Source: a virus. Taken from it: a stretch of DNA of 64,000 bases. The stretch is from IMG/VR virus record IMGVR_UViG_3300046810_000370, positions 1 through 64,000 of that record; one strand, given 5' to 3'. Below the pieces are notes generated by a model that saw only the letters and a list, made by a program, of their open reading frames with translations, was not told the origin of the DNA and made no database searches. Shown piece after piece: positions 1-64,000 of the stretch. Both the position numbers and the translations under genes were made by a program. Position 1 is the first letter of the stretch. Every line of letters begins with the position of its first letter.

Positions 1-125
1 TCCTCGTGATTGGTCACCGCCAGATCGCACACCGCGAGCAGCAGCTCGTCGGCACGGCCTCGGGAGATGCCCGCCTCTAGCATGGCGTCCAGCGCCTCGT
101 CGTAGGCGGTCCGGTGGTAGGTCAC
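1..125 (-). CDS. Small unknown protein, 3' end cut by window
   Basis: A frame opens at a GTG (123-125) preceded by an AGGAG ribosome site 7 bases upstream and stays open for 41 codons to the window edge. The peptide begins VTYHRTAYDEALDAML and looks helical. It follows the next upstream gene by 13 bases, the same tight packing as its neighbours. No family is recognised and the C-terminus is not in the window. Confidence 0.5.
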   Translation of the reverse strand, partial: MTYHRTAYDEALDAMLEAGISRGRADELLLAVCDLAVTNHE

Positions 126-138
126 GGCGTGCTCCTGA

Positions 139-411
139 TCAGTTCGAGGGACGGACAGCGGTCCAGAAGTCGGGCGAGGTTCCCGGCCCGGGGCGGTGCG
201 GCTGCCAGCTCTCGACTCGCATGCCGTAGGTGCTCTGGATCTCCTGGGTGCCCCAGCTCCTCGCGGCCTGCGTGTCTTCAGGCCCGTACTGGTCGGTGAC
301 CTCCCGCACCACGCCGTTAAGGCCGAGCCCGTAGCGCAGCGTCCATGCCGCGAACTCGGTTCCCTCCGCTTCGTACGCGAGGGTCCACTGGGGCGTGTCG
401 TCGGTCGTCAT
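139..411 (-). CDS. Unknown 90-residue protein
   Basis: The frame is open further upstream, but the ATG at 409-411 (MTTDDTPQWTLAY) has an AGGAG site 6 bases before it and is the best start. The protein is acidic at its N-terminus and rich in Trp and Tyr, with no signal peptide or membrane segment. It sits 13 bases after the preceding basic 78-residue gene in a run of short early-type genes. Function unknown. Confidence 0.6.
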   Translation of the reverse strand: MTTDDTPQWTLAYEAEGTEFAAWTLRYGLGLNGVVREVTDQYGPEDTQAARSWGTQEIQSTYGMRVESWQPHRPGPGTSPDFWTAVRPSN

Positions 412-424
412 GGTGTGCTCCTGA

Positions 425-661
425 TCAGACGAGGGTGGTGGCGTTGGCGACGCGCGGGCATCCCTGGGAAATGTAGTCCTGCCAACTGACAATGCTGTTC
501 CGCGTCGCCTGGATGCGGGTCATCAGGAGTCGCTGCCTGCGGGCCGTCCTCTCGCTCGCCCAGCTCTTCTCCAGGGCCGACAACTCGCGCTTGCGTCGCG
601 TGATCAGCTTGCGCGCGGCTGCCCGCCGGTCGGCGAGGGCGTGGGATCGAAACGGGCTCAC
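425..661 (-). CDS. Small basic helical protein, unknown
   Basis: The GTG start at 659-661 follows AGGAGGAGC in the shared leader block (667-690), which itself lies just downstream of a sigma70-like promoter (702-730). The 78-residue product is Arg-rich and predicted to be almost all helix, with an ARKLITRRKRELSALEKSW segment, so nucleic-acid binding is possible but not shown. It is the first gene of the leftmost transcription unit in the window. Confidence 0.6.
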   Translation of the reverse strand: MSPFRSHALADRRAAARKLITRRKRELSALEKSWASERTARRQRLLMTRIQATRNSIVSWQDYISQGCPRVANATTLV

Positions 662-666
662 GGCCG

Positions 667-690
667 GCTCCTCCTGGTGTGGGGGCGTCT
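667..690 (-). repeat. Start-associated leader block, copy A
   Basis: This 24-base block is identical to the blocks at 3771-3794 and 4914-4937. On the minus strand it runs from an AGACGCCCCCACACC part into the AGGAGGAGC ribosome site and ends 5 to 9 bases before a start codon. It resembles the idea of start-associated sequences in some mycobacteriophages. Confidence 0.85.
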
Positions 691-701
691 GGTAGTCCTG
701 A

Positions 702-730
702 AACTACAGAATCCCCGACACCCTCGTCAA
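702..730 (-). promoter_or_regulatory. Sigma70-like promoter for the leftmost unit
   Basis: On the minus strand TTGACG (725-730) and GTAGTT (702-707) are 17 bases apart. The -35 box falls in the loop of the terminator of the preceding unit, so termination and re-initiation share the same DNA. The leader block with the ribosome site follows directly. Confidence 0.7.
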
Positions 731-746
731 GGGGTATCGGGGATTC
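709..746 (-). terminator. Terminator hairpin after the 769-1098 gene
   Basis: A 10-bp perfect stem (GAATCCCCGA paired with TCGGGGATTC, arms 709-718 and 737-746) can be lengthened by a few pairs. It lies about 20 bases after the stop at 769. There is no strong T run, so it may work as terminator or RNA-end stabiliser. Confidence 0.7.
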
Positions 747-752
747 GCTTTA

Positions 753-768
753 CGTCGCTTTAGCGACG
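753..768. repeat. Short palindrome next to a stop codon
   Basis: CGTCGCTTTAGCGACG has 7-bp arms around a 2-base centre, directly beside the stop of the 769-1098 gene. The centre is too small for a normal RNA loop, so a protein-binding dyad is as likely as a hairpin. Confidence 0.4.
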
Positions 769-1098
769 CTAGTTGAGCTGCTGCTCGATCTCGTCCAGCT
801 TCCCGCTGACAGCGTCGAAGACGGCCGTCCAGGCGGCATTCACAGCCTCGTAGGGCAGTGGGTGGTCGGCGAGGTCGACGCCGGGCAGTACGGGGCCGTC
901 CAGGGCGAACGTGCCGTCCAGGACGTTCCACTTCAGGCTCGCCGCCTTCACCTGTTCGTCGAAAAGCGCGACGTGCTGGCGGACCAGCTCGGCCACGAGG
1001 GCGGCTGGCGGACTGTCGTACCCGCACTCGCTGATCAGGAAGTCCGTCCACTCCTGCTGGAGTGTCGGCAGGTCGAAGACGGGCAGTTCGTGGTTCAC
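769..1098 (-). CDS. Unknown 109-residue acidic protein
   Basis: Two GTG starts are possible. The one at 1102-1104 overlaps the upstream stop by GTGA. The one at 1096-1098 has AGGAG five bases before it and is preferred. The protein (VNHELPVFDLPTLQQEW...) is acidic and helical and ends DEIEQQLN. It is the last gene before the terminator at 709-746. No family recognised. Confidence 0.6.
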   Translation of the reverse strand: MNHELPVFDLPTLQQEWTDFLISECGYDSPPAALVAELVRQHVALFDEQVKAASLKWNVLDGTFALDGPVLPGVDLADHPLPYEAVNAAWTAVFDAVSGKLDEIEQQLN

Positions 1099-1100
1099 GG

Positions 1101-1247
1101 TCACTCCTGGTCTCGTATGGCTGCGTGCTTGGAATTCCTGCGGGTGCGCAGTCTGCGTGGCCGCGAGTCGAACTTCTCGGCCGCTGCGCTGCGCCGACGC
1201 TCGACGACGGCGCGGACATGCTCGGGGTCCTGCTTGAAGGTGTTCAC
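1101..1247 (-). CDS. Small basic protein, unknown
   Basis: A 48-residue frame starts at GTG 1245-1247 after AGGAGG with 5-base spacing. It reads VNTFKQDPEHVRAVVERRRS and ends KHAAIRDQE. It is strongly basic in its second half (SRPRRLRTRR), which suggests nucleic-acid binding. Its stop overlaps the next possible start by four bases. It fills what would otherwise be a 200-base gap. Confidence 0.6.
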   Translation of the reverse strand: MNTFKQDPEHVRAVVERRRSAAAEKFDSRPRRLRTRRNSKHAAIRDQE

Positions 1248-1315
1248 TGGTGCCTCCTGGGCCGGTACGGGAGATTCCAGGTTATTGGTTCCCCCGTACC
1301 GCTTCCCAGTTCCTG

Positions 1316-2185
1316 CTAGCGGCGGCTGGCGCGCTTCTTCGCCTCGGTGCGGACGGTCTCGACGTCCTTGCCTTCCTTGTGGGCGACGGCCTTGAGCACG
1401 TCGTCCAGGGACTCCGGGCGGTAGGAGGGGTGCGCGCCGCCCTTGTTGTAGTAGTAGTAGTCCGCGAGCCAGCCACGGGCCGCGTGCAGCGTCTGGATGG
1501 TGTCGTAGGCGTCGTGGGCGGGGTGCACCTTGACGACGACGCCCTGGCGCACGACCTGGCGCTCGGGGTAGTGGCCGGTGAAGACCTTCAGTGCGCCACC
1601 GTCGGGGGTGGTGATGGCCTTCGCCGCCTTCGCCGCGTCCCGGGCGGCCTTCTTCGCCTCACGCTCCAGGCGGGCCTTCTTGCGCTCCGGGGCCTCCAGG
1701 CGGCTCTTCTGCTGGAGCACGCTGACCGGCGCCCAGTCGAAGCACACGGTGCAGGCGTCCTCGCCCGCCATCTTGACGAGGTCCTCGGCGCTCATGCCGG
1801 ACTGCTCGACCAGCCACGCGTACTTGGTGGTGGGGAAGCAGGTGGAGCAGCTCTGGTCGGGGTGGACGTGGCCACCGGCGTTGTCGACCAGGTAGTAGCG
1901 GGTCCAGCGACCGCGCCGGTAGTACTCGGCCTCGCGGGGGTAGACGTCTTCGGCGTTGATCACGTCGATGGCGTCCCTGTTGCACTCGATTTCCTCAACC
2001 AGCTTGGCGCGGGCGGCCGGCGAGTACTCCGGGAGTTTCGACGCGTAGGAGCCGGGCTCGACCTCGTCGATGAGGCGGATGCGCTGGCCGAGTCGGGCCG
2101 ACTTGGCCTGGATGTCGGCGATGCGGCCGTAGGCGCCGGCGAGGTCGGTGTCGATCTCGACGGGCGTGGCGGTGGTGAGGTTCAT
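1316..2185 (-). CDS. Actinophage zinc-site protein, unknown role
   Basis: This 289-residue protein has a likely metal site in its middle: HVHPDQSCSTCFPTTKYAW, then about 30 residues later GEDACTVCFDWAP. From memory, the block with HxH and two CxxC pairs recurs in actinophage proteins of unknown function. A Lys/Arg/Ala-rich helix follows (EREAKKAARDAAKAAKA). The ATG has AGGAG upstream, and a good promoter lies at 2229-2257. It is the longest product of the left-end early-type block. Confidence 0.75.
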   Translation of the reverse strand: MNLTTATPVEIDTDLAGAYGRIADIQAKSARLGQRIRLIDEVEPGSYASKLPEYSPAARAKLVEEIECNRDAIDVINAEDVYPREAEYYRRGRWTRYYLVDNAGGHVHPDQSCSTCFPTTKYAWLVEQSGMSAEDLVKMAGEDACTVCFDWAPVSVLQQKSRLEAPERKKARLEREAKKAARDAAKAAKAITTPDGGALKVFTGHYPERQVVRQGVVVKVHPAHDAYDTIQTLHAARGWLADYYYYNKGGAHPSYRPESLDDVLKAVAHKEGKDVETVRTEAKKRASRR

Positions 2186-2228
2186 CGTCTGCCTCCTGGT
2201 CTGGGGCGCTTCTTGCTGACAACCAGGA

Positions 2229-2257
2229 GACTACGGCTTCTCGCTATTGCATGTCAA
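2229..2257 (-). promoter_or_regulatory. Sigma70-like promoter before 2185 gene
   Basis: TTGACA (2252-2257) and GTAGTC (2229-2234) are separated by 17 bases on the minus strand. The -10 box matches the GTAGNN form seen at 702, 31774 and 37967, suggesting one polymerase-holoenzyme class. Confidence 0.75.
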
Positions 2258-2271
2258 GCGACTTCACGAAA

Positions 2272-2559
2272 CTAGTAGCGCTCGATCGTCTCGCCGGACC
2301 GCTCCTCGTAGGCGCGGCGCTTCTTGGCGATGGCCTCGACACGCAGGTCGAGTCGCTTGCTCCAGGCGCGCACCTCGGCGGGGTCGATGGTTCCGACCTC
2401 GCAGTCGCGCAGCCACCTGATGGGGTCGAATCGGTTGGATGTGCCGGTGAGCGCGTCGGCGATGTTGAAGGCGACGGCACGGCGGGCCTGGGGGCCCTCG
2501 TCATCGGCTTCGGCGATGGCAGCCGACAGGGTTTCGTAGTCTCCACGGTCCATGGGCAT
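2272..2559 (-). CDS. Unknown 95-residue protein
   Basis: The ATG at 2557-2559 follows AGGAGGAGC in a diverged copy of the leader block. The protein (MPMDRGDYETLSAAIAEADD) is helical with an FDPIRWLRDCEVGTIDP segment and a Lys/Arg-rich end. Its stop lies 15 bases before the -35 box of the next promoter. No family recognised. Confidence 0.65.
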   Translation of the reverse strand: MPMDRGDYETLSAAIAEADDEGPQARRAVAFNIADALTGTSNRFDPIRWLRDCEVGTIDPAEVRAWSKRLDLRVEAIAKKRRAYEERSGETIERY

Positions 2560-2564
2560 GGCGG

Positions 2565-2588
2565 GCTCCTCCTGGTCTGGGGGCGTTC
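2565..2588 (-). repeat. Start-associated leader block, diverged copy
   Basis: This block differs from the three identical copies at only a few bases (GGTCTGG in place of GGTGTGG on the plus strand, and at the far end). It again places AGGAGGAGC just before a start codon. A shorter related block precedes the gene starting at 2185. Confidence 0.7.
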
Positions 2589-2602
2589 GTTGGGGAGCGT
2601 AA

Positions 2603-2637
2603 AGGCCGCCCTACTCGGCTGTCGAGTTGGGCGGCCT
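2603..2637 (-). terminator. Terminator after the 2660-2893 gene
   Basis: AGGCCGCCC (2603-2611) pairs with GGGCGGCCT (2629-2637), a 9-bp all-matched stem with a 17-base loop, about 20 bases after the stop of the 77-residue gene. Confidence 0.7.
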
Positions 2638-2659
2638 GTACGCGATGCGTGCGCAAGGA

Positions 2660-2893
2660 TCATGCAGCGGGGCGGGTCATCTTGTAGAAGCGGTTGGAGT
2701 GGATGCGGATGGTGTACTGGGTGGCGTCGCTGGACTCCACGAGGCGGGCCCTGTCGTGGGTCGCGAGTTCCTTCCAGGCCGTGTCGGCGTCGGCCGGGAC
2801 CAGCTCGCCGGAGCTGGGGTCGTAGCCGAGGCACTCGGTGAACTCGGCCTTGATCTTCAGCATCTTCTTCGAGCCACGGGCGATGGTGCGCAT
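2660..2893 (-). CDS. Unknown 77-residue protein
   Basis: The ATG start has AGGAAGG eight bases upstream. The basic N-terminus (MRTIARGSKKMLKIKAEF) is followed by an acidic stretch and an RIHSNRFYKMTRPAA end. It is co-transcribed with the DUF2786-like gene 15 bases upstream and is closed by the terminator at 2603-2637. No family recognised. Confidence 0.65.
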   Translation of the reverse strand: MRTIARGSKKMLKIKAEFTECLGYDPSSGELVPADADTAWKELATHDRARLVESSDATQYTIRIHSNRFYKMTRPAA

Positions 2894-2908
2894 GGTGTCC
2901 TTCCTGGG

Positions 2909-3766
2909 TTAGGCGGCGACGCTCGTGCGCTGGCCGCCGATGGCCTTGGTGGAACTGAGCCGGGCAGAGCGTCCGGCGTCGTCTCCGGCCCTGCGGGAGC
3001 GGGTGCTGGTGGTACCGGCGCTGGCGCCTCCCCAGGTCCCCTTCGCGGTGCTCTTGCGGTCGAAGTACTCGTTGACTTCGTCCGTCTTCTCCTTGAGGAC
3101 GAGCGCGGCCGACACCTCGACCTCGTAGGGCACTTCCGGGTCGCCGCTGTCCATGGGGAGGGTGTAGACGTTCTTCTTCAGCGACTCCATGGCCTCCTCG
3201 CGGGCCTTGACCAGCCGGTAGTAGACGCGCTCGGTGAAGCCCTTGTAGAAGTTCTTCCGGGCGGCCTGGGAGGTGATGGGGGCGTACTTCTCTTCCTGCC
3301 AGCGGTTGCCCCAGCGGTCCTTCTTGGCGACCTTGCGCCAGACCACCTCCAGCTTGTAGTCGCCGGTCTTGATCCAGGCGTTGGCCGACTCGACCATCTG
3401 GAAGATCAGGGAGGCGTACAGGACCTCGACGACCTCGATGTCCGACGGCATCCCGAAGGCGATGACGTACGTGTGGTCGTTGCCGATGTTCAACTTCACG
3501 TCGTTGTTCAGGGCGATGTAGTTGAACAGTTCGATGAAGTGCGTGTTGCCCTGCTTGCGCTTCGTACCGATGGTGATGGCCTTGTGGGTGGGCTGCTCGC
3601 GCAGCTCGCGCTTGGCGGTGTACTGGCGGGCCACGGCGAGGTCGATCGCGGTGACGCTGGCCAGGTGCTGCGCCTTGGCCAGGAAGGCGTCGGCCTCCTC
3701 GGGGCTGCCGGCGTTCTCGGCCTGCTTGAGGATCTTGGCCAGCTTGTCGAGCATGCGGTCGCTCAC
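2909..3766 (-). CDS. DUF2786-like protein
   Basis: The N-terminus (LDKLAKILKQAENAGSPEEA, then FLAKAQHLA) matches the DUF2786 helical domain, found in phages and bacteria and of unknown function. The middle is rich in aromatic and basic residues. The last 50 residues are low-complexity Ser/Thr/Arg (TSTRSRRAGDDAGRSARLSS). The GTG start sits after AGGAGGAGC of leader block copy B. Its promoter carries an inverted repeat, so this 285-residue gene looks individually controlled. Confidence 0.8.
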   Translation of the reverse strand: MSDRMLDKLAKILKQAENAGSPEEADAFLAKAQHLASVTAIDLAVARQYTAKRELREQPTHKAITIGTKRKQGNTHFIELFNYIALNNDVKLNIGNDHTYVIAFGMPSDIEVVEVLYASLIFQMVESANAWIKTGDYKLEVVWRKVAKKDRWGNRWQEEKYAPITSQAARKNFYKGFTERVYYRLVKAREEAMESLKKNVYTLPMDSGDPEVPYEVEVSAALVLKEKTDEVNEYFDRKSTAKGTWGGASAGTTSTRSRRAGDDAGRSARLSSTKAIGGQRTSVAA

Positions 3767-3770
3767 GGGT

Positions 3771-3794
3771 GCTCCTCCTGGTGTGGGGGCGTCT
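3771..3794 (-). repeat. Start-associated leader block, copy B
   Basis: Identical over 24 bases to copies at 667-690 and 4914-4937. It supplies the ribosome site of the DUF2786-like gene. Confidence 0.85.
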
Positions 3795-3808
3795 GGTTGA
3801 TGAGGTAG

Positions 3809-3837
3809 AACCTACGGGTTCACGAACCCATTGTCAA
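3809..3837 (-). promoter_or_regulatory. Sigma70-like promoter with operator-like repeat
   Basis: TTGACA (3832-3837) and TAGGTT (3809-3814) are 17 bases apart. The spacer holds an inverted repeat, GGGTTC-GT-GAACCC (3816-3829). A dimer bound there would lie between the two boxes and block polymerase. Confidence 0.75.
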
Positions 3838-3851
3838 TCGCTTTCGCGAAA

Positions 3852-4193
3852 CTACTTTCGCGCCTGTCCGCCACTGGGGATGCTGACCACGCGCTTGCCC
3901 TGGCGGTAGTCGAAACGCTGCTCCTGGGCGCGGTCGGCGGCGAACTCGTCGTAGGTCTCCTGCACGGCCTTGACGACGTCCTGGATGGAGTCATAGGGAC
4001 CGCCGGAGCGGGTGGTCAGACGGGGGGCGTCGATGTCGAAGTGCCAGCCGACGTCCTCGGCGGAGATGTCGTCCTCGGTACCGTTCTCGACCACCGCATC
4101 CTCGGTCACACGCCATATGGACCCGAGGCGGCCGAACTGGTCGACGACCCCCAGGAGGTCGGAGTCCCCGGTGGCCTTGAAAGTAAGAGACAT
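3852..4193 (-). CDS. Unknown 113-residue protein
   Basis: The ATG start has GAAAGG about 9 bases upstream. The protein (MSLTFKATGDSDLLGVVDQF) alternates hydrophobic and charged residues as a small alpha/beta domain would, and ends with a basic RQGKRVVSIPSGGQARK tail. It follows the metallohydrolase gene by 11 bases. No family recognised. Confidence 0.6.
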   Translation of the reverse strand: MSLTFKATGDSDLLGVVDQFGRLGSIWRVTEDAVVENGTEDDISAEDVGWHFDIDAPRLTTRSGGPYDSIQDVVKAVQETYDEFAADRAQEQRFDYRQGKRVVSIPSGGQARK

Positions 4194-4204
4194 GAGGGCG
4201 CCTT

Positions 4205-4720
4205 TCAGGCTGCGGTGAGAGCGCCGAAGGTGACGCCGTGGCGAGTGTAGGAATCGGTGAGTAGCAGGCCGACCTCGGGACCCATGACCTCCCGCACCAG
4301 GTGCAGGTAGGTGGAGGCGTAGGCAGCGCCGTGGGGCTCGTCGTAGGGCGTGAGGTGGTGGGCCAGTTCGTGGAGGATGACCAGTTCCCGCAGTGCCCAG
4401 CCGTTCCCCGTGGTGCCATCGGGGATGGCGAACGTTCGGGTGGCGGGCTCGTACTCGGCCCAGCGGACTCCCTTGCGCCGGCGAACGCGGACCGGCAGGA
4501 CGGTGCGCTCGGGCCAGATGTCGTGGACCCAGTTCAGGGCCAGGACGGCGTCGATGTAGCGCTGGACGCTGTCCAGGTCTCCGAACTTCCGCTCCAGCGG
4601 GATGAGCAGGCTGGAGCCGTAGAAGTCGAAGGTCGGGACGTCGGTGCTGGCGAGGCTTTCGAGGATGTCCTGGACGAGGTATTCGGCGTCGTAGACGCGC
4701 TTCTTCTGGTTGTCGCGCAT
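4205..4720 (-). CDS. TIGR04338-like metallohydrolase
   Basis: The 171-residue protein carries the zinc-metallopeptidase signature HELAHH (in LVILHELAHHLTPYDEPHG), with a further His about 7 residues on. This matches the TIGR04338 family of putative metallohydrolases, found in actinobacteria and their phages. The substrate is unknown. The start has AAGGAGG upstream, and the stop of the previous gene lies 2 bases before the ATG, so the two are likely translated together. Confidence 0.75.
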   Translation of the reverse strand: MRDNQKKRVYDAEYLVQDILESLASTDVPTFDFYGSSLLIPLERKFGDLDSVQRYIDAVLALNWVHDIWPERTVLPVRVRRRKGVRWAEYEPATRTFAIPDGTTGNGWALRELVILHELAHHLTPYDEPHGAAYASTYLHLVREVMGPEVGLLLTDSYTRHGVTFGALTAA

Positions 4721-4722
4721 GG

Positions 4723-4911
4723 TCAGGCCTCCTTGCCGGTGAGGGCGTTCAGGACCTTGCGCTTGGCCTCGGCGTAGCCCAGGTCGTAGCCGTTGCTCTG
4801 GATGACTCCGGCGATGCGCTCGGCTTCGATGCGGGCGCTGCGCTCGGGGAGGCCGCCGTCCATCAGCCGTACGGCCAGGTCGTTGATCTCCATCTGGGTC
4901 GTGCGGGCCAT
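4723..4911 (-). CDS. Unknown 62-residue protein
   Basis: The reading frame extends upstream, but the ATG at 4909-4911 (MARTTQMEINDLAVRLM) lies after AGGAGGAGC of leader block copy C and downstream of the promoter, so it is the real start. The product is helical and charged. It leads the two-gene unit with the metallohydrolase. No family recognised. Confidence 0.65.
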   Translation of the reverse strand: MARTTQMEINDLAVRLMDGGLPERSARIEAERIAGVIQSNGYDLGYAEAKRKVLNALTGKEA

Positions 4912-4913
4912 GT

Positions 4914-4937
4914 GCTCCTCCTGGTGTGGGGGCGTCT
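4914..4937 (-). repeat. Start-associated leader block, copy C
   Basis: Third identical 24-base copy. It provides the ribosome site for the 62-residue gene and sits between its promoter and start codon. Confidence 0.85.
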
Positions 4938-4954
4938 CGTTGTCGGCAGGAGAA

Positions 4955-4982
4955 ACAATACTCATGAATCGATAACCGTCAA
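4955..4982 (-). promoter_or_regulatory. Sigma70-like promoter before 4911 gene
   Basis: TTGACG (4977-4982) and TATTGT (4955-4960) are 16 bases apart. It begins right after the terminator at 5002-5036, so a new unit starts here. Confidence 0.65.
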
Positions 4983-5001
4983 GCCGTAATCGGAAAGCAG
5001 T

Positions 5002-5036
5002 AAGCCGTGAGCAGCGTCACATGCTGCTCACGGCTT
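5002..5036 (-). terminator. Strong terminator separating left-end block
   Basis: A perfect 14-bp stem, AAGCCGTGAGCAGC (5002-5015) with its complement (5023-5036) around a 7-base loop, lies 22 bases after the stop at 5058. It separates the genes that carry the CTTCATACC motif from the left-end block that lacks it. Confidence 0.8.
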
Positions 5037-5057
5037 GGGTGGTTGATCAGGAAGGGA

Positions 5058-5435
5058 TCAGGGGGTAGGACTTGGTGTTTCCGTCACCGTGACGGTCGGC
5101 CCCGGGGTCCTGACGTACTTCGTCTTGGCCGGCCGGGCGACACGAACGTATTCGGTGACCGTGGGCCCAGGTGTGTAATGCGTGACCGTGGGCCCGGGTA
5201 CCTCCACAATGCGCGGTGTCGCGCTGTGCGTACTCGTGGGTGCGGAGGCATATCGCGTGACCGTGGCCACGGGCTGCGGGTTGGAATCCCCTTCGGTTCT
5301 GGAAGAATCCGACCGAGGATTCCCGGTATGAAGCCCGGCAGAACTCTGTTCGGGAATCATGGCAATTCCGATCGCCGGAACCGCGAGAATTCCGATTGCG
5401 ATCAGGGCCACCTTGGCCCGGTGAATTCCGGTCAT
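5058..5435 (-). CDS. Membrane-anchored Pro/Thr-rich surface-type protein
   Basis: The ATG at 5433-5435 overlaps the upstream stop (ATGA). The 125-residue product has a short basic N-terminus (MTGIHRAK), a hydrophobic segment of about 20 residues (VALIAIGILAVPAIGIAMI), then a Ser/Thr/Pro-rich tail. The tail repeats the unit PGPTVTHY / PGPTVTEY / PGPTVTVTE. This predicts an anchored or secreted stalk outside the membrane. One in-frame CTTCATACC (5325-5333, GLHTGN) lies after the anchor. Role unknown. Confidence 0.65.
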   Translation of the reverse strand: MTGIHRAKVALIAIGILAVPAIGIAMIPEQSSAGLHTGNPRSDSSRTEGDSNPQPVATVTRYASAPTSTHSATPRIVEVPGPTVTHYTPGPTVTEYVRVARPAKTKYVRTPGPTVTVTETPSPTP

Positions 5436-5581
5436 ACCAGCACCGTGCCGAAGCCCTCGCAGGGGACGCAGTCTGCGCCCTCGCGGTCCTCCCCAGTGCC
5501 GTAGCACCGCTTGCACTCGATCTCCTCGGCCGCCTCTTCGCCGGCTTCGGCGGTAGAGGGCGCTTGCACGTCTACGCTCAT
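5432..5581 (-). CDS. DnaJ-type zinc-finger mini-protein
   Basis: This 49-residue frame (MSVDVQAPSTAEAG at the start) contains two Cys pairs in the style of the DnaJ cysteine-rich domain: ECKRCYGTGE and DCVPCEGFGTV, i.e. two CxxCxGxG-like units. It probably binds one zinc ion. Its stop overlaps the start of the membrane protein by four bases. The ribosome site is weak (GGAAGG, far upstream at the end of the previous gene), so coupled translation is likely. Confidence 0.65.
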   Translation of the reverse strand: MSVDVQAPSTAEAGEEAAEEIECKRCYGTGEDREGADCVPCEGFGTVLV

Positions 5582-5593
5582 GAGAAGTACTAA

Positions 5594-7132
5594 CTAACCT
5601 TCCTGGTTGATGTAAGTTGGTACATCGACGATTTCGGCATCAATGAAACCGGTGGACGCCTCGATCATCCGGTCCGCCGGAACGGGCCTGTCGAGTGCCG
5701 TCATCTGCTCGCCGGCATCGCGTCCGAAGATACGGCTGATCATACCGGCCCCGCCACCATTCCCCTTAGCCTCCAGTTTCACGGAGAAGGAATCCTGGGC
5801 GAGTTCCGTGCTGACCTTCACCAGTTTCTGGAGACGGTCGATCTCGTTGGACAGGTTCGGATCCGCGTAGCCGCCGGTCATATCCTCGACCATCTTCATG
5901 AAGAAGACCCGCTGCGACTGCATCTCGATGAGCGAATTCTGGAGCGCCTGCATCTGCGGCTTGGTCTTCACTTCGACCGGGATGTCGTACGCGCAGTTGG
6001 CATTCTGGTCGAAGGCCGGGCACTTCGAGGACAGGAAGCAGGAGCCACAGGCCCGCATGGACTGACTGCGGACCGTGAGGAGGGGGATGTCCCGCTCCTT
6101 GTTCACACCGTCCTCGGGGTCGGTGTAGACCTCCTTCTCCTGCACCAGGCCGATGACCGGCAAGTTGGTACGCGAGCGGTCCCTCCGGACGGCCGGTGTT
6201 GATCCGGAGTTGAGCGTTTTTCCGTCCTCCGTATCAACTGGAGTGCCACCCATTTGAGAGAAACTCGAAAGTACTCCCGAACCGGAAGTAGTAACTTCCT
6301 GGGCCTCCTGCGGCCGGTGCTCGTCGATCGAGCCGGCCAGTTGCTGCCACGACCAGATGGTGAAGCGCAGGACCTCGTCGTTCTCCCCGGCCTCGATACG
6401 GTCGGCGTCGAATCCCGCGTCGGTGAATAGCATGCGGTGCCGCTTTCGCGCCTGGTCCTTGTACTTCTTCGGATAGCGCTTCAATTCCCGGCCGGTCCAC
6501 ACAATGGTGTCACCGTACTGGGAAGGGGAAAGCCAGGAGGTCGACGCGACGCTGTCCCAGTTAACAGCAGCCATTTCCGTCGGCTTAGTCATTGCGACGC
6601 CGTGGAGCAGAGTGCCGTATTTCCGGGTGATCTCGTTGAGTACCGGCGTGAGATTACGGCCATCGAGATCCGTTTGCGTCACACCGACTCGCTTATACCT
6701 CTGGGCAAGCCTGTCGAGTTCGTCGACTCCCCATTCCGAATGCCATATCGGAAGGAACTTGTCTTCCGGCAGGTCCTCGTAGAAGTCCTCGCGCCGGGCC
6801 TCTATCCATTCCCGTCCGAGAACGACAGCGTCGAACTCGGACACCATATGAAGCGAATCGATGTTCTGCTGGACGAAGGCCTCGTAATGGGCCGCGATGT
6901 CCTTCAGTTCACCGATCGAGTACTTGTCGTCGTCGGCCTTGTTGACCGTGTAGGCGCCGGAGTCCAGGAACACCTTCTGGCTGTCGAGGTAGTTGTCCTC
7001 GATCAGCCAGGGTCGGGTGAACTTGGTGCGCCGGCGCAGGCCCATGTACGAGAGGGAGACGGTCTCGACGCCTTCCTCGGCCAGCATCTTGCGCCAGCCG
7101 GGAATCTCGGATCCGCCGAGGAAGAGGTGCAC
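5594..7132 (-). CDS. TGT/DpdA-like TIM-barrel protein with Cys-rich tail
   Basis: The first 260 residues read like a tRNA-guanine transglycosylase-type barrel. FLDSGAY corresponds to the catalytic Asp motif (LDSGGF in TGT, DSGAF-like in phage DpdA), followed by SEFDAV, LPIWHSEWG and VASTSWLSP. The second half has a linker and a Cys cluster, ACGSCFLSSKCPAFDQNANC, then a helical region. DpdA enzymes insert 7-deazaguanines into phage DNA, but no queuosine-pathway gene is visible here, so substrate and activity are inference. The start is GTG with GGAG nine bases upstream. SLHM at 6845-6853 is a CTTCATATG variant. Confidence 0.5.
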   Translation of the reverse strand: MHLFLGGSEIPGWRKMLAEEGVETVSLSYMGLRRRTKFTRPWLIEDNYLDSQKVFLDSGAYTVNKADDDKYSIGELKDIAAHYEAFVQQNIDSLHMVSEFDAVVLGREWIEARREDFYEDLPEDKFLPIWHSEWGVDELDRLAQRYKRVGVTQTDLDGRNLTPVLNEITRKYGTLLHGVAMTKPTEMAAVNWDSVASTSWLSPSQYGDTIVWTGRELKRYPKKYKDQARKRHRMLFTDAGFDADRIEAGENDEVLRFTIWSWQQLAGSIDEHRPQEAQEVTTSGSGVLSSFSQMGGTPVDTEDGKTLNSGSTPAVRRDRSRTNLPVIGLVQEKEVYTDPEDGVNKERDIPLLTVRSQSMRACGSCFLSSKCPAFDQNANCAYDIPVEVKTKPQMQALQNSLIEMQSQRVFFMKMVEDMTGGYADPNLSNEIDRLQKLVKVSTELAQDSFSVKLEAKGNGGGAGMISRIFGRDAGEQMTALDRPVPADRMIEASTGFIDAEIVDVPTYINQEG

Positions 7133-7159
7133 GGTTGGGTACTCCGAATCAGGTTGGGG

Positions 7160-7960
7160 TTACTTGCGGGTGGTCGGCTGATCGGCCACGTAGCCCGGCG
7201 TGTTGGCCCTACGCGTGGCCGCGATCGAGAAGAGTGCCAACTCGGGAGACTTACGCGCGGCGCGAGGGGCGCCGGGAGCGGGCGGGGCGTTCTTTGTCCT
7301 CTGCTTGGGGGCCGGCGTGGCTGCGCGGGCGAACTGCTGCGGGTTGGTGGCCGCACCCGGAACGGCGAACGTCTCCTGGACCGGGGCCTGCGGCTTCGAA
7401 GCGGTCGGCGCAGGGGCGCTCCCTGGCTTGGGCCTGGAGAAGCCCTTCTGCTCATGCTGCGGCCGACCGTCGGTGTAGTTGCCCAGCGGCTTGAACTGCC
7501 ATCCGGGGCGGCCTTCATGATCCGTCCAGCCGTCTTCACGGGCGGAGGGGTCGCCGGAGTGCGGCTTCGAGCCGAACGCGGCGTGGAAGTCGTCCCAGGC
7601 CCCGCCGGACGGCTTGCTCTGCGCCTGGATGCCGTTCATCCGGGCGTTGAAGGTATGAAGCAGGTCGGAGGCTGCACCGGAGTGCTGGGCGTGCCAGTTG
7701 TCCAGATCGGACTGATGGTCCTCGCCGACGCGCTTGATCTCTTCGCGGGCGGCCGGGCTGGCCGTCGGCTGGGCGGCCTGCTGGCCCTGTCCCCGTGTGC
7801 GGATCTTGATGCGGGGGTTGGCCGGCTGCTGGCCGTTGCGGGCGTTCTCCAGGTCGCTGACGCGGTCCTCGACGGATCGGTTGGAGCCGGGGAACTGGAG
7901 GGGGTTGAGGTATCGGGCCTTGAACTGGGTTGCTATGGAGTGGAAGACCGTGGCGCTCAT
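7160..7960 (-). CDS. Disordered Pro/Ala/Gln-rich protein, unknown
   Basis: The start is the ATG at 7958-7960 (MSATVFHSIATQF) with GAAAGGA upstream. The 266-residue protein is low-complexity (many Pro, Ala, Gln, Lys) with two ordered islands, around SDLDNWHAQHSG and WQFKPLGNYTDGRP. It may be a minor virion or scaffold-like protein, but there is no diagnostic motif. CTTCATACC at 7652-7660 encodes LHT in a helical segment. It overlaps the upstream membrane gene by four bases. Confidence 0.55.
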   Translation of the reverse strand: MSATVFHSIATQFKARYLNPLQFPGSNRSVEDRVSDLENARNGQQPANPRIKIRTRGQGQQAAQPTASPAAREEIKRVGEDHQSDLDNWHAQHSGAASDLLHTFNARMNGIQAQSKPSGGAWDDFHAAFGSKPHSGDPSAREDGWTDHEGRPGWQFKPLGNYTDGRPQHEQKGFSRPKPGSAPAPTASKPQAPVQETFAVPGAATNPQQFARAATPAPKQRTKNAPPAPGAPRAARKSPELALFSIAATRRANTPGYVADQPTTRK

Positions 7961-8256
7961 GGTCGTGGGTCCTTTCGGACGAAGTAGAGGTAGCGGTGAC
8001 CGGCCAGGAAACTGGCCAGGAAGCCGACGTTGATCAGCGACCGGGACGACGTGGTCGAGGTCAGGAACACGGCCGTGAAGGCCGTCACGTTGGCGCTGTA
8101 GACGAAGAGAGTTGCTGCGAGCCACCGCTCGCCGGCGCCGAGCTGGCGCCAGGCGGGGAGGGTCGCGCGGAGCAGCAGGCCCGCGAAGGCCGCTCCGGTG
8201 AGGACGGAGAGGGTGCGGGCGATGCCGATGAACAGGCCGTAGCCGTTGCTGATCAC
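7957..8256 (-). CDS. Small membrane protein
   Basis: The 99-residue product has three hydrophobic stretches: LFIGIARTLSVLTGAAFAGL, LAATLFVYSANVTAFTAVFL, and the VGFLASFLAGHRYLYFV region. It is a likely three-pass inner-membrane protein with a basic C-terminus. It overlaps both neighbours by four bases. A holin-like role is possible, but the endolysin is several genes upstream. Function unknown. Confidence 0.6.
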   Translation of the reverse strand: MISNGYGLFIGIARTLSVLTGAAFAGLLLRATLPAWRQLGAGERWLAATLFVYSANVTAFTAVFLTSTTSSRSLINVGFLASFLAGHRYLYFVRKDPRP

Positions 8257-8747
8257 AGGATCTCCATGTGTGGGCGCGGATCTTCTTCGCGTAGTGCTCG
8301 CTGCCTCTCGACCTCGTCCACCAGGGCTGACCAGGGGGTGACGCTCTCCTGGTAGTCGGGGCGGAAGCGCGGAGAGGAGTAGTTGGGGTGCAGGTAGTTC
8401 AGGACGCCGACACCGTTGGACATGACGTGTGCGGCGATCTCCGGGTCGGGCTCGACGAGCAGCTCGACCGCGCAGCCGGCCTGCCGTAGCCGGGAGATCT
8501 GCCGCATCCGGCGCTCGCGCGGGTCCTCGGGGTCGTGGATGTGCGCGGGGATGAGGTACGGGTGCTTGTTGAAGCCGTTGACGCGTAGCCAGTGCTTGAC
8601 CGGCTCGGTGTCGGTGTTGTCGGTGATGAGGGCGACGTTGTAGGTCTCCATCAGGCCCCAGTACAGGCGCTGGCCCTGGTGGATGACGGCCTCGCCGACC
8701 TCCCTGGACAGCACGCCTTCAACGACGATGGCGACGGTTGCGGTCAT
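8253..8747 (-). CDS. Degenerate HAD-like domain protein
   Basis: The N-terminus TVAIVVEGVLS resembles motif I of HAD hydrolases (hhhhDxDGhL) but with Glu in place of Asp. ALITDNTDTEPVKHWL resembles motif II with its flanking helix. No clear motif IV is seen, so catalysis is doubtful. The 164-residue protein overlaps the membrane gene by four bases. A degraded phosphatase or nucleotide-binding fold is the best guess. Confidence 0.4.
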   Translation of the reverse strand: MTATVAIVVEGVLSREVGEAVIHQGQRLYWGLMETYNVALITDNTDTEPVKHWLRVNGFNKHPYLIPAHIHDPEDPRERRMRQISRLRQAGCAVELLVEPDPEIAAHVMSNGVGVLNYLHPNYSSPRFRPDYQESVTPWSALVDEVERQRALREEDPRPHMEIL

Positions 8748-8753
8748 CGCCGA

Positions 8754-9608
8754 TCACCCGTGCCGGTGGTCGTGCAGGCCGTCCTTGTGCTCCTGCTCGT
8801 GGCGCCTGTAGTCCTGGTTCTGGTCGTGTGCCAGGAAGCGAGGGCTGACCCCGTGGGCTTGCATCAGGTGCTCGTGGATGGCGTCCAGGCCGGTGTTCTG
8901 CTTGATCTTCGGCTGGGCAGGGGTGTTCTTCTCGAACTGGTCGAGGTTCAGGACGTGCGCACCGACGTGGGTGTCTCCCCGGCCGCGCGCTTCGGCGAGG
9001 CGGTGATGTGCGTCGGCGACGTACGGCGTGCCGCCCTGGACGACGACCTTGACGTGCGGGTGGTCGGGGTCGAGCGGGCCGGTGATGTACGAGTGGGAGC
9101 CGGTCTCGAACGCGGTCTGGCCGGTGTGCAGGACGGCGCTGGTGCTGATGCTCTGGAACTTGGCGTGCTTGTCCCAGAAGGCCTCGTTGCCGTGGCTCAT
9201 CTGCGGGCCGTGCTTCTCGTACCACTTGTCGTCGATCTTGGTGTCGACGACGTTGCCGTGCCCGTCGAGGTGCCCGAACTGCTGCGGGTTGTGCGGCGGG
9301 CCCATGACCGTCTGCCCCTCGGACTGGGGGTAGTTGGTGCGCTCCTCGTCATGGATGAGCGTCTCGTCGCGGGCGGCGCCGAGCGAGGTGACCTTGGTGA
9401 ACATCCCGCCGCTGTGAGGCGTGGGATGCCCGATATGAAGCGCGCCGGGCTTGGCCTGGAGGTGCAGCGGCGTGTCCCGGGTCAGGTGGTACTTCGCGCG
9501 GAGCGCGGTCTGCTTCTGGCCCTGGGCGGACACCTTGCTGCCCAGGGGGACGGGGAGCGCGGTCTGCTCGAACTGCGGGCCGGCCACGGCTGGCTTGGGT
9601 ATGGCCAT
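8754..9608 (-). CDS. ParB-like domain protein
   Basis: The ATG at 9606-9608 (MAIPKPAVAGPQF) shares a base with the upstream stop. Near residue 230 the protein has GTPYVADAHHRLAEARGRG, which matches the VaDGHHR core of ParB/sulfiredoxin-like domains. In phages these occur in ParB-like nucleases and head-associated proteins. The N-terminal 150 residues are His/Gly/Pro-rich. It is coupled to the nucleotidyltransferase gene. CTTCATATC at 9432-9440 encodes LHI, while a second Leu-His-Thr (VLHTGQ) uses CTG CAC ACC, so the motif is not simply the tripeptide. Confidence 0.5.
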   Translation of the reverse strand: MAIPKPAVAGPQFEQTALPVPLGSKVSAQGQKQTALRAKYHLTRDTPLHLQAKPGALHIGHPTPHSGGMFTKVTSLGAARDETLIHDEERTNYPQSEGQTVMGPPHNPQQFGHLDGHGNVVDTKIDDKWYEKHGPQMSHGNEAFWDKHAKFQSISTSAVLHTGQTAFETGSHSYITGPLDPDHPHVKVVVQGGTPYVADAHHRLAEARGRGDTHVGAHVLNLDQFEKNTPAQPKIKQNTGLDAIHEHLMQAHGVSPRFLAHDQNQDYRRHEQEHKDGLHDHRHG

Positions 9609-10600
9609 CACGGTCTCCTGTAGGGGGTGTTCCAAAGGGCTGCCGTGGCCAGTGCCGTGGCAGCGTCATCAAGGGGAGCCCCGTACAGATCCGTTTCTTG
9701 CGCCTTGCGGGCCTCGGTGGCCGCTGTGGCCAGGGTGCTCAGGGCCTGGACGACCCCGGACTCCTTGTGTGCCTGCCAGCGGTAGTTGTAGTAGTCGCCG
9801 TAGCCCTCGCCGTTGTTGGAGAAGGCCAGGCGCCGGCTGAGGTGGATGTCGTCGAAGAGGGCCTTGGCCTGCTCGACGACGACGGACTGGGAGTCGATGG
9901 CGTTCTTCCAGGCCGGGCTGTTCTCGACGCTCTGGGCGGCCTGGCCGCGCAGCAGGCCGTAGCGGTTGACGAGCAGCTCGGCGTGCTTCTGCTCGGCGTC
10001 CACGGAGGTCTTCCACTCGGCCGGGTAGAGGCTGCGCGGGTCGTCCGGGAGGTTCGGCGGGGTGATATCCCAGCGGTCGGCGGTGAGGTTGTAGGCCGCA
10101 TAGGGATGAATTGCCGCGATGCTGTGCGCGCTCGTACCGGGGTTCAGGTAGTAGGTGACCTCGTACGTCTGGCCGTGGAAGTTGGTATTTGCGGTGGTCG
10201 GCCAGACGGTTTGCCGGAGGTCTGAGTTCAGCAGGTCGGCGAATTCCGTCTCGGAGATCCCCTGGAATGTGGGGTTGTCCTCGTAGAACTTCGGGAAGTC
10301 GATTCCGAAGAGCACGTCGAGGTCGCCGTTGCCTCGGTCGCCGGCCCACTGGTAGGAGATGCCGGATCCAGCGAGCCAGGCCGCTGACCAGGCACGGGAG
10401 CCCTTGTAGCGGGCGTCGAGGTACTGGTTCAGGATGCCGAGGATGTGGTCGCGCACGTCAGGCTTGATGTGTCGCCTGTCGAAGATGTGCGGGTCCAGGG
10501 TGCGCTGCGGCGTGCTGAAATACCCGGAGGCCCCCGAATGAATGTCGGGCTGCGCTCCCTGGGTTACCGTGCGATTGAGGTAGAACTCGTATCCGGCCAT
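9608..10600 (-). CDS. Nucleotidyltransferase-fold protein
   Basis: Residues about 75-95 read AWLAGSGISYQWAGDRGNGD followed by LDVLFGID. This is the GS...DxD pattern of the polymerase-beta nucleotidyltransferase superfamily, with GDLDV supplying the two metal-binding Asp. The remainder (330 residues in total) is helical and unassigned. Whether it modifies RNA, protein or a small molecule cannot be told. It leads the pair with the ParB-like gene and follows a terminator. Confidence 0.6.
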   Translation of the reverse strand: MAGYEFYLNRTVTQGAQPDIHSGASGYFSTPQRTLDPHIFDRRHIKPDVRDHILGILNQYLDARYKGSRAWSAAWLAGSGISYQWAGDRGNGDLDVLFGIDFPKFYEDNPTFQGISETEFADLLNSDLRQTVWPTTANTNFHGQTYEVTYYLNPGTSAHSIAAIHPYAAYNLTADRWDITPPNLPDDPRSLYPAEWKTSVDAEQKHAELLVNRYGLLRGQAAQSVENSPAWKNAIDSQSVVVEQAKALFDDIHLSRRLAFSNNGEGYGDYYNYRWQAHKESGVVQALSTLATAATEARKAQETDLYGAPLDDAATALATAALWNTPYRRP

Positions 10601-10625
10601 GATTTCGATTCTAGCGGGAAAAGGG

Positions 10626-10661
10626 AAAGCCCCCGATTCTGGAATATGAATCGGGGGCTTT
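10626..10661 (-). terminator. Terminator after the 10679-11068 gene
   Basis: A 13-bp perfect stem, AAAGCCCCCGATT (10626-10638) with AATCGGGGGCTTT (10649-10661), lies about 18 bases after the stop. The minus-strand side ends in a short A/T-containing tail. Confidence 0.8.
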
Positions 10662-10678
10662 AGTAGTTGCTATTTCTC

Positions 10679-11068
10679 TCAGAGTTTGAGAGAAGCACGC
10701 AGTTGGGCCTCCTGGGCCTGCCGCTGCATTGCCTGCCCGACCATCATCATCTGCTGCTGGGTGCGCTGGGCCGTCTCCATGACGGTGAGGTCCTTCTGCA
10801 CCACCGCGACCGCGCCGTAGATGTCGTCGGTGGTGGCGCCGCGCCGGGGGACGAACTGCTGGGTCAGGTCGGCGGTGGCGACGACTGCACCATCGAGGCC
10901 GACCGCGACGAGGAACGCCGTGGTGACCGGGGTGCCGACCTCGTCCTCGCCGGGCGGGTGCTCGTCCGCCATCTTGGCGAGGGCCTCACGCTGCTCGGGC
11001 GTGAGGTCGTCGGTATGAAGCGCGTCGGCGGGCTTGGCGGGGGTCTGGCCGAGGATCGGGATGCTCAT
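10679..11068 (-). CDS. Unknown 129-residue protein
   Basis: The first half has DALHTDDLTPEQREALAKMA, and the C-terminal 50 residues form a Gln/Met-rich amphipathic helix (TQQQMMMVGQAMQRQ). The LHT here is CTTCATACC at 11012-11020. A central hydrophobic strand (TAFLVAVGLDGAVVATAD) suggests a small alpha/beta core. It lies between the Cys-rich gene and the terminator at 10626-10661. Function unknown. Confidence 0.6.
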   Translation of the reverse strand: MSIPILGQTPAKPADALHTDDLTPEQREALAKMADEHPPGEDEVGTPVTTAFLVAVGLDGAVVATADLTQQFVPRRGATTDDIYGAVAVVQKDLTVMETAQRTQQQMMMVGQAMQRQAQEAQLRASLKL

Positions 11069-11098
11069 GTGTGTGCTCCAGGTATGTGTCGGGTGGGG

Positions 11099-11584
11099 TT
11101 ACTTGTACTGGCCGGCCTTCTCGCGTGCGGCCTGCACGACGAGAGAGTGGACGGGGCAGAACTCGCAGAGGAAGCGGTCCCTCGCGGAGTTGTACTTGGG
11201 GAGGCCGGCTGCCTTGCGCTCGGCTGCGGTGTCCGGCGTGAGCCGCTTGGAACCGGTCTTGTAGTCGGAGCAGCCGGGGTTGCGGTTGTGGGCCTTCCAG
11301 CAGGAGAACGCGTCTTCCTGGAAGGTGTTCTTCGCCTCGTAGAAGGAGGTGTCGAAGCCGGTGTGGCCCGTCTTGTCGCGGATCTGCGCGATGATCGCGT
11401 CGCGGGTGGACGGGGAGTCCCAGTGCTTCTTCTCCACGCGGAGCATGGGGTGGGCGACGTGGTTGGGGTGCTTCTGCACGAGGGCTTCGAGGAGGAAGTC
11501 CTGTCTCGGGTCGCCCTCGTAGTCCGGCAGTTCCTCCATCGAGCCGCAGGTCTTGCAGAGGAGGAGCCGTATGTGCTCGGCCAT
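11099..11584 (-). CDS. Cys-rich, probably zinc-binding protein
   Basis: The 161-residue protein has CKTCG near the N-terminus (residues 10-14) and a C-terminal FLCEFCPVHS, plus isolated Cys in SCWKAHNRNPGCSDY. Two CxxC pairs at opposite ends suggest a metal site bringing the termini together. The start has AAGGG at good spacing. It follows the secreted transglycosylase gene by 14 bases. No family recognised. Confidence 0.6.
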   Translation of the reverse strand: MAEHIRLLLCKTCGSMEELPDYEGDPRQDFLLEALVQKHPNHVAHPMLRVEKKHWDSPSTRDAIIAQIRDKTGHTGFDTSFYEAKNTFQEDAFSCWKAHNRNPGCSDYKTGSKRLTPDTAAERKAAGLPKYNSARDRFLCEFCPVHSLVVQAAREKAGQYK

Positions 11585-11598
11585 GGTGTCCCTTCGAA

Positions 11599-12183
11599 TC
11601 AGTACCAGTTAGTGGCCTGGGAGTGTGCCCAGGCGGCGCAGGGAGTCCCGTATACCGCCTTGATGTATCCGAGTCCCCATCGTATCTGGGTTATTGCATT
11701 GGTTTCCCAATCGGAACCGGCGGAGGCGTATTTCGAAGCGGGGAGGGCTTGGGCAATTCCGTACGCGCCGGAGGTTGGGTTGGTGGCGTTGACCCGCCAG
11801 TTGGATTCCTTCTCCCACAGCGGTTCGAGGCAGCGGAACTGTGTGGCGCCGACCTGGGCGAGGGCGTAGGCCTTGGGGTTGGTCGGTGCGGCCGTGGTGC
11901 GCGCCGGCTGGGGTGTCGGTCGCGGCCGTTTCGTGTGTTTGGGCTGTTGGGACGGGGTGGCCTTCTTCGAGGCCTGGGTATGAAGCGGACGGGGTTTCGG
12001 TGGCTGGTAGGTGAGCGCTGGACGCGTCTCGGACCGGTTGGCGGTGTCCGGCGTCGTGCGGCTGACCGTGGGGAGGGCCGTGTCCTTGACCGTGGCGGCC
12101 GGGCCGCTGCCAGCGATGGCAGAGACGGCGGAAGCCGTAACCAGGAGTGTGGCTGCGGCTGTTACGCCGAGGTGGTATCGCAT
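11599..12183 (-). CDS. Secreted transglycosylase-like protein
   Basis: An N-terminal signal peptide (MRYHLGVTAAATLLVTASAV) is followed by a Pro/Thr/Lys-rich linker (residues 40-95). The C-terminal 85 residues contain PLWEKESNWRVNATN, SGAYGIAQALP and QIRWGLGYIKAVYG. That is the lytic-transglycosylase (SLT/lysozyme-like) pattern with the catalytic Glu in ESNW. It should cut glycan strands outside the membrane. CTTCATACC at 11977-11985 lies in the linker (PLHTQA). It follows the endolysin gene, with a terminator hairpin between them. Confidence 0.75.
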   Translation of the reverse strand: MRYHLGVTAAATLLVTASAVSAIAGSGPAATVKDTALPTVSRTTPDTANRSETRPALTYQPPKPRPLHTQASKKATPSQQPKHTKRPRPTPQPARTTAAPTNPKAYALAQVGATQFRCLEPLWEKESNWRVNATNPTSGAYGIAQALPASKYASAGSDWETNAITQIRWGLGYIKAVYGTPCAAWAHSQATNWY

Positions 12184-12226
12184 GCAGAAGCCTTCGCTTG
12201 GGGACGCTCGTGCTCTACGAACGTAA

Positions 12227-12263
12227 CATCCCCGCTACGGCATTGGAAGCCGTAACGGGGATG
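12227..12263 (-). terminator. Terminator between endolysin and transglycosylase
   Basis: The arms CATCCCCG-TACGGC (12227-12241) and GCCGTA-CGGGGATG (12249-12263) pair over 14 positions with one mismatch. The hairpin lies 13 bases after the endolysin stop. A GTAGAG box downstream (12212-12217 region) resembles the -10 boxes elsewhere but lacks a good -35. Confidence 0.7.
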
Positions 12264-12275
12264 CAGTAATTCAGA

Positions 12276-13139
12276 TCACGCCTTGACGGTGAACAGGCCG
12301 CTGTCCTTGGCCAACTTCGTCAGGGACTCCAGGCCCGGCGCACCCTTCGCGGCGTCGCCCTTGTAGCCCTTCTTCGCCCGGTACAGGTCGTACGCGGTGT
12401 CGGTCTTGCTGCCCCACGAGCCGTCGACCCACTTCGCGTCGAGGTAGCCCAGGGCCGACAGTGCGTGCTCGACGAGCAACACGTCCGCCTTGTGGGTCAC
12501 ATGGCCCGTCGCGGCCGGCAGGTCCTTCTTGCGGGCCTCGACCACGTTGGACAGGTCGACGACCGGATTCGGCTTCGGGGTGGGCTTGGGCTTGGCCGGC
12601 TGCGCCGGCGAGGTATGAAGCGAAGGGTTCTGCGACTTCCACGCCGGGTCGGCCGACTCGATGCCGCCGTCGTAGACCGGGTAGCCGTAGCCGTACACGT
12701 GCGGATCGTTCCGCAGATGGGTCTTCGAATAGGTCCCGTCGCCTTCGGGGGAGCCATTCGCGTTCGTGTTGCCTTCCACCGAGAACACGTGAGTCGCGTC
12801 GAATCCGATGACGACGCCGGTGTGCTCTCCACCGCCCGGACCGTAGAAGATTTGCGCGCCGATGGCGGGATAGGTGGAAAAACGCTTCCGGGTCTTGTAC
12901 CAGGTGACGCCGGTCGCGCACGACGCGGTGACCGGGTAGGAGCCCTTCGGCAACTTCGCCGTCTGGAAGGCCCACGCCGCGAACACGGCGCACCAGGCGC
13001 CCTCGACGTTGTCGACCCATTCCAGGCCGGGAACCTGGTCGGCGTACTTCTCGTGGTTGTTCCAGTGGCCGCCGGAATAGCCCTCGTGGTATCCGACCTC
13101 GGCCTTTACGACCTTGGCGAGGGTATCGGTTATCGACAT
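12276..13139 (-). CDS. Endolysin: CHAP amidase/peptidase with C-terminal binding domain
   Basis: The N-terminal domain (residues 1-150) has the CHAP/NlpC-type Cys in GAWCAVFAAWAF and the partner His in GEHTGVVIGFD. A Pro/Lys linker (AQPAKPKPTPKPNP) follows. The C-terminal domain is peptidoglycan-binding-like (VLLVEHALSALGYLDAKWVDGSWG). There is no signal peptide, so release needs a holin. The family hydrolyses peptide bonds of cell-wall peptidoglycan at lysis. At 287 residues it is of usual length. CTTCATACC (12612-12620) sits just before the linker (SLHTSP). Confidence 0.85.
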   Translation of the reverse strand: MSITDTLAKVVKAEVGYHEGYSGGHWNNHEKYADQVPGLEWVDNVEGAWCAVFAAWAFQTAKLPKGSYPVTASCATGVTWYKTRKRFSTYPAIGAQIFYGPGGGEHTGVVIGFDATHVFSVEGNTNANGSPEGDGTYSKTHLRNDPHVYGYGYPVYDGGIESADPAWKSQNPSLHTSPAQPAKPKPTPKPNPVVDLSNVVEARKKDLPAATGHVTHKADVLLVEHALSALGYLDAKWVDGSWGSKTDTAYDLYRAKKGYKGDAAKGAPGLESLTKLAKDSGLFTVKA

Positions 13140-13141
13140 GC

Positions 13142-13390
13142 TCAGAATCCTGCCTGCGATGGGGGTGTCTGGACGAAATTGGGGGTGTGGACGGGCTGGC
13201 CGTCGGGGCGGATCTTGACTTCGTCCTCGTGACGGCCGTACCAGACGTCGCTCAGGTCGATGCGGGCTCGGGTGGTCGCCGACTCGGTGACTCCGATACC
13301 GCCTCGGTCGACGACGATCTTCTTGTACTTGCCGTCCGTCGCGCCTTCGTTGAGTTCGGCGTTCATGGACCGAGACTGGGCGTGTGCCAT
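13142..13390 (-). CDS. Unknown 82-residue protein
   Basis: MAHAQSRSMNAELNEGATDG begins the product, which continues with a strand-rich middle (KKIVVDRGGIGVTES) and a Pro-rich end. The preceding small gene stops directly at its ATG, so the two are read together, and the endolysin starts 2 bases after its stop. No family recognised. Confidence 0.6.
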   Translation of the reverse strand: MAHAQSRSMNAELNEGATDGKYKKIVVDRGGIGVTESATTRARIDLSDVWYGRHEDEVKIRPDGQPVHTPNFVQTPPSQAGF

Positions 13391-13555
13391 TTACTTCGCT
13401 CGCTTTCCGTTTCCGTTGGCGCCACGGCGATCGTTGAATATGGCCAGCGGCTTGGCGGAGCCGGTAGCGCCTTCCGACACCGTGCGCTTGCTGTTGTCAG
13501 ACATTCCTGGACGCCGCTTGTCGTCAGCGCGGTGCGGCTTTCTGTGCTTGGCCAT
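13391..13555 (-). CDS. Small basic protein, unknown
   Basis: A 54-residue frame, MAKHRKPHRADDKRRPGMSD at the start and GANGNGKRAK at the end, runs from an ATG that shares a base with the upstream stop (TGATG) to a stop that abuts the next ATG. The strong positive charge suggests nucleic-acid binding. The tight coupling on both sides supports it being real despite its size. Confidence 0.6.
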   Translation of the reverse strand: MAKHRKPHRADDKRRPGMSDNSKRTVSEGATGSAKPLAIFNDRRGANGNGKRAK

Positions 13556-13848
13556 CAAAATCCCCCAAGGGTTGGCCTAGAACTTCCAGAATAGCCACCG
13601 ATGCTGCCCACTCCGTTAGTCGGAGAAGCGAAGAGGCTATTCACCTGGAGCACGTCCTGGAGACCCAGGGCAGTGTCTCGATATCCGTACTTCGGAGGAA
13701 ACAAAGGACGGACGACCGGGGGCGGTGGACTCTGAAGTGCGAGCACATCGCCCGGGATATCAGCGACGCCGAGCGCGTCCGTGAGAATCCGCTCAGGAAG
13801 AGAGGCCCACGGACGCGAACGGTCGTAAATGGAATCCGCCTGCTGCAT
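13555..13848 (-). CDS. Unknown 97-residue Pro-rich protein
   Basis: The sequence MQQADSIYDRSRPWASLPER continues into a Pro-rich stretch (SPPPPVVRPLFPPKYGY) and a Gly/Ser end. It is coupled to the next small gene by TGATG. It may be a minor virion or lysis-associated protein, but nothing is diagnostic. Confidence 0.55.
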   Translation of the reverse strand: MQQADSIYDRSRPWASLPERILTDALGVADIPGDVLALQSPPPPVVRPLFPPKYGYRDTALGLQDVLQVNSLFASPTNGVGSIGGYSGSSRPTLGGF

Positions 13849-13851
13849 GGC

Positions 13852-15111
13852 TTAGAACAACTTCTGCTGGCCCGTGTGGGGCTCGGTATGAAGCCCGTTG
13901 CCCTTGCCGTAGGTGTTCAGCGAGGAGTCGTGGTTGTCGCCACGCCGCCGCTTCTCCTCCGACCACTGCGCGGACTGCATGTTGGTGAGGCTGTTGAGGC
14001 CCCGCTCGCCCATGACGTTCCGGGCGACGTGGTCATGGAAGGCGTGGATGCCCTTGATTCCCATGTAGGCCTGCTGACTTCCTGGACCCTTCTTGTCCTC
14101 CAGGTGCGGAGCGAACGCGCCACCGCCGGAGTGCGTGTCAGACACCCAGAACTGCGAGGAGCCGTGGGGGTCAACCCACGAGTTGTGGTAGGCCCCGACC
14201 TTCTCGCCGGCCGTCGGCTTCCACGCGTCGGACAACTTCTCCCCACCCATGACCTTGTGGGTCACGTCGATGGCGAGCGAGTGGTTACGCGGGTAGCCGT
14301 TGACGGGGTAGGCGCGGGTGTCGCCCTCCTTCTTCTCCAACTGCGTGAACTGCTTGCCGTTCCTCGCGGTGACCGTCTTCTCGACCTTGTCCTCGCGCGG
14401 GACGTAGTAGTCCGGGTGGTGCTCGTACTGGGTGCCGGTCTTACCGGACTTGGCCCACTGGATCGCGTGGCTCGCGGCCTGGTCGTTGGGGTAGACCGCC
14501 TTGCCCGTCACCTTGTCCGGCCGCACGAAGACGTTCTGCGGGGACGTGATGGCGTTCGCGGCAGCCTGCACGCCGAAGGGGACGCCGTTCTCCTTCGCCG
14601 ACGTCTTCAGACGTGCACGCGGGCTCAGGGAGCCGTCACGGGTGTGGTCATCGGCCGGGCTGTAGAACGAGTCGTGGTGCCCGCCCTCGTGGGCATAGGC
14701 ACGGTCGACCTGGGCCGCCAGCGCGCGGTGTGCGGAGTCGGGCGTCACACCGAACTTGGCTGCCGAGCGCAGCACACGGGTCTGCTCGGCCGGAGTGTGG
14801 TCCTCCCACCGCCTGTTGACCGGCATCATGTCCCGGGTGGGGTTCATGGTGTGCTGGCCGTGCCAGACGTCAGAACCTTCCGGGCCCGACAGTTCCATCT
14901 GACCGTGCAGGTTCGGCGCCTTGTCCGTGTTGCCCATCAGCCGGTACGACTGCTTGGCGTTGTGGCCGGCGCCGGGCTGGTCCTGGATGGTCTTGAACCG
15001 CTCGGGGTTGGCCGCCTCGAAGGACTCCCGCTTGCCGGCGGCGTCCTTGACTGTCTTGTTGTAGGCGCGAGTGTCCGCTGCCTTCTGTGCGGGTGTCTTG
15101 CCTGCGGCCAT
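13852..15111 (-). CDS. Unknown 419-residue protein with His-rich core
   Basis: The protein starts MAAGKTPAQKAADTRAYNKT. It contains many His residues (YAHEGGHHDSFYSP, VWHGQHTM, GIHAFHDHVARNVMGERG) and ends GLHTEPHTGQQKLF. The His clusters could bind metal, but no enzyme signature is certain. The C-terminal LHT is CTTCATACC (13885-13893). Its start overlaps the upstream stop (TGATG). Virion-associated or regulatory roles are both possible. Confidence 0.55.
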   Translation of the reverse strand: MAAGKTPAQKAADTRAYNKTVKDAAGKRESFEAANPERFKTIQDQPGAGHNAKQSYRLMGNTDKAPNLHGQMELSGPEGSDVWHGQHTMNPTRDMMPVNRRWEDHTPAEQTRVLRSAAKFGVTPDSAHRALAAQVDRAYAHEGGHHDSFYSPADDHTRDGSLSPRARLKTSAKENGVPFGVQAAANAITSPQNVFVRPDKVTGKAVYPNDQAASHAIQWAKSGKTGTQYEHHPDYYVPREDKVEKTVTARNGKQFTQLEKKEGDTRAYPVNGYPRNHSLAIDVTHKVMGGEKLSDAWKPTAGEKVGAYHNSWVDPHGSSQFWVSDTHSGGGAFAPHLEDKKGPGSQQAYMGIKGIHAFHDHVARNVMGERGLNSLTNMQSAQWSEEKRRRGDNHDSSLNTYGKGNGLHTEPHTGQQKLF

Positions 15112-15233
15112 CAGGAACCTGCTCCCTGGGTCTTGGGCGCGTCCCTGATGGACTGCGCGGGTGTCTTGGGCGAGGCCTTCTTGATCGCGTCGAGCTGGCC
15201 CCGGAACTCCTGGGTGCGCACCGTTATCTCCAC
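15111..15233 (-). CDS. Small unknown protein
   Basis: A 40-residue frame begins at a GTG (15231-15233) lying inside the last codons of the upstream gene and reads VEITVRTQEFRGQLDAIKK. It ends DAPKTQGAGS, sharing a base with the next ATG. There is no good ribosome site, so it would depend on coupled translation. Confidence 0.4.
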   Translation of the reverse strand: MEITVRTQEFRGQLDAIKKASPKTPAQSIRDAPKTQGAGS

Positions 15234-15778
15234 TGGTCCGGAGAGTTGTGAGGGGAAGCAGAAGGGAGCAGCTTCTTCAGCCGCTCGGAGCGCACGGGGT
15301 CGATGTCGGCCATGACCTCCGCGACGCCGTACTTCTGCTGGAGGGCAGCCATCTCGGACGGGGACAGGGCGTTGACCTTGCCGCCGTGGGCGAGGCGCTC
15401 GGTGACGTCGCCCTTCTGTGTCCACTTCAGGCCTCGGGCCTGGTAGACCAGCCCGGCCTGGGGGTTGACCGACCCGACATCGGGCCACACGTAGTCGCCG
15501 GGGTCGATCTTGTCGCCCTTGTGGACGCCGCGCTGATAGGACCGGTCAGTCAGGCGCTTCTGCACGCCCTGCATGACCCGGTCCTGGCGGCGGTCGTTGA
15601 TGGTGCCGAGGTAGCCGTCGGGGTACTCGGCGGACGGGACACGGCCCCCCATGGCGGCACGCCGGGCGTCCAGGGAGTCGCGGAAGGAGAGCGCATCTGT
15701 GCCTGCTCCACCATTCGCACGAACCGGGGCGCCCGGCTGCCCTATACCCATGGGCGGCAGGTATTGCCAGTTAGACAT
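15224..15778 (-). CDS. Unknown 184-residue protein
   Basis: MSNWQYLPPMGIGQPGAPVR opens a disordered N-terminus. The C-terminal half has regular helices (RERL-type spacing in EVMADIDPVRSERLKKLLP). It is part of a run of small genes (13.1-16.5 kb) of similar Gly/Pro-rich character. Function unknown. Confidence 0.55.
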   Translation of the reverse strand: MSNWQYLPPMGIGQPGAPVRANGGAGTDALSFRDSLDARRAAMGGRVPSAEYPDGYLGTINDRRQDRVMQGVQKRLTDRSYQRGVHKGDKIDPGDYVWPDVGSVNPQAGLVYQARGLKWTQKGDVTERLAHGGKVNALSPSEMAALQQKYGVAEVMADIDPVRSERLKKLLPSASPHNSPDQWR

Positions 15779-15796
15779 GACGTCCTCTTACGGGCC

Positions 15797-16138
15797 TTAC
15801 GCGCCCTGCCGGTACTGGCGCCGGAGGTAGAAGTCCCGGTTGCCGACAGCGGAAGGGACCACGACCGTGTTGCGCTGGACGAGACCGGCCTCGGCGGCAT
15901 TCGCCTGGTAGAGGACAGCGGTAGGTCGCAGCGAGGCGCCGTTGCGCTCCTGGATGTTCGGGCGGTGGGTGGCGGTGGCCGCCTCCAGGAATCCGCCCTT
16001 CGCCTGGTTCTTCTTCGGCACGGACTTGCCCTTGATGGGCTTGGCCACGTTCCCGAGCCGGGAGGCATCGTTGCCCATGGTCGGCCGCAGCGACGGGTCG
16101 TTCGTCGTCACGGTGTTGTCGCTCTTCTTCTTCGCCAC
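15797..16138 (-). CDS. Unknown 113-residue basic protein
   Basis: The GTG start (16136-16138) has AAGGAG 6 bases before it, right after the upstream stop. The N-terminal third is basic and disordered (VAKKKSDNTV, KGKSVPKKNQAKGG). The rest is hydrophobic and beta-like, ending DFYLRRQYRQGA. No family recognised. Confidence 0.55.
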   Translation of the reverse strand: MAKKKSDNTVTTNDPSLRPTMGNDASRLGNVAKPIKGKSVPKKNQAKGGFLEAATATHRPNIQERNGASLRPTAVLYQANAAEAGLVQRNTVVVPSAVGNRDFYLRRQYRQGA

Positions 16139-16148
16139 TTCAGGCTCC

Positions 16149-16469
16149 TTAGCCGCCGAGGGTCCGGTAGGGGTTCTTGTCGATCCACAGCCGCTTGTCG
16201 TAGGTCTGCGACGAGGCACCGTTTGCCGATGGCGCGTATCCCCCGCCGATCCGCTTGCGGTCGTAGTCCTGCGTTCCCAGGCCGTTGGCGGAGCCGCGTA
16301 CCTGGGTTTCGTCGAATACCGACGTGGGCGTGAATCGGGCTAGCGGCTGGTGGCTGACCGTGGGGTAGGTGTGGTTGACCGAGGGGTATCCGTAATCGAT
16401 CGACGGATACTTTGTCTCCATCGCACCGGTCGAAAAGGAACCATTTCGCCCTTCCGATACACCGTTCAT
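16149..16469 (-). CDS. Unknown Tyr/Pro-rich protein
   Basis: The 106-residue product has a repeated YPS/YPT pattern (METKYPSIDYGYPSVNHTYP) and a basic second half. Its composition suggests an extended peptide with little globular structure. It follows the SpoVS-like gene after a 58-base gap. Confidence 0.5.
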   Translation of the reverse strand: MNGVSEGRNGSFSTGAMETKYPSIDYGYPSVNHTYPTVSHQPLARFTPTSVFDETQVRGSANGLGTQDYDRKRIGGGYAPSANGASSQTYDKRLWIDKNPYRTLGG

Positions 16470-16527
16470 TTCGCCTCCATGGGATCCTCCCCAGTGTAAA
16501 GACGGAATGCCGACGGTTTAGAACCGC

Positions 16528-16830
16528 TCAGTGGACGAGGATCCGCAGAAGGATGGCGCTGATTTCACCGGCGTCCGGGGTGTTCACCGTGGTGAATCCG
16601 GGGCGGGTGTCGAGGACAATTCCTCGGGGCGCCACGAAACTGTTGGCGATGGCGATGGCCTTGACGGCCTGGTTTACCGCGCCGGCTCCGATGGCTCGGA
16701 GGGTGACCCGCTTACCGTCGTAGACGGCGTGGGAAACGGCACTGGCGACGCTGGCTGCTGACGACGAAGACTTGACCCGGAGGATGACCTCGTTACTGGC
16801 ACCTTCGTCGTTGTCGAACTGAACTCCCAT
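16528..16830 (-). CDS. SpoVS-family protein
   Basis: The 100-residue sequence matches the SpoVS family nearly end to end. VILRVKSSSSAASVASAVSH is followed by VTLRAIGAGAVNQAVKAIAI and ANSFVAPRGIVLDTRPGFTT. SpoVS is a small Alba-like protein affecting sporulation and septation in Bacillus; its biochemical role there is still unclear. In a phage of a sporulating host it could bind nucleic acid or act on development; that is inference. It has AGGAG before the ATG and a possible own promoter. Confidence 0.8.
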   Translation of the reverse strand: MGVQFDNDEGASNEVILRVKSSSSAASVASAVSHAVYDGKRVTLRAIGAGAVNQAVKAIAIANSFVAPRGIVLDTRPGFTTVNTPDAGEISAILLRILVH

Positions 16831-16868
16831 TGGTGTCTCCTGTTGCTCCGATTTGCATCACATTTCGA

Positions 16869-16898
16869 GAATACGGAGCGGCAGGAATCTTGTGTTAA
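16869..16898 (-). promoter_or_regulatory. Possible promoter for the SpoVS-like gene
   Basis: TTAACA (16893-16898) and GTATTC (16869-16874) are 18 bases apart, directly after the terminator of the preceding unit. The boxes are weaker than those in the left-end block. Confidence 0.35.
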
Positions 16899-16904
16899 CG
16901 ACAA

Positions 16905-16938
16905 CAGGCCCCGGGGCGTCGTCTACACCCGGGGCCTG
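16905..16938 (-). terminator. Terminator after the endonuclease VII-like gene
   Basis: An 11-bp perfect stem, CAGGCCCCGGG (16905-16915) with its complement (16928-16938), about 16 bases after the stop. It ends the long unit running down from the replication genes. Confidence 0.75.
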
Positions 16939-16953
16939 CTGCGCTATTAGTTG

Positions 16954-17358
16954 TTACTTGGCGTACCAGGTACCGAGGTCCTGAGCGGGTGGTTTTTCGA
17001 GGTAGTTCTTGGCCCGCTCGAAGAATTCGGGATCGTCGCGGGCGTGGCCGAGCATGTCATTGCAGGGGCGGCATAGCAGGCCGCGTACGAGCAGGTTCTT
17101 GTGGTCGTGGTCGACGGACAGCCGGCGGGTCGCACCGGTGGCCCTGGGGCATATCGCACACCGGCCGCCCTGGGCCTCGTAAAGGCGGTCGTAGTCGCCT
17201 TCACCGAGTCCGTACGTCGTCTGGACGCGCTTCTCGTGGGCGGCCTTGCTGCGCCGCTTCTTCTCATCGCGCCAGTGGGTGGCGCAGCGGGGGCCGGGGT
17301 TGGGCGCTGGGCGCTTGCTCCCCGGTTCGCAGTCCTTGCAGACCTTGGGGACGGTCAC
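16954..17358 (-). CDS. Endonuclease VII-like HNH nuclease
   Basis: The 134-residue protein has the recombination endonuclease VII layout. It starts with a CKDC pair, then YGLGEGDYDRLYEAQGGRCA, an ICP pair, LSVDHDHKNLLVRGLLCRPC and NDMLGHARDDPEF. The DHDH is the catalytic His motif and the Cys pairs bind structural zinc. The family resolves branched DNA before packaging. The GTG start overlaps the dNMP kinase stop by four bases (GTGA). A stand-alone HNH homing-type role is the alternative. Confidence 0.85.
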   Translation of the reverse strand: MTVPKVCKDCEPGSKRPAPNPGPRCATHWRDEKKRRSKAAHEKRVQTTYGLGEGDYDRLYEAQGGRCAICPRATGATRRLSVDHDHKNLLVRGLLCRPCNDMLGHARDDPEFFERAKNYLEKPPAQDLGTWYAK

Positions 17359-17957
17359 GCGAAGGCCAGGATCTCCCTGACCTTGGTATGAAGGTCTTCG
17401 AGGGTGCCGTCGTTGACCAGGCGCGCGTCGAACCACTTGTCCGGCAGGGGCTTCTCCGACTTGTGGCCGTTGACGGCGCCGATGCCGGGCCGCTCGATCT
17501 TGATGAGCAGGCCGAGGCGGGAGTCGATGGCCTGGTGCTCGTTCTCGAACCGCAGGTCGGTGAAGACGTACTTCTTGTCCTTGTCCAGGCCCTTGAAGGC
17601 GGCGTCGACCCACACGTTCTGGTCGATCATCTCGCGGCCGACCTCGGTGCCGATGACCTGGAGCATGCGGCGGATCTCGGGGTACTTCCGCTTGGCCTCT
17701 TCCCAGCCGAGATCATCGACGATGTCCTGGATCCGGATGTAGTCGCCGTCCGCGTCGGTGAGGACGACGGGGTTGAGGACGTACAGGGCCTCGCGGAGTT
17801 TGTCGGCGAAGGCGACGCGGGTGTACCCGTAGTCCCCGAGGATCTTGGCGACGCTGTCCTTGCCGGCGCCGGCGTATCCGTGGAGGCCGACGAACTGGGG
17901 GAGCCAGGACTCGATGATGTCGTGGCCGTCGATGGTGAGGTCGGTGGTGGTGGTCAC
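17355..17957 (-). CDS. Deoxynucleoside monophosphate kinase
   Basis: The P-loop HGYAGAGKDSVAKIL lies near residue 25 and matches phage dNMP kinases (T4 gp1-like: GxxxxGKD). Conserved-looking VFTDLRFENEH and EIRRMLQVIGTEVGRE support this. It would phosphorylate dNMPs for DNA synthesis and, with ThyX and NrdJ, forms a nucleotide pathway. The GTG start overlaps the upstream gene by four bases. The LHT at 17385-17393 (EDLHTKV) is near the C-terminus. Confidence 0.8.
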   Translation of the reverse strand: MTTTTDLTIDGHDIIESWLPQFVGLHGYAGAGKDSVAKILGDYGYTRVAFADKLREALYVLNPVVLTDADGDYIRIQDIVDDLGWEEAKRKYPEIRRMLQVIGTEVGREMIDQNVWVDAAFKGLDKDKKYVFTDLRFENEHQAIDSRLGLLIKIERPGIGAVNGHKSEKPLPDKWFDARLVNDGTLEDLHTKVREILAFA

Positions 17958-18349
17958 TTGCTCGCTCCGTTGTTCTCGGTGGGCTCGGAGACGGTGATGT
18001 CCTCTCCGAAGGTCAGGCTCTTGGCGATGTGGTCGCGGACGATGGGGATCTCCCATATCGCCTGGCGGGCGGTGTCCACGGCGGCGTTGCGCTGGTTCTC
18101 CAGGCGGACGAGGGTGGCGAACTGGCCGTTCCAGCGACCGGTCATCCAGTCCGTCTTCTCGATCAGCGGGGTGACCTTGCCGACCAGTTCGGTGGCCTGC
18201 TTCTCGGTCTCCCGAAGGCGCCGGCGCTCCATGGTGAGTTCGTCGATACGGCGGTCGAGTTCGGAGCGGGTCTGTATCAGGCTCCAGGCGGTGAACAGGA
18301 CGACCGCGCTGTAGACGGTGACGATGAAGACGAGGACGACGTTGTTCAT
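17954..18349 (-). CDS. Membrane-anchored coiled-coil protein
   Basis: MNNVVLVFIVTVYSAVVLFT is a membrane anchor, followed by a charged heptad-rich segment (RSELDRRIDELTMERRRLRE) of about 80 residues. The ATG at 18347-18349 overlaps the stop of the upstream small gene (ATGA). The shape resembles Rz/spanin- or RIIB-type accessory proteins only in general form. Function unknown. Confidence 0.6.
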   Translation of the reverse strand: MNNVVLVFIVTVYSAVVLFTAWSLIQTRSELDRRIDELTMERRRLRETEKQATELVGKVTPLIEKTDWMTGRWNGQFATLVRLENQRNAAVDTARQAIWEIPIVRDHIAKSLTFGEDITVSEPTENNGASK

Positions 18350-18510
18350 CGGTGCATCAGGCACCGCGCGGGCGCATCCTTGACGGGCGCGAGTCCGAAC
18401 CAGGAGCAGGGCGCCTCGGCCCTGACCCACATGGCACCGAGCACGAACGCGGCGAGTACTACGCCGACGAGCATGCCGGTTATCGAGTCGGTACGTCTGC
18501 TGCTGCTCAC
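18346..18510 (-). CDS. Small membrane protein
   Basis: A 54-residue frame, VSSSRRTDSITGMLVGVVLA then AFVLGAMWV, carries one membrane segment between a basic N-terminus and a Cys-containing tail (CSWFGLAPVKDAPARCLMHR). Both ends overlap neighbours by four bases (GTGA and ATGA), which supports real translation. Confidence 0.55.
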   Translation of the reverse strand: MSSSRRTDSITGMLVGVVLAAFVLGAMWVRAEAPCSWFGLAPVKDAPARCLMHR

Positions 18511-19214
18511 GGAGCCACCCTTCCGTTCTTGACGAATGCTTGGTAGGTGAGCGGGAAGTGCTCGGCGAACGCGACCTCCATGTCCACGGCGACCTGCTCG
18601 ATCTCCTGCTGCGGGAAGGACCGGAACATGGCGGCGTCGTTCTGTGTCCGCAGGGACAGGAAGTGCATCAGGGAGCGAGGGTTCGCCGTGGCGTAGAAGG
18701 AGGTGTAGGTGCCGACCGGCAGGACGTTGCGGGCGACCTCGCGGGCGACGCCGGCCCCCAGCATCCGCCGGTACGCGGACCAGGCGACGCGGTAGACCTG
18801 CTCGTGCTCCCAGCGGGTGATGCCGTACTGCTCGTCGGTGCCCTGGACGAACTGGTACTCGCCGGGCTTGCCCTCCTGGACCAGCGGCCTCCACCGGTCG
18901 GGGACGAAGAAGGTGGGGTCCAGTTCCTTGTATCTGCCGCTGGTCTCGTTGTAACTCCAGCCGACACGGTGCCTCATGAACTCGCGGGCGACGAAGATCG
19001 GTGCCTCGACGAGGAAGGACAACTGGCCGTGCTCGAAGGGGCTGCCGTGCCGGTGGCGCATGAGGTAGTTGATGAGACCGGAGGCCTCCCCCGACTCCGT
19101 CGCAGCGGAGCCGAGGGTGGACACACGGGCGGCCTGGCAGATCTTCGCGTCGGACCCGGCGAGGTTGTCGACGTCGAGCGTCGCGGAGACGTCAGAGCGC
19201 TGATCGATGGTCAC
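18507..19214 (-). CDS. thyX: Flavin-dependent thymidylate synthase ThyX
   Basis: The ThyX signature RHRxGxSxNExSxRY is present as RHRVGWSYNETSGRY. It is followed by an arginine-rich helix and TSFYATANPRSLMHFLSLR, the dUMP-binding and active-site Ser region. At 235 residues it has normal length. It methylates dUMP using FAD, NADPH and methylene-tetrahydrofolate. The GTG start overlaps the RNA ligase stop by four bases. It contains no CTTCATACC copy. Confidence 0.9.
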   Translation of the reverse strand: MTIDQRSDVSATLDVDNLAGSDAKICQAARVSTLGSAATESGEASGLINYLMRHRHGSPFEHGQLSFLVEAPIFVAREFMRHRVGWSYNETSGRYKELDPTFFVPDRWRPLVQEGKPGEYQFVQGTDEQYGITRWEHEQVYRVAWSAYRRMLGAGVAREVARNVLPVGTYTSFYATANPRSLMHFLSLRTQNDAAMFRSFPQQEIEQVAVDMEVAFAEHFPLTYQAFVKNGRVAP

Positions 19215-19909
19215 TTGGCGGCGGCCTTGCTCTTGGGCTGCTCGTCGTTCTTGATCGTGGCCTTGAAGTAGGTACCGGACGCGTCGTGGTAGGCGACGAC
19301 ACCCTCGGGGTCCTTGAAGCCGGGAGCGATGAAGGAGCCTTCCGACTCCAAGGTATGAAGCGCAATATTGACGGAGTAGTTCAGGTCCTGGCCGTTGGAG
19401 ACGAGGATGACCGGGACCACGGTGACCTCCGGCGGGGCCGGGACGGCCTTGGGGAAGGTCGCCAGGTAGTTGTCGTTGACCTCGGTGTCGCGGATGTCGT
19501 ACCAGCGGGACGTGTTGAAGAGCGCGAAGCGCTTCTCGTCGAGCCCGTATCCGGACTGGATGCCCTGGCCGAACCACTCGCCGTAGTGCTTGCCCTCGCC
19601 GAGCGCGGTGAGGGCGTCGGCGTTCTCCGACACCCACTGGGCGAAGCCGAAGTTGTCGTCCTCACGGGTGATCCAGCGGTTGCGGCTACCGGCGCGGACG
19701 ATGAACGGGTCGTCGTTGACGTCGAAGGCCACGATGCCGTTCTTCTCGTCGTCGGTCAGGTTCTCGACGGCCTTCGTGTCGGCGACCTTGATGATCTCGA
19801 CCAGGCCGTTGGTGCCGTTCACCTTCTCGGTGAGGACCACCTTGCGGTGCAGTCGCGGGATGGGGCGGAACTTCGGGTAGGTGGGCGTCTCGGTGACCGT
19901 GGCAGTCAT
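19211..19909 (-). CDS. RNA ligase (Rnl2-like nucleotidyltransferase)
   Basis: The ligase motif I KxxG appears as TEKVNGTNG (Lys near residue 29). GSRNRWIT, YGEWFGQGIQSGYGL and GVVAYHDASGTYFKATIK match motifs Ia, III, IV and V. The Lys would be adenylated by ATP to seal RNA ends. Its job in phages is often repair of tRNAs cut by host defence; that is inference here because no kinase/phosphatase partner is certain. CTTCATACC at 19352-19360 (ALHTLE) is between motifs. Confidence 0.8.
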   Translation of the reverse strand: MTATVTETPTYPKFRPIPRLHRKVVLTEKVNGTNGLVEIIKVADTKAVENLTDDEKNGIVAFDVNDDPFIVRAGSRNRWITREDDNFGFAQWVSENADALTALGEGKHYGEWFGQGIQSGYGLDEKRFALFNTSRWYDIRDTEVNDNYLATFPKAVPAPPEVTVVPVILVSNGQDLNYSVNIALHTLESEGSFIAPGFKDPEGVVAYHDASGTYFKATIKNDEQPKSKAAAK

Positions 19910-19915
19910 GTGGTG

Positions 19916-20341
19916 TTAGTCCCCTTCGTGGGCCGTGTAGGTGCTGAGTGGGATTCCGAAGCGGGGGCCGTCGGGGGTCTCGATGACCCGTCCGGCGCTT
20001 ATCGCTTCCTTCTTACGGATACGAAACACTACCTCGCGACGCTTGTCAACGTATTCGATCCAATCGATTGACGAGCGGATCAGGGGCATCTCGTCGTCCA
20101 GGTCGTACAGGACGTAGCCCTCCCACAGGACGGCCGAGTCAGAGACCCCTACGTGCTGGTAGAGCCGCAGCAGCCAGTCCTGCTGACCGACCTGGTAGAC
20201 GTGCCCGCCGTAGCGGAGGTAGACCGGGTCGCGGTGGCTGGAGAGGCAGGTGCGCGGCGCTCCCGTACGGAACTGGGGGCGCCACGTCCACGGCGGCCGG
20301 GGCTGCTCGATCCGGGTCGCCTTCCTCTGCACACGCCTCAT
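19916..20341 (-). CDS. Unknown 141-residue protein
   Basis: MRRVQRKATRIEQPRPPWTW begins a basic, Trp-rich N-terminus. A beta-rich middle follows (YLRYGGHVYQVGQQDWLLRL) and a charged EYVDKRREVVFRIRKKEA strand pair. TTGACA occurs inside this frame near 20050, but no matching -10 box is convincing. It overlaps the upstream gene by four bases. No family recognised. Confidence 0.55.
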   Translation of the reverse strand: MRRVQRKATRIEQPRPPWTWRPQFRTGAPRTCLSSHRDPVYLRYGGHVYQVGQQDWLLRLYQHVGVSDSAVLWEGYVLYDLDDEMPLIRSSIDWIEYVDKRREVVFRIRKKEAISAGRVIETPDGPRFGIPLSTYTAHEGD

Positions 20342-20847
20342 GCGTTCATCCGGCCGGCGCGGCCTTCGCGGTCACCACGGCCGACGCGGCGGGTCAGTTC
20401 GCGGGACAGCAGGGTGTTCTTGCGGTCGGCCGAGTCGTAGACGGCCTGGAGCATCTTCCGGTACGCGTAGGCGGCCGTCTTGGCCTCCTGGGCCGCCACA
20501 TACTCCGGGTCCTCGTACGCCATCGCCTTGGCGGCCGTCACTGTCTTCTGGTTGGAGTTGCGGACGGCGGATAGGGCCTTATGTGCTTCGAGTGTGTCGA
20601 CGCTGGACTTTTCGTCCACCTCCGCCGCTGCCAGCCGGGCTCCCGTGTACTCCACCCACGACGTCGTCCTGGCGAACAGGCTCATGAGTGCGCCGTCGCT
20701 TAGTTCGGTGGGATCTTCCGGCAGTTCGGGCACGTCGCCCTGCGGCTTCGGAGGCAGGTACAGGTCCTCGCGCTCCAGTCTCCTGGTCGCCTTCTGGCTG
20801 GGCGTCTGCACCGCTTCCCAACCCTTCCTCGCTACCGCTCGTGTCAT
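20338..20847 (-). CDS. Unknown helical protein
   Basis: The 169-residue product is charged and helical (TTSWVEYTGARLAAAEVDEK, AVRNSNQKTVTAAKAMAYED). It shares 269 bases with the 3' end of the Cas4-like frame in a different phase. Its composition is balanced and protein-like, whereas the Cas4-like frame in the shared part is Arg/Gly/Ser-rich filler, so this frame is the more likely coding one there. Function unknown. Confidence 0.6.
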   Translation of the reverse strand: MTRAVARKGWEAVQTPSQKATRRLEREDLYLPPKPQGDVPELPEDPTELSDGALMSLFARTTSWVEYTGARLAAAEVDEKSSVDTLEAHKALSAVRNSNQKTVTAAKAMAYEDPEYVAAQEAKTAAYAYRKMLQAVYDSADRKNTLLSRELTRRVGRGDREGRAGRMNA

Positions 20848-21799
20848 CGGTGGTGGTCTCCCAGCAGGTGTTGAAGAACGGACAGTCCTTGCAGGTCTTC
20901 TTGTCCTGGCCGCAGAAGTCCGGTCGCGGTGGTGGCTTGCCCTTCTTCAGGGCGTACTTGATGTCCAGGGCCGTCTCGAACAGCGGCTCAGCGATCTCCG
21001 GGTTGTACTTGACGACGAACTCCTTCGTGGCCTGCGTCGCCTTGTACTCGTAGAGGAAGATCACCTTGTCGAAGGGAAGGCCCATCTCCTGGCACAGCCG
21101 GAGGTAGATCTGCGTCTGGCGGATGTGGCTGCCGAAGGGCCGGCGGAGCGACTTCCACAGCCCGTCCAGGTCGACGACGGTCTTGCCGTCCTCGGCGGTC
21201 TTCACCGTGAACTGCCGGAGCAGCTCGGGCTGGTCGAACCGGACGGTGCCGAGGCCGACGGACTTGATCTCGATCAGTGCGTTCAGGTCCTCGATGGCGC
21301 CGTCCTCGTGGCCGGCGATCAGGAACTCGGACTCGGCGTGGACGGGGACCTCGGCGTACTCCAGGTACACGGGCAGGCCCGCGAGGTCGGTCCTGTTGCG
21401 GCAGGACTGGCAGGCGATCCGGCCGCCCGTGCCCATCTCCCAGTAGTCACAGACGGGGCACTTCCACTTCCCCCACAGCCGGCCCATCTGCTGGAGCCAC
21501 TGCTGCCACTTCGAGTGGATGCCGTGGCCCTCCATGAAGATGGTTTCCAACTGGTACGAGAAGTTCCGGCTCTTCTCGGGGGAAGCCCCCGCCAGCCTGT
21601 AGTAGGTCTGACGGGGGCACCAGTCGCTCTTGGCCATCTCGGAGGGGTGGATGATGTCCTGCCGGCGGTCGGTCGGCTTGTCGTGCTCCTCCAGGAGGTG
21701 CTTGTGGATGTCTCCGAGCAGGACGGTCTTACTCTTCTTCGTCTCGGCCAGCGAGGCGATCCGGCCAGACGGCTTCAAGGGTTTCCTTGCTCGGGGCAC
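20579..21799 (-). CDS. Cas4-like PD-(D/E)XK exonuclease with Fe-S type cysteines
   Basis: HPSEMAKSDWCPRQTYYRL holds the first conserved Cys. An inserted zinc-ribbon-like part follows (CPVCDYWEMGTGGRIACQSC). The nuclease core is EFLIAGHEDGAIEDL with LIEIKSVG (D...ExK). A C-terminal cluster FCGQDKKTCKDCPFFNTC completes a Cas4/RecB-type Fe-S site. It likely trims DNA ends during recombination with the RecA-like protein. The last 85 residues run on in a phase overlapping the next gene and look non-native. The start (GTG 21799) overlaps the WhiB gene by 71 bases. Confidence 0.75.
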   Translation of the reverse strand: MPRARKPLKPSGRIASLAETKKSKTVLLGDIHKHLLEEHDKPTDRRQDIIHPSEMAKSDWCPRQTYYRLAGASPEKSRNFSYQLETIFMEGHGIHSKWQQWLQQMGRLWGKWKCPVCDYWEMGTGGRIACQSCRNRTDLAGLPVYLEYAEVPVHAESEFLIAGHEDGAIEDLNALIEIKSVGLGTVRFDQPELLRQFTVKTAEDGKTVVDLDGLWKSLRRPFGSHIRQTQIYLRLCQEMGLPFDKVIFLYEYKATQATKEFVVKYNPEIAEPLFETALDIKYALKKGKPPPRPDFCGQDKKTCKDCPFFNTCWETTTDDTSGSEEGLGSGADAQPEGDQETGARGPVPASEAAGRRARTAGRSHRTKRRRTHEPVRQDDVVGGVHGSPAGSGGGGRKVQRRHTRST

Positions 21800-22109
21800 T
21801 CTCGAAACTCCAGTCTTTCTTTTCTACGAACTTCCTGATGTAAGCCCGTTCCAGGACATCCAGTCCGCCCCAGATTCCGTAGTGCTCGTTGTTGATGAGC
21901 GCGAAGTCGAGGCACTGTTCCCGGAGAGGGCAGACCCTCCCGGTATAGGTGCCGTTACATATGTGCTTGGCCTGGGCCTCGCTGCCGGTACCGTCTCCGA
22001 AGAAATCGTCGTGATCTCTCGTCGGCCGGAACTTCCGGCAGGAGGCTTCCTTTTCAGGATTCCCTCCGCCGTCCCACTCGGGGGCGTTCTTCCGGAGGTG
22101 CATTACCAC
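21729..22109 (-). CDS. WhiB-like iron-sulfur regulator
   Basis: The 126-residue protein has the WhiB pattern: an N-terminal Cys (EASCRKF), then HICNGTYTGRVCPLREQCLD, then the GIWGG turn (EHYGIWGGLDVLERAYIRKF) and a basic helix. Usual WhiB proteins have CxxC followed by C five residues on. Here the second and third Cys are separated by eight residues (CNGTYTGRVC), an unusual insert. Phage WhiB proteins bind host sigma factor and reprogram transcription. It overlaps the Cas4-like and resolvase-like genes. Confidence 0.8.
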   Translation of the reverse strand: MVMHLRKNAPEWDGGGNPEKEASCRKFRPTRDHDDFFGDGTGSEAQAKHICNGTYTGRVCPLREQCLDFALINNEHYGIWGGLDVLERAYIRKFVEKKDWSFESAPSKETLEAVWPDRLAGRDEEE

Positions 22110-22444
22110 GGCAGTATCTCCTCGGCGTCCATTTCCGGATGCGCCAAGGCATGAAGCGCCAGGAAAGTCTCTTCGGACATCGTGATCCAGTTTCTTCCAC
22201 CGGACATCTGAGTCCCGAAGAGCATTTCCCTGCCATCGATCAGGGCCTGCTTCTCTGCGGTAACCAGTTCCTTTTCCTTGAGCGAGTACGATCCCTTACT
22301 GGTGACCTTGTACTCGATCGAGTAATCCGGAGTGCGTACGTCGTTCTTCCGCACCCAACCGTTGCCGCTACCCGCGTTCACCGTCCCGCCGAGGAGTTCC
22401 GCTCCCCGCCGTTCCTGCTTCTGGCTCTTCTTCAACATGTCCAT
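22103..22444 (-). CDS. Holliday junction resolvase-like nuclease
   Basis: KSQKQERRGAELLGGTVNAG, SGNGWVRKNDVRTPDYSIEYK and VTSKGSYSLKEKEL fit the small PD-(D/E)XK resolvase pattern, with E..GG, GSGN, D and ExK. This predicts cutting of branched DNA. The start is the ATG at 22442-22444 (MDMLKK). The first 77 bases overlap the small membrane gene. ALHALAH at 22148-22156 is a CTTCATGCC near-variant of the phage motif. Confidence 0.65.
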   Translation of the reverse strand: MDMLKKSQKQERRGAELLGGTVNAGSGNGWVRKNDVRTPDYSIEYKVTSKGSYSLKEKELVTAEKQALIDGREMLFGTQMSGGRNWITMSEETFLALHALAHPEMDAEEILPW

Positions 22445-22577
22445 AGGAGGTCTCCAGAAGCGTGGCGAGAAGACCGAACTTCTCGTGGGACCGGTCCTGG
22501 CGCCGGGAATACCGGACGCCAAGGACCAGGATGTAAACGGCTGCTATTGCCAGCAGCGCGGAAAGCACGGCCACCAT
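22368..22577 (-). CDS. Small membrane protein
   Basis: MVAVLSALLAIAAVYILVLG is a membrane helix, followed by a basic, then acidic tail. Its ATG shares a base with the RecA-like stop (TGATG). Its 3' end overlaps the resolvase-like gene by 77 bases, so the last 25 residues may be poorly constrained. Function unknown. Confidence 0.5.
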   Translation of the reverse strand: MVAVLSALLAIAAVYILVLGVRYSRRQDRSHEKFGLLATLLETSYGHVEEEPEAGTAGSGTPRRDGERG

Positions 22578-23761
22578 CAGGCGGCCAAAGTATGAAGCCC
22601 GTCGGCCTCTTCCGGCTTGGGCCGCCGGCTGACCTTCTTGGTGCCCTCGTTCTCGGCGGCCGTAAGGTCGTCCTCGGAAATGGAACGCTCGTCGGCGTGC
22701 TGAGACGCGGCGAGGACCTTCTCGTAGAGGAATTCCTGGAGGTCCAGATCCTCTCGGATGGCAGCGAGGGTGTTCTCCTTGCTGTGCCAGCGAAGGACAG
22801 GCTTTCCCTTGTCGTCGTACTCGCCGTTGTCGACCTCGTAGTAAGCGCCCTTGCGCTTGATGACGTCGAAGAGGATTCCCATGATCATGATTTCCTTCGT
22901 GGTGTCGAAATCACCACGGGCGAAATTCAGATAGGGGGCCGAGCGGAAGTAGGCGTCGATGGTGGCGACCTGCTGCGGTGCGGCCGACTTGTTCTTGATG
23001 GTCTTCACCTTGATGACCTGGCCGACGTTCACCTTGCCCTTTCCGGGCCGGGCTTCCTGAATCCACTCGTCGCGCCGGACTTCCACCCGGGTGTAGAACG
23101 CGTAGTTCTTTGCATTTCCACCGGGCGTCGTGGTCGGCGTGCCGTGCGGGGAGAACTTGCCGATGGCGTCGCGGTACTGGTTGATGACGATGCCGAGCAT
23201 GGGGCGGTCGTCGGGGTCGGTCATCGAGCGCTTCGTCGCGGCGCCGGACTTGCGGAAGAACTTGCCGGTGAGGCGGGCGCCGAGGGCCATGGTGGCCTCG
23301 TCCATGTCCTTCTCGGCTTCCTCGTCCGGGATGAGCGCCGGGTAGGAGTCGAGGACGATCATGTCGACCGAGCGGGACGTCGCGAAGTCGAGCATGGTCT
23401 GGTAGGCGAACTCCATGGCCTGGGTGGGGACGACGATGACGCGGTCGTTGTCGACGCCCAGCGCCTCGGCCTGGTCGGTGTCGTAGTGCTCGGCCGCGAC
23501 CCACAGGCAGGTGAAGTTCGGGTCCTTCTTCTGGTTGGCGGCCAGCGTCTTGTAGACGATGAAGGTCTTGCCGTGGGACTCGCGGCCGATGACCTCGACC
23601 CACTGGTTGCCCGGCCAGCCACCGCCGAGGGCGATGTCGAGGGAGAGGGAGCCGGAGGTGAAGCGCTTGGCGACGCGCATCTCGGAGGCGAAGCAGACGG
23701 CGCCGGGGTGCGCCTTGTTGATCTTGGCGAGGAGTGCGAGGGCTTCCTTGTTGACGCTCAA
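22577..23761 (-). CDS. RecA-like recombinase
   Basis: The Walker A loop IGRESHGKT (residues 58-66) takes the place of GPESSGKT in bacterial RecA. MIVLDSYPALIP is the Walker B region, and GIVINQYRD with GGNAKNYAFYTRVEV matches the L1-L2/Q194 region and the GG-x-A-L-K-F-like loop. A C-terminal 120-residue extension is charged. It would pair DNA during recombination or repair of forks. The start is a TTG (23759-23761) overlapping the stop of a 10-codon leader. The protein ends DGLHTLAA, with the phage motif 4 codons from the stop. Confidence 0.85.
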   Translation of the reverse strand: MSVNKEALALLAKINKAHPGAVCFASEMRVAKRFTSGSLSLDIALGGGWPGNQWVEVIGRESHGKTFIVYKTLAANQKKDPNFTCLWVAAEHYDTDQAEALGVDNDRVIVVPTQAMEFAYQTMLDFATSRSVDMIVLDSYPALIPDEEAEKDMDEATMALGARLTGKFFRKSGAATKRSMTDPDDRPMLGIVINQYRDAIGKFSPHGTPTTTPGGNAKNYAFYTRVEVRRDEWIQEARPGKGKVNVGQVIKVKTIKNKSAAPQQVATIDAYFRSAPYLNFARGDFDTTKEIMIMGILFDVIKRKGAYYEVDNGEYDDKGKPVLRWHSKENTLAAIREDLDLQEFLYEKVLAASQHADERSISEDDLTAAENEGTKKVSRRPKPEEADGLHTLAA

Positions 23762-23790
23762 CAGGGGCCCCCGTAGGTATGAAGTCGCAT
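23758..23790 (-). CDS. 10-codon leader ORF with the LHT motif
   Basis: ATG (23788-23790) is preceded by AGGAG at 11-base spacing. The frame reads MRLHTYGGPC and stops at a TGA overlapping the TTG start of the RecA-like gene. CTTCATACC (23776-23784) lies in this frame in the same phase as all other copies. It could set up coupled translation of the weak TTG start. Confidence 0.55.
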   Translation of the reverse strand: MRLHTYGGPC

Positions 23791-23836
23791 GTGTGGTGTT
23801 ACTCCTGATCCGATAGCGCGGAAGCGATAACGAAGA

Positions 23837-23877
23837 ACCGGTAGTCCCTATACCATAACGGCGAAGGAACTACCGGT
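23837..23877 (-). terminator. Hairpin in the gap before the RecA-like gene
   Basis: ACCGGTAGT (23837-23845) pairs with ACTACCGGT (23869-23877) around a 23-base loop. It lies about 34 bases after the stop of the nuclease gene. Terminator is the simplest reading; a leader attenuator is possible. The rest of the 120-base gap is AT-richer than its surroundings and shows no convincing promoter. Confidence 0.55.
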
Positions 23878-23910
23878 CCACTCATGTATCAACTAGTTGA
23901 TGAAGATCTT

Positions 23911-24294
23911 TTAGCGGATTTCCCGAGGCCACGGGGGCAGCGGCTTCTTCCCGTTGCCGTCCCAGGGAGCCATCCACTGCTGCTCGATGAGATGGGTGAC
24001 GAGGTCCCGGCCGTCAGGCAGGGCCACGGTCGCGAGGTACCGGCCGCCGTACTTGTCGGGGTCGATGTCACGTCCCTGCTTGTGCGAGCGAAGGACGACA
24101 CGACTGCCCAGAGGAAGGAGCGCGGACAGGTTGGCCCCCGCTTCCTTGCCGCCCGGGTCTTTCAACTCCCGAGCGTTGCCGCCATGCAGACGGACGTGAA
24201 AGTCGTGCTTCCAGGTGTCGAGACCCAGGTCCAGGTCGACGGTGATGGTGTCGCCGTCATGGACGCCGGTGACGATGGCGCCGTACTCGTACAT
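23911..24294 (-). CDS. SNase-like (micrococcal nuclease-fold) protein
   Basis: MYEYGAIVTGVHDGDTITVD carries the DGDT metal motif of thermonucleases. HVRLHGGNARELKDPGGKEA holds the Arg and Glu (normally R..G.DAPE), with NARE in place of DAPE. LPLGSRVVLRSHKQGRDIDP and GRYLATVALPDGRDL complete the OB-fold. It probably cuts DNA or RNA; the altered DAPE site leaves activity unsure. There is no signal peptide, so it acts inside the cell. It is coupled to the nrdJ stop (TGATG). Confidence 0.7.
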   Translation of the reverse strand: MYEYGAIVTGVHDGDTITVDLDLGLDTWKHDFHVRLHGGNARELKDPGGKEAGANLSALLPLGSRVVLRSHKQGRDIDPDKYGGRYLATVALPDGRDLVTHLIEQQWMAPWDGNGKKPLPPWPREIR

Positions 24295-26246
24295 CAGTTG
24301 CTCACCAGGTCGACTACCTCGCAGCCGCCGGCTGCCGAGCAGGCCAGTTCCTGGGAGCCCACGGTCTGGTCGTAGGTCTCGTAGAAGGCCAGGTCGGACC
24401 ACTCGACGCGGTACTCCTTGGCGACCTGGGCCTCGTACTCCTCCTGCGTGATCTCCGTGTACGGCGCCTGCACGTAGGTGTGGTCGCTGTACGGGAGGAA
24501 GGAGACACCGGAGATCTCGTCCAGGTGCTCCCAGACCCACTCGCCGACCTCGGCCCACTCGTGCTCGCGCACCGAGATGGTCACCGAAGGCTTGTGCTCG
24601 CACCAGAACCGCTGGTACGTCAGCCAGATCTCCAGGTGCTCGATCGCGGAGACGTCCTCACGCACCAGGGCGTTGTCGCCGGCTCGCTGGGGGAAGGTGA
24701 ACACCCACGCGGAGGAGTTGTAGGCGTCCTCCTCGTGCGGGATCCCGGCGTCGAGCATCACGAACGCGATGGGGTCCTTCTTGTCCACTCGCACGCGCCG
24801 CTCGTAGAAGCGGGCGTGCTTGGTATGAAGCCCGGACTCGCAGTCGACCAACTGGGAGACGGTGCCGGAGGGCTTCACACAGGTGATCGCGTCCGAGGAC
24901 GGGATGCCGATGCGCTGGGCCTCCGTCTCGTTGGCGACGCGTGCCGTCAGGCGAAGGTCGGTCAGCGCGAGGGACGTCAGTCCGTTGCCAGCACTGCCGT
25001 TGGTGTACTGGTTGCCGAAGACGCCGGTGAGGCTGACGCCGAGGAGTCGCTCCTCCTCCGCGTTCTTGCGCCACTCCTCACGCAGGTACGGGTAGTCCGT
25101 CAGCGTGCTCTGCCAGGTGCCGAGGATGGCCGCCAGGCGTACCTTGCGCTCCAGGTCCTCGACGGTGTCCTCCGGCCGGACGACGACCTCGGACAAGTTA
25201 CAGAAGGAGAAGGGACGCAAAATGATCTCGCTGCACGGGTTGGTCCCGTAGTCGGTGTCAGCCGACCGGTGCCCGTACTCAGCAGCCTGCCGCTGGGCTG
25301 CACCACGGTGGAAGATGCCACGCTCACCCGAGCCGGACGCGACGATCGAGTCCCACTCCTGGTTGAAGTCCTCGTAGCGCATGCCGTCGTAGTAGACGGC
25401 GGAGTTGTTGGCCAGAGCGCGGTAGCCGTGGTCCTTCCACCACTCCCCCGCCTTCGCCTGCGCCATCTCCTGGTCGTCCAGGTCGGACAGGCTGATCATC
25501 GCCGAGCGCCGGACGCCACCGACCACGACGACGCTGGCTATCTTGCAGGCCAGGTCGTGGACCTCGATCGGGCGGAACTTGCGGCCCTTGGCGCCCTCGA
25601 ACAGGTCGACGGTGAACTGGAAGAGGTCTGCGAGCGGACCCGGGCCGGAGGCTCGCCCTCCGAAGGTATGAAGCCGGGCGCCGGCCGGGCGCACCTTGGA
25701 CAGGTCCCAGTCGACGCGCTCGCCGTTCCACAAGGAGGTGAGCAGCGCGCGGAAGGCCAGGCCCCAGCCCTCCTTGGAGTCCTCGACGGGGATGTAGACG
25801 GCCTCGTTGTACTCGATGACCTCGGGGACGGCCGGGAGTTGGTCGGTGTAGCGGCGTTCGACCGAGTAACCGACCCCGGTGCCGTTCATGAGGATGTAGA
25901 GGAGTTCGTCCAGGGCGCGCGGATCCTGCAACGGCAGGTAACTGCAATTGAATCCGGCGATGTTCGAGCGGTCCAGCGCGGCGCCAGCAGTCATCACCGC
26001 GCGCATGGACGGCATGACCTCGTGGGTGAGGACGGCCTGACGGATGGCCTCGACGTCCTCCTGCTCGGGGACGTAGTCGTGCTTGTTCTTCAACTGGCCG
26101 AGCATGAAGTCGACGTAGCGGTCGACCGTCTCGGTCCAGGTCTCGCGTCGGTTGCGCTCCTCGTCCCAGCGGGCGTATCGCGACTTGGCGATGAAGGAGC
26201 GGTAGGGGTCGGCGATGTCGCCGGCAGGGGTGAGCAGGGAGGTCAC
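24294..26246 (-). CDS. nrdJ: Class II (B12-dependent) ribonucleotide reductase
   Basis: The 650 residues match adenosylcobalamin-dependent ribonucleoside-triphosphate reductases. Active-site residues are Cys101 (GFNCSYLP), Cys338 and Glu340 (TNPCSEIILRP), and Cys349 (FSFCNLSEV). The 338/340/349 spacing equals 408/410/419 of the Lactobacillus leichmannii enzyme. The C-terminal CSAAGGC supplies the redox Cys pair. It makes dNTP precursors. Two CTTCATACC copies occur at normally conserved places, RLHTFGGRASG and SGLHTKHARFYERR. The start is GTG (26244-26246), following a 37-base gap with a weak ribosome site. Confidence 0.9.
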   Translation of the reverse strand: MTSLLTPAGDIADPYRSFIAKSRYARWDEERNRRETWTETVDRYVDFMLGQLKNKHDYVPEQEDVEAIRQAVLTHEVMPSMRAVMTAGAALDRSNIAGFNCSYLPLQDPRALDELLYILMNGTGVGYSVERRYTDQLPAVPEVIEYNEAVYIPVEDSKEGWGLAFRALLTSLWNGERVDWDLSKVRPAGARLHTFGGRASGPGPLADLFQFTVDLFEGAKGRKFRPIEVHDLACKIASVVVVGGVRRSAMISLSDLDDQEMAQAKAGEWWKDHGYRALANNSAVYYDGMRYEDFNQEWDSIVASGSGERGIFHRGAAQRQAAEYGHRSADTDYGTNPCSEIILRPFSFCNLSEVVVRPEDTVEDLERKVRLAAILGTWQSTLTDYPYLREEWRKNAEEERLLGVSLTGVFGNQYTNGSAGNGLTSLALTDLRLTARVANETEAQRIGIPSSDAITCVKPSGTVSQLVDCESGLHTKHARFYERRVRVDKKDPIAFVMLDAGIPHEEDAYNSSAWVFTFPQRAGDNALVREDVSAIEHLEIWLTYQRFWCEHKPSVTISVREHEWAEVGEWVWEHLDEISGVSFLPYSDHTYVQAPYTEITQEEYEAQVAKEYRVEWSDLAFYETYDQTVGSQELACSAAGGCEVVDLVSN

Positions 26247-26283
26247 CAGGAAGTCCGTTCGTCGTAAAAGGAAGAGGGGTGCG

Positions 26284-26733
26284 TCAGACGGTGCCGTCGG
26301 CGCGGATGATCGTGCCGGGCTTGTAGTTGCTCCGGCCTCCCGCTCCCCCACTCGCGGTCTGCTTGGCCGGGGTCGACGGGGTCGACTTGTCTCCGGACGG
26401 CAGTCCTGCGGTGGTCTGGGTGAAGCGGGGGTTGTAGCCGCACGTGTAGCACTGGGCCATGGCGTTGGGATGGCCGTGGGGCTTGAAGTACTCGCCGCCC
26501 TGGCAGTCAGGGCAGCGGGTGTCCTGCTTGGCCACCATGGCGCGGGCCGGCGCGCGGCCCTCGGTATGAAGTGGCACTGTCTGCTCGGGCTGCTGCTGGG
26601 TGGGGTAGGGCTGCTGCCCGGAGGCCCACCAGGGGGTGTTGGTCTGCTGCTGGGGCGCCGGCGCGGCGGCCGGGGCCGGGGCGGCCGGTCGAGCGGCCCC
26701 GCCTCCCAGTTTGTTGGCCCAGAAGTTACTCAC
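26284..26733 (-). CDS. Zinc-ribbon protein with disordered N-terminus
   Basis: The GTG start (26731-26733) overlaps the upstream stop region and reads VSNFWANKLGGGAARPAAPA. The first 65 residues are Pro/Ala/Gln-rich. The C-terminal half has CPDCQGG, then CYTCGYNPRF 25 residues later, a typical zinc ribbon. The phage motif (26563-26571, PLHTEG) is in the linker. A nucleic-acid-binding helper for the replication genes is plausible. Confidence 0.6.
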   Translation of the reverse strand: MSNFWANKLGGGAARPAAPAPAAAPAPQQQTNTPWWASGQQPYPTQQQPEQTVPLHTEGRAPARAMVAKQDTRCPDCQGGEYFKPHGHPNAMAQCYTCGYNPRFTQTTAGLPSGDKSTPSTPAKQTASGGAGGRSNYKPGTIIRADGTV

Positions 26734-27193
26734 CGAATTGCACTCCGTCCGCGTACGTGATGATTCCCATGTCGAGCAGGTTGGCGAGGACTGCCACCAT
26801 TCCGGCACGCAGTACGGAGGAATGATGCCGTTGGAGAGCGACGGCCGTTTCCTCGTCCGCTGAAATGCCAGAGTTAACCAGCATAGCCGAAGCAGTAATG
26901 CCGGAAACTAGTGGACCGAGGAGGTCCAGCATTTCCTTCAGCGGGAGGACCTGCGCGAGCCTTTCGTGGCTGGCCCGGTGTTCCATTTCGGCGACGTCGG
27001 GGCTGTCCGGGTGCAGTTTCATGAGCGGGATCATCTGCGGGACCTGCGGGCACGGGACGATGTCCCAGAGGAGACGCTTCACGAGCATCTCCGGGGTGAA
27101 GAGGTCCACCTGCGGACCGTCGTCGAGGTCGTCGAGGTCGTCGAATACCCCGGGGTCGTTGTCGTCCTTGTTCTTGCGGTTGAAGATGCCCAT
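26726..27193 (-). CDS. Unknown acidic helical protein
   Basis: MGIFNRKNKDDNDPGVFDDL leads into an Asp-rich segment (DDLDDLDDGPQVDLF), then a helical domain of about 110 residues with few charged positions. It is directly downstream of the DNA polymerase gene (the polymerase stop abuts its ATG on the other side). It could be a polymerase accessory protein; there is no motif to support that. Confidence 0.55.
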   Translation of the reverse strand: MGIFNRKNKDDNDPGVFDDLDDLDDGPQVDLFTPEMLVKRLLWDIVPCPQVPQMIPLMKLHPDSPDVAEMEHRASHERLAQVLPLKEMLDLLGPLVSGITASAMLVNSGISADEETAVALQRHHSSVLRAGMVAVLANLLDMGIITYADGVQFGE

Positions 27194-29173
27194 CTACTTT
27201 GCCTCCGACCAGCGGTCCACGATCTTCACGTCGGAAGACAGCGGAACCTTCAGCAGTTTCTGGATGTCCTCGCCGAGCATGGCTTCCTTCACCAGGCCGG
27301 CTGCTTCCTCGGCCCGGTCCTCCGGGGCCAGGACCACGAGTTCGTCGTGGACCGAGAGGATCAGGCGGATCTCGTCCGGCAGGATGTTGTTCAGCCGGAT
27401 CATCGCCAGTTTGATCAGGTCGGCCGCGCTCCCCTGGATCAGGGAGTTCACTGCCTGACGCTCGGCTCCCATTCGCAGGCCATTCGACTGCGAGAGGATG
27501 AGCGGAAGGCGGCGCTTACGGCCGAGGAGCGTGCGGATGTAGGGCGGGCGCCGCGAGCGGCAGACCCGTACGACCTCTTCCTTGAACCGGTAGATCTCCG
27601 GGAACAACTTCTGGTGCATCTCCATGAAGCGCTTGGCGTCCTTGACGGAGATCTTCGCCATGCTGGCGACCTTGTCCGGGCCGGCGCCGTACACCACGGC
27701 AAAGTTGATTCCCTTGGCGACCTGGCGGAAGTCGATGCACTCCCGGTCGCCTTCCTTGACCCTGCGGATGAATTCCTGGGGGTCCACTCCCATAAGCGCG
27801 GCAGCGGTTGCCGAGTGGGGGTCGACGCCGTTGTGGAATCCCTTGTAGAGGTCGCCTCGGCCAATGAAGTGGGCGAGGACCACGAGTTCGATCTGCCCGT
27901 AGTCCGCGACGACCAGTTTGTATCCGGCCGGCGCGACGAACAGGCCACGAATCCGCTTACCGAGTTCTGTGTCCGGGCGCGGGATGTTCTGGAGGTTGGG
28001 TTCCCGGCAGGAGAATCGTCCGGTCACCGTGCCGTACTGGACGAAGTCGGCGTGGATGCGGCCGTCGAAGATGCGGGTGGGCTTCTTCGGGTCGCCTTCG
28101 ACGCCGAGGTAGGACAGCGGGTAGTCGAGCAGCTTGCTGACTTCGGCGTACTCCAGCAGCTTCTTGACGACCGCGTTGTTCTCGTGCTTCTCCAGGCTGT
28201 CGGCGTCGGTGGAGTAGTCCTTCCACTCCAGCGCCTGGCCGGACTCGCGCTTCTTCTTGCCGCCGTCGGTCGGCTTGGTGGGCTTGAGTCCCTGACCGCC
28301 GTCCTTCTTGGGGGCGTACAGGACCTGGGCCTTCTGGGCCGGGGCGTTGAGGTTGAACTGCTGGCCGGCCGCGCGGTAGATGTCGGCCTCGATGTCCACG
28401 AGGCGGGCGCTCATGTCGCGCACCAACTCCTGCATGGCCATCTGGTCGACGGGCGCGCCGGTGATGCCCATGTCGAGGAGCACGCCGAGGACGTCCTCTT
28501 CCAGGCGCCGTACGTTGATCAGGCCCTGGTCGTGGATACGCTTCTGGAACTTCTTCCAGAGCAGCCAGGTGTACTTCGCGTCCATGAACGCGTAGTGCGC
28601 GACCTTGGAGAAGGGGTGCGCCTCAACACACTTCCCGACGTTCTCCGTGTCGTAGTCGACCTTGTAGTAGCGCTTGACGAGGTCCTTGAGACCCTTCTGC
28701 TTCATGTTCTCGTCGAGCAGCCACTGGAGCACGATGGTGTCGCTGTACTGCGGCGGGGCTATCTCTCCCCAGTACTTCGCGGTCGAGATCAGGTCGAAGG
28801 TCGCGTTGTGCGCGATCTTGATCTTGTCCTCGGCGAAGAACAGCGGCTTGAGGATGGAGAACACCTCGGAGGGGAGCATCTGCTCCGGCGGGGCGTCGTA
28901 GACGGCCGGGATGGGGTCGAACTTCCCGGTGGTCCGGTTCTTCTTCTTCGTGCCCTTGCTGATCAGCACGTCGCCGTTGGGGTGACCGAACGGGATGGCC
29001 ACGGCCTCACCGTCGGCGGCCAGGCTCATCCAGTTGGCGACATTCTGGGTCGGGACGTTGCGGTTGGGGCCGAACGTCTCGATGTCGAAGGAGAAGGCCG
29101 GGCGCTCCATGAAGCGCTCGACCACGGTATGAAGTCGGTCAGGGGTGAGGATGACGGAGTGGCGGATGCTCAT
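27194..29173 (-). CDS. DNA polymerase I (family A) with 3'-5' exonuclease
   Basis: Exonuclease motifs: FSFDIETFG (Asp30, Glu32), AHNATFDLIS, and YAFMDAKYTW. Polymerase motifs: VVADYGQIELVVLAHF (motif A), RQVAKGINFAVVYGAG (O-helix) and LSVHDELVVLAP (motif C). There is no 5'-3' exonuclease domain, as usual in phage enzymes (659 residues). It is the replicative polymerase. CTTCATACC (29126-29134) falls at residues 14-16 (DRLHTVVERF), ahead of the exonuclease core. Confidence 0.95.
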   Translation of the reverse strand: MSIRHSVILTPDRLHTVVERFMERPAFSFDIETFGPNRNVPTQNVANWMSLAADGEAVAIPFGHPNGDVLISKGTKKKNRTTGKFDPIPAVYDAPPEQMLPSEVFSILKPLFFAEDKIKIAHNATFDLISTAKYWGEIAPPQYSDTIVLQWLLDENMKQKGLKDLVKRYYKVDYDTENVGKCVEAHPFSKVAHYAFMDAKYTWLLWKKFQKRIHDQGLINVRRLEEDVLGVLLDMGITGAPVDQMAMQELVRDMSARLVDIEADIYRAAGQQFNLNAPAQKAQVLYAPKKDGGQGLKPTKPTDGGKKKRESGQALEWKDYSTDADSLEKHENNAVVKKLLEYAEVSKLLDYPLSYLGVEGDPKKPTRIFDGRIHADFVQYGTVTGRFSCREPNLQNIPRPDTELGKRIRGLFVAPAGYKLVVADYGQIELVVLAHFIGRGDLYKGFHNGVDPHSATAAALMGVDPQEFIRRVKEGDRECIDFRQVAKGINFAVVYGAGPDKVASMAKISVKDAKRFMEMHQKLFPEIYRFKEEVVRVCRSRRPPYIRTLLGRKRRLPLILSQSNGLRMGAERQAVNSLIQGSAADLIKLAMIRLNNILPDEIRLILSVHDELVVLAPEDRAEEAAGLVKEAMLGEDIQKLLKVPLSSDVKIVDRWSEAK

Positions 29174-29256
29174 CGGACGACGACCTCCTGGTGGTGTGGT
29201 GGGGAAGCTGAGGGGGAGGCCCCGGCGTGGTGCCAGAACCTCCCCCAGGAGGCCGA

Positions 29257-30063
29257 TCAGTCGTTCAGGATCTCGCGGGCTATCTGCTTGAGTTCGCTGC
29301 GCGAGTTCACCTGGAGCACGTCCTCGTCGTAGGCCTTGGAGTCGAACTCCTCCAGGTCCTGCTCGTCGAGGGGCTCGATGTCCCAGTCGTCGAGGAGGTC
29401 CCGCTCCTTGACCGGGGTGATGTAGTAGTTGGTCTTGTTGTTCTTGCTCTCCTTGCGGACGGAGAAGTACAGGTCGTCCCGGTTGATCGGGGCGGTCTTC
29501 TTGTCCTTGGAGTAGTTCTTGAGGATGTCCGCGACCATCGGGCCGAACTGCCAGATCTTGACCTGCGGGTCCTCGGGGTCGGTGAAGTCGACCACGTTGA
29601 AGCAGACCTGCTGGGACGGCTTGTCACCCGCGTCGTCGCACAGCGGGCACCGGGCCTCCAGGCACGTCCAGGACCGCTTCCCCTTGCGCTCGATCCAGTG
29701 CTGGAGGAAGACCAGGAACGGCTCCTCGTCGAGGATCTTCACGACGACGGACTCGTTGGTGACCTTGAAGTTCTCCGGGAAGCCGGAGGTCTGGGACTTG
29801 GTCTTCTCGTACGAACCCCAGCCCTTGCCGCCCACCTTCGGGGCAGGCTCATCGTCCTCGTCGTCCGCCTGGGAACGGCGCGAGCGGCGGGAGGTGTCGG
29901 CCTCCTCGGTATGAAGCGCGTCGCGGCGGGAGCCACGTCGGGAGCCACGGGCCGGCCGCTCGGTCTCCTCCTCGGCGTAGCCGTGCTCCTCCTGCTCCTC
30001 GTCGGCGGGGGTGTAGGCCTCGGTGGACGCGGCGGTGCGGCGACGGGTGAGGGTGCGGGCCAT
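29257..30063 (-). CDS. Zinc-containing protein, candidate single-strand DNA-binding protein
   Basis: The basic, disordered N-terminus (about 100 residues: TLTRRRTAAS, GSRRGSRRDALHTEEADT) precedes a globular domain with WTCLEARCPLCDDAGDKPSQ and VCFNVVDF. That is a CxxC pair plus outlying Cys within beta strands. An acidic tail follows (LLDDWDIEPLDEQDLEEFDS). Zinc-stabilised OB-fold, acidic tail and position just upstream of the polymerase gene recall T4 gp32-type SSB. The assignment is inference. The motif copy at 29908-29916 is in the disordered part. Confidence 0.45.
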   Translation of the reverse strand: MARTLTRRRTAASTEAYTPADEEQEEHGYAEEETERPARGSRRGSRRDALHTEEADTSRRSRRSQADDEDDEPAPKVGGKGWGSYEKTKSQTSGFPENFKVTNESVVVKILDEEPFLVFLQHWIERKGKRSWTCLEARCPLCDDAGDKPSQQVCFNVVDFTDPEDPQVKIWQFGPMVADILKNYSKDKKTAPINRDDLYFSVRKESKNNKTNYYITPVKERDLLDDWDIEPLDEQDLEEFDSKAYDEDVLQVNSRSELKQIAREILND

Positions 30064-30302
30064 CAGTTGTTCTCCTGCTGGTAGAGATGGATGTACGACT
30101 TGTCCTCGGCGGTGTTCAGCCGGGACTCTTCGACGTCGGCCGCCAGCGCGGTGGCCAGGTACTCGGTGGCGAAGTTTTCGAGGGTGTCGGCGCTCTGGGC
30201 ACCGGGCAGTTCCTCGGAGTCGACGGTGATCTCGGCACCGAACTCGACCCACTCGAAGTTGCCCATGCTGACGTGGTGCTTGGCACTCCGGGTGATCTTC
30301 AC
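30063..30302 (-). CDS. Unknown 79-residue protein
   Basis: The GTG start (30300-30302) overlaps the stop of the regulator gene (GTGA). The product reads VKITRSAKHHVSMGNFEWVE and continues as an acidic alpha/beta domain ending HLYQQENN. Its stop shares a base with the next ATG. In position and size it resembles small replication accessory proteins. No family recognised. Confidence 0.6.
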   Translation of the reverse strand: MKITRSAKHHVSMGNFEWVEFGAEITVDSEELPGAQSADTLENFATEYLATALAADVEESRLNTAEDKSYIHLYQQENN

Positions 30303-30760
30303 TGCTCGGCCAGCCTCTTGAAGAGGTCGAGGACGCGGGCGCTGAAGTTGGTGCTCTTGATGGGCTTCTGGTGCGAGACCAGGACGCCTTCCTCGTGCGC
30401 GATGCGGACCACGCCTTCGATCTGCTCGCGGGTGTAGAGGCGGCGCCGGCCGCGTACGTCGTCGTCCCGGCCCGGGGACTGGTAGGTGCTCTTGGGGATG
30501 ACTCCCTCGCGCTCCCACTTCCGGATGGTCACCGGCTGCCGGCCGAGGGCCTGGGCGAACTGGCCGACGGTGAAGAACTCGGTCTCCACTCCGGCCACGA
30601 CGTACTTACGGGGCTTGGCGTCCCAGTCGGCCGCCGACTTGGCGGCCTTGGTATGAAGCCCGTTGCGACCCTGGTGCCGCACGATCGGCTTGGTGGATCC
30701 GGGGTAGAACTCCTCGCCGAGGTCGGCGAAGTCCTGCTCGATGCTGGCCAGCGTGGTCAT
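30299..30760 (-). CDS. MerR-like winged-helix DNA-binding protein
   Basis: Residues 60-115 read FFTVGQFAQALGRQPVTIRK, WEREGVIPKSTYQSPG and RRRLYTREQIEGVV. This is the helix-turn-helix plus wing of MerR/excisionase proteins. There is no obvious effector domain in its 153 residues. It probably controls replication genes or acts in DNA architecture. CTTCATACC (30650-30658) encodes NGLHTKAA before the DNA-binding part. Confidence 0.75.
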   Translation of the reverse strand: MTTLASIEQDFADLGEEFYPGSTKPIVRHQGRNGLHTKAAKSAADWDAKPRKYVVAGVETEFFTVGQFAQALGRQPVTIRKWEREGVIPKSTYQSPGRDDDVRGRRRLYTREQIEGVVRIAHEEGVLVSHQKPIKSTNFSARVLDLFKRLAEQ

Positions 30761-30775
30761 GTGGTGGTGCTCCGA

Positions 30776-31252
30776 TCAGCCGCGAATGGGCTTGAAGGCG
30801 TACGAGACGTTCTCGGTGAACAGGGCGTCGAGTTCCTCGTCGCTGATGACGCCCTCCTGGTTGAGGACGTACAACTCGTCCTGGTCCAGGACGGTCGTGG
30901 TGACCTCCTTGAAGACGCGGTCGCGGATTCCCTTGGTGTTGACCAGGTTGTCGACGGCGTCCTCGTCCAGGCCGATGGAGACGCGCTTCTCGCGCTTGAC
31001 GGACACGAACTTCTGTCCGTTGACCTCGATGGGGGCCGGGAGGTCCCAGAACTTCGAGCCCTTCTCGTCGGTCTCCCCGGAGGCGTCCACGTAGGCGCTG
31101 ATCTCATCGCGCAAGTGGTTCTTGCGGGTCACGACCTGGGTCTCCTGGAACTTCAGGACCAGGAACTGTCGGACCTTCTCGACGGGGGACTCGGGGTCGA
31201 GGTTGATGGGCTTCTCGACCCGGCGGGTGGTGCGTCTCTGAACGGTAGCCAT
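30776..31252 (-). CDS. Unknown 158-residue protein, first gene of replication operon
   Basis: MATVQRRTTRRVEKPINLDP begins a basic N-terminus. The rest is charged alpha/beta (LVLKFQETQVVTRKNHLRDE, RVSIGLDEDAVDNLVNTKG). It has its own promoter (31301-31329) and leads the genes running through the polymerase. No recognised family; a replication accessory role is a guess from position. Confidence 0.6.
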   Translation of the reverse strand: MATVQRRTTRRVEKPINLDPESPVEKVRQFLVLKFQETQVVTRKNHLRDEISAYVDASGETDEKGSKFWDLPAPIEVNGQKFVSVKREKRVSIGLDEDAVDNLVNTKGIRDRVFKEVTTTVLDQDELYVLNQEGVISDEELDALFTENVSYAFKPIRG

Positions 31253-31300
31253 AGAGCGGAGGCTCTCTTTCTTCCGGAGTAGTTGATCGATCGAGTAGTG

Positions 31301-31329
31301 ACTCTACACTACTGATACTTGGTTGTCGA
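31301..31329 (-). promoter_or_regulatory. Promoter for the polymerase operon
   Basis: TCGACA (31324-31329) and TAGAGT (31301-31306) are 17 bases apart. The region is AT-richer than its flanks and holds dyads (GATCGATC near 31285). It lies just after the stop of the DUF4258-like gene. Confidence 0.6.
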
Positions 31330-31347
31330 TTCCCGATTACTGATTCT

Positions 31348-31725
31348 TCAGTACGAGATTCCGTCAACCTGCGAGGGAACCGCCTGACCCAGGCGAGTGG
31401 TGCGACGCTTCGCGTAGCGCTGTGCGTCGGCGTCCGTCTGGTCCTTGCGGACGGACGTCTCGGCGACGTCCTGGTAGACGGTGACCACACGGCGCTCGAC
31501 CGGGTCGATGACGGCTACGAGGTCCCCTCGCACGTGGCGAACCTGTCCAGGAACGCGGCCCGAGGGGTAAGTATGAAGCGGCTTGTTTGCCGCGAGGAGC
31601 ACGTCTTCGCTGGTCCAGCCCTTGGCGGTGGCCTGCTGCTGTGCGTGGTAGGTGAGCCGGAACTCCGGCGCGTCAGTCGCGTTGGCAGCCCAGGCGATGC
31701 CCAGGCATTCGGCGATGGTGGCCAT
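31348..31725 (-). CDS. DUF4258-like protein
   Basis: The ATG at 31723-31725 (MATIAECLGIAWAAN) lies 48 bases downstream of a good -10 box, which rules out the longer frame. FRLTYHAQQQATAKGWTSED, then VLLAANKPLHTYPSGRVPGQ and DLVAVIDPVERRVVTVYQDV match the DUF4258 layout, a small fold related to RelE/BrnT-type ribonuclease toxins. The product is 125 residues. No antitoxin is visible. The LHT copy (CTTCATACT, 31570-31578) is inside the fold. Confidence 0.65.
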   Translation of the reverse strand: MATIAECLGIAWAANATDAPEFRLTYHAQQQATAKGWTSEDVLLAANKPLHTYPSGRVPGQVRHVRGDLVAVIDPVERRVVTVYQDVAETSVRKDQTDADAQRYAKRRTTRLGQAVPSQVDGISY

Positions 31726-31773
31726 CTCGGTCCTCCTTCGTTCGAGCCCTTGTTCGAGGGCTTGTGAGGGAGA

Positions 31774-31802
31774 CTCTACGGACCGTGTCGTTTCATTGTC
31801 AA
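31774..31802 (-). promoter_or_regulatory. Sigma70-like promoter for the DUF4258-like gene
   Basis: TTGACA (31797-31802) and GTAGAG (31774-31779) with 17-base spacing, the clearest consensus match in the replication region. Confidence 0.75.
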
Positions 31803-31829
31803 CGGATTTCGCCGATCCGTTTGACAACC

Positions 31830-31964
31830 TCACCAGCGGTCGAGGACGGCACCGCGCAGAGCCAGTCGGACGGGAGTCAAGTCCCAGTCCTCCCGCTCAT
31901 CCGGAGGGTTGAGGACGTCCTCCAGCCCCTCGCGGAGCAGGACGTCGAGTGGTTCTTCTCGCAT
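31830..31964 (-). CDS. Small acidic protein, unknown
   Basis: A 44-residue frame (MREEPLDVLLREGLEDVLNP, ending RGAVLDRW) fills the gap between the helicase gene and the next promoter. Its ribosome site is weak (CGAAG). The peptide is balanced and helical, so it may be real. The 65 bases between it and the helicase stop hold nothing obvious. Confidence 0.4.
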   Translation of the reverse strand: MREEPLDVLLREGLEDVLNPPDEREDWDLTPVRLALRGAVLDRW

Positions 31965-32029
31965 ACTTCGATACTGACATGCGATTACTGGTTTAGAACC
32001 ACTCGACGTCCGGCGTGCGATCCTGGAAG

Positions 32030-33673
32030 TTACGCCGCTTCCAGGCACTGCGTGAGCGTCATCAGGTCGTTCTCGATGCGCCCCTTGTCGTCAGCACCAC
32101 GGCCGTCGGTGATGGCCGAGCCCACCCGCCTCTTGTGCGCGAGCATGGCGTACTTCCTGGGCTCGGTGGTGCCCTGCGTGATCGCGTTCAGCACATAGAT
32201 GTTCTTGAACAGGCTGCTCGCGCGGTCGTGCCTCTTGTTGATCTGGTCCTGCTTGCCGCTGCTCCACGCGAGGTCGTAGTTGATCAAGTAGTTGGCCATC
32301 CACAGGTCGGTGCCGAAGGCGCCAGCGTGGCTGGACAGGAACACCCGGCAGCCCTCCTCCGTCTCGAACCGGCTCGCCGCGTACGCCTTGGCGCCGGCAC
32401 TCATCCGGCCCGTGTACGTGACGGCCACACCCTCCGGCAGACGGTCGGCGATCAGGTCGAGCATGTCCGGGTTCACCGAGAAGACGATCACCTTGTTCTT
32501 CGGTGTCGCCAGGATGCGTTCGACCGACTCCACCACGGCGTCCAACTTCGGGGTCGCGATGACGTCATCGAGCACGCCGTCCTGCCACACCTCGTACGCG
32601 TACTTCGAGCCGGGCCAGGTCTTCTTCTCGGCCCCGCCCTGCCGCGCGGTCTCGCTCTCCTCGTACCGCTGCCCGGACATGACGATCAGGTCCGGGTGGT
32701 TCAGCAGCATGTCGAGCGCCTGCATGCGGCTCATGATCTTTCCCTGCTGGCTGTTCTCGTTCGGGGTGTCCCCTCCGTGGTAGTGGGCGAACAGGTCGAA
32801 GTCGGCGTTGTTGGGCCCGAGCGCGTGCAGTTCGGCCAGCAGGTCGGAGGAGATCCGCTTGTAGGCCTTCTTCGTCTTCGGGTCCAGCACCACCGGGATG
32901 ACGTCCTCCTGGACCTTCGGCAGGAACGGCTTGACGTCGTCGTCCAGGCGCGTCTTGCGCACCATGGCGTCGGCGAGTTTGGCGTGCAGGACAGGCAGGT
33001 TCTTGTAGTGCTGCACGCCGCCGAACTTGTTGCGGACGATGTAGGACTTGTCGTAGAGGTCGAACCGTCCGAGGACCTGGTCGTCGACCCACTGCATGAT
33101 GCTGAACAGTTCCTCGGGCCGGCCGTTCTCCACCGGGGTGCCGGTGAGGGCGTAGCGGTAAGGCGCGGTGAGCCGCTTGATCTTCCGGGTGCGCTGGGCC
33201 TTGAACGTCTTGATCGCGGTCGCCTCGTCCAGGACGATGCACTCCGGCTTGATCCGGCGTACGTAGTTCCAGTCGTTGACGACGTTCTCGTAGCCCATGA
33301 TCACGAAGTCCGGGCGGTACGTCTTCACCTTGACGTACTGGCCGGCCCGCTTCTTGGTGTCGCCGTCGATGAGGATGCAGTACTCCTCCGTCGGCACGGT
33401 GATCTCCTGCACCTGCCCGTCCTCGCGGACCTTGATGACCCGGGTGGGGACGTCGGTGAGTTTGGCGATCTGCTTGGCCCACTGGTACTTGAGCGAGGCC
33501 GGCACCACGATGACGGTGGTCTCGACCTCGCCCTCGGCCAGCAGCTCCTCGATGGCGGCCAGGGCGATGGGCGTCTTGCCCAGGCCCATCTCGTAGGCGA
33601 TAAGGAGGGACCCGCGCTCGACGGCGCGGGCCACGGCATCCTCCTGGTACGGGTGCAGGTCGATGGTCAGCAC
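32030..33673 (-). CDS. SNF2-family DNA helicase/translocase
   Basis: The GTG start (33671-33673) overlaps the upstream stop by seven bases and reads VLTIDLHPYQEDAV. Motifs: IAYEMGLGKTPIALAA (I), VIVVPASLKYQW (Ia), CIVLDEATAIK (II, DEAx), RYALTGTPVENG (III), VIVFSVNPDMLDLIA (IV), VFLSSHAGAFGTDLWMANY (V) and a VI-like WSSGKQDQINKRHDR. It is 547 residues, typical for phage SNF2 helicases that act on recombination or replication intermediates. It carries no CTTCATACC copy. Confidence 0.85.
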   Translation of the reverse strand: MLTIDLHPYQEDAVARAVERGSLLIAYEMGLGKTPIALAAIEELLAEGEVETTVIVVPASLKYQWAKQIAKLTDVPTRVIKVREDGQVQEITVPTEEYCILIDGDTKKRAGQYVKVKTYRPDFVIMGYENVVNDWNYVRRIKPECIVLDEATAIKTFKAQRTRKIKRLTAPYRYALTGTPVENGRPEELFSIMQWVDDQVLGRFDLYDKSYIVRNKFGGVQHYKNLPVLHAKLADAMVRKTRLDDDVKPFLPKVQEDVIPVVLDPKTKKAYKRISSDLLAELHALGPNNADFDLFAHYHGGDTPNENSQQGKIMSRMQALDMLLNHPDLIVMSGQRYEESETARQGGAEKKTWPGSKYAYEVWQDGVLDDVIATPKLDAVVESVERILATPKNKVIVFSVNPDMLDLIADRLPEGVAVTYTGRMSAGAKAYAASRFETEEGCRVFLSSHAGAFGTDLWMANYLINYDLAWSSGKQDQINKRHDRASSLFKNIYVLNAITQGTTEPRKYAMLAHKRRVGSAITDGRGADDKGRIENDLMTLTQCLEAA

Positions 33674-33963
33674 TGGTTGTACTGCCGGTTGAACTGACGC
33701 TGCGAGCGCGGGCGCTTGGGGAACGGATCCTGGTAGGGGTAGGTCCCGTCCTGGATGTGGTCCGGGTTGGCACACATGTGCCGGCGGCAGGCACGGTGCT
33801 TGGTGCGCCGGTCGCCTCCGGTCAGGTACGACAGCAGGCTCTGGCCCTGGTAGTAGGCCCGGGTGGCGTTGCACTGGAAGATCAGGCAGTCCGTGTCCGG
33901 GTCGGGCTCCACGCGGTCCCAGAAGCCCTGCCCGAGGTGCTCGTATCCGTCAGGCGCCTGCAT
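33667..33963 (-). CDS. HNH-like nuclease, small
   Basis: The 98-residue protein ends with KHRACRRHMCANPDHIQDGT, matching the C-terminal half of HNH_3-type nucleases (H.C.N..C.NP.HL). An upstream DCLIFQCNATRAY gives extra Cys. The first catalytic His is less clear, so it may be degenerate. It overlaps the helicase by seven bases and the next gene by 14, so it is embedded in the operon and not a free-standing insertion. Confidence 0.6.
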   Translation of the reverse strand: MQAPDGYEHLGQGFWDRVEPDPDTDCLIFQCNATRAYYQGQSLLSYLTGGDRRTKHRACRRHMCANPDHIQDGTYPYQDPFPKRPRSQRQFNRQYNQC

Positions 33964-34150
33964 GTTCGGCCTCCGGCTGGGAGGTCATGTGGAAGCCCTT
34001 GCACGTCGGGCACGGGTAGACGCGGCACGGGACCTTCTCGCGGTCGGCGTCGTGCTTGCGCTGGATGCGCTGCATGTCGAGGACGGCAGCGATCTCGTCT
34101 CGGAATCGGCGCTTGCCGCAGGTATGAAGTCGTCGCTTGTTGTAGGGCAT
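33950..34150 (-). CDS. Small zinc-finger protein
   Basis: The ATG at 34148-34150 starts MPYNKRRLHTCGKRRFRDEI. Cys residues in HTCGK and CRVYPCPTCKGFH form a likely zinc site (66 residues). It shares a base with the primase stop (34150). CTTCATACC (34121-34129) supplies the LHT that borders the first Cys. Nucleic-acid binding is likely; the role is unknown. Confidence 0.6.
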   Translation of the reverse strand: MPYNKRRLHTCGKRRFRDEIAAVLDMQRIQRKHDADREKVPCRVYPCPTCKGFHMTSQPEAEHAGA

Positions 34151-35109
34151 CAGAACCTCGCTATGACGGATGAGTAGGCGTTGCGGACGGCGTTCTTGAG
34201 GGCGTCGGCCCCCATCTCGCCGGGGTCCTTGTAGGGCGCGGTGCCGTAGTCCAGGAACTTCAGAGCCAGGCCTCGGCCGGTCCACTCCTGGCGCAGGCGC
34301 TTGCAGGTCTCGGCGCCCGCGTTGTCGTTGTCGAGCGCGACGATGAGGGTGTCGAAGTGGTCGCGGACCAGGGACATCTGGACGTCGGAGACTCCGGCGC
34401 CGAACGAGGCGAGGCCGGCGGGGAACCCGGCGGCGCGCAGGCGGGCCACGTCCAGAGGGGACTCGACCAGGATGGCCGTGTCGCCCTCGTAGGTATGAAG
34501 CCCGAAGAGCGTCTTCGACTTGGCCATGCCCGGCGGCCGGTTGCGGAAGTAGCGGGCGTTCTTCTCCTGCCAGCCCCACAGCATCCCGGTGTCGGGGTCG
34601 CGGACGGGGATGATCCACATCTCCCGCTCGGCGTCCCACAGGATTCCGCAGGCCTCCGCGTCCTCCGGCATGAAGAAGCGCTTGGAGCACTCCTCCAGCG
34701 GCGGGGTGACGTACAGGGCCAGCGACGCCTCGTTGATCTGCTTGGTCGTGTCGACCGTCTTGGGGTCAGCCTTCTTCGCCAGGAACTTCTTGACCCGCTC
34801 GATCCCGCCGCGCTGGCGGACCCAGGCGACCGCGTCGCCGTACGGGAGGTCGAGCATGTCCTTCACGAGGACGACGAACGGGCCCTGGTACCGGCAGGAG
34901 AAGCAGTTGAAATATCCGGCGTCGTAGTTTATGGAAAAGGATGGGTGCTTGTCTTTCTTTCCGGTCCGCGCCTCGTGCATCGGGCACGGCATGTGAATCT
35001 CGTCGCCGCTGACCTTGTAGTCCAGGCCAATCTCGTCCAGGCAGGCCGTCACGTTGCCGGGAATCGGCGTTCCGACGGCGTCCCAGCCTTTCGCTCTCGC
35101 GGTCCTCAT
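34150..35109 (-). CDS. DnaG-type primase
   Basis: The N-terminal zinc site (MPCPMHEARTGKKDKHPSFS and YFNCFSCRYQG; Cys, His, Cys, Cys) matches CHC2 primases. The TOPRIM fold follows at residues 205-290: TAILVESPLDVARLRAAG (E), then LIVALDNDNAGAETCKRL (DxD). It synthesises RNA primers and would work with the DnaB helicase encoded upstream. It is 319 residues long. CTTCATACC at 34492-34500 (FGLHTYEGDTA) lies just before the TOPRIM Glu. Confidence 0.85.
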   Translation of the reverse strand: MRTARAKGWDAVGTPIPGNVTACLDEIGLDYKVSGDEIHMPCPMHEARTGKKDKHPSFSINYDAGYFNCFSCRYQGPFVVLVKDMLDLPYGDAVAWVRQRGGIERVKKFLAKKADPKTVDTTKQINEASLALYVTPPLEECSKRFFMPEDAEACGILWDAEREMWIIPVRDPDTGMLWGWQEKNARYFRNRPPGMAKSKTLFGLHTYEGDTAILVESPLDVARLRAAGFPAGLASFGAGVSDVQMSLVRDHFDTLIVALDNDNAGAETCKRLRQEWTGRGLALKFLDYGTAPYKDPGEMGADALKNAVRNAYSSVIARF

Positions 35110-35351
35110 CGCTCCCTCTCCTCCAGGTATTTCAAGTAGTCGGCCATTTCGTATGCGTCACGGCGCATGTACCAGGTGCCGTATGTGATGTAGCGGACCG
35201 GCCCGAGTCCCCGGAGCCGGTACATTTCGCTGGCGTAGATCAGATTCCGGTCACGGGGATTGCGCTCGTTCTCGTAGCACCAGTGGATGAACTCGCGGTA
35301 GTTCCCTGCGAGGACCACCAGCCGACGATCAGAAGGCACCGACGTATCCAT
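35106..35351 (-). CDS. Unknown 81-residue protein
   Basis: MDTSVPSDRRLVVLAGNYRE begins the product. It is rich in Tyr and Arg (YRLRGLGPVRYITYGTWYMR) and ends in a charged helix. It overlaps DnaB by 23 bases and primase by four, so it is co-translated with both. It may act with the primosome, but there is no motif. Confidence 0.6.
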   Translation of the reverse strand: MDTSVPSDRRLVVLAGNYREFIHWCYENERNPRDRNLIYASEMYRLRGLGPVRYITYGTWYMRRDAYEMADYLKYLEERER

Positions 35352-36594
35352 CGGTGTTCGCCTCGTCCATGGCGAAGGGGTCCTCGTTCAGTTCCTCGAA
35401 CTTGCCGGTCTCCCAGTCCCACTGGCAGTACGTCTCCAGGGGCGGGCAGTTACGGGCCAGGACGACCTTGATCTTGTTGATGTTCGCGTCGTCCGTGGAT
35501 TCGACACCGAGGATGACGTCGGAGTCCTGGGCGAAGGAGGACGAATATCCGATCGAGTCGGAAGTGATGCCCTTCTTCTTGTTCATCTTCCATTCCAGGA
35601 CCTGCGTGGAAATGACGATCGGTATCTGAAGGTTCTTCGCCATGCGCTTGAACCCTCGGGTGAGATTGGTGAGCGCCTGACTGGATCCCTGAGCCTCGCC
35701 GAGTTCGTCCTGCATCATGTAGATGCCGTCCACGAATACGATCGTCGGCCGAATGGCGTCGATCTTCGACTGCACGCCGGTGAGCGTCGTCGCATTCATG
35801 GAGTCCGAGGAGAGGAAGAACGAGGGCATTGCCTCAAGTTCCCGGAGGGCCCTTTCGAGTTTGTCCCACTCGACCTTCTTCAGGGTTCCGTTCCTCAGCC
35901 GGGCGTGGGAAATCCCCGCGCGGATGGCATCGAAACGTTCCTCCTGCTCCTCATTCGACATTTCGAAGCCGATGAAAAGCGGGCGTTCGCCGTACAGGTG
36001 CGCAGCCATGGCGGCCAACAACAGCAGCGTGGACTTGCCGGCCTTCGGCGGGCCGACGAAGGTGACCAACTGCTCCTTCTGGAGGCCCTGGGTGGCCCTG
36101 TCGATCGTGTTGAAGCCGGTGGGTACACCGCGCAGCCCGTCGGGCAGGTCCTTGAGCGTGAGGTACCGGGCGAGGCGTTCCTGGCCGGTCTCCGTCAGGT
36201 CGGTGTCGCGGGCGTTGGGTACGGCCGAGGCGATGGAGGCCAGGGTGCGCGCGAGCGCCTCCATGGCGGCGTTGGCGTTGCCCTCTTCGTGTGCGTCGAC
36301 CGAGTCGGCCAGGCCCTGCTCCAGCAGGGCCAAAGTATGAAGTTCCCGCAGCCGGTCGGTCAGCACGTTCATGCTGTCCTCGACGCGGACGAACTTGTAG
36401 GTGGGGAAGTCGGTCTTGATGGTGGCGAGGGACGGCACCTCGCCGTAGTTGCCCTTGTGCCGCAAGATCGCCTTGAAGACGGCCCGGTTGTCCGGGTCGC
36501 CGAAGAAGTCGGGGGTGATGCCCGCGTCCGCGACAGGTGCCAGGTCCTTGTCCTGGATGACGCGGGAGACGAGCAACCGCTCGAAGTCCGCCAC
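35329..36594 (-). CDS. Replicative DNA helicase, DnaB type
   Basis: Walker A is TFVGPPKAGKSTLLLLAAMA (around residue 185). Walker B is IVFVDGIYMM, and SSSFAQDSDVILGVES plus an Arg near the end fit the RecA-like DnaB core. The N-terminal 110 residues match the DnaB N-domain (ITPDFFGDPDNRAVFKAIL). It unwinds DNA 5'-3' ahead of the fork. The start is GTG sharing a base with the upstream stop. CTTCATACT (36334-36342) encodes RELHTLALLEQ in the linker helix. Confidence 0.9.
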   Translation of the reverse strand: MADFERLLVSRVIQDKDLAPVADAGITPDFFGDPDNRAVFKAILRHKGNYGEVPSLATIKTDFPTYKFVRVEDSMNVLTDRLRELHTLALLEQGLADSVDAHEEGNANAAMEALARTLASIASAVPNARDTDLTETGQERLARYLTLKDLPDGLRGVPTGFNTIDRATQGLQKEQLVTFVGPPKAGKSTLLLLAAMAAHLYGERPLFIGFEMSNEEQEERFDAIRAGISHARLRNGTLKKVEWDKLERALRELEAMPSFFLSSDSMNATTLTGVQSKIDAIRPTIVFVDGIYMMQDELGEAQGSSQALTNLTRGFKRMAKNLQIPIVISTQVLEWKMNKKKGITSDSIGYSSSFAQDSDVILGVESTDDANINKIKVVLARNCPPLETYCQWDWETGKFEELNEDPFAMDEANTDGYVGAF

Positions 36595-37037
36595 TACATA
36601 GCCCCTATAAGAGTCGTGGGTACGGCCGGGAGCATGCGTCCCTTGCTGCCGTAGATCAGGTGGTTGGTGTTGTCGAAGACGGCCGCGACGTCAGGCATGT
36701 GGGCCAGGCGGCGGGCCAGCTTCCTCGGGTCGTCGGACCAGACGCGGCCGATGGGCAGGCCCTCGATGTCCAGGCGCCACTCGACGGCTTCGGCGAACTC
36801 GTCGCCCAGGTAGGTGATGACGTCCACCGAGTACCGGAAGCGCCAGACCGTGTCCCAGATGACGTGGGCCAGCGGCTCGTTGATCTCGTAGGCCTTCACC
36901 GCGCGCTTCCACTGGTGCGCCCGGCGGGCCACTGATTCGCCGGCGCGGGCGCGGGTGGTGGGCAGGTTGCCCAGCAGGCCTTCGAAGACCAGGACCATGC
37001 GGGGGCTGACCTCGTTGGAGATGTCGCCGCCCTGCAT
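36594..37037 (-). CDS. Unknown protein in primosome operon
   Basis: The start is the ATG at 37035-37037 (MQGGDISNEVSPRMVLVFEG). The 147-residue protein is alpha/beta with WRFRYSVDVITYLGDEFAEA and LPIGRVWSDDPRKLARRLAH. It lies between the loader-like ATPase and DnaB, with overlaps at both ends. It may be a helicase accessory factor; there is no family match by eye. Confidence 0.55.
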   Translation of the reverse strand: MQGGDISNEVSPRMVLVFEGLLGNLPTTRARAGESVARRAHQWKRAVKAYEINEPLAHVIWDTVWRFRYSVDVITYLGDEFAEAVEWRLDIEGLPIGRVWSDDPRKLARRLAHMPDVAAVFDNTNHLIYGSKGRMLPAVPTTLIGAM

Positions 37038-37279
37038 CAGGTTCGCTCCGCCTCGGCGCGGAGCTGGATATGAAGCCAGTTGCCGCGACGTTCGCGGTGG
37101 GTGTCCCAAGTCCGGACGGTGAACCCGAGGACCCGCGCGGTGTGCATGGCGCGCCAGATCAGGCGCTGGGTTTCGGAGTGGATGGCGCCCCGGCCGGCCA
37201 CGGCCTGGTGGAGTTCCCCTTTGTGGAGAATCACCAAAACCTCGTCCTTGAAGGGGAGGACCAGTTGCTCATGCGGCAC
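37037..37279 (-). CDS. Unknown 80-residue protein
   Basis: MPHEQLVLPFKDEVLVILHK begins a small alpha/beta protein ending GNWLHIQLRAEAERT. The final LHI is the CTTCATATC variant (37067-37075). It overlaps the upstream ATPase by 11 bases and shares a base with the downstream gene. The His residues (HKGELHQ, AIHSETQ, RAMHTARV) could bind metal. No family recognised. Confidence 0.55.
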   Translation of the reverse strand: MPHEQLVLPFKDEVLVILHKGELHQAVAGRGAIHSETQRLIWRAMHTARVLGFTVRTWDTHRERRGNWLHIQLRAEAERT

Positions 37280-37928
37280 GGCGGTCTGCTCCTACCAGGG
37301 TGAGGTGGGTGAAGGCCTCCTGGATGAAGGAGCCCATCGTGGGGTTGTAGATGGCGCCCCACTCCCGGGGCGGGACGTTCGAGGTGACCAGGGTGGGCAA
37401 AGCCTCGCGGTGCCGCTGGCGCAGGAGGGTGTCGAGCAGGCCCTCGGCGTAGCCGGTCTTGGTGCGGTGCTCCTTGCCGACGTCGTCCAGGAGGAGGACG
37501 GGGGCCTTCTCGGCCGCCACGATCTTGTCCTGGATCTCCCACCAGCGGGCGACGGCTTCGGGCTCGTGCCGGTCCTGGAGGCCCATCTTCTCGATGGAGT
37601 CCTTCACGAAGTCGGCGTAGGCCAGCCAGTGGACCGGCAGGCGCTTCTCGAAGTAGACGTCCAGGAGCGTGGCGGTGGCCAGTGAGGTCTTGCCGGTGCC
37701 GGGCGGGCCGACGAACAGCAGCCCCTTGCCGATCTGGGACCAGTCCTTGGGGTACTGGTCCAGCGGGCGCTTGTCGGTGACGTAGTGGTCGCGCAGTTCG
37801 TCGAGCCAGGTCTGGCAGGCGGCGCGCTGGGCAGCGTCCGCCACGGTATGAAGTCGCAGGTGGCGGTAGTGCGCCGGGACGCCGTACTCCTTCAGGCGCA
37901 GGGCGTGGACCCGGGGGTCGGTCGCCAT
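37269..37928 (-). CDS. DnaC-like AAA+ helicase loader
   Basis: Walker A is GLLFVGPPGTGKTSLATATL (residues about 70-80). Walker B is APVLLLDDVGKEHRTKTGYA, and sensor I is PTLVTSNVPPREW. This is the DnaC/IstB pattern, about 219 residues, and it most likely loads the DnaB helicase encoded in the same unit. The promoter at 37967-37995 and an AGGAGG ribosome site precede it. CTTCATACC (37845-37853) encodes RLHTVADA near the N-terminus. Confidence 0.85.
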   Translation of the reverse strand: MATDPRVHALRLKEYGVPAHYRHLRLHTVADAAQRAACQTWLDELRDHYVTDKRPLDQYPKDWSQIGKGLLFVGPPGTGKTSLATATLLDVYFEKRLPVHWLAYADFVKDSIEKMGLQDRHEPEAVARWWEIQDKIVAAEKAPVLLLDDVGKEHRTKTGYAEGLLDTLLRQRHREALPTLVTSNVPPREWGAIYNPTMGSFIQEAFTHLTLVGADRRAA

Positions 37929-37966
37929 GGTGGGTACCTCCTGTGGTGGTGGATCAACGTTCAGGA

Positions 37967-37995
37967 GGCTACCACAGTTATTGCTTTTGAATCGA
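37967..37995 (-). promoter_or_regulatory. Possible promoter for the primosome operon
   Basis: GTAGCC (37967-37972) lies 17 bases from TCGATT (37990-37995). The -10 form GTAGNN matches other promoters here, but the -35 is weak. It directly follows the terminator at 38012-38041. Confidence 0.4.
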
Positions 37996-38011
37996 TAGTT
38001 GGGAATGAGTA

Positions 38012-38041
38012 AGGGGCGGACCGCCGAAGCAGCCCGCCCCT
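38012..38041 (-). terminator. Terminator after the 38051-39031 gene
   Basis: AGGGGCGG (38012-38019) pairs with CCGCCCCT (38034-38041), followed on the minus strand by TTACTC. It lies 10 bases after the stop. Confidence 0.7.
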
Positions 38042-38050
38042 GTGGGTCGG

Positions 38051-39031
38051 TCAGGACCAGTAGTCCTCATTGAACCGGTTGTCCTCCATCACGCTGGCGG
38101 CCTTGCCCAGTCGCTGGGCCAGCAGGCCACGGGCTGCGAGGAAGTCCTTCCAGGCGACCACGTTGTCCGAGCGCTGCCAGGAGACCGACCAGTACGTGAT
38201 GATCATCTGGCGGATCTCGTCGCGCCCGGTGCCCTGTGCCATCCACCGGCCGAAGTTGCCGGTGAGCGCAGAGAGGTTGGCGGCTCCCGGCACCGGATGG
38301 CCGACGTCCTTGGCCCGCTGGTCGAAGAACAAGGCCAGCGTCTCTGAAGGCCGCACGGAGCGTGCCTTACGACTTCGCTGGACCGGAGGGGCCAGGTCAT
38401 CATCCGAGGCCGGCACGCGGGCAGCCAGGGACTCTCCCGGATCTTCCGCGTCGAGAGCCTGGGACACCACGTACGCCGGGTCGAGTTCCCGTTCCGCCTG
38501 TTCCCTCTCCAGGGCTTCCTGCTTCCGGGACTTCTTACGGCCGCCACGCTTGGGGGCTGCAACCGCTCCCCAGCCCTTGGAACCCGGCTTGGGAGGGTCT
38601 TCCCCCAGGGCGTCGCCCTGGAGATACGAAGTATCTCTATTACTTCTAGGTTGGTTATTGGGGTTGGGTGAAAACTTCGACACAGGGGGTGCAGAATCTG
38701 CACTGCTGAGGGGTGCAGATTCTGCACTCGCCGGGGCGGAAGGCCACTCCACGACCGGCTTGATGCGCCGGACCACGGACTTGTAGCGCAGGGCCTCCAC
38801 GGGGGCCTCGTCGTCCGGTACGTGCTCGACGATCCCCTGCTCCTCCAGGGCCGCCAGCGACGAGTACGCCTGGCGCTTGGAGACACGGGCCTTGCCCGCG
38901 ATGGTGTCGGCCGACTCCCAGCACATGCGGTGGGTGTCGTTGGCCGCGTCCGCCAGCGCGAGCAGTACGAGCCTTGTAGCCAGTCGGGTATCCGAGTGCG
39001 TGAACACCTCGGACATGATCAGGATGCTCAC
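38051..39031 (-). CDS. Winged-helix replication/regulatory protein
   Basis: The N-terminal 75 residues read as a HTH_36-type winged helix: THSDTRLATRLVLLALADAA, CWESADTIAGKARVSKRQAY, LAALEEQGIVEHV. A long disordered basic linker follows (KRGGRKKSRKQEALEREQAE), and then a C-terminal helical domain of about 100 residues, as in phage replication initiators that bind origin and loader. The GTG start (39029-39031) overlaps the stop of a 15-codon leader ORF. It precedes the DnaC-like gene, so an initiator role is likely but unproved. Confidence 0.7.
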   Translation of the reverse strand: MSILIMSEVFTHSDTRLATRLVLLALADAANDTHRMCWESADTIAGKARVSKRQAYSSLAALEEQGIVEHVPDDEAPVEALRYKSVVRRIKPVVEWPSAPASAESAPLSSADSAPPVSKFSPNPNNQPRSNRDTSYLQGDALGEDPPKPGSKGWGAVAAPKRGGRKKSRKQEALEREQAERELDPAYVVSQALDAEDPGESLAARVPASDDDLAPPVQRSRKARSVRPSETLALFFDQRAKDVGHPVPGAANLSALTGNFGRWMAQGTGRDEIRQMIITYWSVSWQRSDNVVAWKDFLAARGLLAQRLGKAASVMEDNRFNEDYWS

Positions 39032-39075
39032 TCGGCGACTCCGAGGAAGCGATAAGTATGAAGCGATATCGCCAT
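39028..39075 (-). CDS. 15-codon leader ORF with the LHT motif
   Basis: ATG (39073-39075) follows AGGAG with 10-base spacing. The frame reads MAISLHTYRFLGVAE and its TGA overlaps the GTG start of the winged-helix gene. The motif copy is CTTCATACT (39055-39063). Like the leader at 23758-23790, LHT is followed by Tyr. Confidence 0.55.
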   Translation of the reverse strand: MAISLHTYRFLGVAE

Positions 39076-39126
39076 GGTAGGTTGACTCCTATCTCGGGGT
39101 TTGTGGTGGGCCTCGGGGTGTGGTGG

Positions 39127-39185
39127 GCAAAGGCCCCCGGCAGTGGCTTGAGGTCTTGAACCTCGCCAGCGCCGGGGGCCTTTGC
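39127..39185 (-). terminator. Very strong terminator
   Basis: A 15-bp perfect stem, GCAAAGGCCCCCGGC (39127-39141) with its complement (39171-39185), encloses a second stem (GAGGT/ACCTC). It begins 5 bases after the stop of the 403-residue gene. It separates the late/EP-rich gene from the primosome operon. Confidence 0.85.
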
Positions 39186-39190
39186 GTTAC

Positions 39191-40402
39191 TCACTCCGAG
39201 TCGAGTTCGAGGCCCTTCTCCTCGATCTCCGCACGGGTCAGGTGAACCACCTTCGAACCGGCCGGGATCCGGCCACGGCCGCGACGGGCGTAGTTGCCCT
39301 CGTCGTCGACCAGGAACGCGAACGTCTTGGACTCGTCACGCGGACGGCCACGACGCCGGCGCGTGGAGGACTGCTCCTCCTGCTCACCCTCGGACTGCTC
39401 GGCGGCCTCCGGGGCTTCCTGCTTCTGTTCGCCGGTCTGCGGCAGGGTATGAAGCGCCTTGGCCAGCAGTTCCGTCAGCGGTCGCTCGCGTACGTCGGCC
39501 TGGTTGATGACCGCGTTGCGCTCGTCCTCCAGACGGAGCACCTTGTAGGCACCCTCCAAAGCGGCGCGTATCAGGAGCAGGTCGATCTCGGCGTCCGGGA
39601 CCGGCTTGGCGGTCTCCTTCTGCTGCGCCTTGTGCTGCGCGCGGGCGATCGTCTCCTGCAAGGACTCCTGCTCGCTGATGTCCTCCTCGACCGGGGACTC
39701 CTCCGGCTCCGGCTCGGCCTTGCGGCGGGAGCGGCGGGGCTCCGGCTTCGGCTCCTCCTCCTTCGGCTCGTCCTCGGTCAGCGGCTCCTCCTGCGGCTCG
39801 GCAGCCTCGGGCTCGGCACGACGACCGCGACGGCGGCCACGCTTCGGCGCCTCCGCCTCCGCCTCGGGCTCCGGCTCGGGCTCCGGCTCGGGGGCGGGGG
39901 CGGCTTCCGGCTGCTCGGCGAAGGAGATGTCGTCGAGGCCGGCCGTCAGGTCCTTGGCCTTGATGCCGGCCTGCTCGGCGGCGTCCAGGAGGAGTTCGGC
40001 CTCCTCGCTGCCCTCGTCGCCCCACAGGAGGATGACGTGGGCGTCGCCCTGGCTGTCGGCGTTCTTCAGGAGGTCGACGATCCCGGCGGTGACGTTGGCC
40101 GTACGGACGACCTCTTCGGCGTCCGTGAGGATCTTGTCGACCGCGCGGCTCTTCTCGCCGTCGGTGACCGCGATGAACGGGATGTCGGCGTACTCGGACC
40201 ACTCCAGGACGGCCTCCAGGCCGTCGGAGAGGTGCTTCTTGGTGATGGGGAGGATGAGCGTGATCTCGCGCTCGGACGGCTCGGGGTAGCCGTCCGCGTC
40301 GTCGTCGCCGAGACCCACGAAGTCGTTCAGCAGAGCCTTGACGTTCTCGACGTCCGTATCGGCGGAGCCGGCGAACGCGAGGGCGATGGGCTGAGTGCTC
40401 AA
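39191..40402 (-). CDS. Two-domain protein with acidic Glu/Pro linker
   Basis: The TTG start (40400-40402) has GGAG at 5-base spacing. Residues 1-160 form a likely Rossmann-like domain (PIALAFAGSADTDVENVKAL, REITLILPITKKHL, DIPFIAVTDGEK, AHVILLWGDEGSEEAELLLD). Residues 165-260 are low-complexity Glu/Pro/Arg (PEPEPEPEPEAEAEAPKRGR). A charged helical part and an Arg-rich end follow. It has its own promoter and a strong terminator, so it is made separately. The function is unknown; it could organise phage DNA or host factors. CTTCATACC is at 39446-39454. Confidence 0.6.
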   Translation of the reverse strand: MSTQPIALAFAGSADTDVENVKALLNDFVGLGDDDADGYPEPSEREITLILPITKKHLSDGLEAVLEWSEYADIPFIAVTDGEKSRAVDKILTDAEEVVRTANVTAGIVDLLKNADSQGDAHVILLWGDEGSEEAELLLDAAEQAGIKAKDLTAGLDDISFAEQPEAAPAPEPEPEPEPEAEAEAPKRGRRRGRRAEPEAAEPQEEPLTEDEPKEEEPKPEPRRSRRKAEPEPEESPVEEDISEQESLQETIARAQHKAQQKETAKPVPDAEIDLLLIRAALEGAYKVLRLEDERNAVINQADVRERPLTELLAKALHTLPQTGEQKQEAPEAAEQSEGEQEEQSSTRRRRGRPRDESKTFAFLVDDEGNYARRGRGRIPAGSKVVHLTRAEIEEKGLELDSE

Positions 40403-40451
40403 GTCTGCTCCAGGTGTGTGGTGTGTGCCGCCCTGATCGGCGACGAGTGAG

Positions 40452-40480
40452 ACGTTACCGGTTATCGCTTCTAAATGCAA
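40452..40480 (-). promoter_or_regulatory. Promoter for the EP-rich protein gene
   Basis: TTGCAT (40475-40480) and TAACGT (40452-40457) are 17 bases apart, starting 4 bases after the terminator stem at 40484-40506. Confidence 0.6.
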
Positions 40481-40483
40481 GAA

Positions 40484-40506
40484 ATCCCCGCTTGTATAGC
40501 GGGGAT
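40484..40506 (-). terminator. Terminator at end of the late (structural) unit
   Basis: ATCCCCGCT (40484-40492) pairs with AGCGGGGAT (40498-40506) around a 5-base loop, followed on the minus strand by TTTCTTGCATTT. It closes the tail and membrane-protein genes. Confidence 0.8.
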
Positions 40507-40522
40507 CTCAATTCGCTTGACA

Positions 40523-40807
40523 TCAGGGCAGGTCGGGGACCCTCCGCCCGGTGGACGGATGTCTGCGGGGGATCCGCAGCGGCGGGGCCTCCACTCCGCC
40601 CCGGACCGGGATGTGCAGCAGGGCCACCACACCGGCCGCAGCCGCAGCGAGCAGCCACGGGCCGGGCACGAACTGCGCGCCGTAGGCCAGGGCGACGACC
40701 GCGACCGGCTGGAGCCAGGCGGGGAGGGAGAAGGGGAGCGCTACGGCCAGCCACTCCCACGCGGTGAAGGTGGCGAAGCAGATCAGCAGGAACCGGAACC
40801 AGTCCAT
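40523..40807 (-). CDS. Small membrane protein, holin candidate
   Basis: The ATG at 40805-40807 (MDWFRFLLICFATFTAWEWL) opens a membrane segment, followed by PAWLQPVAVVALAYGAQFVP and PWLLAAAAAGVVALLHI. That makes two to three membrane helices and a basic C-terminus (94 residues). It is the last gene of the late unit, next to another membrane protein. Size and layout suit a holin or antiholin, though the endolysin is 27 kb away. Confidence 0.5.
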   Translation of the reverse strand: MDWFRFLLICFATFTAWEWLAVALPFSLPAWLQPVAVVALAYGAQFVPGPWLLAAAAAGVVALLHIPVRGGVEAPPLRIPRRHPSTGRRVPDLP

Positions 40808-40808
40808 G

Positions 40809-41348
40809 TCAGATCGACCTCGTACCGAGCCCGTTGACCTTCGGCAGCACGATCGTGGAGGCCGCAGGCGGGCTGACGCGGTTCTCGACGACACGCTTCT
40901 CCATGACCCGCCGCACGGCGTCCTCCACACTCCGGGAGATCTGCTCGACGACCTCCTCGCCCAGCAGCGTGCCGCCCGCCGGGGTCTCGGTGACCTGCGT
41001 CTCCTCTACGTACCGGGCGATGGTGCCCGGCGAGATATGAAGCCGGCTCTCCGTCTCGGTTACGAGGGTGTTCTGGAGCGTGGCGAACCACGCGTACTTC
41101 TTGAGCAGCGAGTGGTAGAAGGTCGTGCCGGTCACCCATGCCAGGAAGGCGGCCACGACAGCCGGCGCCCAGTAGAAGTGCTGCGGCTCGGCCTGGTGGA
41201 CCGCCCAGAAGCCTGTGGCGACCGAGAGGGCGGCGTGCGCGATCCCCTTGACCGTGGGGTTGGTGGACGGCCGGGTGAACAGGGCGACGATGGCGGGCAG
41301 GACCAGGCCGACGACGAGGGATGCCGCGCCGGCGTAGTTGCTGAACAT
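40809..41348 (-). CDS. Membrane protein with cytoplasmic tail, holin candidate
   Basis: The ATG at 41346-41348 (MFSNYAGAASLVVGLVLPAI) starts a first membrane helix. HAALSVATGFWAV and FYWAPAVVAAFLAWVTGTTF follow, then a 100-residue soluble region (LLKKYAWFATLQNTLVTETE, ISRSVEDAVRRVMEKRVV). The 179-residue layout, with a long charged tail, resembles phage holins of actinophages. CTTCATATC at 41034-41042 (SRLHISPG) is in the tail. Confidence 0.5.
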   Translation of the reverse strand: MFSNYAGAASLVVGLVLPAIVALFTRPSTNPTVKGIAHAALSVATGFWAVHQAEPQHFYWAPAVVAAFLAWVTGTTFYHSLLKKYAWFATLQNTLVTETESRLHISPGTIARYVEETQVTETPAGGTLLGEEVVEQISRSVEDAVRRVMEKRVVENRVSPPAASTIVLPKVNGLGTRSI

Positions 41349-41370
41349 GCTTGTCCTTACGGGTTCGTGG

Positions 41371-42588
41371 TTACTGGGTCGGGAGTACTGCATATTGGGG
41401 CACCGCTGAAGTGATTCCCAAAGGCGTATTCTCGTCGAGTAGCGTGCGGATGAGGTAACTCCGCTCGACCCGGTTCTCGTAGAAGTACGAGCGCGTGAGG
41501 TTCGCGGTCCCGGCGGTTTCCCAGAGGTAATCCGCGCCCATCGAACCGTCGAAGTAATCCCGTACCGAGGTGCCTTCCTCGACCAGGATCCCGTCGGCCC
41601 AGAAGATGCTGGGCTGGCCCGCAGTCATCGTCGACCGGGAAACGTTGAACCCCATCCACACCGAGGAGACCTTGGCGTCGAACGTCACCCAGACAGTGCG
41701 CCACTGAGGGTTCTTCGGATCCGGCTGGGAGGTACGGAAGGTGGTGCGATCGACCATCGTGGAGTAGCTGGCGCCGGTCCACGCGTATACGTCACCGCAA
41801 GACTGAGCGATGGCCAGCCGTGCGCTCATGGTGTACCGGCGCCCCGGGATGAGTCCCGTGATCTGGAAGTTGAACCCTCCGTCGGTGGACCCGGCGGCCG
41901 GTGAGGTGACCTTGCAGGAGCCGGTCCCGGTCCAGCAGAAGGGGTCGGCGGCCACGGTCGCGCTGTTGATGGCAACGGCTCCCGTGATACCGCTCTCGAA
42001 GTTCGGGTTCGTCGCGTAGTTGAGCCGGGTCGGCTTGATGAGGACCTGGATCTCCCGCGCGTTCTGGTACAGGCTCGGGCCGGCCGCTACCAGTGGCAGC
42101 GGTTCGAACTGCACCGCATCCAAAATCTGGTGTTTGGTCGCCGACATGCTCGCGAACTTGAACCCGACGGCCGCGTACGCAGCGCGCTTCCAGGCGTAGC
42201 CACCCCCGGACACCGGATAGTCCACCGGCCCGGTGAACGCGGCGTACGGACGGCTGTAGGAGCCGGCGACAGCGGACTTGAGCGCGCCGGATGTGGCGCC
42301 GATCCACGCCATGGCCGGGTCGGTGCCGCCGACCGGGTAGTGGGAGAAGTCCTTGAACGCGGAGGCCGGCGCCCGGACTCCGGCTGACAGCAGACCCTGG
42401 ATGGTGAACTGGCCGGCCAGTGGAGACAGCGGCTTGGGGCGCGGGATCTTCGCGAGGATGACGCCGTCGAAGGAGACCGTGCCGCCGAGCTGCGGCGTGT
42501 AGGTCCGGTACTTGCCCATGACGATGGTGCCGGTGACCGCAACGGACGGGGTGTACTCGTAGTCGTTGCGGATGATGATGTCCGTCAT
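41371..42588 (-). CDS. Tail fibre/baseplate protein with carbohydrate-binding-like domain
   Basis: The 405-residue protein has a beta-rich N-terminus (VAVTGTIVMGKYRTYTPQLG). A C-terminal domain of CBM/jelly-roll type opens with RLNYATNPNFESGITGAVAI and includes FNFQITGLIPGRRYTMSARL. That opening is common in actinophage minor tail proteins. It probably contacts the cell-wall polysaccharide. It is coupled to the gpI-like gene (shared base 42588). Confidence 0.65.
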   Translation of the reverse strand: MTDIIIRNDYEYTPSVAVTGTIVMGKYRTYTPQLGGTVSFDGVILAKIPRPKPLSPLAGQFTIQGLLSAGVRAPASAFKDFSHYPVGGTDPAMAWIGATSGALKSAVAGSYSRPYAAFTGPVDYPVSGGGYAWKRAAYAAVGFKFASMSATKHQILDAVQFEPLPLVAAGPSLYQNAREIQVLIKPTRLNYATNPNFESGITGAVAINSATVAADPFCWTGTGSCKVTSPAAGSTDGGFNFQITGLIPGRRYTMSARLAIAQSCGDVYAWTGASYSTMVDRTTFRTSQPDPKNPQWRTVWVTFDAKVSSVWMGFNVSRSTMTAGQPSIFWADGILVEEGTSVRDYFDGSMGADYLWETAGTANLTRSYFYENRVERSYLIRTLLDENTPLGITSAVPQYAVLPTQ

Positions 42589-44570
42589 CAGGTGACCGCC
42601 ATTCCGACCTTGGTGGCTGTGCTGAACGTCGAGTTAGTAAGGGTGAGCACCTGAGTTCCGTTCCTCTGCACGGTGATGTTGCTTCCGACGAACGTGACCG
42701 TGAGCCGGTCCCCGTCCTGGCAGGTCTGGGAGTAGGCGTAGGTGGCGACCCAGGCTCCGGCCTCGATGCGGTGCAGACCGCTCCGCCCCGCGCGCCAGTA
42801 GTTGGAGGCGTCCTGGAGCCGGAAGACGGCGCCCTGCTTGAGGGTGTTGCCGGGGTTGGTCAGGAACGTCACGGCGACTGTGCCGTCCGCGTGGCCGGGC
42901 ATGGTGGCGACGGATGCCGTGGCTCCTACGGGGTAGGCCGCCCCGCCCGCGTAGCCGCTGGAGGTCCACTGGCCGGTCGTTTCCGTCCAGGAGGCAGCGC
43001 CGATGTCCGAGGTGCGGGTCGTCCAGTCGCTCCAGCCCTGCGTGAAGGAGTCCAGCACGTTGTACGCCGGAACCTGGTCGCTGTAGAGCGTGGTCACCAG
43101 GGCGCCGTGCTCGTCGTAGTACTCGACGAACGGGGACACCACGACCTGCTCGCCGGAGTAGGCCTGCGCGTAGCCGGACAGGCACATCTGCACGCGATCG
43201 TCGTACCCGAGCGGAGTCCACTGGGTGTTCGCGGTCGGTGTGGTCGGCGGTGCGACGTTGAGGCTGGCGGTGAGCGCCTGGTAGACGCGGCCGTGGTAGA
43301 TGATGACGTCGCCCGGCTGGTAGTAGGCGCCGTCGTCCCAGTTCTGCCAGGTGTACGGGACCGGGATGCCATAGAGCACAGGCTGCTGCGGGTCCATGGT
43401 CGCCTGGCCGGCGACACGACCGACGGAGCGCACACCCATGGTGGCCACGGACCCACCGGAGTTGGTGTTGCGCACCCACAGCGCGTTGCCGGCCTTGTCG
43501 TTGGGGTCGGTCGGGTTCTGCACGCCGATGCCCACCAGGACGCCGCCCGTGCCCGGGGAGACGCCGGCGGTGAAGGAGATCTCCTCCCACCCGGCGACGC
43601 GGCCGTTGGCGTCGACCAGCGTGGAGTCCGTGCCGTACTGCACGGCCGTCCAGTACGCGTTGGACGCCGTGGTGCCCGTCGGGGCCTGCGAGGATCCGTA
43701 GGCGCCGCTGCTGCCTGCCTGGTAGAGGTAAGCACCGAACTCGATCTTGTCCCCGGCCGCGTAGTTCACGCCCGCGTCCCACTGCGGGTAGCTGGGGTGG
43801 TCGAAGTCGGCCTGGTCGTCGGAGAGCATGAGGTTGCGGCCGATGGCGAGGTCGGCGTCGTACCCGGTCGTCTCGGAGATGACGGAGCGGATCTGCTCCA
43901 GGGTGCCCTTCTGCCGCCCGAGCGTCGCGGCGTCGCGCACGCGCTGCCGGAAGAGGTAGGCGGGCGTGGACGCCTCGAAGTCGATACCGAACTGCGTGGC
44001 CAACTGGGCGATGTTGTCGTAGCGGGTACGCATCGCGTCGTTGGTGTAGCGGTTGGAGTCGTAGTACGACTTGACCATGTCGAAGCCGAACCCGAAGACC
44101 GACAGGAACGGCGCCAGGTACGGGTTGATGGTGTTGGAGTCGTCGGTGGCGTTGTTGCCCGGGGCGACGTCGACCTTGTAGTGCTCGGGGACGAGGGAGT
44201 ACAGCAGGTCGGTGTACCCGCTGTCCTTGGGCATGAGGCAGGCGACGGTGCCGGCCCGAGACCACTGGCCGGAGGCGGAGATGAAGATCGTGTAGTACAG
44301 CCAGTGCCCGCCGGCGACACCTGTGTCCGCGTAGTTGGTCGCGGTGTGCGTCTGGTCGAGGAGGATCTCCCCGTCGGTCTCGTTGACGGCCCAGCCGTAC
44401 CGGTTGCGCAGCAGGCGCAGGGTGTCCCACGAGCCGGCGGGGGCGGTCCAGTCCAGGAGCACGGTCGAGTAGTCCACGGGCGTGGCTGTGAACGGGCTGA
44501 CGTCGAAGTCCGGGTGGACATCGGTCCCGTACTTCGTCAGCCCGTAGAGGGAAGCGCCGTAAGTGCCCAT
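42588..44570 (-). CDS. Tail protein I-like baseplate protein with lectin-like C-terminus
   Basis: Residues 120-230 read DLLYSLVPEHYKVD, NPYLAPFLSVFGFGFDMVKS and RTRYDNIAQLATQFGIDFEA then RQRVRDAATLGRQKGTLEQI, matching P2 gpI-type baseplate proteins. The N-terminal 100 residues have a FN3-like beta pattern. From residue 250 there are two carbohydrate-module-like units (YPQWDAGVNYAAGDKIEFGA; WDDGAYYQPGDVIIYHGRVY), resembling chitin-binding (ChiC-type) repeats. It links baseplate J to fibres. Confidence 0.7.
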   Translation of the reverse strand: MGTYGASLYGLTKYGTDVHPDFDVSPFTATPVDYSTVLLDWTAPAGSWDTLRLLRNRYGWAVNETDGEILLDQTHTATNYADTGVAGGHWLYYTIFISASGQWSRAGTVACLMPKDSGYTDLLYSLVPEHYKVDVAPGNNATDDSNTINPYLAPFLSVFGFGFDMVKSYYDSNRYTNDAMRTRYDNIAQLATQFGIDFEASTPAYLFRQRVRDAATLGRQKGTLEQIRSVISETTGYDADLAIGRNLMLSDDQADFDHPSYPQWDAGVNYAAGDKIEFGAYLYQAGSSGAYGSSQAPTGTTASNAYWTAVQYGTDSTLVDANGRVAGWEEISFTAGVSPGTGGVLVGIGVQNPTDPNDKAGNALWVRNTNSGGSVATMGVRSVGRVAGQATMDPQQPVLYGIPVPYTWQNWDDGAYYQPGDVIIYHGRVYQALTASLNVAPPTTPTANTQWTPLGYDDRVQMCLSGYAQAYSGEQVVVSPFVEYYDEHGALVTTLYSDQVPAYNVLDSFTQGWSDWTTRTSDIGAASWTETTGQWTSSGYAGGAAYPVGATASVATMPGHADGTVAVTFLTNPGNTLKQGAVFRLQDASNYWRAGRSGLHRIEAGAWVATYAYSQTCQDGDRLTVTFVGSNITVQRNGTQVLTLTNSTFSTATKVGMAVT

Positions 44571-44577
44571 GGGTGGC

Positions 44578-45225
44578 TCACATCTCCCGGAGCATGGACA
44601 CGGAGAAGTTGATCTCGTCCAGGGTGTAGGTCTTGCCGCCGTTGGCGTTGCGCTCGATCATCTCGATCTTCTTGCCGGCCGCGACCGGGCCCTGCCAGAA
44701 GGCCGTGGTGTGGCTGTAGCCGTTGAAGTTGTGCGTCACCGTGTGACACACGACGCGGTTGCCGCCCACGGAGAGGCCGAGCCAGCGCTCCGGGTCTTCC
44801 AGGAGGATCGACCCTCGGCAGTACGCGGATGCGATCCACCAGCCGGAGCGGTTGGTCGTGACTGCCGACCCGTCGAAGATGCCTTCGGGGTCGTTGGCGG
44901 CCGACGGCCTGGGGAACGGAATCGGGATCCGCTCGGCGGCGCCGGTCACCGGGTGCGTCGGAGGCTTGAGCGTGTGCGAGGTCTTGGTCATGTAGCAGAC
45001 CGGAATGCCCTTGCCGCGCTGGATGGCGTCCAGGCGCGCGGCCACCGACGCCCACGTGTTCGTCTTCATCTTCAGCGCGGTGCCCTGGTGAGGGTTGAGT
45101 CCCAGGGTCTGCTGGATGGCCAGGACCTCGTCCTGGAGGTTGTTCACGTGACTGGCGTCGATGTCCTCGACGAGGTTCTTGTGGATGGTGAAACTCTTGT
45201 ACTGCTTCGGGTAGACAGCGGCCAT
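44578..45225 (-). CDS. Tail fibre-associated protein
   Basis: The ATG at 45223-45225 starts MAAVYPKQYKSFTIHKNLVE and shares a base with the baseplate J stop. The N-terminal helix (HVNNLQDEVLAIQQTLGLNP) is a typical trimerising stalk start of phage fibres. The rest is beta-rich (RVVCHTVTHNFNGYSHTTAF). In this position it is likely a short fibre or receptor-binding component (215 residues). Confidence 0.6.
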   Translation of the reverse strand: MAAVYPKQYKSFTIHKNLVEDIDASHVNNLQDEVLAIQQTLGLNPHQGTALKMKTNTWASVAARLDAIQRGKGIPVCYMTKTSHTLKPPTHPVTGAAERIPIPFPRPSAANDPEGIFDGSAVTTNRSGWWIASAYCRGSILLEDPERWLGLSVGGNRVVCHTVTHNFNGYSHTTAFWQGPVAAGKKIEMIERNANGGKTYTLDEINFSVSMLREM

Positions 45226-46697
45226 CAGCCGATTCCTCCGGTCATGACGATGTTGGCGATGTTGCCGACCTTGGGGATCTCCCAGGCACGCATGACGATG
45301 TCGGCGGTACCGGTCTGGGCGGCGTCGGAACGGGCGATCATGGGGATGTCGACGTAGCGGACTCCGTCCACCGCGAGGATGGTCTTGTAGAAGTCGCTGA
45401 GGGTCAGACGCTGGCCGAAGTCGACCTGGGCGAAGGACAGCATGTTCTTGATCGCCTGCTGCACGTCGTAGAGGACGGAGGCCCTGGAGTAGCGGGGCCA
45501 GCACTCGACGGTGATCGGCTTGGATGCCGTGCCCACGTTGACGGCGACGGTGGCGGGACCGGACACGGAGACCGTGGTGCCTGCCAGGGCCTTGGCCTGG
45601 AGAGCGGTCTGGACCCTCTGGACGGTTGCCGTGCTGGGGGTTCCTCCGTCGGATCCGATGACGAACACGGAGATCGAGGTGTACGTCGAGGCCACGGCGT
45701 TCGCCCGGACGATGCCGGGCAGGGTCAGGGCGAGGTCGGAGAAGTCGCCGAGGGTGACGCAGCGGTCCTGGGTGCGGAAGATCCTGGGGGCGTTCGCACG
45801 GATCTGGTCGTTGCTCTCCGCGTCGGCCCCGCCGGTCATGGCCGAGGAGATCGCGCTGCCGTCGGAGTTCTGGGCGATGGTGACACCGGGCAGGTTCGAG
45901 GCCGCGATGGCGTTGACGACGCCCGGGTTCACGTTGCCGACCGCTCCGCCACCCACGCGGTAGGTCGCGTACAGGGTCAACTGGGTCGTGGGGATCGCGC
46001 CGTTGATGTTGTCGCCGAAGCGGATCCAGGTGGCGCCGGAGTCGTCGAGGAACGTGGCGAACACGCGGTCGTTGGGGTCGGCGTCCACGAGGTAGTCGAC
46101 GTGCGTCCACTCGATGACGTTGTCGACGTCGTCCACGAAGGCCTGCACGGTGCCGTTGATGACGGGCACGTCGGGCAGCCGGAACTCCTGCACGGGCAGG
46201 CCCGAGCTGGTGCCGACGTTGACCTGGGTGCGGGTGACTCCCTGGGTGACGCTGACCGTGGCCGTGCCGCCGTTGACGGGCACGAGGATGTCGGTGTTGG
46301 TCTCGTACGTGATCGGTCCGTCGATGGACTCGATGTAGTCGGTGACGACCTGAGTGCCTGCGGGCACGAGGACGGCCGGCCCCGGGTTGGAGGTCTGGAA
46401 GGTGACGGTGCCGTTGGCCGGGACGCCGTTGCTCGGGCTGTAGCCGAGCAGGTCGGCTATCTGGAGCAGGGACAGTCGCTGGGTCGCGGTCGGCAGGAAC
46501 GCCTCCTGCTGGAGACGGTCGCCGTAGTAGGAGAGGCTGTCCCCGAGGTAGGAGAACAGCTCGACCAGGAGCACGCCGAAGTCGCCCTCGGAGCCGGGGA
46601 TCCACTGCGGGAACTTGCGGGCGGCGTAGTCCAGCAGGGAGGCCTTGAAGCCCTCGTAATCCCTGCTGGTGTAGTCGATGGCAGGTACGTCAGCCAT
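45225..46697 (-). CDS. Baseplate J-like protein (wedge)
   Basis: The N-terminus MADVPAIDYTSRDYEGFKAS with GSEGDFGVLLVELFSYLGDS is diagnostic of gpJ/gp6-type baseplate proteins. NDQIRANAPRIFRTQDRCVT and FSDLALTLPGIVRANAVAS also match. It forms the wedge around the tail hub in contractile tails. The 490-residue length is usual. It overlaps the gp25 gene by eight bases. Confidence 0.9.
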   Translation of the reverse strand: MADVPAIDYTSRDYEGFKASLLDYAARKFPQWIPGSEGDFGVLLVELFSYLGDSLSYYGDRLQQEAFLPTATQRLSLLQIADLLGYSPSNGVPANGTVTFQTSNPGPAVLVPAGTQVVTDYIESIDGPITYETNTDILVPVNGGTATVSVTQGVTRTQVNVGTSSGLPVQEFRLPDVPVINGTVQAFVDDVDNVIEWTHVDYLVDADPNDRVFATFLDDSGATWIRFGDNINGAIPTTQLTLYATYRVGGGAVGNVNPGVVNAIAASNLPGVTIAQNSDGSAISSAMTGGADAESNDQIRANAPRIFRTQDRCVTLGDFSDLALTLPGIVRANAVASTYTSISVFVIGSDGGTPSTATVQRVQTALQAKALAGTTVSVSGPATVAVNVGTASKPITVECWPRYSRASVLYDVQQAIKNMLSFAQVDFGQRLTLSDFYKTILAVDGVRYVDIPMIARSDAAQTGTADIVMRAWEIPKVGNIANIVMTGGIG

Positions 46698-47109
46698 TGA
46701 TGACCTCGCTTACGGTGCCGCCCACACGGACCACGGCGGTATTGGTCTGGAGCGACAGGCTGGATGGGGACGTACCGGCCTCGCGGCGCATGTAGTCGAC
46801 CTCGATCCGGGCGAGGGACAACTGGGAGGCGTCCGGGATCGGGACGGCCTTCCGCAGCACCACACCGGGCTCGTACGTATTGAACGCGGCCGTCACGGCG
46901 CGGCTAATTTCCTGCGCGACAAAGGACGCGTCAGGATCGAACAGCAGATCAGCCACGGGAACCCCGTAATCCGGGAGCATGACCCGCTCCCCCGGCTGCG
47001 TGCCGACGAGTGCGTGGACGTGCTGAGCGATCTGCCTGTCCGGATTCGTCTCGACGGCGATAGTCCCGTCGGACGCAAGGCGAAATGGAACTGCAATCTC
47101 GGTAGGCAT
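46690..47109 (-). CDS. gp25/gpW-like baseplate wedge protein
   Basis: The 139-residue protein reads like the gp25 lysozyme-like wedge family: ETNPDRQIAQHVHALVGTQP, GERVMLPDYGVPVADLLFDP, then AVTAAFNTYEPGVVLRKAVP. The start codon and the next 20 bases lie in the 3' arm of a long inverted repeat, so translation may be controlled (see 47086-47151). The ribosome site GGGAG is in the loop. Confidence 0.85.
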   Translation of the reverse strand: MPTEIAVPFRLASDGTIAVETNPDRQIAQHVHALVGTQPGERVMLPDYGVPVADLLFDPDASFVAQEISRAVTAAFNTYEPGVVLRKAVPIPDASQLSLARIEVDYMRREAGTSPSSLSLQTNTAVVRVGGTVSEVING

Positions 47110-47151
47110 GCTTGCATTCTCCCAGGAATGCCTACCCAGATTGCAGTTCCA
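47086..47151 (-). promoter_or_regulatory. Start-codon-sequestering hairpin of the gp25 gene
   Basis: Arms 47086-47109 and 47128-47151 are complementary over 24 bases with one mismatch. On the transcript the 5' arm precedes an 18-base loop that carries the ribosome site (CCTGGGAGAATG). The 3' arm starts with the AUG. The stem is long enough to hide the start codon from ribosomes. The repeat is effectively an inverted copy of the first eight codons placed in the leader. Confidence 0.75.
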
Positions 47152-47159
47152 GTTTTAGG

Positions 47160-47459
47160 TCAGAAGCCGGGGAATGCCACAGCAGCGTCGTCGATCACGA
47201 CCGCGTTCTCTGCTGCGATATCAGCGTCGACCTGCTGCCGGGCAGCGTTGTACGCCTGCGCGGCCTCGTTGTAGCGGGGGGCGCCGGCGTTCTGGTTGAC
47301 GTTCTGCTCCCAGGAGACCCAGTTGTCCTTGACGTACGCCTTGAACGCGTACTCCAGGAGTTCCTGGTCGCCCAACTGGCTGTCGGAGTAGACGCCGTGG
47401 AAGGAGGCAGCCACTCGCGGCCAGTACTCGTCGGGGATGGAGATGGTGATGTCGGCCAT
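47160..47459 (-). CDS. Unknown baseplate-cluster protein
   Basis: The ATG at 47457-47459 (MADITISIPDEYWPRVAASF) is the best start. The 99 residues are helical with QNAGAPRYNEAAQAYNAARQ. It lies between spike and gp25 genes in a region of baseplate components, so it may be a small structural or chaperone protein. Its stop is followed by the hairpin leader of gp25. Confidence 0.5.
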   Translation of the reverse strand: MADITISIPDEYWPRVAASFHGVYSDSQLGDQELLEYAFKAYVKDNWVSWEQNVNQNAGAPRYNEAAQAYNAARQQVDADIAAENAVVIDDAAVAFPGF

Positions 47460-47475
47460 TAAAGGGTCGTCCTCA

Positions 47476-50400
47476 CTACTTCGTGTACGTGATTTTGAGT
47501 TGCGGCGGGTGGGAATCTCCGAAGCCATCGAAGGCGCCGTAATAGGTCTTGTTGGTACTTGAACCCAAGTCGCCACCCAGCGTGATTCCACGATAGGGGG
47601 TAGCGGCGTTCCAAGTGGAATTCCAGGACGAGGGCAGGGTGACCCATTTACCGGCGCCGACAGGCCAGTTGGCCACGGTCAGGTTGTTCGTGGACGCGGA
47701 CGACGTCGGAGCACTGACCTGGGTATGCACTCCGATATGTGCGGTACCGCCGGCGTTGTAGTACCAGTGGTTGGCGTACAGGTAGACCTCGACCTTGGAG
47801 ACCTTCGCCGTGGATCCCATGTCGGTGAACGGCTGGGTGCCGAATCCGACCATGGACTTGTTCGTGCCCCAGGTCCCGGAGTAGTAGCCCTGGTACATCG
47901 TGCCGTCGCTGTAGCCGGCGTTGCCGAACCGTCGGGACCAGGTGGCCTTGTACGTCTTGGTGTACGTCTTCGTCGCCGTGACCGCCGCGCCGCCCGTGTT
48001 GTAGACGCCGTTTTCGGGGAGGGCCGGGCCCACGTCTTCGACGTAGAAGTCAGAGGACTGCGCCGGGATGTAGTTCCGCAGGCCCCAGCCGGTGGCGTTG
48101 CCCGAGTGCTGCGTGGCGGCCCACAGAATCCGGTGGTCTCCCGGCGCCAGGGCCGTGGTGCTGCTGTACAGACCGCCCGCGTCGGCGGAGCAGGTAATGA
48201 TGCCCTCGACGACAGTGGTGCCGTCGGTGCCACCGCCGTCGTAGTACATGCCGAAGTTGCGGGCGATGGTCGTGTCCGTGACCCTCGGGCTGGCACCGTT
48301 CGGATTGACGAGCGTGCATCCGTTGAGCGAGGTCGTCGTGCCGGCGACGTTGATGCGGCACTCCAGCACCTGGTTGCCCGTGCCTCCGTTGAAGTCGAAC
48401 TGCGACCGGGCGATGATGCGGTACATACGGCCCTCGACGGCTGTGAAGGCCAGCTCGATGAGGCCGGTGTCGGTCGTGTAGTAGGTCGTCGAGGTCGGCT
48501 TGTTCGTCCAGCCGCGCTCGTACGTGACGATGCCCCACGGCATGTTCCACAGCAGGTCGGAGAGTTCTTTGCCCTGGTACCAGATCTGGCCCGTCGGGTC
48601 GTCGCTCGTCGCGGTGTCCGGCCGGATCGGGGTGAAGATCGAGTTGAAGGTGCCGACACCGTTGGGGTCGATGGACGCCGCTCCGGCCGCGAAAGTCGCG
48701 TGCGCGTTGGTCGAGGTCAGTTCGGTTTGCAGCATGCCGTCTGGGCCGTACAGGCGCACACCGCCGGCGGAGATGTCCGTGGCGCCGTAGCCCTCGCGCA
48801 TGACCAGGACGTCGTCCACGCAGATGTAGGAGAACGACGTCGTGGACAGGCCGTACGAGCCGGGGTTCAACTGCTGGAAGGTCACCCGGCCGTACAGGGC
48901 ACCGGTCGGGATGATGCCCTCGAAGATGTCCTCGGTGTAGGAGGCGGAGTTGTAGGTGACGTCGTTGGCACTGGCCAGCATGTCGGTCCAGGTGACCTTG
49001 TCCGGGCTGGTCTCGAAGGTGACGTGCAGGTGGCCGATGCCGTAGTACCAGTACCGCAGCATGTAGACGTCGCCCGCGACGACCGTGAAGGGGTCGCTGG
49101 TCGCGGTCGCGGTGCCGGTGTTGTTCACGCCGAGGGCGAGCTTGCCCTGGCCGGAGCGTGCCGGGTAGCCGCCCTGACCGATCTCGATCTTGGCGGCTGT
49201 GGTGACCAGCGTGTTGTCGCTCTGGGTCAGGGTCCAGCCGGGCCGGGCTACGTCCTCGAAGCCGCCGTTGGTCACCAGGTTGCCGGTGACCGAGCCGAGG
49301 GAGAGGTGCTGGGCGTTGACGTTGCCGAGGTTGATGTTGGTCGAGTTGACCTGCCCGGTCTCGACGACCTCGATGGTGAACATGTCCATCTCGGCCGCGC
49401 CCGATCCGCCGCTGTAGTTCAGGTACAGGCAGGGGCTGATGTACTTCACGTTCTGGTGCAGCGTGGCCGGCGCGGTCGGGTTGTTGGCCGTGCTGCTTCC
49501 CGTGGGGGTGGCGGCGACGCCCTTGATGTAGCCGGTGTAGGTCACCCATGGGCCGCCCGTGGTGAGAGGCACTCCCTTGGCCGCGACGTAGTGCTGGCTG
49601 GAGACGGAGTTAGCCCCGGTTATGTTGACCAGGGTCACGCCGTCGGACGCGATGCCGGTGACGCCCGCGTAGAAGTTCTGGTTGGTGCCCGGGGTGGAGT
49701 TGTCAGACACCTGACGGACCCGGCAGGTCACGCGGTAGGTCACGGTCGGGTCGAAGGGGATGAGCAGGTCCGGGCGGTAAGCACCCTGGACGTAGCCGGC
49801 GCAGCGCATGACGAAGCCGCCGGAGGCCGCGTCGGTCTTGGATACCGAAGATATGGTGCCGCCCGCACCCGCGTTGTTCCTCCACTTCGAGGCGTTGGTG
49901 CCGAAGTCGTAGAACTTCTGGCCCACCAGACCCTGAAGACCTGCGCTGAACTTGTCGACGGTCAGCGTTCCGGCCGTGATGCTGCTCGCGTCCAGGTTGG
50001 TGATGCTGGCCAGGCTCGCGTCGATGGTGCCCGTCTTGATCGAGCCGCCGTTGATCGTGGTCGTGGTCGGGATGGTGCCGTTACTCAACTGCCCGGCCGG
50101 GACGCTGACGCCTGCGCCGATGGAGCCGGTGACTGTGCCTGCGGAAGTGGCGCTGGTCGCGGACGTAGCCGACGTGGCGGTCGTTGCCGAGGTAGCGCTG
50201 GCCACCGTGCCGTTCACGTTCCCGCCGGTCACCACCAGGTTCGTCGCGTCGATCTGGGATGCGGACAACTTACCGACGGTGATCTTGCTGGCGTCGATGC
50301 TGGCGATGACACCGCTCTGGGCCGTGATCGTTCCGGCCGCCATCTGGTTCGCTGTGATCGTGTTCGCCGCGATCTGGTTGGCGGTGATGGTGTTTGCCGC

Positions 50401-51741
50401 TAGCCGGTCGCCCGTGATCGAGCCCGCCAGGATCTGCGTAGCCGTCAGCGTTCCGGCGGTGATCTTCGAGGCGTCCAGCGATCCGGTCGCGATGCGCGCG
50501 GCGTTGAGCGTACCGACGTTGATCTTGCCCGCGTCGAGGTCGGCGATCTTGGCGTTGTTGATGGCCGCGTCGGCGATCTGCGCGTTACCGATGGCGCCGT
50601 TGATGATCTTCGCCGAGCCGATCGTGGCGTCGGCCATCTGCGCGCCGGTCACTGCGTTGTTGGCGATGTTCGTGGTGCCGACGGCCAGGGCCGCCAGCTT
50701 GCCTGCCTCGACAGCACCGTTGGCTATGTTCGCGGCCAGGACGGCGTTCGCCGCCAACTTGGTGTTGTCGATGGCGCCGACCGCGATCTTCGCTGCCGTC
50801 AGTGCCCCGTCGAGGATGTCCTGGGCGAGGGCCTGCTTGGGCGTGGCCGAGTTCGAGCCGGAGGGGGCCGAGGCGACGCCGACCTTGGAGTAGGCGATCA
50901 GCCGGTAGTAGTAGGCGTTGGCGTAGTTCTGGATGGAGTCGTACAGGAAGTCCTGACGGGGCAACGTCCCGATCACCACAGGGTTGGTGAACCCCACGAC
51001 GGTGTCCCGCTGCACCTGCACGTGGGAGAAGATCGCGGGCATCGCCGTGCCGGTGCTGTCCCTGCCGTCCCAGGTGACCCGCAGGCCTCCGAGTACGCCG
51101 AGGACCGCCGGGGCGGAAGGCACGGGCGGCGGGGTCGTGGACGACGCGGACGTGATGTGCGCGGAGGCCCACAGAGAGACGTTGCTGGAGTTGTCGACTG
51201 CCTGTACGCGGACCGTGACGTCCGCGCCGGTATGAAGTCCGTCTAGGACAACGAGCGTGTCCTTTGTGCTGAGTCCTCCGGACCAGTTGTTGCCGTCATA
51301 GGAGAACTGGAGGAGGTAGTGGGACAGGTCGGTGAGGTTGGTCCCGTCCTGGTTCTCCGTCGGCGCGGTCCAGCCTGCCGTCACGCGGGCCTGCGTCGCC
51401 CCCTCGTCGGTGACGTACTGCACCGTGGTGAGGTTGAGCGCGGTCGGCTCCTTGGGCGGCAGCGCGTCGAGGCCGGTGGGCAGGTCACCGACTGCGTCCT
51501 GGACGGCCTTGATGCCGAGCGGCGAGTAGACCGGCTTGGTGATGTCTCCGCCGGAGAACTGCACCCACAGCGTCTGGCCGGTCGCCGGCACCGTGTTGGT
51601 CGGGGATGACGGAACCGCCCAGGCGCTCTCGGCGCTGCCCAAGACCTGCGGTATCAGCATCGTCACCCGCGCCTCATTCAGCGGGTCCTGGTTATTGGCG
51701 ACGCTACCCCGGTACATTCCGAGGCACGGCTCAGCCGACAT
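47476..51741 (-). CDS. Giant tail spike/central fibre: gp5-like base, FN3 domains, repeat stalk
   Basis: The 1421-residue protein starts with an OB-like gp5/gpV domain (LGMYRGSVANNQDPLNEARV, LWVQFSGGDITKPVYSPLG). FN3-type domains follow (residues 100-300). Residues 300-545 form a stalk of short degenerate repeats (GAIDNTKLAANAVLAANIAN, GTLTATQILAGSITGDRLAA) and a Thr/Ser-Ala run (ATSATTATSATSATSATSAG). The C-terminal 850 residues are beta-rich, likely glycan-binding. It would attach to the hub encoded just upstream. CTTCATACC (51229-51237, DGLHTGAD) lies in the first FN3. Confidence 0.8.
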   Translation of the reverse strand: MSAEPCLGMYRGSVANNQDPLNEARVTMLIPQVLGSAESAWAVPSSPTNTVPATGQTLWVQFSGGDITKPVYSPLGIKAVQDAVGDLPTGLDALPPKEPTALNLTTVQYVTDEGATQARVTAGWTAPTENQDGTNLTDLSHYLLQFSYDGNNWSGGLSTKDTLVVLDGLHTGADVTVRVQAVDNSSNVSLWASAHITSASSTTPPPVPSAPAVLGVLGGLRVTWDGRDSTGTAMPAIFSHVQVQRDTVVGFTNPVVIGTLPRQDFLYDSIQNYANAYYYRLIAYSKVGVASAPSGSNSATPKQALAQDILDGALTAAKIAVGAIDNTKLAANAVLAANIANGAVEAGKLAALAVGTTNIANNAVTGAQMADATIGSAKIINGAIGNAQIADAAINNAKIADLDAGKINVGTLNAARIATGSLDASKITAGTLTATQILAGSITGDRLAANTITANQIAANTITANQMAAGTITAQSGVIASIDASKITVGKLSASQIDATNLVVTGGNVNGTVASATSATTATSATSATSATSAGTVTGSIGAGVSVPAGQLSNGTIPTTTTINGGSIKTGTIDASLASITNLDASSITAGTLTVDKFSAGLQGLVGQKFYDFGTNASKWRNNAGAGGTISSVSKTDAASGGFVMRCAGYVQGAYRPDLLIPFDPTVTYRVTCRVRQVSDNSTPGTNQNFYAGVTGIASDGVTLVNITGANSVSSQHYVAAKGVPLTTGGPWVTYTGYIKGVAATPTGSSTANNPTAPATLHQNVKYISPCLYLNYSGGSGAAEMDMFTIEVVETGQVNSTNINLGNVNAQHLSLGSVTGNLVTNGGFEDVARPGWTLTQSDNTLVTTAAKIEIGQGGYPARSGQGKLALGVNNTGTATATSDPFTVVAGDVYMLRYWYYGIGHLHVTFETSPDKVTWTDMLASANDVTYNSASYTEDIFEGIIPTGALYGRVTFQQLNPGSYGLSTTSFSYICVDDVLVMREGYGATDISAGGVRLYGPDGMLQTELTSTNAHATFAAGAASIDPNGVGTFNSIFTPIRPDTATSDDPTGQIWYQGKELSDLLWNMPWGIVTYERGWTNKPTSTTYYTTDTGLIELAFTAVEGRMYRIIARSQFDFNGGTGNQVLECRINVAGTTTSLNGCTLVNPNGASPRVTDTTIARNFGMYYDGGGTDGTTVVEGIITCSADAGGLYSSTTALAPGDHRILWAATQHSGNATGWGLRNYIPAQSSDFYVEDVGPALPENGVYNTGGAAVTATKTYTKTYKATWSRRFGNAGYSDGTMYQGYYSGTWGTNKSMVGFGTQPFTDMGSTAKVSKVEVYLYANHWYYNAGGTAHIGVHTQVSAPTSSASTNNLTVANWPVGAGKWVTLPSSWNSTWNAATPYRGITLGGDLGSSTNKTYYGAFDGFGDSHPPQLKITYTK

Positions 51742-52879
51742 TGATGTCCTCCAGAAGGCTCGACTCCCAGAACTGCTTGTTCCTCAAGACAGCGGGGATC
51801 GTGTCGAATTTGAAACGCTTATTCGCGTCACTTCGGAATGTTACTGCGTAGGGCTGGTCCCTTTCTGCATCGACAGTTGTCGTGAAGAGCAGCCCGGAGT
51901 TATCCCTGCTCCGGTTTATGACGTGCTTGGTCCCCGTGACCATCCAGCGCCCTTGCCGGTCCGAGGAAACCGAGCCACCGGAAATACCGATCAGCGTTCC
52001 CGGAGACACCTTCGAGGTGCCGTAGATGGTGGCCTGCATGGTGATCCAGCCCTGCGAGGCGAGCGTGCGTGCCTCCATCAGGGCCTGCGCGTCGGCGTAG
52101 TTGTCGACCGCCCGGGACGTTGTGATCGTGTTGAGGAACGAGGACGCCCCGGTATTCGCCGTCGAAGTCGCCTGAATGACCCGGCCGGTCTTCGCGTCCA
52201 GTCCGGAAATGGCCGACGTACCTGTGGTCCCATTCGCGCGGGGGACCATCGTGCCCGTGAGAATCGTCAGGTCCTGGAGGGTGTCGAACTGGCCCGGCCG
52301 CTGGCTCTTCGTGAATACAGGAATGTCCTGCGCCTTCTGCCCGAGAAGCAGTGTGCGCGGGTCCAGGAAGTAGAGCGTCGCCCCTTCCACCCAGAAACGG
52401 AAACCTGTCTCGGCGGCGAGGTCGCTGACCAGTTTGAAATCGGACTGGCCCGACTGTGCCCAGTACGTGAGGCGTCGCGCTGATGGAGAGATCACGGTAC
52501 GCAGCCCGTTCTCCCTGCCCACCTGCCGCACGATCGACGTGGGGCTGACGTTCTTCCACGAGCGCGTGCGCTGCGTGTTCATGGGCAGCGACGTCCCGAT
52601 GCAGATGTACCGGGTCACCACCGTCTGGTTGGCGGAGGACGCCATCACGCTGGAGTGGTGCACGTACCCGTACCAGCGCGTCATGTCGTTCGGGGAGCGG
52701 CCGTAGTCGAGTACCACGGGAGCCAGTTCGGCGTACGCGGTCCTGCCCACGGGCATGGTCACGTCGATGATGGCCATGGCGTGCACGCCGTAGCCTTCGC
52801 GGACCTCCACGCGGGAGATGTAGTCGGTGACCCGGCTGGCTCCGATGGCCAGCCGGGTGACAGGGGGCTGCTCAGACAC
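51731..52879 (-). CDS. Tail hub protein (gpD/gp27-like)
   Basis: The 382 residues carry hub features: RVTDYISRVEVREGYGVHAM, VSPTSIVRQVGRENGLRTVI, and SDFKLVSDLAAETGFRFWVE followed by GATLYFLDP. This is the gpD/late-control-D type layout with LysM-like and beta domains. It forms the ring below the tube to which the spike attaches; the spike gene overlaps its 3' end by 11 bases. Confidence 0.8.
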   Translation of the reverse strand: MSEQPPVTRLAIGASRVTDYISRVEVREGYGVHAMAIIDVTMPVGRTAYAELAPVVLDYGRSPNDMTRWYGYVHHSSVMASSANQTVVTRYICIGTSLPMNTQRTRSWKNVSPTSIVRQVGRENGLRTVISPSARRLTYWAQSGQSDFKLVSDLAAETGFRFWVEGATLYFLDPRTLLLGQKAQDIPVFTKSQRPGQFDTLQDLTILTGTMVPRANGTTGTSAISGLDAKTGRVIQATSTANTGASSFLNTITTSRAVDNYADAQALMEARTLASQGWITMQATIYGTSKVSPGTLIGISGGSVSSDRQGRWMVTGTKHVINRSRDNSGLLFTTTVDAERDQPYAVTFRSDANKRFKFDTIPAVLRNKQFWESSLLEDINVG

Positions 52880-53144
52880 TGGGGATCCTGACGATCAGGC
52901 CCGGGGTGATGACCGTCCAGTCCATGACCTCGGGGTTGGCGTCGGCGATGTGCCACCACATGCGTGCGTCGCCGTAGTGCTGCCGGGCGAGCAGGTCGAT
53001 GCGGTCGGCCGAGGTCAACTGGTGGTAGGTGAAGTTGAAACTCCACTCGCGCTGCTGGCCCGGTACGACGGTCAGGTTCGTGCCCCGGCTGGACGCGACG
53101 AGGGTCAGGTTGGAGTCCGCGTACCGTGAGTTGTTGGTGATCAC
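52872..53144 (-). CDS. LysM-like baseplate/tail protein (gp53/gpX-like)
   Basis: The GTG at 53142-53144 overlaps the upstream stop (GTGA). The 90 residues read VITNNSRYADSNLTLVASSR and then YHQLTSADRIDLLARQHYGD and ARMWWHIADANPEVMD. These match the LysM-type domain of P2 gpX and T4 gp53, with the NP turn. It links hub and tube. Confidence 0.75.
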   Translation of the reverse strand: MITNNSRYADSNLTLVASSRGTNLTVVPGQQREWSFNFTYHQLTSADRIDLLARQHYGDARMWWHIADANPEVMDWTVITPGLIVRIPSV

Positions 53145-53944
53145 CGGCCGCCCTTTCCGCTCTTGGCGGCCTGCTGGGAGGCAGACAGTGGGTCGCCCCA
53201 GTTCGAGGCGCGGGGGCCGATGAATCCGGGCTTGGCCTCGTACCGGTTGCCGCCCGTCGGGGTCGGCAGCAGCGTCACGGTGATCGTGACCTGGCAGCGG
53301 GAGGGGATCATCTCCTGGGTCCAGTGGGTGTACTGGAGGTCCAGCGACTGGATGACGCCGTAGTAGGCCAGCGACGTGCCGATCACGACGTACACCGGTA
53401 CGTAGGTCATGGGGCCGGCTGGACCGTTGGTGTACTTGCCCTTGTTGAACGCTTCCTTGAAGGCGTCCGCGTCGGCGCTGTTGTCGTCGGTCACCGGCAT
53501 CGGAGTGGCGATACCGGTGATCTTGTAGAGGGAGAGGATGTCGTAGGCCACGCCGAAGAACGGCACCATCGTTGCCGCCTCGCCATACAGTTTCGACGGG
53601 TCCCACAGTTCGTAGGTCCGGTCGAAGAGCAGGCTGAAGGTCAGCGACTGCTGGAGAGGCAGCAGCGTCTGTCCGGCGGTGACGTCGTTCTTGTCGACCG
53701 CGTTCGGGTCGGACAGGACGTTGGCGTCGATGCCGTGGGAGATGTTGATGGTGCTCGGGTTGTAGAGGAAGTTGCACCGCTGGCGGGCGCCGTTTACCGG
53801 CTTCTCCTGGATGATGAATCCACGGGTCAACTTCTTTCCGCCCGAGCCCGTCACCCAGTCGGTTCCGCCAAGATTCTGCGTGAACGGAATCGAGGTGATC
53901 CGAGGGTCGAAGGGTCCGTTGTCGACGATCTTGCTGGCAGCCAT
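53141..53944 (-). CDS. Tail/baseplate protein
   Basis: The ATG at 53942-53944 (MAASKIVDNGPFDPRITSIP) shares a base with the stop of a 10-codon mini-ORF. A longer frame from TTG 53957-53959 would run through that mini-ORF. The protein is beta-rich (NFLYNPSTINISHGIDANVL, LTFSLLFDRTYELWDPSKLY), as in tail tube-initiator or gp48/gp54-like proteins that connect tape measure and hub. It is 267 residues. The LysM-like protein follows by four-base overlap. Confidence 0.65.
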   Translation of the reverse strand: MAASKIVDNGPFDPRITSIPFTQNLGGTDWVTGSGGKKLTRGFIIQEKPVNGARQRCNFLYNPSTINISHGIDANVLSDPNAVDKNDVTAGQTLLPLQQSLTFSLLFDRTYELWDPSKLYGEAATMVPFFGVAYDILSLYKITGIATPMPVTDDNSADADAFKEAFNKGKYTNGPAGPMTYVPVYVVIGTSLAYYGVIQSLDLQYTHWTQEMIPSRCQVTITVTLLPTPTGGNRYEAKPGFIGPRASNWGDPLSASQQAAKSGKGGR

Positions 53945-53976
53945 TACTCGGCCGCCCAAGTATGAAGTCGGTTCAT
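53944..53976 (-). CDS. 10-codon mini-ORF with the LHT motif between tape measure and tail gene
   Basis: MNRLHTWAAE begins at an ATG sharing one base with the tape measure stop (TAATG). It ends at a TAA sharing one base with the next ATG (TAATG). It thus exactly fills the gap between the two genes. The motif is CTTCATACT (53959-53967). The AGGT before its ATG is a modest ribosome site. Confidence 0.55.
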   Translation of the reverse strand: MNRLHTWAAE

Positions 53977-56900
53977 TAGTTACCTGCCGCGATGAGGTTG
54001 ATTCGGTTGTCCTCGGCGATGGCCGTCATGATCTGCTGCGCAGCATCACGGGCGGACTGGGAGTCCATGGAGCCCTGCACCTTGACGGTGATGGCGCCGG
54101 CGTTGAAGTGCAGGGTGGCCGCACCACCCTTGGTATGAAGCCCGCTGACGCTGGACATGGCGTTGTTCCCGGCCAGGACGCTACGGATGGCCTCGGCCTG
54201 GAAGGCGGGGATGATCATCTCGCCCTTGTGGATGCGGGCCGTCTGGTCGACGTCCACGTTGGTGGAGCCGACCGCGTACCCCTTGTAGCCGCCACCGTTG
54301 TTCATGCTCTTGATGCCTGGGACGTTCGCGAGCGACCCGTATCTCGAATCCGCGTAGCGCACACCGGCGATTATGTTGTCGACCGGGTTCCAGATGTCCT
54401 TGTGACCCTTGATCGAGTAGTGATTGAACGTGGAGTCGATGGTCTGCATAATGCCCTTGGACGGATGACCGGCCTTGGCATTCGAGTCCCAGTTGTTGAT
54501 CGCCTTGGGGTTGCCGGCGGACTCGTGCTGGATCATCGTGTTGACGATCCGCTCATTGGACTTCGAGTCCTTCTTGATGATTCCCAGGGCGGTCTTAATC
54601 CACGTCGCGACGCTTCCCTTGGGCATCGCGCCGGAAGGTGCGCCGTTGTCCGAGGAGTCCTTCGAACCCTGGCCGGAGCCCACGCCGGAACCGACGTTGG
54701 CCGCGCCGATCGAGGAGACGCCGGCCGCGATGGCGTCGACTTCCTCGGTGGACCCGTAGGCGCCGACGTCTCCGCCGAAGCCCATGGTGGACAGGCGATT
54801 GTCGCCGGAGCCGGCCTGGTTCTCGCCGTCCCCGCCGGTGATGTCGCCGAGGTTGCCGACCGCACCCAACACCCGCACGGCGTTGGTGAACTCGCCCGGC
54901 TTGAAGGACCGCACGCGGACGTTGGCACCCGTGTGGGGCGCCTCGATGATCCTCCCGTTACCGATGCACATCACGACGTGGTGCGCAGGGTTGCCGTTGA
55001 AGAGCAGGTCGCCCGCGCGGACGTCGCTGAGTTTGACCTTCTTCCCGGCCTTCTGCTGCTGCGCGGCCGTACGGGGAAGGGAGACGCCGATCTGCCGGAA
55101 GGAGTACATCAGCAAGCCCGAGCAGTCGAAGCCCGTCTTCGGGCTGGCGCCACCCCACTTGTACGGGGTGCCCAGGTACTTCATCGCGATCTTGATGACG
55201 GCAGCAGCCGTCTTGCCCGCGCCCTGCGTACCCGTCGCCTTCACGCTGGAATTGCCCGTGCCGCTGGCCGCAGCCGGACCACCCGAAGCACCGCCCGCAC
55301 CACCGAAGGCGCCGAAGGCACCGATGCCCGCACCGATCACACCACCGACGGCAGCACCGATACCGGTACCGATGACCGGGACGACGGAGCCGATCGCGGC
55401 ACCGGTCAGCGCACCCGTGCCAGCGTCCACGGCCACGTGGCCCCACTTGTTGCCAGTCGAGCCCTTCTTGCTGACCTTGTCGACCAACTGACCGCCGAAG
55501 TGGTGAGTGCCCAACGCGGCAACGCCGAAGACGCCGGCAGTGCCCAAGGCAGCGGCGGACAGGTCAAGTGCACCGGCCGCACCAGCACCTCCCAGTGCGC
55601 CTCGGGCGGCGCCCAGGAGGCCGCCTCCGCTGCTGCCGCCCATGCCGGCGAGGCGGCCGACCGAAGCCAGACCGCGCATCGTGCCGTACGCGCCGATGCC
55701 GGTGCCGATGCTGGAGCCCAGCACGGATCCCGCGCCACCACCCCAACCCATGGCGTCGGACACATGCAGCGTCTTGAGGACGCTCTGAAGCCCGGTGGAG
55801 AACATGTCCAGGTACTTCGTCGCGGTCTGGAGTCCGCTGGTGAAGCCGTCGTTCTCGTTGACGTCCTGGTTGCGCAGGGTTCCCGCGCGGGTCATCAGGG
55901 TGTTGGCGGTCGAGCCACCTATCCCCCACTTGCCCAACTGGCCCTGGGCGGAGTTCTTCGCCCCCTGGGTCTTGCCGTTGTCACGCTGGTTGGCGGTGCT
56001 GACGTAGGCCTGGGCAGACGCCCCGTGGGTCTGCGCGAGCATCATGCCCTTGAGTTCGCCCTTGACCAGTTCGAGGGTCTTGGGGTCCATGCTCCGGGCG
56101 AGGGAGACCATGACACCGGAGTTCGGGTTGTCGAGCGTCCCGGATATCTGCTCAGGCGTCTTGATGCTCTTCAGCGACGGCCACCGCTGGAGGACCTGCT
56201 GGGCGATCTGTCGCGGGGTCTGCTTCTGCCCGCTCTTGATCGTCTGAATGCCGATGGCCTGGTTGGAGTAGTACGAGCCGGCGGTCCACGCTGCGGCCGT
56301 GCCCTGAGCACGCGCCTGCTCGGACATCCCCGGGTTCATGTAGCCCGAGGTGCCCTTGACGTAGTTCCACTGCTGGTTGAAGGAGGACGAGCCCGACGAC
56401 AGGCCGGTCCGGCCCAGGGTGCTGTAGGCCTGCCCGGCGTCCTGGGTGGACTGCGCGGTGAAGTTGTTCTTGAAGGCCTGGTCCCGCAGCGTGTGCCAGG
56501 ACGAGGAGGAGCCCTGTGCCGCCTGGTAGGCGGTGGACTGCATCGTGACCTGGTCGGGCAGGATCTTCTGGCCCCACGAAACGACCCCGGTCAGGCCCTT
56601 CTTGAGGGTGTACTGCGAGGGACGGCCGCCGTTGTTGCCGGAGCCACCGCCGAGCCGTGGGGTGTTCGTGCCACCGCCACCGCCGTTGGTGCTGCCCTGG
56701 CCGCCGTTGTTGGTCGCACCGCCGCCCTGCGAGCCGGTGCCGGAGAAGGTGGCACCGCCACCGTTGCCGTTGCCAGCAGGTGTTCCGGTGCGCCCCTGGC
56801 CGCCGTTGGACCGACCGTGGGCGTAGTTGCTGGTGCCGTTCCACACGTCGCCGACGGCCAGGCCCAGGCCACGGGAGCGGGACATGTTCCCGACTCCGGT

Positions 56901-57023
56901 GTTGACGCCCTTGAGACCCTTGTTCAGGTCGTTGATGGTGCGCGTAAGGGCAGAGATCGCGTCCTGGGCGTTGTTCCAACCCAGGAGCGGTCCCTGCCCC
57001 GCTGCACTACTGCTACTAGCCAT
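53976..57023 (-). CDS. Tape measure protein with NlpC/P60 and transglycosylase domains
   Basis: The ATG at 57021-57023 (MASSSSAAGQGPLLGWNNAQ) overlaps the frameshifted chaperone end. The 1015 residues are Gly/Ser/Ala-rich, with a glycine-zipper-like hydrophobic stretch near residue 550. Around residue 630 the motif YKWGGASPKTGFDCSGL (catalytic Cys) and HHVVM (His) mark NlpC/P60. Around 830 IQHESAGNPKAINNW and GIMQTIDSTF mark an SLT transglycosylase. Two wall hydrolases in one tape measure should open the thick cell wall at entry. CTTCATACC is at 54132-54140. Confidence 0.9.
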   Translation of the reverse strand: MASSSSAAGQGPLLGWNNAQDAISALTRTINDLNKGLKGVNTGVGNMSRSRGLGLAVGDVWNGTSNYAHGRSNGGQGRTGTPAGNGNGGGATFSGTGSQGGGATNNGGQGSTNGGGGGTNTPRLGGGSGNNGGRPSQYTLKKGLTGVVSWGQKILPDQVTMQSTAYQAAQGSSSSWHTLRDQAFKNNFTAQSTQDAGQAYSTLGRTGLSSGSSSFNQQWNYVKGTSGYMNPGMSEQARAQGTAAAWTAGSYYSNQAIGIQTIKSGQKQTPRQIAQQVLQRWPSLKSIKTPEQISGTLDNPNSGVMVSLARSMDPKTLELVKGELKGMMLAQTHGASAQAYVSTANQRDNGKTQGAKNSAQGQLGKWGIGGSTANTLMTRAGTLRNQDVNENDGFTSGLQTATKYLDMFSTGLQSVLKTLHVSDAMGWGGGAGSVLGSSIGTGIGAYGTMRGLASVGRLAGMGGSSGGGLLGAARGALGGAGAAGALDLSAAALGTAGVFGVAALGTHHFGGQLVDKVSKKGSTGNKWGHVAVDAGTGALTGAAIGSVVPVIGTGIGAAVGGVIGAGIGAFGAFGGAGGASGGPAAASGTGNSSVKATGTQGAGKTAAAVIKIAMKYLGTPYKWGGASPKTGFDCSGLLMYSFRQIGVSLPRTAAQQQKAGKKVKLSDVRAGDLLFNGNPAHHVVMCIGNGRIIEAPHTGANVRVRSFKPGEFTNAVRVLGAVGNLGDITGGDGENQAGSGDNRLSTMGFGGDVGAYGSTEEVDAIAAGVSSIGAANVGSGVGSGQGSKDSSDNGAPSGAMPKGSVATWIKTALGIIKKDSKSNERIVNTMIQHESAGNPKAINNWDSNAKAGHPSKGIMQTIDSTFNHYSIKGHKDIWNPVDNIIAGVRYADSRYGSLANVPGIKSMNNGGGYKGYAVGSTNVDVDQTARIHKGEMIIPAFQAEAIRSVLAGNNAMSSVSGLHTKGGAATLHFNAGAITVKVQGSMDSQSARDAAQQIMTAIAEDNRINLIAAGN

Positions 57024-57213
57024 TCTCCGCCTCAGCAATTCGCCTATGTCGCTGCGCCCTGAACCACTTCACCCAGTGAAGACGCTCGCGCACGGTCAAC
57101 CGGCGAATCTCGCTGAGGCTCCACGCCGGACTTAGTTCGACTAGTTGCTCGTATTCGAAGTACGTGTCGTGGTAGTTACAGGCCCTGAAACAGGTCCCCG
57201 GCTCCGATGAAGA
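57016..57213 (-). CDS. Frameshift extension of the tail assembly chaperone
   Basis: This 65-codon stretch (SSSEPGTCFRACNYHDTYFE ... RIAEAENG) is open in the +1 phase relative to the upstream gene, has no good start of its own, and ends just inside the tape measure start. A +1 slip at the CCCCC run (57214-57218) would join it to 275 residues of the upstream protein, giving a 340-residue fusion. Tail assembly genes before tape measures commonly do this. Confidence 0.65.
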   Translation of the reverse strand, partial: SSSEPGTCFRACNYHDTYFEYEQLVELSPAWSLSEIRRLTVRERLHWVKWFRAQRHRRIAEAENG

Positions 57214-58039
57214 GGGGGACCTCCTTTCCGCACGAATCGTGCGTGAACTTGACCTTATTGTACTGAGGGCCGGGCTGCTTTTCCTCAATGGTGTCGAGGA
57301 TGCGCTGACGGTCGAGGATGCCCATCGAGCGGGCAAAGTCCGGGTTTCCCGTGACGGCGATTTCGCTGCCGTCCGCCTCGACCACGGAAATGAGAACACG
57401 GGAAAGCAGGAGGGTGTTCTGCTCGGAATCCGTGGTGCGGTCGACGATGGCGAGGATCGCCTCCTGGTCGGCGCCGATGGGGAGACGGACGAACGCCTTG
57501 CGGCCCTTGCGCAGTTCGACCTCGAAGACACGCTGGGCGGGGTCGTCCAGGCGCCGGATCGGGATCTCGTCGAGGGTGACGGACAGCCGGAACTCCTCGC
57601 CGCAGTGCGGGCAGGAGTACATGTCCCAGACGATCTCGTCGCCGTACGTCGCGCGCCGGATCTCCAGGAGCAGCATGTCGCGGTCGCCGAGGAGCAGGTT
57701 GTTGAGCAGGCCGGGGCCGGACTTCTCGTCGCCGACGGAGACCGTGCCGCTGGCGAGCAGGGTGGAGATGAACTTGCCGATGCCGCCGTTGCGGGCCTTG
57801 GCGATGGCCTCCTCATCGGCGCCGGTCAGTTCCCGGACCTCCGCGTCGTAGCGTGCGTTGTCGAGGTCGCCACCCGAAACGTAGCCTCCCGGCAGGCGGA
57901 ACTGGCCACCTGCCGGGAGGGCGATCTCGGGCTTAGCGACCTCGGCACCCTCGGAGAGCAGCCGCGAAATGGCGGCATTCGCTGCGCCAGGATTGGAGAG
58001 AGGGCTGGAGAACCCCTCGGTATGAAGGTCGTTAGCCAC
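57176..58039 (-). CDS. Tail assembly chaperone-like protein (zero-frame product)
   Basis: The 287-residue protein sits between tube and tape measure, the normal place for tail chaperones. It has a Cys pair (MYSCPHCGEEFRLSVTLDEI) and a later Cys (THDSCGKEVPLFIG), suggesting a zinc site. The N-terminus MANDLHTEGFSSPLSNPGAA carries CTTCATACC at residues 5-7 (58019-58027). The zero frame ends LFIGAGDLFQGL; a +1 shift near codon 275 extends it. T4-like baseplate (gp26-type) function is an alternative. Confidence 0.65.
   Translation of the reverse strand: MANDLHTEGFSSPLSNPGAANAAISRLLSEGAEVAKPEIALPAGGQFRLPGGYVSGGDLDNARYDAEVRELTGADEEAIAKARNGGIGKFISTLLASGTVSVGDEKSGPGLLNNLLLGDRDMLLLEIRRATYGDEIVWDMYSCPHCGEEFRLSVTLDEIPIRRLDDPAQRVFEVELRKGRKAFVRLPIGADQEAILAIVDRTTDSEQNTLLLSRVLISVVEADGSEIAVTGNPDFARSMGILDRQRILDTIEEKQPGPQYNKVKFTHDSCGKEVPLFIGAGDLFQGL
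57214..57227 (-). promoter_or_regulatory. Candidate programmed +1 ribosomal frameshift site
   Basis: On the transcript a perfect internal ribosome-binding sequence AAAGGAGGT (57219-57227) runs straight into CCCCC (57214-57218). In the zero frame it reads AAG GAG GTC CCC CTC; the Pro tRNA on CCC can re-pair one base forward on CCC. An internal SD two bases before the slip codon is the arrangement known from the prfB +1 site. The zero-frame stop comes 12 codons later. Confidence 0.65.
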
Positions 58040-58076
58040 AGGTATTTACTCCTAGTCGAGTCGGTCGAATCCGCTA

Positions 58077-58628
58077 TTAGAAACTAACGGAAGAGGCACC
58101 GACACTGTTAGCCAACTTGAACTCGAAGCCCTCGTGGGCGAGGGTCATCTGCTGGACGATGATGGCGTTGGCGCCGGCGTCCAGGTCCGAGAAGGCGACC
58201 GCCGTGGGCCAGGCGTTGTAGACGCGGAATGCCGCCTTGGCGGGAGTGTTGCCGGAGGTGACCGGGTGGTCGAGCACCTTGATGTCGACCATGTGCCGGA
58301 ATTCCGAGCCGGCCTTTCCGTTTCCGGTGCCCTGGATAACGGTGAACAACTGCCGCATCCAGTCCATCATCTGGCTGTCGCCGACGGCGAGGCCCTTGGA
58401 CAGGGTGATGGGGGCGAAGTCGCTCTGCCCTGGCATTTTCTGGGTAGTTGTGTTCATACCGCCCTCGCGGTACGGAATCACCTCGGTCGTGACGTTCAGG
58501 CCCGAAACGGACATGAAGCCCATGCGGGCGAAGCCCTTGATGCCGGGGTGCTGGATCTGGACCTGGAACTTGAAGTTCCGGAGTGGGTCCGTGGCAATGT
58601 GCCCGACGGTGGGCGAAGTCGTAGCCAT
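58077..58628 (-). CDS. Tail tube protein
   Basis: The 183 residues match the gp19/tail-tube family of contractile tails: DPLRNFKFQVQIQHPGIKGF, SVSGLNVTTEVIPYREGGMN, KMPGQSDFAPITLSKGLAV and a C-terminal VQQMTLAHEGFEFK. It forms the inner tube. It follows the sheath gene by 14 bases, the usual sheath-tube order. Confidence 0.9.
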   Translation of the reverse strand: MATTSPTVGHIATDPLRNFKFQVQIQHPGIKGFARMGFMSVSGLNVTTEVIPYREGGMNTTTQKMPGQSDFAPITLSKGLAVGDSQMMDWMRQLFTVIQGTGNGKAGSEFRHMVDIKVLDHPVTSGNTPAKAAFRVYNAWPTAVAFSDLDAGANAIIVQQMTLAHEGFEFKLANSVGASSVSF

Positions 58629-58642
58629 CAGTGGGTTACCTC

Positions 58643-60187
58643 TCAGGAAGTGGTCGTGGAGTCGGTGGCGGAGGAACCGCCGGAGAACTGGCCGATCTCG
58701 ATGACGATGAACTCCGCCGGCGTCTGGAGGGCGACACCCACGGAGATGTTCACGACGCCATTCGCCACGGACGCGGGGGTGTTGTTCGTCGAGTCACAGA
58801 CCACGAAGAACGCCTGGTCCGGGGTGGACCCGGCCAGCACACCCGTCTGCATCAGGGTGAGCAGGTACTGGGAGATAACGGCGTTGACCTGGTCCCACAG
58901 GATCTGGTCGTTGGGCTCGAACACCGCGAACCGGGTGCCATCCAGGAGGCCCTTCTTGATCAGCATCAGGGACCGTCGGACCGACACGTACCGGTCCGGC
59001 ATGCCGACGCTCAGGGTGCGGGCGCCGTAGATGACGAAGCCGGAGCCGGGCAGGGACTTGATGACGTTGATGCCCGCGACGTTCAGGGCGTCCTGGTCCG
59101 CGTTGGCGAACCGGAACTGCACGTCCAGGACACCGCGCAGGATGGTGTCGATACCGGCCGGTGGCTTCTGCACACCACGCGAGGCGTCCATGCGGCTGTA
59201 CTGACCGAGCACCGCGCCACCCGGAGGCAGCAGGCGGGCCGAGCCGGAGGCCGAGGTCGCCGGGTCGCTGACGATCAGCCAGGGGCCGTAGATCGCCGCG
59301 TGCGAGGACGCGCGTATCGCGGAGCCGCCCGTGGACATGCCCTGGAGGCTCAGCGCGTAGGAGTGCGCGGTGTCGGCGTTGGTCGCCTTCTGGCCGTCCA
59401 CCACGACGAAGACCGTTCCTCGGTCCTCCGCCCACTGGATGATCGGGTTGATCACCGTGGCGTCCGTGATGCCTGGGACGTTGAGAACGAGGTTGTCCTC
59501 GACGATCTCCAGCCGCTGGGCCGCAGCGCTCAGGTCGATCTGGCCGACACCGTCCGCGCCACCGATCAGCGGCACACCCGTCTGCACGGCCGGAGCATGA
59601 TTGGCAGCCCACGCGGTGAGCAGGAGGCTCTCGACCTGGACGAACGACGAACCGGTCACCGGGGAGTTGATGATCGCCGTCGCGTTGCGGGAGTCAGCCG
59701 GGTCCAGGGAGACGTCCGGGAAGCGCTCCTTGAGGAAGGCCGCCGTGGAGCCGCCGACGTACACGAACAGGTCGAAGCGGCCGGCGCCGGAGGTGCCTGC
59801 GACGATGTCGACGAAGACCGTGTTCCCCCACCCGCCCGGGGAGATGGCCTTGATCTTGAGGGTGTCCTTCGCGGTCGCCTCGGTGTCCTTCAGGGTGACG
59901 GAAGCCGCCACCGCGTCCGACGCCGCAGCGCGCACGATGTAGGCCGAGTTGCCGCCGTTGTTGAAGAACTCGTAGACGGCGAACGGGAGCAGGTCCGAGG
60001 TGTCGCCGAAGTCGCCGTAGGTGGCGACGTACTGCGAGTACGACGAGACCAGCGTGGGAGCGAGCGGGCCGCCCTGCTTGCAGGTGCCGACGAACGCCGC
60101 GACGGACTCGCCGGGAGTCGTCGCCGTCTGCGCGAGCGGGGTGAGCGTCTCCCCGATGTAGACACCGGGCCGCTTGTAGACAGTCAT
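58643..60187 (-). CDS. Tail sheath protein
   Basis: The 514-residue protein starts MTVYKRPGVYIGETLTPLAQ and has SYSQYVATYGDFGDTSDLLP, VYEFFNNGGNSAYIVRAAAS and, near the end, ISVGVALQTPAEFIVIEIGQ. These are hallmark sheath sequences of myophages and other contractile systems. It contracts to drive the tube through the envelope. This gene establishes that the phage has a contractile tail. Confidence 0.95.
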   Translation of the reverse strand: MTVYKRPGVYIGETLTPLAQTATTPGESVAAFVGTCKQGGPLAPTLVSSYSQYVATYGDFGDTSDLLPFAVYEFFNNGGNSAYIVRAAASDAVAASVTLKDTEATAKDTLKIKAISPGGWGNTVFVDIVAGTSGAGRFDLFVYVGGSTAAFLKERFPDVSLDPADSRNATAIINSPVTGSSFVQVESLLLTAWAANHAPAVQTGVPLIGGADGVGQIDLSAAAQRLEIVEDNLVLNVPGITDATVINPIIQWAEDRGTVFVVVDGQKATNADTAHSYALSLQGMSTGGSAIRASSHAAIYGPWLIVSDPATSASGSARLLPPGGAVLGQYSRMDASRGVQKPPAGIDTILRGVLDVQFRFANADQDALNVAGINVIKSLPGSGFVIYGARTLSVGMPDRYVSVRRSLMLIKKGLLDGTRFAVFEPNDQILWDQVNAVISQYLLTLMQTGVLAGSTPDQAFFVVCDSTNNTPASVANGVVNISVGVALQTPAEFIVIEIGQFSGGSSATDSTTTS

Positions 60188-60227
60188 CTGGGTATCTCCT
60201 GATTGGGTGATTTCCTGGGGCTACGAA

Positions 60228-60878
60228 TTAGTTTTCCGGTGTCTGTGGTGCAGTTACGTCTTCCATGTAGTACTCGAAGTCCAGCGCCACGGTCTGAGCC
60301 TGCACGTAGCGTGCGACCGTCGCCGGGAGCATTTCGCTGGAGACAGAGATCAGGTATTCGCGGCGGAACAGCCGCTTTCCATCCGAGTCGCGGGTGTCGA
60401 CCATCTCGGGACCACCGAGAAGGTCCAGGCGCCGCACAGTTCCGTCTTCGGGAATTTCCAGAAAGCCGAACCGGGCCGGCAGCCGGTCGCGCTGCGCGAT
60501 CAGCGAAGCCAGCACGATGTCGTGCTCCGCGAGGCGAGTGAAGACGATGACCCGGTAGCGCAGGTCGTAAGGGATCGGGTACTCGACCACGTACGGCGAC
60601 TTGGTGACGTCGTAGGACGGGGAGTCCGGGTTCCACCACGGCTCGGTGCCTTCGGGAGCGTAGGGAAGCCGCACGTAGCCACGGTGTTCGCGCTCGTCGG
60701 CCTTCTCCATGCCCGCGTGCTCGATGACGATCAGCGGGAAGGTCTGCTGCGCCAGCTCGCTTTCCGGCACGCGGTAACGCACCGGGACAGGACGTCCAGC
60801 CGGTGCGTTCGCGTCAGTGACGGAGAGGCCCTGGAGTTTCGCCTTTACGGCGCGGTCCTCATTGATGAGCCATGGCAT
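60228..60878 (-). CDS. Tail terminator/neck protein candidate
   Basis: The 216-residue protein (MPWLINEDRAVKAKLQGLSV) is beta-rich with RVPESELAQQTFPLIVIEHA, YPIPYDLRYRVIVFTRLAEH and RREYLISVSSEMLPATVARY. Position directly upstream of the sheath gene and a strand-rich fold suit a tail terminator or head-tail connector. There is no decisive motif. The 40 bases between its stop and the sheath start are free of signals. Confidence 0.55.
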   Translation of the reverse strand: MPWLINEDRAVKAKLQGLSVTDANAPAGRPVPVRYRVPESELAQQTFPLIVIEHAGMEKADEREHRGYVRLPYAPEGTEPWWNPDSPSYDVTKSPYVVEYPIPYDLRYRVIVFTRLAEHDIVLASLIAQRDRLPARFGFLEIPEDGTVRRLDLLGGPEMVDTRDSDGKRLFRREYLISVSSEMLPATVARYVQAQTVALDFEYYMEDVTAPQTPEN

Positions 60879-60957
60879 GCAGCGGGCCTCGCGGGATCTC
60901 AGAAATGCGGAAGTCTTCCGCCATTCAGGATCCCAAGAAAGCCGATGAAGTTTGTAG

Positions 60958-61476
60958 TCAGGACTTCTGGGACCAGCGCGCGAACTGCGCGTCGTTGACC
61001 AGCTCGTCCGGTTTCATCTGTACGCATTCCATGCCGACGATGATGTCCCTGTTCTGGATCTGCCCGAGGACAGAAATGGAGGACACCCGAAATACCGAGT
61101 CGTCGTAGACGATCCGGTCGGTCAGGTAGCGCTGATGGTCGATGTCCTGGTCGGAGAAACCCATCTTCCGCAGCGCATCGAACGACGCGGTGACGGAGAG
61201 GTTGTCGACCGAGTAGAGACCCTGGGTCGTGTCCTGCGCGGGGCCCTGGTTGTGTACGACGTGCAGGGCCGGGATCCGGTAGGGACCGACGAAGATCCTC
61301 CCCTGGCCCGTGCCCTCGTCGTACAGATCGTCGCCGGCCGGGTCGGCGTGGGAGAAGCGGTAGTACTCCACCCGCTCGCCGACCTCCGTCTGACGCCCGC
61401 GCAGGGTCGCCATAATGTCCGTGGTCTCGTAGTTGGCGTTGAACCGGCCCTGGGTCTTCCAGTCGAGCCGGCCCAT
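60958..61476 (-). CDS. Head-tail connector candidate
   Basis: The ATG (61474-61476, MGRLDWKTQGRFNANYETTD) shares a base with the upstream stop. The protein is mixed alpha/beta (DNLSVTASFDALRKMGFSDQ, VSSISVLGQIQNRDIIVGME). It lies between a connector-like and a terminator-like gene, so a neck role is likely. It is 172 residues. The 79 bases to the next gene hold only a 21-codon frame that overlaps the next start and is probably not real. Confidence 0.5.
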   Translation of the reverse strand: MGRLDWKTQGRFNANYETTDIMATLRGRQTEVGERVEYYRFSHADPAGDDLYDEGTGQGRIFVGPYRIPALHVVHNQGPAQDTTQGLYSVDNLSVTASFDALRKMGFSDQDIDHQRYLTDRIVYDDSVFRVSSISVLGQIQNRDIIVGMECVQMKPDELVNDAQFARWSQKS

Positions 61477-62291
61477 CAGAAGCCCCATCCGCCGTAGATG
61501 GGCGAGGGCACCCCGGACTCGTCGTCGTTCTGGTGGCCGGGGCCGATGGGCGGGAGCACCCGCTGCGGCAGGGAGTGGTCGTCGTACTCGCGCTCGCGGA
61601 AGATGGGCACGAGCCGGCCGGTCGTACGCGAGACACGGCGGAGGTTGGTGACCTCGATCGAGTACAGGCCGACGCCCAACTTCTCGCACAGCGTCTTGTA
61701 CCGCTCGGTGAGCATGCCGATCTGAGTCTGGATCTGAGCGAAGCGCTGGCCCCGGTCGACGGACGTGCCGTCGGAGGTCTGCACGTTGATGTCGGTCGCC
61801 GCGTCCGTGGACAGTGCCCACATGGCTTCGGTCGTGGCCAGCAGGACGACCAGCGCGTCCTCCTCCGGCGGCAGGTTGTCGACGCCGACCGGTGCCTCGT
61901 CGTACCTGATGAAGCCGTTGCTGTCCTTGTACCGGGTGGAGATGGTCCGGCCCCGGTTGTGCTGGGCGACGGCGTCGTTGATGTAGATGTCCAACTCATC
62001 GTCGGAGAACAGGCCGTAGGACGCGCCGGACACCAGCAGCAGCGCATCGAGCGCCAGCGGCTGGGTCAGGTCGAGGATCCCGTTCAGTTCGTCCAGGACG
62101 AAGTCGGTGGGGGTGCTCAGCGTGGTCTGCGAGCCCCCCGAGATATGAAGCACTTCCACGCCGGTCACGTTGTTCGCGCTCAGTTCGTACTGAACGACGT
62201 CCCCTGTGCCCCGGATGGTGTCGCGGAACGGCTGGAGCCGGTCGCCCAGCTCGCTGCGTACCCGCGTCCGCAGGTCTTCGAGAGTAGCCAT
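61476..62291 (-). CDS. Head completion/neck protein candidate
   Basis: The ATG at 62289-62291 (MATLEDLRTRVRSELGDRLQ) is chosen over the longer frame. The 271 residues have helices at both ends and DELDIYINDAVAQHNRGRTI in the middle, recalling gp15/HK97 gp6-like connectors (DLRxxVR... DxxIxxxIxxA). CTTCATATC (62142-62150) encodes VEVLHISGG. It lies between the small beta protein gene and the connector candidate. Confidence 0.5.
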   Translation of the reverse strand: MATLEDLRTRVRSELGDRLQPFRDTIRGTGDVVQYELSANNVTGVEVLHISGGSQTTLSTPTDFVLDELNGILDLTQPLALDALLLVSGASYGLFSDDELDIYINDAVAQHNRGRTISTRYKDSNGFIRYDEAPVGVDNLPPEEDALVVLLATTEAMWALSTDAATDINVQTSDGTSVDRGQRFAQIQTQIGMLTERYKTLCEKLGVGLYSIEVTNLRRVSRTTGRLVPIFREREYDDHSLPQRVLPPIGPGHQNDDESGVPSPIYGGWGF

Positions 62292-62305
62292 GCCGCGACT
62301 TCCAA

Positions 62306-62728
62306 TCAGGCGTTCAGGGTGAGGGCGCCGGCCGCTATCTGAAGCGACTCGTTCGTGGCGGCCTGCAACGGGCCGTCGATGGGCCACGTGTAGATGATCT
62401 GGCCGGCCGTGCCGGAGACCGTGGTGACCAACGCGGCGAAGGACGCGGCGTCCGTCATGTCGACGGTGAACGGCCCGTAGAACAGCAGGGCGTTGTTGGC
62501 TGTGACCTTCGTGACGCCGGCCGGAGCCGTCCAGGTCACCTGCTGGCGCGCGTAACCGGCGGTCGTGATCTCCGACATCGTGGTCATGCTGGCCGCGCTG
62601 CCGTCCTCCGGCGTCGGGTCAGCAGTCAGCAGCGCCAGGTAGGAGGAACGCGGCGCGGTGTAGGCGACGGCCCGGCCGGTGAGGAAGTCCAGGGCATTCG
62701 CTGCCCAGACAGGGTTCGTACCGGCCAT
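62306..62728 (-). CDS. Small beta-rich virion protein
   Basis: The 140 residues read MAGTNPVWAANALDFLTGRA, SSYLALLTADPTPEDGS and EITTAGYARQQVTWTAP. This pattern is common in small phage virion proteins annotated as tail-fibre or decoration proteins. It may decorate the capsid or neck. Its start overlaps the upstream stop. Confidence 0.55.
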   Translation of the reverse strand: MAGTNPVWAANALDFLTGRAVAYTAPRSSYLALLTADPTPEDGSAASMTTMSEITTAGYARQQVTWTAPAGVTKVTANNALLFYGPFTVDMTDAASFAALVTTVSGTAGQIIYTWPIDGPLQAATNESLQIAAGALTLNA

Positions 62729-63033
62729 CAGGCATCAACCTTCTTGAACATGCGCAGGAAGTCGGAAAGGTGGAGCGAGAGGTGCCGTACGGCCTTGCCG
62801 GGAGCGTGCGCACCCTCGTCGGTGATGACGTGGGTGTCGTGCTCGTGGGCCAGGAGCACCGAGTCTTCGCCTGCGTGGCCGATGCCAGCGGTGCCGACCG
62901 GGTGGACCTCGACGACGGACACCACGGAGCCGGTGGGAAGGTGACCCAGTCCGGCTCCGTGGCCCTCGGCGTTCTCCAGCACGTACGACTCACCCGGTGC
63001 GGGCGTGGTCTTCACGAGTGAAGTGGTCTTCAT
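62728..63033 (-). CDS. Unknown His-rich small protein
   Basis: The 101-residue product (MKTTSLVKTTPAPGESYVLE) is rich in Gly and His (LLAHEHDTHVITDEGAHAPG) and ends in an amphipathic helix (LSLHLSDFLRMFKKVDA). It lies in the head gene block. It may be a decoration or scaffold-related protein; no family recognised. Confidence 0.55.
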   Translation of the reverse strand: MKTTSLVKTTPAPGESYVLENAEGHGAGLGHLPTGSVVSVVEVHPVGTAGIGHAGEDSVLLAHEHDTHVITDEGAHAPGKAVRHLSLHLSDFLRMFKKVDA

Positions 63034-63054
63034 GAGTTAGGTCTCCTTGGACCG

Positions 63055-63432
63055 TCAGTGCCAGATGTAGCCGAGAGAGTCGAGGTGGTCGTACAGGGCC
63101 TTCGGGGCCCGGTAGCGCACGCCCTCCTCGAAGTCGAAGTGGTTGCCGTGGCCGTAGGTCATGTTCTCCAGCGAGGTGTTGACCCTGAACTCGCGCATCG
63201 GGGTCTCGACCTCGACGGCGTCAGCGACCTCGACCGGGGCCGGGGCCGGCGCGGGAGCGGTGTCCCGGGGGACCACGTCGTGGACGGTCTCGTCACGGTC
63301 GGCCGCAGCGGCTGCGTTGATGAGCGAGATCTCGTTCTCCCGCTGCTTCAGTTCCTCGGCGTGCTCCTTGGCGAGGGCGGCCTTGTTGCGGCCGGTCAGA
63401 TCACCGGGACGGGCGACGTTACGTGCAGGCAT
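63055..63432 (-). CDS. Unknown head-block protein
   Basis: The N-terminus is a charged helix (GRNKAALAKEHAEELKQREN). An Ala/Pro linker (DTAPAPAPAPVEVADAVEVE) and a C-terminal folded part (YRAPKALYDHLDSLGYIWH) follow. That end resembles small phage proteins that place a peptide on the capsid. It is the first gene after the capsid terminator. Function unknown. Confidence 0.55.
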   Translation of the reverse strand: MPARNVARPGDLTGRNKAALAKEHAEELKQRENEISLINAAAAADRDETVHDVVPRDTAPAPAPAPVEVADAVEVETPMREFRVNTSLENMTYGHGNHFDFEEGVRYRAPKALYDHLDSLGYIWH

Positions 63433-63487
63433 TTGTTTCTCCGGGTTCGGGACTCATGTATGTGAGGCGGTACTACTTTAACGAGGA

Positions 63488-63524
63488 AGGGGAGCGGTCC
63501 TGGTAATCCAGAAACCGCTCCCCT
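63488..63524 (-). terminator. Terminator after the major capsid gene
   Basis: An 11-bp stem, AGGGGAGCGGT (63488-63498) with ACCGCTCCCCT (63514-63524), lies about 58 bases after the capsid stop. Such a partial terminator keeps capsid transcripts more abundant than those of downstream genes. The 60 bases before it contain no gene. Confidence 0.8.
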
Positions 63525-63581
63525 AACCTTCAGGATCGCGTGACCGCGAATACCAACTAAGCCATCAGACAGGCTGAGAGA

Positions 63582-64000
63582 TTAGTTGGTCTCCGCGATC
63601 AAAACGGCCTGGTCCGTGATCAGGCCGAGGCCCCAGATCGCGTACCACGCGAGCGCGTGCTCTCGTCCGAAGTCGAGGATGCCGCCGTCCCGCAATTCCA
63701 CCGGGAGGGAGATCGCGTGGCCGAACGCATTGTCGCCCAGGAAGATCGACTGGTACACCGTCTTGCTGGTGGCGTTGGTGACCTGCTTGACCTGCGTGGT
63801 CTCGATGAAAACCACGTCGTTGAGGCGGCCGATTTCGCCGAGCATGAAATTGCCGGGGGCCGCGTACTTGGTGACCTCAATGAATTCGGGATCATCGCGC
63901 AACTTGCGGCTCTGGTGCGGGTGAACGAAGCAGACATAGGTCTCGCCCAATCGCGGGACATTCTTCGTCGCCAACGTCTCGACCGCGTCCTTGACGAGCG
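63582..64000 (-). CDS. Major capsid protein, N4-gp56 family (5' end beyond window)
   Basis: The visible 139 codons are the C-terminal part of an N4-gp56-type capsid protein. KNVPRLGETYVCFVHPHQSR, KLRDDPEFIEV, NFMLGEIGRLNDVVFIETTQ, YQSIFLGDNAFGHAI and the tail FGREHALAWYAIWGLGLITD all fit. The frame continues unbroken past the window edge (LVKDAVETLATKN before the apparent TTG start), so the gene is larger. It builds the icosahedral shell. Confidence 0.9.
   Translation of the reverse strand, partial: LVKDAVETLATKNVPRLGETYVCFVHPHQSRKLRDDPEFIEVTKYAAPGNFMLGEIGRLNDVVFIETTQVKQVTNATSKTVYQSIFLGDNAFGHAISLPVELRDGGILDFGREHALAWYAIWGLGLITDQAVLIAETN

Follow-up and report, generated by a model that had tools for sequence, protein, structure and literature searches.

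The 64,000-nucleotide stretch of viral DNA analysed here (positions 1 to 64,000 of IMG/VR record IMGVR_UViG_3300046810_000370; hereafter the window) comes from a Streptomyces-type phage that carries a short tag at about 30 places. What is conserved in this tag is a string of eight nucleotides in one fixed reading frame and not a peptide, because the tripeptide LHT was spelled CTT CAT ACY in 22 of its 23 occurrences within called genes of the window and because sister phages read LNT. In the window, CTTCATAC was found 27 times on the coding (minus) strand and never on the plus strand, compared with about 0.9 copies expected. Alignment of 224 distinct contexts gave the wider consensus G CTT[C/A]ATAC C TAG G (G CTTMATACC TAG G), in which the codon after the motif was mostly one change from TAG and was a stop in six contexts. 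CTTMATAT was a minor form of the motif, and the tripeptide can have Thr, Ile, or Met in third position. Written as RNA, the mark is CUUCAUAC in its C form and CUUAAUAC in its A form.

The initial annotation had singled out a 15-codon leader ORF upstream of a replication-initiation-like gene. This ORF is present as described: it starts with the ATG at 39075, encodes MAISLHTYRFLGVAE, follows an AGGAG site 10 nt 5′ of its start codon, and ends in a TGA (39030-39028) that overlaps the GTG start (39031) of the 326-aa gene. We carried out the comparison of relatives that had been suggested as a check, and the leader was retained in all nine genomes read over this region, five of C-type (e.g., MTLSLHTYRFLGVAE, MGISLHTYRLLGAAE, and MPLPLHTYRLGRAGN) and four of A-type (e.g., MSSRLNINGGFGAAE). 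All nine leaders contained the motif in frame, as CTTCATAC or, in A-types, CTTAATAT, and ended in a TGA that overlaps the next start. The case named beforehand as counting against the proposal, the gene preceded by a leader that lacks frame or motif, did not occur in these nine genomes.

The surrounding DNA has further structure. Within the replication-initiation-like gene, near-perfect palindromes (GTGCAGAATCTGCAC and GTGCAGATTCTGCAC, window ~38688-38735) resemble an origin inside an initiator gene. A strong inverted repeat, GCAAAGGCCCCCGGC...GCCGGGGGCCTTTGC (window ~39113-39187), lies directly 5′ of the leader and is terminator- or processing-like, and another hairpin occurs near window 40480-40512.

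The "RecA leader" (MRLHTYGGPC), cited in the initial annotation as a parallel, has the same design, and the view that chance is a poor explanation agrees with the count of CTTCATACTTAT-like sequences (7 versus 0.28 expected) as well as with the excess of CTTCATAC given above. The Tyr after LHT, described as a common trait of the two leaders, did not prove constant, since the following codon is diverse and TAG-like. Two leaders before two DNA-metabolism genes are real, in frame, and conserved, but the motif is far wider than this pair: 24 of the 27 window copies lie inside ordinary ORFs, in a broad assortment of genes that takes in tail genes and ribonucleotide reductase, whereas the regulatory codons of a leader-peptide attenuator would occur only in the leader. 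Leader peptides for two DNA-metabolism genes are not the main use of the motif. Between the tape-measure and tail genes there is a third mini-ORF (MNRLHTWAAE), which has no clear Shine-Dalgarno sequence, and many copies outside called genes were located in short ORFs that have a start codon and frequently a Shine-Dalgarno sequence as well. The positions of these features are listed in Table 1.

Table 1. Positions of motif copies, mini-ORFs, and associated genes (window coordinates unless a genome is named)
Feature	Position	Strand	Basis or remark
Leader mini-ORF MAISLHTYRFLGVAE	39028..39075	-	sequence; kept in 9/9 genomes covering region
AGGAG ribosome-binding site of leader	39086..39090	-	sequence
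Motif CTTCATACT, frame 0 of leader	39055..39063	-	motif count
Replication-initiation-like gene, 326 aa, 3′ of leader	38051..39031	-	PHROG 391, 1032 and others
Leader mini-ORF MRLHTYGGPC, 5′ of recA-like gene; motif 23776-23784	23758..23790	-	sequence
Mini-ORF MNRLHTWAAE; motif 53959-53967	53944..53976	-	sequence
CTTCATAC, gene 57176-58039, codon 5	58020..58027	-	
CTTCATAC, tape-measure gene 53976-57038	54133..54140	-	
CTTCATAC, tail gene 47476-51741	51230..51237	-	
CTTCATAC, gene 39191-40480	39447..39454	-	
CTTCATAC, gene 37269-37928	37846..37853	-	
CTTCATAC, gene 35329-36594	36335..36342	-	A-type relatives: CAGCACACC
CTTCATAC, gene 34150-35109	34493..34500	-	A-type relatives mostly CTGCACACC (native LHT)
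CTTCATAC, open frame ~33950-34160, absent from first gene list	34122..34129	-	
CTTCATAC, gene 31348-31833	31571..31578	-	A-type relatives: CAGCACACC
CTTCATAC, gene 30299-30760	30651..30658	-	A-type: CTTAATACC
CTTCATAC, gene 29257-30252	29909..29916	-	
CTTCATAC, DNA polymerase gene 27194-29173, codon 14	29127..29134	-	
CTTCATAC, gene 26284-26808	26564..26571	-	
CTTCATAC, ribonucleotide reductase 24294-26351	25666..25673	-	A-type: CTTAATACC
CTTCATAC, ribonucleotide reductase 24294-26351	24823..24830	-	A-type: CTGCACCAG (His kept)
CTTCATAC, near end of recA-like ORF 22577-23761	22590..22597	-	A-type: CTTAATACC
CTTCATAC, ORF 19211-19909	19353..19360	-	
CTTCATAC, gene 17355-18056	17386..17393	-	A-type: CTTAATACC
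CTTCATAC, gene 13852-15111	13886..13893	-	
CTTCATAC, gene 12276-13139	12613..12620	-	
CTTCATAC, gene 11599-12183	11978..11985	-	
CTTCATAC, gene 10679-11068	11013..11020	-	
CTTCATAC, gene 7160-8125	7653..7660	-	
CTTCATAC, small gene 5058-5516	5326..5333	-	
Minor form CTTCATAT, frame 0	62143..62150	-	converted from contig coordinates
Minor form CTTCATAT, frame 0	41035..41042	-	converted from contig coordinates
Minor form CTTCATAT, frame 0	37068..37075	-	converted from contig coordinates
Minor form CTTCATAT, frame 0	9433..9440	-	converted from contig coordinates
Minor form CTTCATAT, frame 0	6846..6853	-	converted from contig coordinates
HicA-like protein, 81 aa	G004 102595-102840		weak PF07927, allele association

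Among 42 loci gathered via the DNA polymerase, some carried CTTCATAC at about 7 copies per 10 kb and others had none, the latter carrying CTTAATAC. The 28 larger records of close relatives comprised 14 C-type (CTTCATAC) and 14 A-type (CTTAATAC) genomes, which were mutually exclusive: no record had more than a single stray copy of the other type's word. When 578 sites from 23 genomes were grouped into 74 clusters, 35 were shared and switched, 18 were found only in C-types with the A-type aligned, and 10 only in A-types with the C-type aligned. At the 35 shared sites, the switch between C and A exchanges His and Asn. At several private C sites the A-type has CAC, a native His, and at several private A sites the C-type has AAC, a native Asn; this points to selection for the nucleotide word in its codon frame, with His/Asn changes as the price of a switch. 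Given that a single letter of the tag is swapped genome-wide between sister phages, we infer that something reads the tag during translation.

In the eight genomes for which genes were called, 245 sense-strand copies fell within genes, the minor form included, and every one of them was in frame 0 (CTT-[C/A]AT-AY), with gene calls in the relatives taken from our own simple script and not from a published gene finder. These genomes also contained one copy antisense to a gene whose call is doubtful, as well as a few dozen outside called genes. We then asked where CTTCATAC could be placed in A-type proteomes with at most one amino-acid change, and found 345 sites in frame 0 versus 1176 and 626 in the other frames. 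Frame 0 is therefore the least available frame, and protein tolerance cannot cause the frame bias. Each full-length record (G002, G003, G004, G005, and G022), and likewise the partial A-type G014, had one copy on the opposite strand. In the four cases read out (G002, G004, G014, and G022), this copy was in frame, 4-12 codons past the ATG of an opposite-strand ORF, which in G004 precedes a serine-recombinase-like gene; the mark therefore follows the gene and not the DNA strand. Together with the fixed frame, these opposite-strand ORFs count heavily against a frame-blind DNA operator or an antisense target, and argue strongly that the mark has to be read on mRNA under translation.

Mark density per 10 kb was 6.4 in the replication region, 6.1 in the right arm, 2.0 in the structural genes, and 0 in one 17-kb stretch. 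Marks tended to occur once per gene, a tendency that reached significance in about half of the genomes tested; they were enriched within 20 codons of the gene start (58 versus 24 expected), while their place within the gene was not fixed.

More distant relatives carried variants of the motif. A 63% relative (G035) was C-type, with 8 copies in frame 0 versus 0.007 expected; 67% relatives had a [C/G]TTCATAC form, and both VHT and LHT were present in G028. In a 64% relative (G033), in-frame CTT-CTA pairs were in excess (45 versus 2.0). CTTCTA was less pure there: besides the 45 copies in frame 0, 17 were in frame 2, another 17 fell outside called genes, and 6 were antisense. CTTCTAG gave a cleaner pattern, with 27 copies in frame 0 and a single one in frame 2; the frame-locked CTT-CTA(G) of this genome is likely a third motif allele. 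GAT, GTT, CAT, and AAT followed by CTA were also in excess in G033 (L159-L163). The motif was absent in the stretches read of BRock, Alone3, pSt2308, and Streptomyces prophages (50-54%), and INPHARED contained no near DNA match. Palindromic GAACCGGTTC repeats occur on both strands in motif-poor relatives (L136 and G028).

Taken as a whole, these patterns may be explained best by a codon-phased mRNA mark read by a HicA-like protein, a reading to which the sequence comparisons lend slightly less than an even chance. Under this proposal, the mark CTT-[C or A]AT-AY, present about once per marked gene and densest in the replication/recombination region and the right arm, would be sensed only upon in-frame decoding by the ribosome. 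A mini-ORF 5′ of some genes, such as the 39028-39075 leader, would carry the mark so that it gets translated. An orphan HicA-like protein of the phage, related to mRNA interferases, would cleave a message under translation at the mark, in codon register, and thereby lower expression of marked, mostly early genes at some stage. The mark that ends the gene for this protein may allow the protein to restrain its own production, and a change in reader specificity would force a genome-wide change of the mark. The comparisons show the in-frame mark, its orientation with the gene, its concerted allele switch, and its retention in leaders; the link to HicA, and a part for the mark in the turnover of early-gene mRNA, are what we infer. 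A role in deciding between lysogeny and growth would fit as well.

The orphan HicA-like protein, for which RNA cleavage is predicted, is our best candidate for the reader. Its gene ranked second among the 103 G004 genes with data for tracking the motif allele against the general background; a 51-aa gene was more strongly associated and a 147-aa gene adjoining dnaB ranked third. The protein comes in three forms, one for each of the three motif alleles, and form and allele agreed in 24 of 24 loci, several of the genomes being near-identical. The association is confounded by descent because the C and A types represent, in part, distinct lineages. The end of the gene itself carries the motif in C-types and in G031. 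The gene lies outside the window's 65.9-kb record and was uncovered or not seen in the partial 61-67% relatives. The match to PF07927 scored 15.5 bits (E 0.019), below the gathering cut-off of 27. GGNH, which includes the putative catalytic histidine, was invariant in 12 sequences of the protein, within a conserved GGNHxxW. The predicted order of secondary structure was a-b-b-b-a, as expected of the dsRBD-like HicA fold, with a core pLDDT of about 85, and solved HicA chains were among the best structural matches (4p78, 1whz, and 6g26) at Z 4.6-4.8, a level that unrelated folds also reach and that can come from a common arrangement of helices and strands; the top Foldseek match was 1whz (E 0.099). 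A search of solved structures with the alignment of the protein returned chance-level matches only, INPHARED contained no relative beyond weak partial matches, and a scan for allele-fixed residues was dominated by descent and pointed to no clear gene as reader.

Like the HicA interferases of HicAB pairs (E. coli and Adephagia gp91; PMC8546651, PMC11373665), the candidate is small, with a predicted helix-three strands-helix order and a conserved Gly-x-His. E. coli HicA has been reported to cut in codon register, before the first codon position, which fits a frame-locked mark and which its authors found hard to reconcile with ribosome independence (PMC8546651). The candidate differs from HicAB in its sub-threshold family match and in that no HicB neighbour was recognised; in G004 it is flanked by a 380-aa protein that matches nothing in Pfam and by a 94-aa protein whose only matches, all of them weak, have no connection with HicB. 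Its presumed targets are also different, being copies of an eight-letter mark within genes of the phage itself, whereas E. coli toxins of the HicA kind recognise short, weak motifs and are much less specific (PMC8546651).

Cut sites in a phage's own essential genes would have to bring some benefit, and the mark could equally be a pause site. The ribosome might slow on CTT-[CA]AT-AYN, with its two U-ending wobble codons and fixed next base, or be held there by a phage factor other than HicA, so that translation is coupled to mRNA stability, folding, or timing without any cut. Such pausing would account for the reading-frame requirement and for the different in-frame pair, CTT-CTA, used by G033, but other slow codons should then substitute, yet the string is exact and type-exclusive, and its place in the gene is not fixed. 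We regard this explanation as rather unlikely. A signal at the level of the peptide, with nascent LHT or LNT acting as an arrest peptide or cleavage tag, would likewise explain the constant frame; the near absence of synonymous spellings, the variable third residue, and the coexistence of VHT and LHT in G028 make it the most improbable of the readings weighed here.

Stoperators of cluster A mycobacteriophages (PMC9283540, PMC6550527) are likewise many short, asymmetric, one-orientation copies with group-specific variants, and a group-specific repressor that blocks transcription at such sites would suit the orientation of the phage motif with transcription and a temperate phage, as the recombinase genes suggest. 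Stoperators are, however, frame-indifferent DNA sites, whereas the phage mark lies inside genes and is locked to the reading frame even though other frames offer more tolerable sites, and many copies outside called genes lie in mini-ORFs with starts. A frame-blind DNA reader is strongly disfavoured by these patterns, and a stoperator-like site seems highly unlikely. Pairing of all marked messages with a phage RNA containing GGUAUKAAG appears very unlikely as well: a mini-ORF site in five genomes, where the motif is followed by an inverted repeat and both arms change with the allele, would favour it, but RNA pairing needs no reading frame, and the repeat covers only the inner part of the motif, without CTT.

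Several other readings were rejected. Frameshifting or hopping was set aside as frame 0 is open beyond the motif in most genes, and native LHT in other codons at one site of A-type relatives indicates that the motif is decoded normally. Sites in ribonucleotide reductase and elsewhere are in-place substitutions and not an insertion element; orientation tracks the gene and not the genome, against a DNA polarity signal for replication or packaging. A carry-over from TAA/TTA in the A allele does not explain the frame limit, given the C form in deeper relatives and C-only sites that are also in frame 0. For a phage tRNA-His as reader, ARAGORN found none in C-type G022.

T4 RegB resembles the proposed system in being a phage endoribonuclease that cuts a short motif in the phage's own early messages. 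It differs in that its motif is found mostly in Shine-Dalgarno regions and lacks codon phasing. We know of no described virus that keeps dozens of copies of one frame-fixed word within genes, at an amino-acid cost and changed between close relatives, and a full-text literature search for such a viral word returned nothing relevant. Start-associated sequences of cluster K mycobacteriophages (PMC11373665) are also short one-way repeats tied to gene starts but, unlike the phage mark, lie before the start codon and are untranslated. Our scan recovered these sequences in Adephagia, which has a HicAB-like pair, and detected no such frame-locked word there; an excess of the CTT-GAG pair was not strand-specific.

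It is conceivable, at odds a little short of even, that a phage regulon is defined here by an in-frame codon string in coding sequences and not by operators, with a translation-coupled HicA-like ribonuclease of the phage whose changing specificity brings about a genome-wide, amino-acid-changing rewrite of its sites (His/Asn at 35 sites). If the link to HicA is true, an orphan mRNA-interferase relative gains a natural regulon, and the question of HicA-ribosome cooperation becomes directly testable. Over-represented frame-locked 8-mers offer a simple genome test for further translation-coupled regulators.

The phage family looks temperate because of its XRE-type regulator and recombinase genes; in G004, an XRE-type regulator with a small neighbour gene, a serine recombinase, and a tyrosine recombinase were identified by eye at 98892-99942 and 747-4249. 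The same genome encodes an RNA repair set at 87982-91816 (L047:13038-16872), comprising an RlaP-like nucleotidyltransferase, a T4 Rnl1-like RNA ligase, and Pnkp, of which the ligase and Pnkp genes bear the mark. C-type G004 and G002 carry an 86-nt tRNA-His(GUG) with a tRNA-Leu-like long variable arm and an apparent G-1:C73 pair (L047:9573-9658, L076:1737-1822). The mini-ORF with the inverted repeat ends in LHT* or LNT*, or has the motif adjoining the stop; motif and inverted repeat (CATACCTAGCCCTAGGTATG or AATACCTAACCCGGGTATT) form arms that covary with the motif allele. With contigs oriented to the coding strand, it was located at G004 86084, G002 102840, G022 80151, G015 59259, and G025 44480, and in G004 and G025 it precedes the gene for a membrane protein that contains an HTH_17 domain.

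What the first reader, a model, noticed from the sequence alone, without database searches (positions are those of the whole stretch)
53944..53976. Ten-codon mini-gene with the motif wedged by TAATG overlaps between tape measure and tail gene
The tape measure stop shares one base with the mini-ORF ATG, and the mini-ORF stop shares one base with the next ATG. MNRLHTWAAE therefore behaves as a complete cistron in a chain of coupled genes. Structural genes near it normally abut directly, so the insert looks like a motif-bearing unit placed at a gene border.
Basis: seen in the sequence. Interest (0 to 1): 0.75.

Follow-up and report, generated by a model that had tools for sequence, protein, structure and literature searches.

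The report
In-frame translated codon tag across phage
A phage family marks dozens of its genes with the same three-codon phrase, always in the reading frame and sometimes in a tiny extra gene made to carry it; the phrase may be where the phage's own RNA-cutting enzyme acts, though no experiment has tested that.

Summary
The 10-codon ORF MNRLHTWAAE* (53976-53944, minus strand) is real, with TAATG overlaps at both ends. Relatives show clean presence/absence: plain TAATGG in some, 31-32 or 86 extra bases in others. Its content is one copy of a genome-wide signal: CTTCATA[CT] occurs 32 times on the window's coding strand and never on the other.

In 4 relatives of the same type all 150 gene-located copies read CTT-CAT-AYN (Leu-His-Thr/Ile). 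Sister phages carry CTT-AAT-AYN at the same gene positions, 112 of 112 in frame. The two types are interleaved in the tail-sheath tree, so the sites switched together, more than once. Copies outside called genes sit in short leader ORFs: 36/41 have an in-frame start and 21/41 also a stop overlapping the next start, against 0/41 for both in either other frame. So the signal has to be translated.

The gene that best separates the two types among 117 families is a HicA-like protein with the conserved GNH histidine and no HicB found, whose own last codons carry the motif. Best explanation: ribosome-coupled cleavage or repression by this protein at CUU-NAU-AYN, regulating the phage's own genes much as T4 RegB does. 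The translated, lineage-recoded signal is shown; the HicA link is correlative; cleavage is inferred.

The parts
53944..53976 (-). leader mini-ORF MNRLHTWAAE*, start overlapping the tape-measure stop and stop overlapping the next start (TAATG twice)
   Evidence: presence/absence in relatives
53960..53967 (-). motif copy CTT-CAT-AC(T) inside the mini-ORF
53976..57038 (-). tape-measure protein (1020 aa); also carries a motif copy at 54133-54140 near its 3' end
53141..53944 (-). gene downstream of the mini-ORF, weak match to contractile tube protein (CIS_tube, E=7e-4, below cut-off); no internal motif copy in nine genomes checked
39028..39075 (-). leader ORF MAISLHTYRFLGVAE* upstream of the replication-initiation-like gene (stop overlaps next start by 4); conserved in C-type G017, G021, G010; MPSRLNINGGFGAAE* in A-type G014
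23758..23790 (-). leader ORF MRLHTYGGPC* upstream of the UvsX-like recombinase gene (stop overlaps next start by 4)
62143..62150 (-). motif copy CTT-CAT-AT(C), LHI
58020..58027 (-). motif copy in T4-type baseplate hub gene, codon 5 (LNT in A-type)
54133..54140 (-). motif copy in tape-measure gene (LNT in A-type)
51230..51237 (-). motif copy in 1421-aa tail protein gene (LNT in A-type)
41035..41042 (-). motif copy, LHI
39447..39454 (-). motif copy in gene 39191-40480 (LNT in A-type)
39056..39063 (-). motif copy in 15-aa leader ORF
37846..37853 (-). motif copy in AAA ATPase (helicase-loader-like) gene (LNT in A-type)
37068..37075 (-). motif copy, LHI
36335..36342 (-). motif copy in DnaB helicase gene (A-type G014 has CAG-CAC-ACC)
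34493..34500 (-). motif copy in primase gene (A-type G014 has TTG-CAC-ACC)
34122..34129 (-). motif copy near the start of a short gene (MPYNKRRLHTCGKR)
31571..31578 (-). motif copy in gene 31348-31833
30651..30658 (-). motif copy in gene 30299-30760 (LNT in A-type)
29909..29916 (-). motif copy in gene 29257-30252 (LNT in A-type)
29127..29134 (-). motif copy in DNA polymerase A gene, near its start (LNT in A-type)
26564..26571 (-). motif copy (LNT in A-type G014, absent in the other C-type records compared)
25666..25673 (-). motif copy in class II ribonucleotide reductase, GAR-LHT-FGG (LNT in A-type, LKT in outgroup)
24823..24830 (-). motif copy in the same reductase, ESG-LHT-KHA; apparently gained within the C type (G010 LHP, A-type LHQ, outgroup IHP)
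23777..23784 (-). motif copy in 10-aa leader ORF
22590..22597 (-). motif copy 6 codons before the end of the UvsX-like gene
19353..19360 (-). motif copy in RNA ligase gene
17386..17393 (-). motif copy near the end of the dNMP kinase gene (LNT in A-type)
13886..13893 (-). motif copy near the end of gene 13852-15111 (LNT in A-type)
12613..12620 (-). motif copy in endolysin gene
11978..11985 (-). motif copy
11013..11020 (-). motif copy in gene 10679-11068 (LNT in A-type)
9433..9440 (-). motif copy LHI (LNI in A-type)
7653..7660 (-). motif copy in gene 7160-8125
6846..6853 (-). motif copy LHM in queuine tRNA-ribosyltransferase-like gene (LNM in A-type)
5326..5333 (-). motif copy in an ORF of about 100 aa (LNT in A-type)

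Best explanation
The mini-ORF is a leader cistron whose purpose is to have the codons CUU-CAU-AYN translated just upstream of, and coupled to, a gene that has no such phrase of its own. The phrase is a genome-wide, frame-locked mRNA tag (about 30-46 copies in the long records) in a group of myoviruses distantly related to the virulent Streptomyces phage BRock. Shown: the tag is real, read in frame, held by selection on the nucleotides themselves, and exists in two exclusive versions, CUU-CAU-AYN and CUU-AAU-AYN, that switch together across the genome. When it is active, mRNA is cut, or ribosomes are blocked, at the tag, which silences the tagged gene; for leader ORFs it silences the coupled gene downstream. 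The HicA-like gene carries the tag in its own last codons, so it would limit itself. The likely role is timed shut-off of the phage's own genes (replication, nucleotide metabolism, recombination, baseplate, lysis), as T4 RegB does for early genes.
For: Frame: C-type 150/150 and A-type 112/112 gene-located copies in frame 0; codon usage alone would give about 0.1 copies and, for the C type, about 11 times more in the other frames. Synonymous constraint: third bases of both tag codons identical in 25/26 orthologous sites against 72% for flanking codons of identical residues, G017 v G010. Outside called genes: 36/41 sites have an in-frame ATG/GTG within 60 bases and 21/41 also a stop overlapping the next gene start; in the two other frames 6 and 1 have starts and 0 have both; conserved 10-aa and 15-aa leaders. 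Leader switch: MRLHTW.. in C-type, MRLNTW.. in A-type G024. Types interleaved in the sheath tree. HicA link: all 12 loci with the C version of the protein have the CAT tag and all 11 with the A version have the AAT tag, apart from single stray CTTCATA[CT] matches; it is the best separator of types among 117 families, only 8 of which separate them at all. HicA identity: PF07927 best E 5e-5, found for 7/14 members; PHROG 353 'toxin' 14/14; predicted helix-3 strands-helix; top PDB fold match 1whz, with HicA 6g26 and 4c26 also in the list; GNH invariant. HicA genes end in CTT-CAT-ATC/ACG or CTT-AAT-ACC/CTC. Sites are biased to the 5' part of genes (179 of 328 in the first three tenths). E. [quoted passage not shown]
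Against: No cleavage data exist. The HicA link is correlation; seven other families also separate the types, less sharply. The HicA match is below Pfam's cut-off, the model is of middling confidence (pLDDT 71) and no fold match reaches E 0.001. The window's own contig ends before the HicA-like gene, so it is seen only in relatives. HicA was first described as translation-independent. Some late structural genes are tagged too (tape measure, baseplate hub), so a pure early shut-off role is doubtful. A distant HicA-like protein (L123/G031, 46%) occurs without this tag.
Confidence: 0.5

Rival explanations
1. The tag is a decoding signal: the ribosome itself pauses at CUU-NAU-AYN in its E, P and A sites because of special or limiting tRNAs (phage tRNA-Asn or tRNA-His, possibly queuosine-modified), and the pause regulates coupled genes without any nuclease.
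For: The signal spans three codons in frame and switches between a His and an Asn codon. The phages encode tRNA-Asn, and three C-type records also an unusual 86-base tRNA-His. A queuine tRNA-ribosyltransferase-like gene is present, and queuosine sits in tRNAs that read NAU codons (own knowledge).
Against: C-type G010 and G011 lack the tRNA-His and all sampled A-types keep tRNA-Asn, as do the C-types. Synonyms CAC/AAC are not used at the sites, and a base preference at position -1 points to nucleic-acid recognition rather than tRNA supply alone.
Confidence: 0.15
2. The HicA-like protein, or another RNA-binding protein, binds the tag as a repressor or localiser without cutting.
For: Same correlation with type; no antitoxin found, so an active nuclease would be costly.
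Against: Catalytic histidine and upstream glycine are invariant in all 14 members; plain RNA binding does not explain why the motif must be in frame and translated.
Confidence: 0.15
3. The motif is a DNA site, like the stoperators of cluster A mycobacteriophages, bound by a lineage-specific repressor that stops transcription.
For: Asymmetric site, about 30-46 per genome, oriented with transcription, with lineage-specific variants, as in PMC6550527.
Against: Frame lock in the C type, where other frames are free of stops and favoured by codon usage; start codons and coupled stops around non-genic copies; nearest isolate BRock is reported virulent with no lysogeny genes (PMC7453282). No gene tracks the type better than HicA.
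Confidence: 0.07
4. The mini-ORF and its motif are a mobile or chance insert of no function.
For: Clean presence/absence at this border.
Against: Leaders differ in length and sequence but keep start, motif frame and coupling; an A-type leader has AAT in place of CAT; 32 copies on one strand against 0 on the other.
Confidence: 0.01

Closest known systems
T4 RegB endoribonuclease and its GGAG sites
   Same: Small phage-encoded toxin-fold RNase that inactivates the phage's own mRNAs at a short motif, cuts its own mRNA, has no described antitoxin and probably works on ribosomes (PMC3014915).
   Different: RegB resembles RelE/YoeB and cuts mainly in Shine-Dalgarno sequences between genes; here the motif is three codons long, frame-locked and inside ORFs, with leader ORFs that carry it and two lineage-specific spellings.
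HicA toxins of HicAB systems, including phage Adephagia gp91
   Same: Helix-3 strands-helix RNase with glycine-histidine active site; E. coli HicA cuts before the first codon position (PMC8546651; PMC11373665).
   Different: No HicB found (HicB_lk family searched in five records); the genome is full of copies of a putative target instead of avoiding it.
Cluster A mycobacteriophage stoperators
   Same: Dozens of asymmetric sites oriented with transcription; variants differ between related lineages together with their reader (PMC6550527).
   Different: Those are DNA sites read by a DNA-binding repressor; here the site lies in a translated frame.
Start-associated sequences of cluster K mycobacteriophages
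   Same: Short repeated sequence tied to translation starts in a phage genome (mentioned in PMC11373665).
   Different: Those lie upstream of start codons; these lie in ORFs as codons.

Membership tests
HicA mRNA interferase | Pfam PF07927 above curated cut-off | tested here: not met
   Best E 5e-5 in 7 of 14 members; G017 protein 17.8 bits against cut-off 27
HicA mRNA interferase | helix-strand-strand-strand-helix fold | tested here: inconclusive
   Predicted order H-E-E-E-H, pLDDT 70.9; best PDB match 1whz, HicA chains ranks 4, 5 and 9, no match below E 0.001
HicA mRNA interferase | catalytic histidine with upstream glycine | tested here: met
   G40 G41 N42 H43 invariant in 14 sequences; residue roles from PMC11373665
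HicA mRNA interferase | HicB antitoxin partner | tested here: not met
   PF15919 absent in five records; other HicB families not searched
HicA mRNA interferase | RNA cleavage | not testable with these tools
   needs experiment
RegB-like shut-off system | RelE/YoeB-fold nuclease acting at GGAG | tested here: not met
   Candidate is HicA-like and the motif is CUU-NAU-AYN
Stoperator system | sites in DNA irrespective of reading frame | tested here: not met
   150/150 and 112/112 in frame 0
Stoperator system | oriented with transcription, lineage-specific variants | tested here: met
Mobile element | copies alike beyond the motif | tested here: not met
   Flanks of the 27 copies show no shared sequence beyond weak preferences next to the motif

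The most novel reading that the evidence does not exclude
A phage regulon written in codons: a three-codon phrase, valid only when translated, marks dozens of genes for a phage HicA-like nuclease; genes without the phrase get a leader mini-gene to carry it; and related phages use mutually exclusive spellings (CAU or AAU) matched to their version of the nuclease.
Probability: 0.5. Interest if true: 0.93.

Novelty: categorically new. Interest (0 to 1): 0.88.

Why it matters
I found no described system in which a short phrase of codons, valid only in the translated frame, is spread through a genome and given its own mini-genes. It would show that mRNA interferases can act as dedicated regulators of a self regulon with a frame-dependent code, and it offers a natural test of how HicA reads mRNA on the ribosome, an open point since PMC8546651. 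The paired spellings and nuclease versions give ready-made specificity swaps, and the tag would predict regulated genes in soil actinophages from sequence alone.

Tried and rejected
Search for the 21-base element around the motif: a single copy, so the repeat is only the octamer. Sequencing or assembly artefact: rejected, since both types occur in the same sample sets (e.g. L013 C-type and L014 A-type, both 3300046648) and the sites are codon-framed. Phage tRNA-His as the cause of the CAT type: rejected, C-type G010 and G011 lack it. Insertion or hopping element: rejected, sites inside genes are substitutions at unchanged length. Relatives of the HicA-like protein in named phages: none. Hosts through bacterial genomes: no useful hit. 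PDB search by sequence profile: only repeat-protein noise. Joining contig L109 to the window's phage: 93% overlap only, so not the same phage.

Full report
Observation. The sequence at 53944-53976 is as described: tape-measure stop TAA 53978-53976, ATG 53976, codons M N R L H T W A A E, TAA 53946-53944, next ATG 53944. The motif in it is CTTCATAC, present 27 times on the minus strand and never on the plus strand of the window, with 0.27 expected; with CTTCATA[CT] there are 32. My gene calls put every gene in the window on the minus strand.

Frame. The window copies inside genes read CTT-CAT-AC/AT, i.e. Leu-His-Thr/Ile/Met. LHT in my first set of called genes is encoded 20 times as CTT CAT ACY and once as CTG CAC ACC, though CTG and CAC are the common codons. 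Over four C-type records (G017, G021, G010, G020) 150 of 150 gene-located copies are in frame 0, where codon usage predicts 0.09, 0.09 and 0.92 copies in the three frames; CTTAATAY, CTTGATAY and CTTTATAY are not enriched.

Relatives. Sheath search gave 57 loci from IMG/VR. Some carry the motif and others, with sheath identities of 80-87% to the window, carry none but have CTTAATACC, equally one-sided. In four A-type records 112 of 112 copies are in frame as Leu-Asn-Thr/Ile/Met. At the same gene positions the C type has CAT and the A type AAT. A distant relative (G018) has unrelated codons there, for example LKT for LHT in ribonucleotide reductase, and no enriched motif. In the sheath tree A and C groups are interleaved, so the whole set changed together more than once, or tail genes were exchanged and the sites then reset. 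Third bases of both tag codons are identical in 25 of 26 orthologous sites against 72% in flanking codons of identical residues (G017 v G010).

Leader ORFs. Copies outside called genes lie in short ORFs: MNRLHTWAAE* here, MAISLHTYRFLGVAE* before the replication-initiation-like gene and MRLHTYGGPC* before the UvsX-like gene, conserved in relatives; VRRLNT*, VVRLNT* and MKTIRLHT* are as short as 6-8 codons. Of 41 such sites, 36 have an in-frame ATG/GTG within 60 bases (6 and 1 in the other frames) and 21 have both a start and a stop overlapping the next gene's start (0 in either other frame). At the tape-measure border the leader is present as 9, 10 or 28 codons or absent, leaving TAATGG or TGATGG; G017 and G003, 95% identical in the downstream protein, differ by its presence; A-type G024 has MRLNTWVAV* where C-type L023 has MRLHTWAVA*. 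The downstream gene has no internal copy in any of nine genomes.

Which gene reads it. Comparing 117 ortholog families, 8 separate the A and C types perfectly by identity and the sharpest is a 69-97 aa protein (59% lowest coverage-weighted identity within C, 71% within A, at most 42% between). All 12 loci found with its C version have the CAT tag, all 11 with its A version the AAT tag; the A-type loci other than G014 also show one stray CTTCATA[CT] match. It resembles HicA toxins, keeps GNH in all members and carries the tag, or in some A-type loci CTT-AAT-CTC, in its own last codons. No HicB_lk antitoxin was found. The gene lies about 18 kb from the sheath gene, beyond the end of the window's 65.9-kb contig, so it was seen only in relatives.

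Mechanism. Shown: a nucleotide-level, frame-locked, translated signal with two lineage spellings, used also in dedicated leader ORFs. This fits the report that E. coli HicA cuts with strong bias before the first codon position and that ribosome-dependent toxins cut near the 5' ends of mRNAs (PMC8546651); here 179 of 328 sites lie in the first three tenths of genes. Inferred with less certainty: the purpose is shut-off of phage genes. In the window 26 of 32 copies lie in the 34.5 kb of replication, nucleotide, recombination and lysis genes and 6 in the 24.5 kb of mostly structural genes. T4 RegB is the nearest working parallel (PMC3014915).

Limits. No expression data. Gene calls are my own simple scoring. 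The isolates nearest to this group are Streptomyces phages such as BRock (sheath 47%); BRock, the one I checked, lacks the tag.

Noticed in passing
G031 (L148-L152), HicA-like protein at L123:10001-10195: A more distant phage with a 46% HicA-like protein lacks CTTNATAY but is rich in the codon pair CTT-CTA (46 seen, 2.4 expected), CTTCTAG being in frame 0 in 26 of 28 genic copies; possibly a third spelling, though codon-pair avoidance could also produce such bias.
   Followed up: partly
G017 tRNA region (L071:1737-1822), L078:9573-9658, G020:28973-29058: An 86-base tRNA with His anticodon GTG, a G before position 1 and C73, but a long variable arm like Leu/Ser tRNAs, near tRNA-Asn in some C-type phages only.
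   Followed up: partly
window 5594-7132 (-): Queuine tRNA-ribosyltransferase-like gene (PHROG 887); queuosine affects NAU codons, the middle codon of the tag.
   Followed up: no
G017:88188-88346 (+) and equivalents: Nearly every C-type or A-type record that covers it has a single motif copy on the opposite strand; where genes were called it is mostly in frame in a gene of that orientation, so the site follows gene direction.
   Followed up: partly
window 36594-37109 (-), orthologs G017|85 and G010|141: A 147-171 aa protein of unknown family is the second-best separator of the two tag types.
   Followed up: no
G017, G014 and G031 coding sequences: Codon pair CAG-TTG is about 9 times over-represented in G017 and G014 (7 times in G031), perhaps avoidance of CAGCTG.
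   Followed up: no
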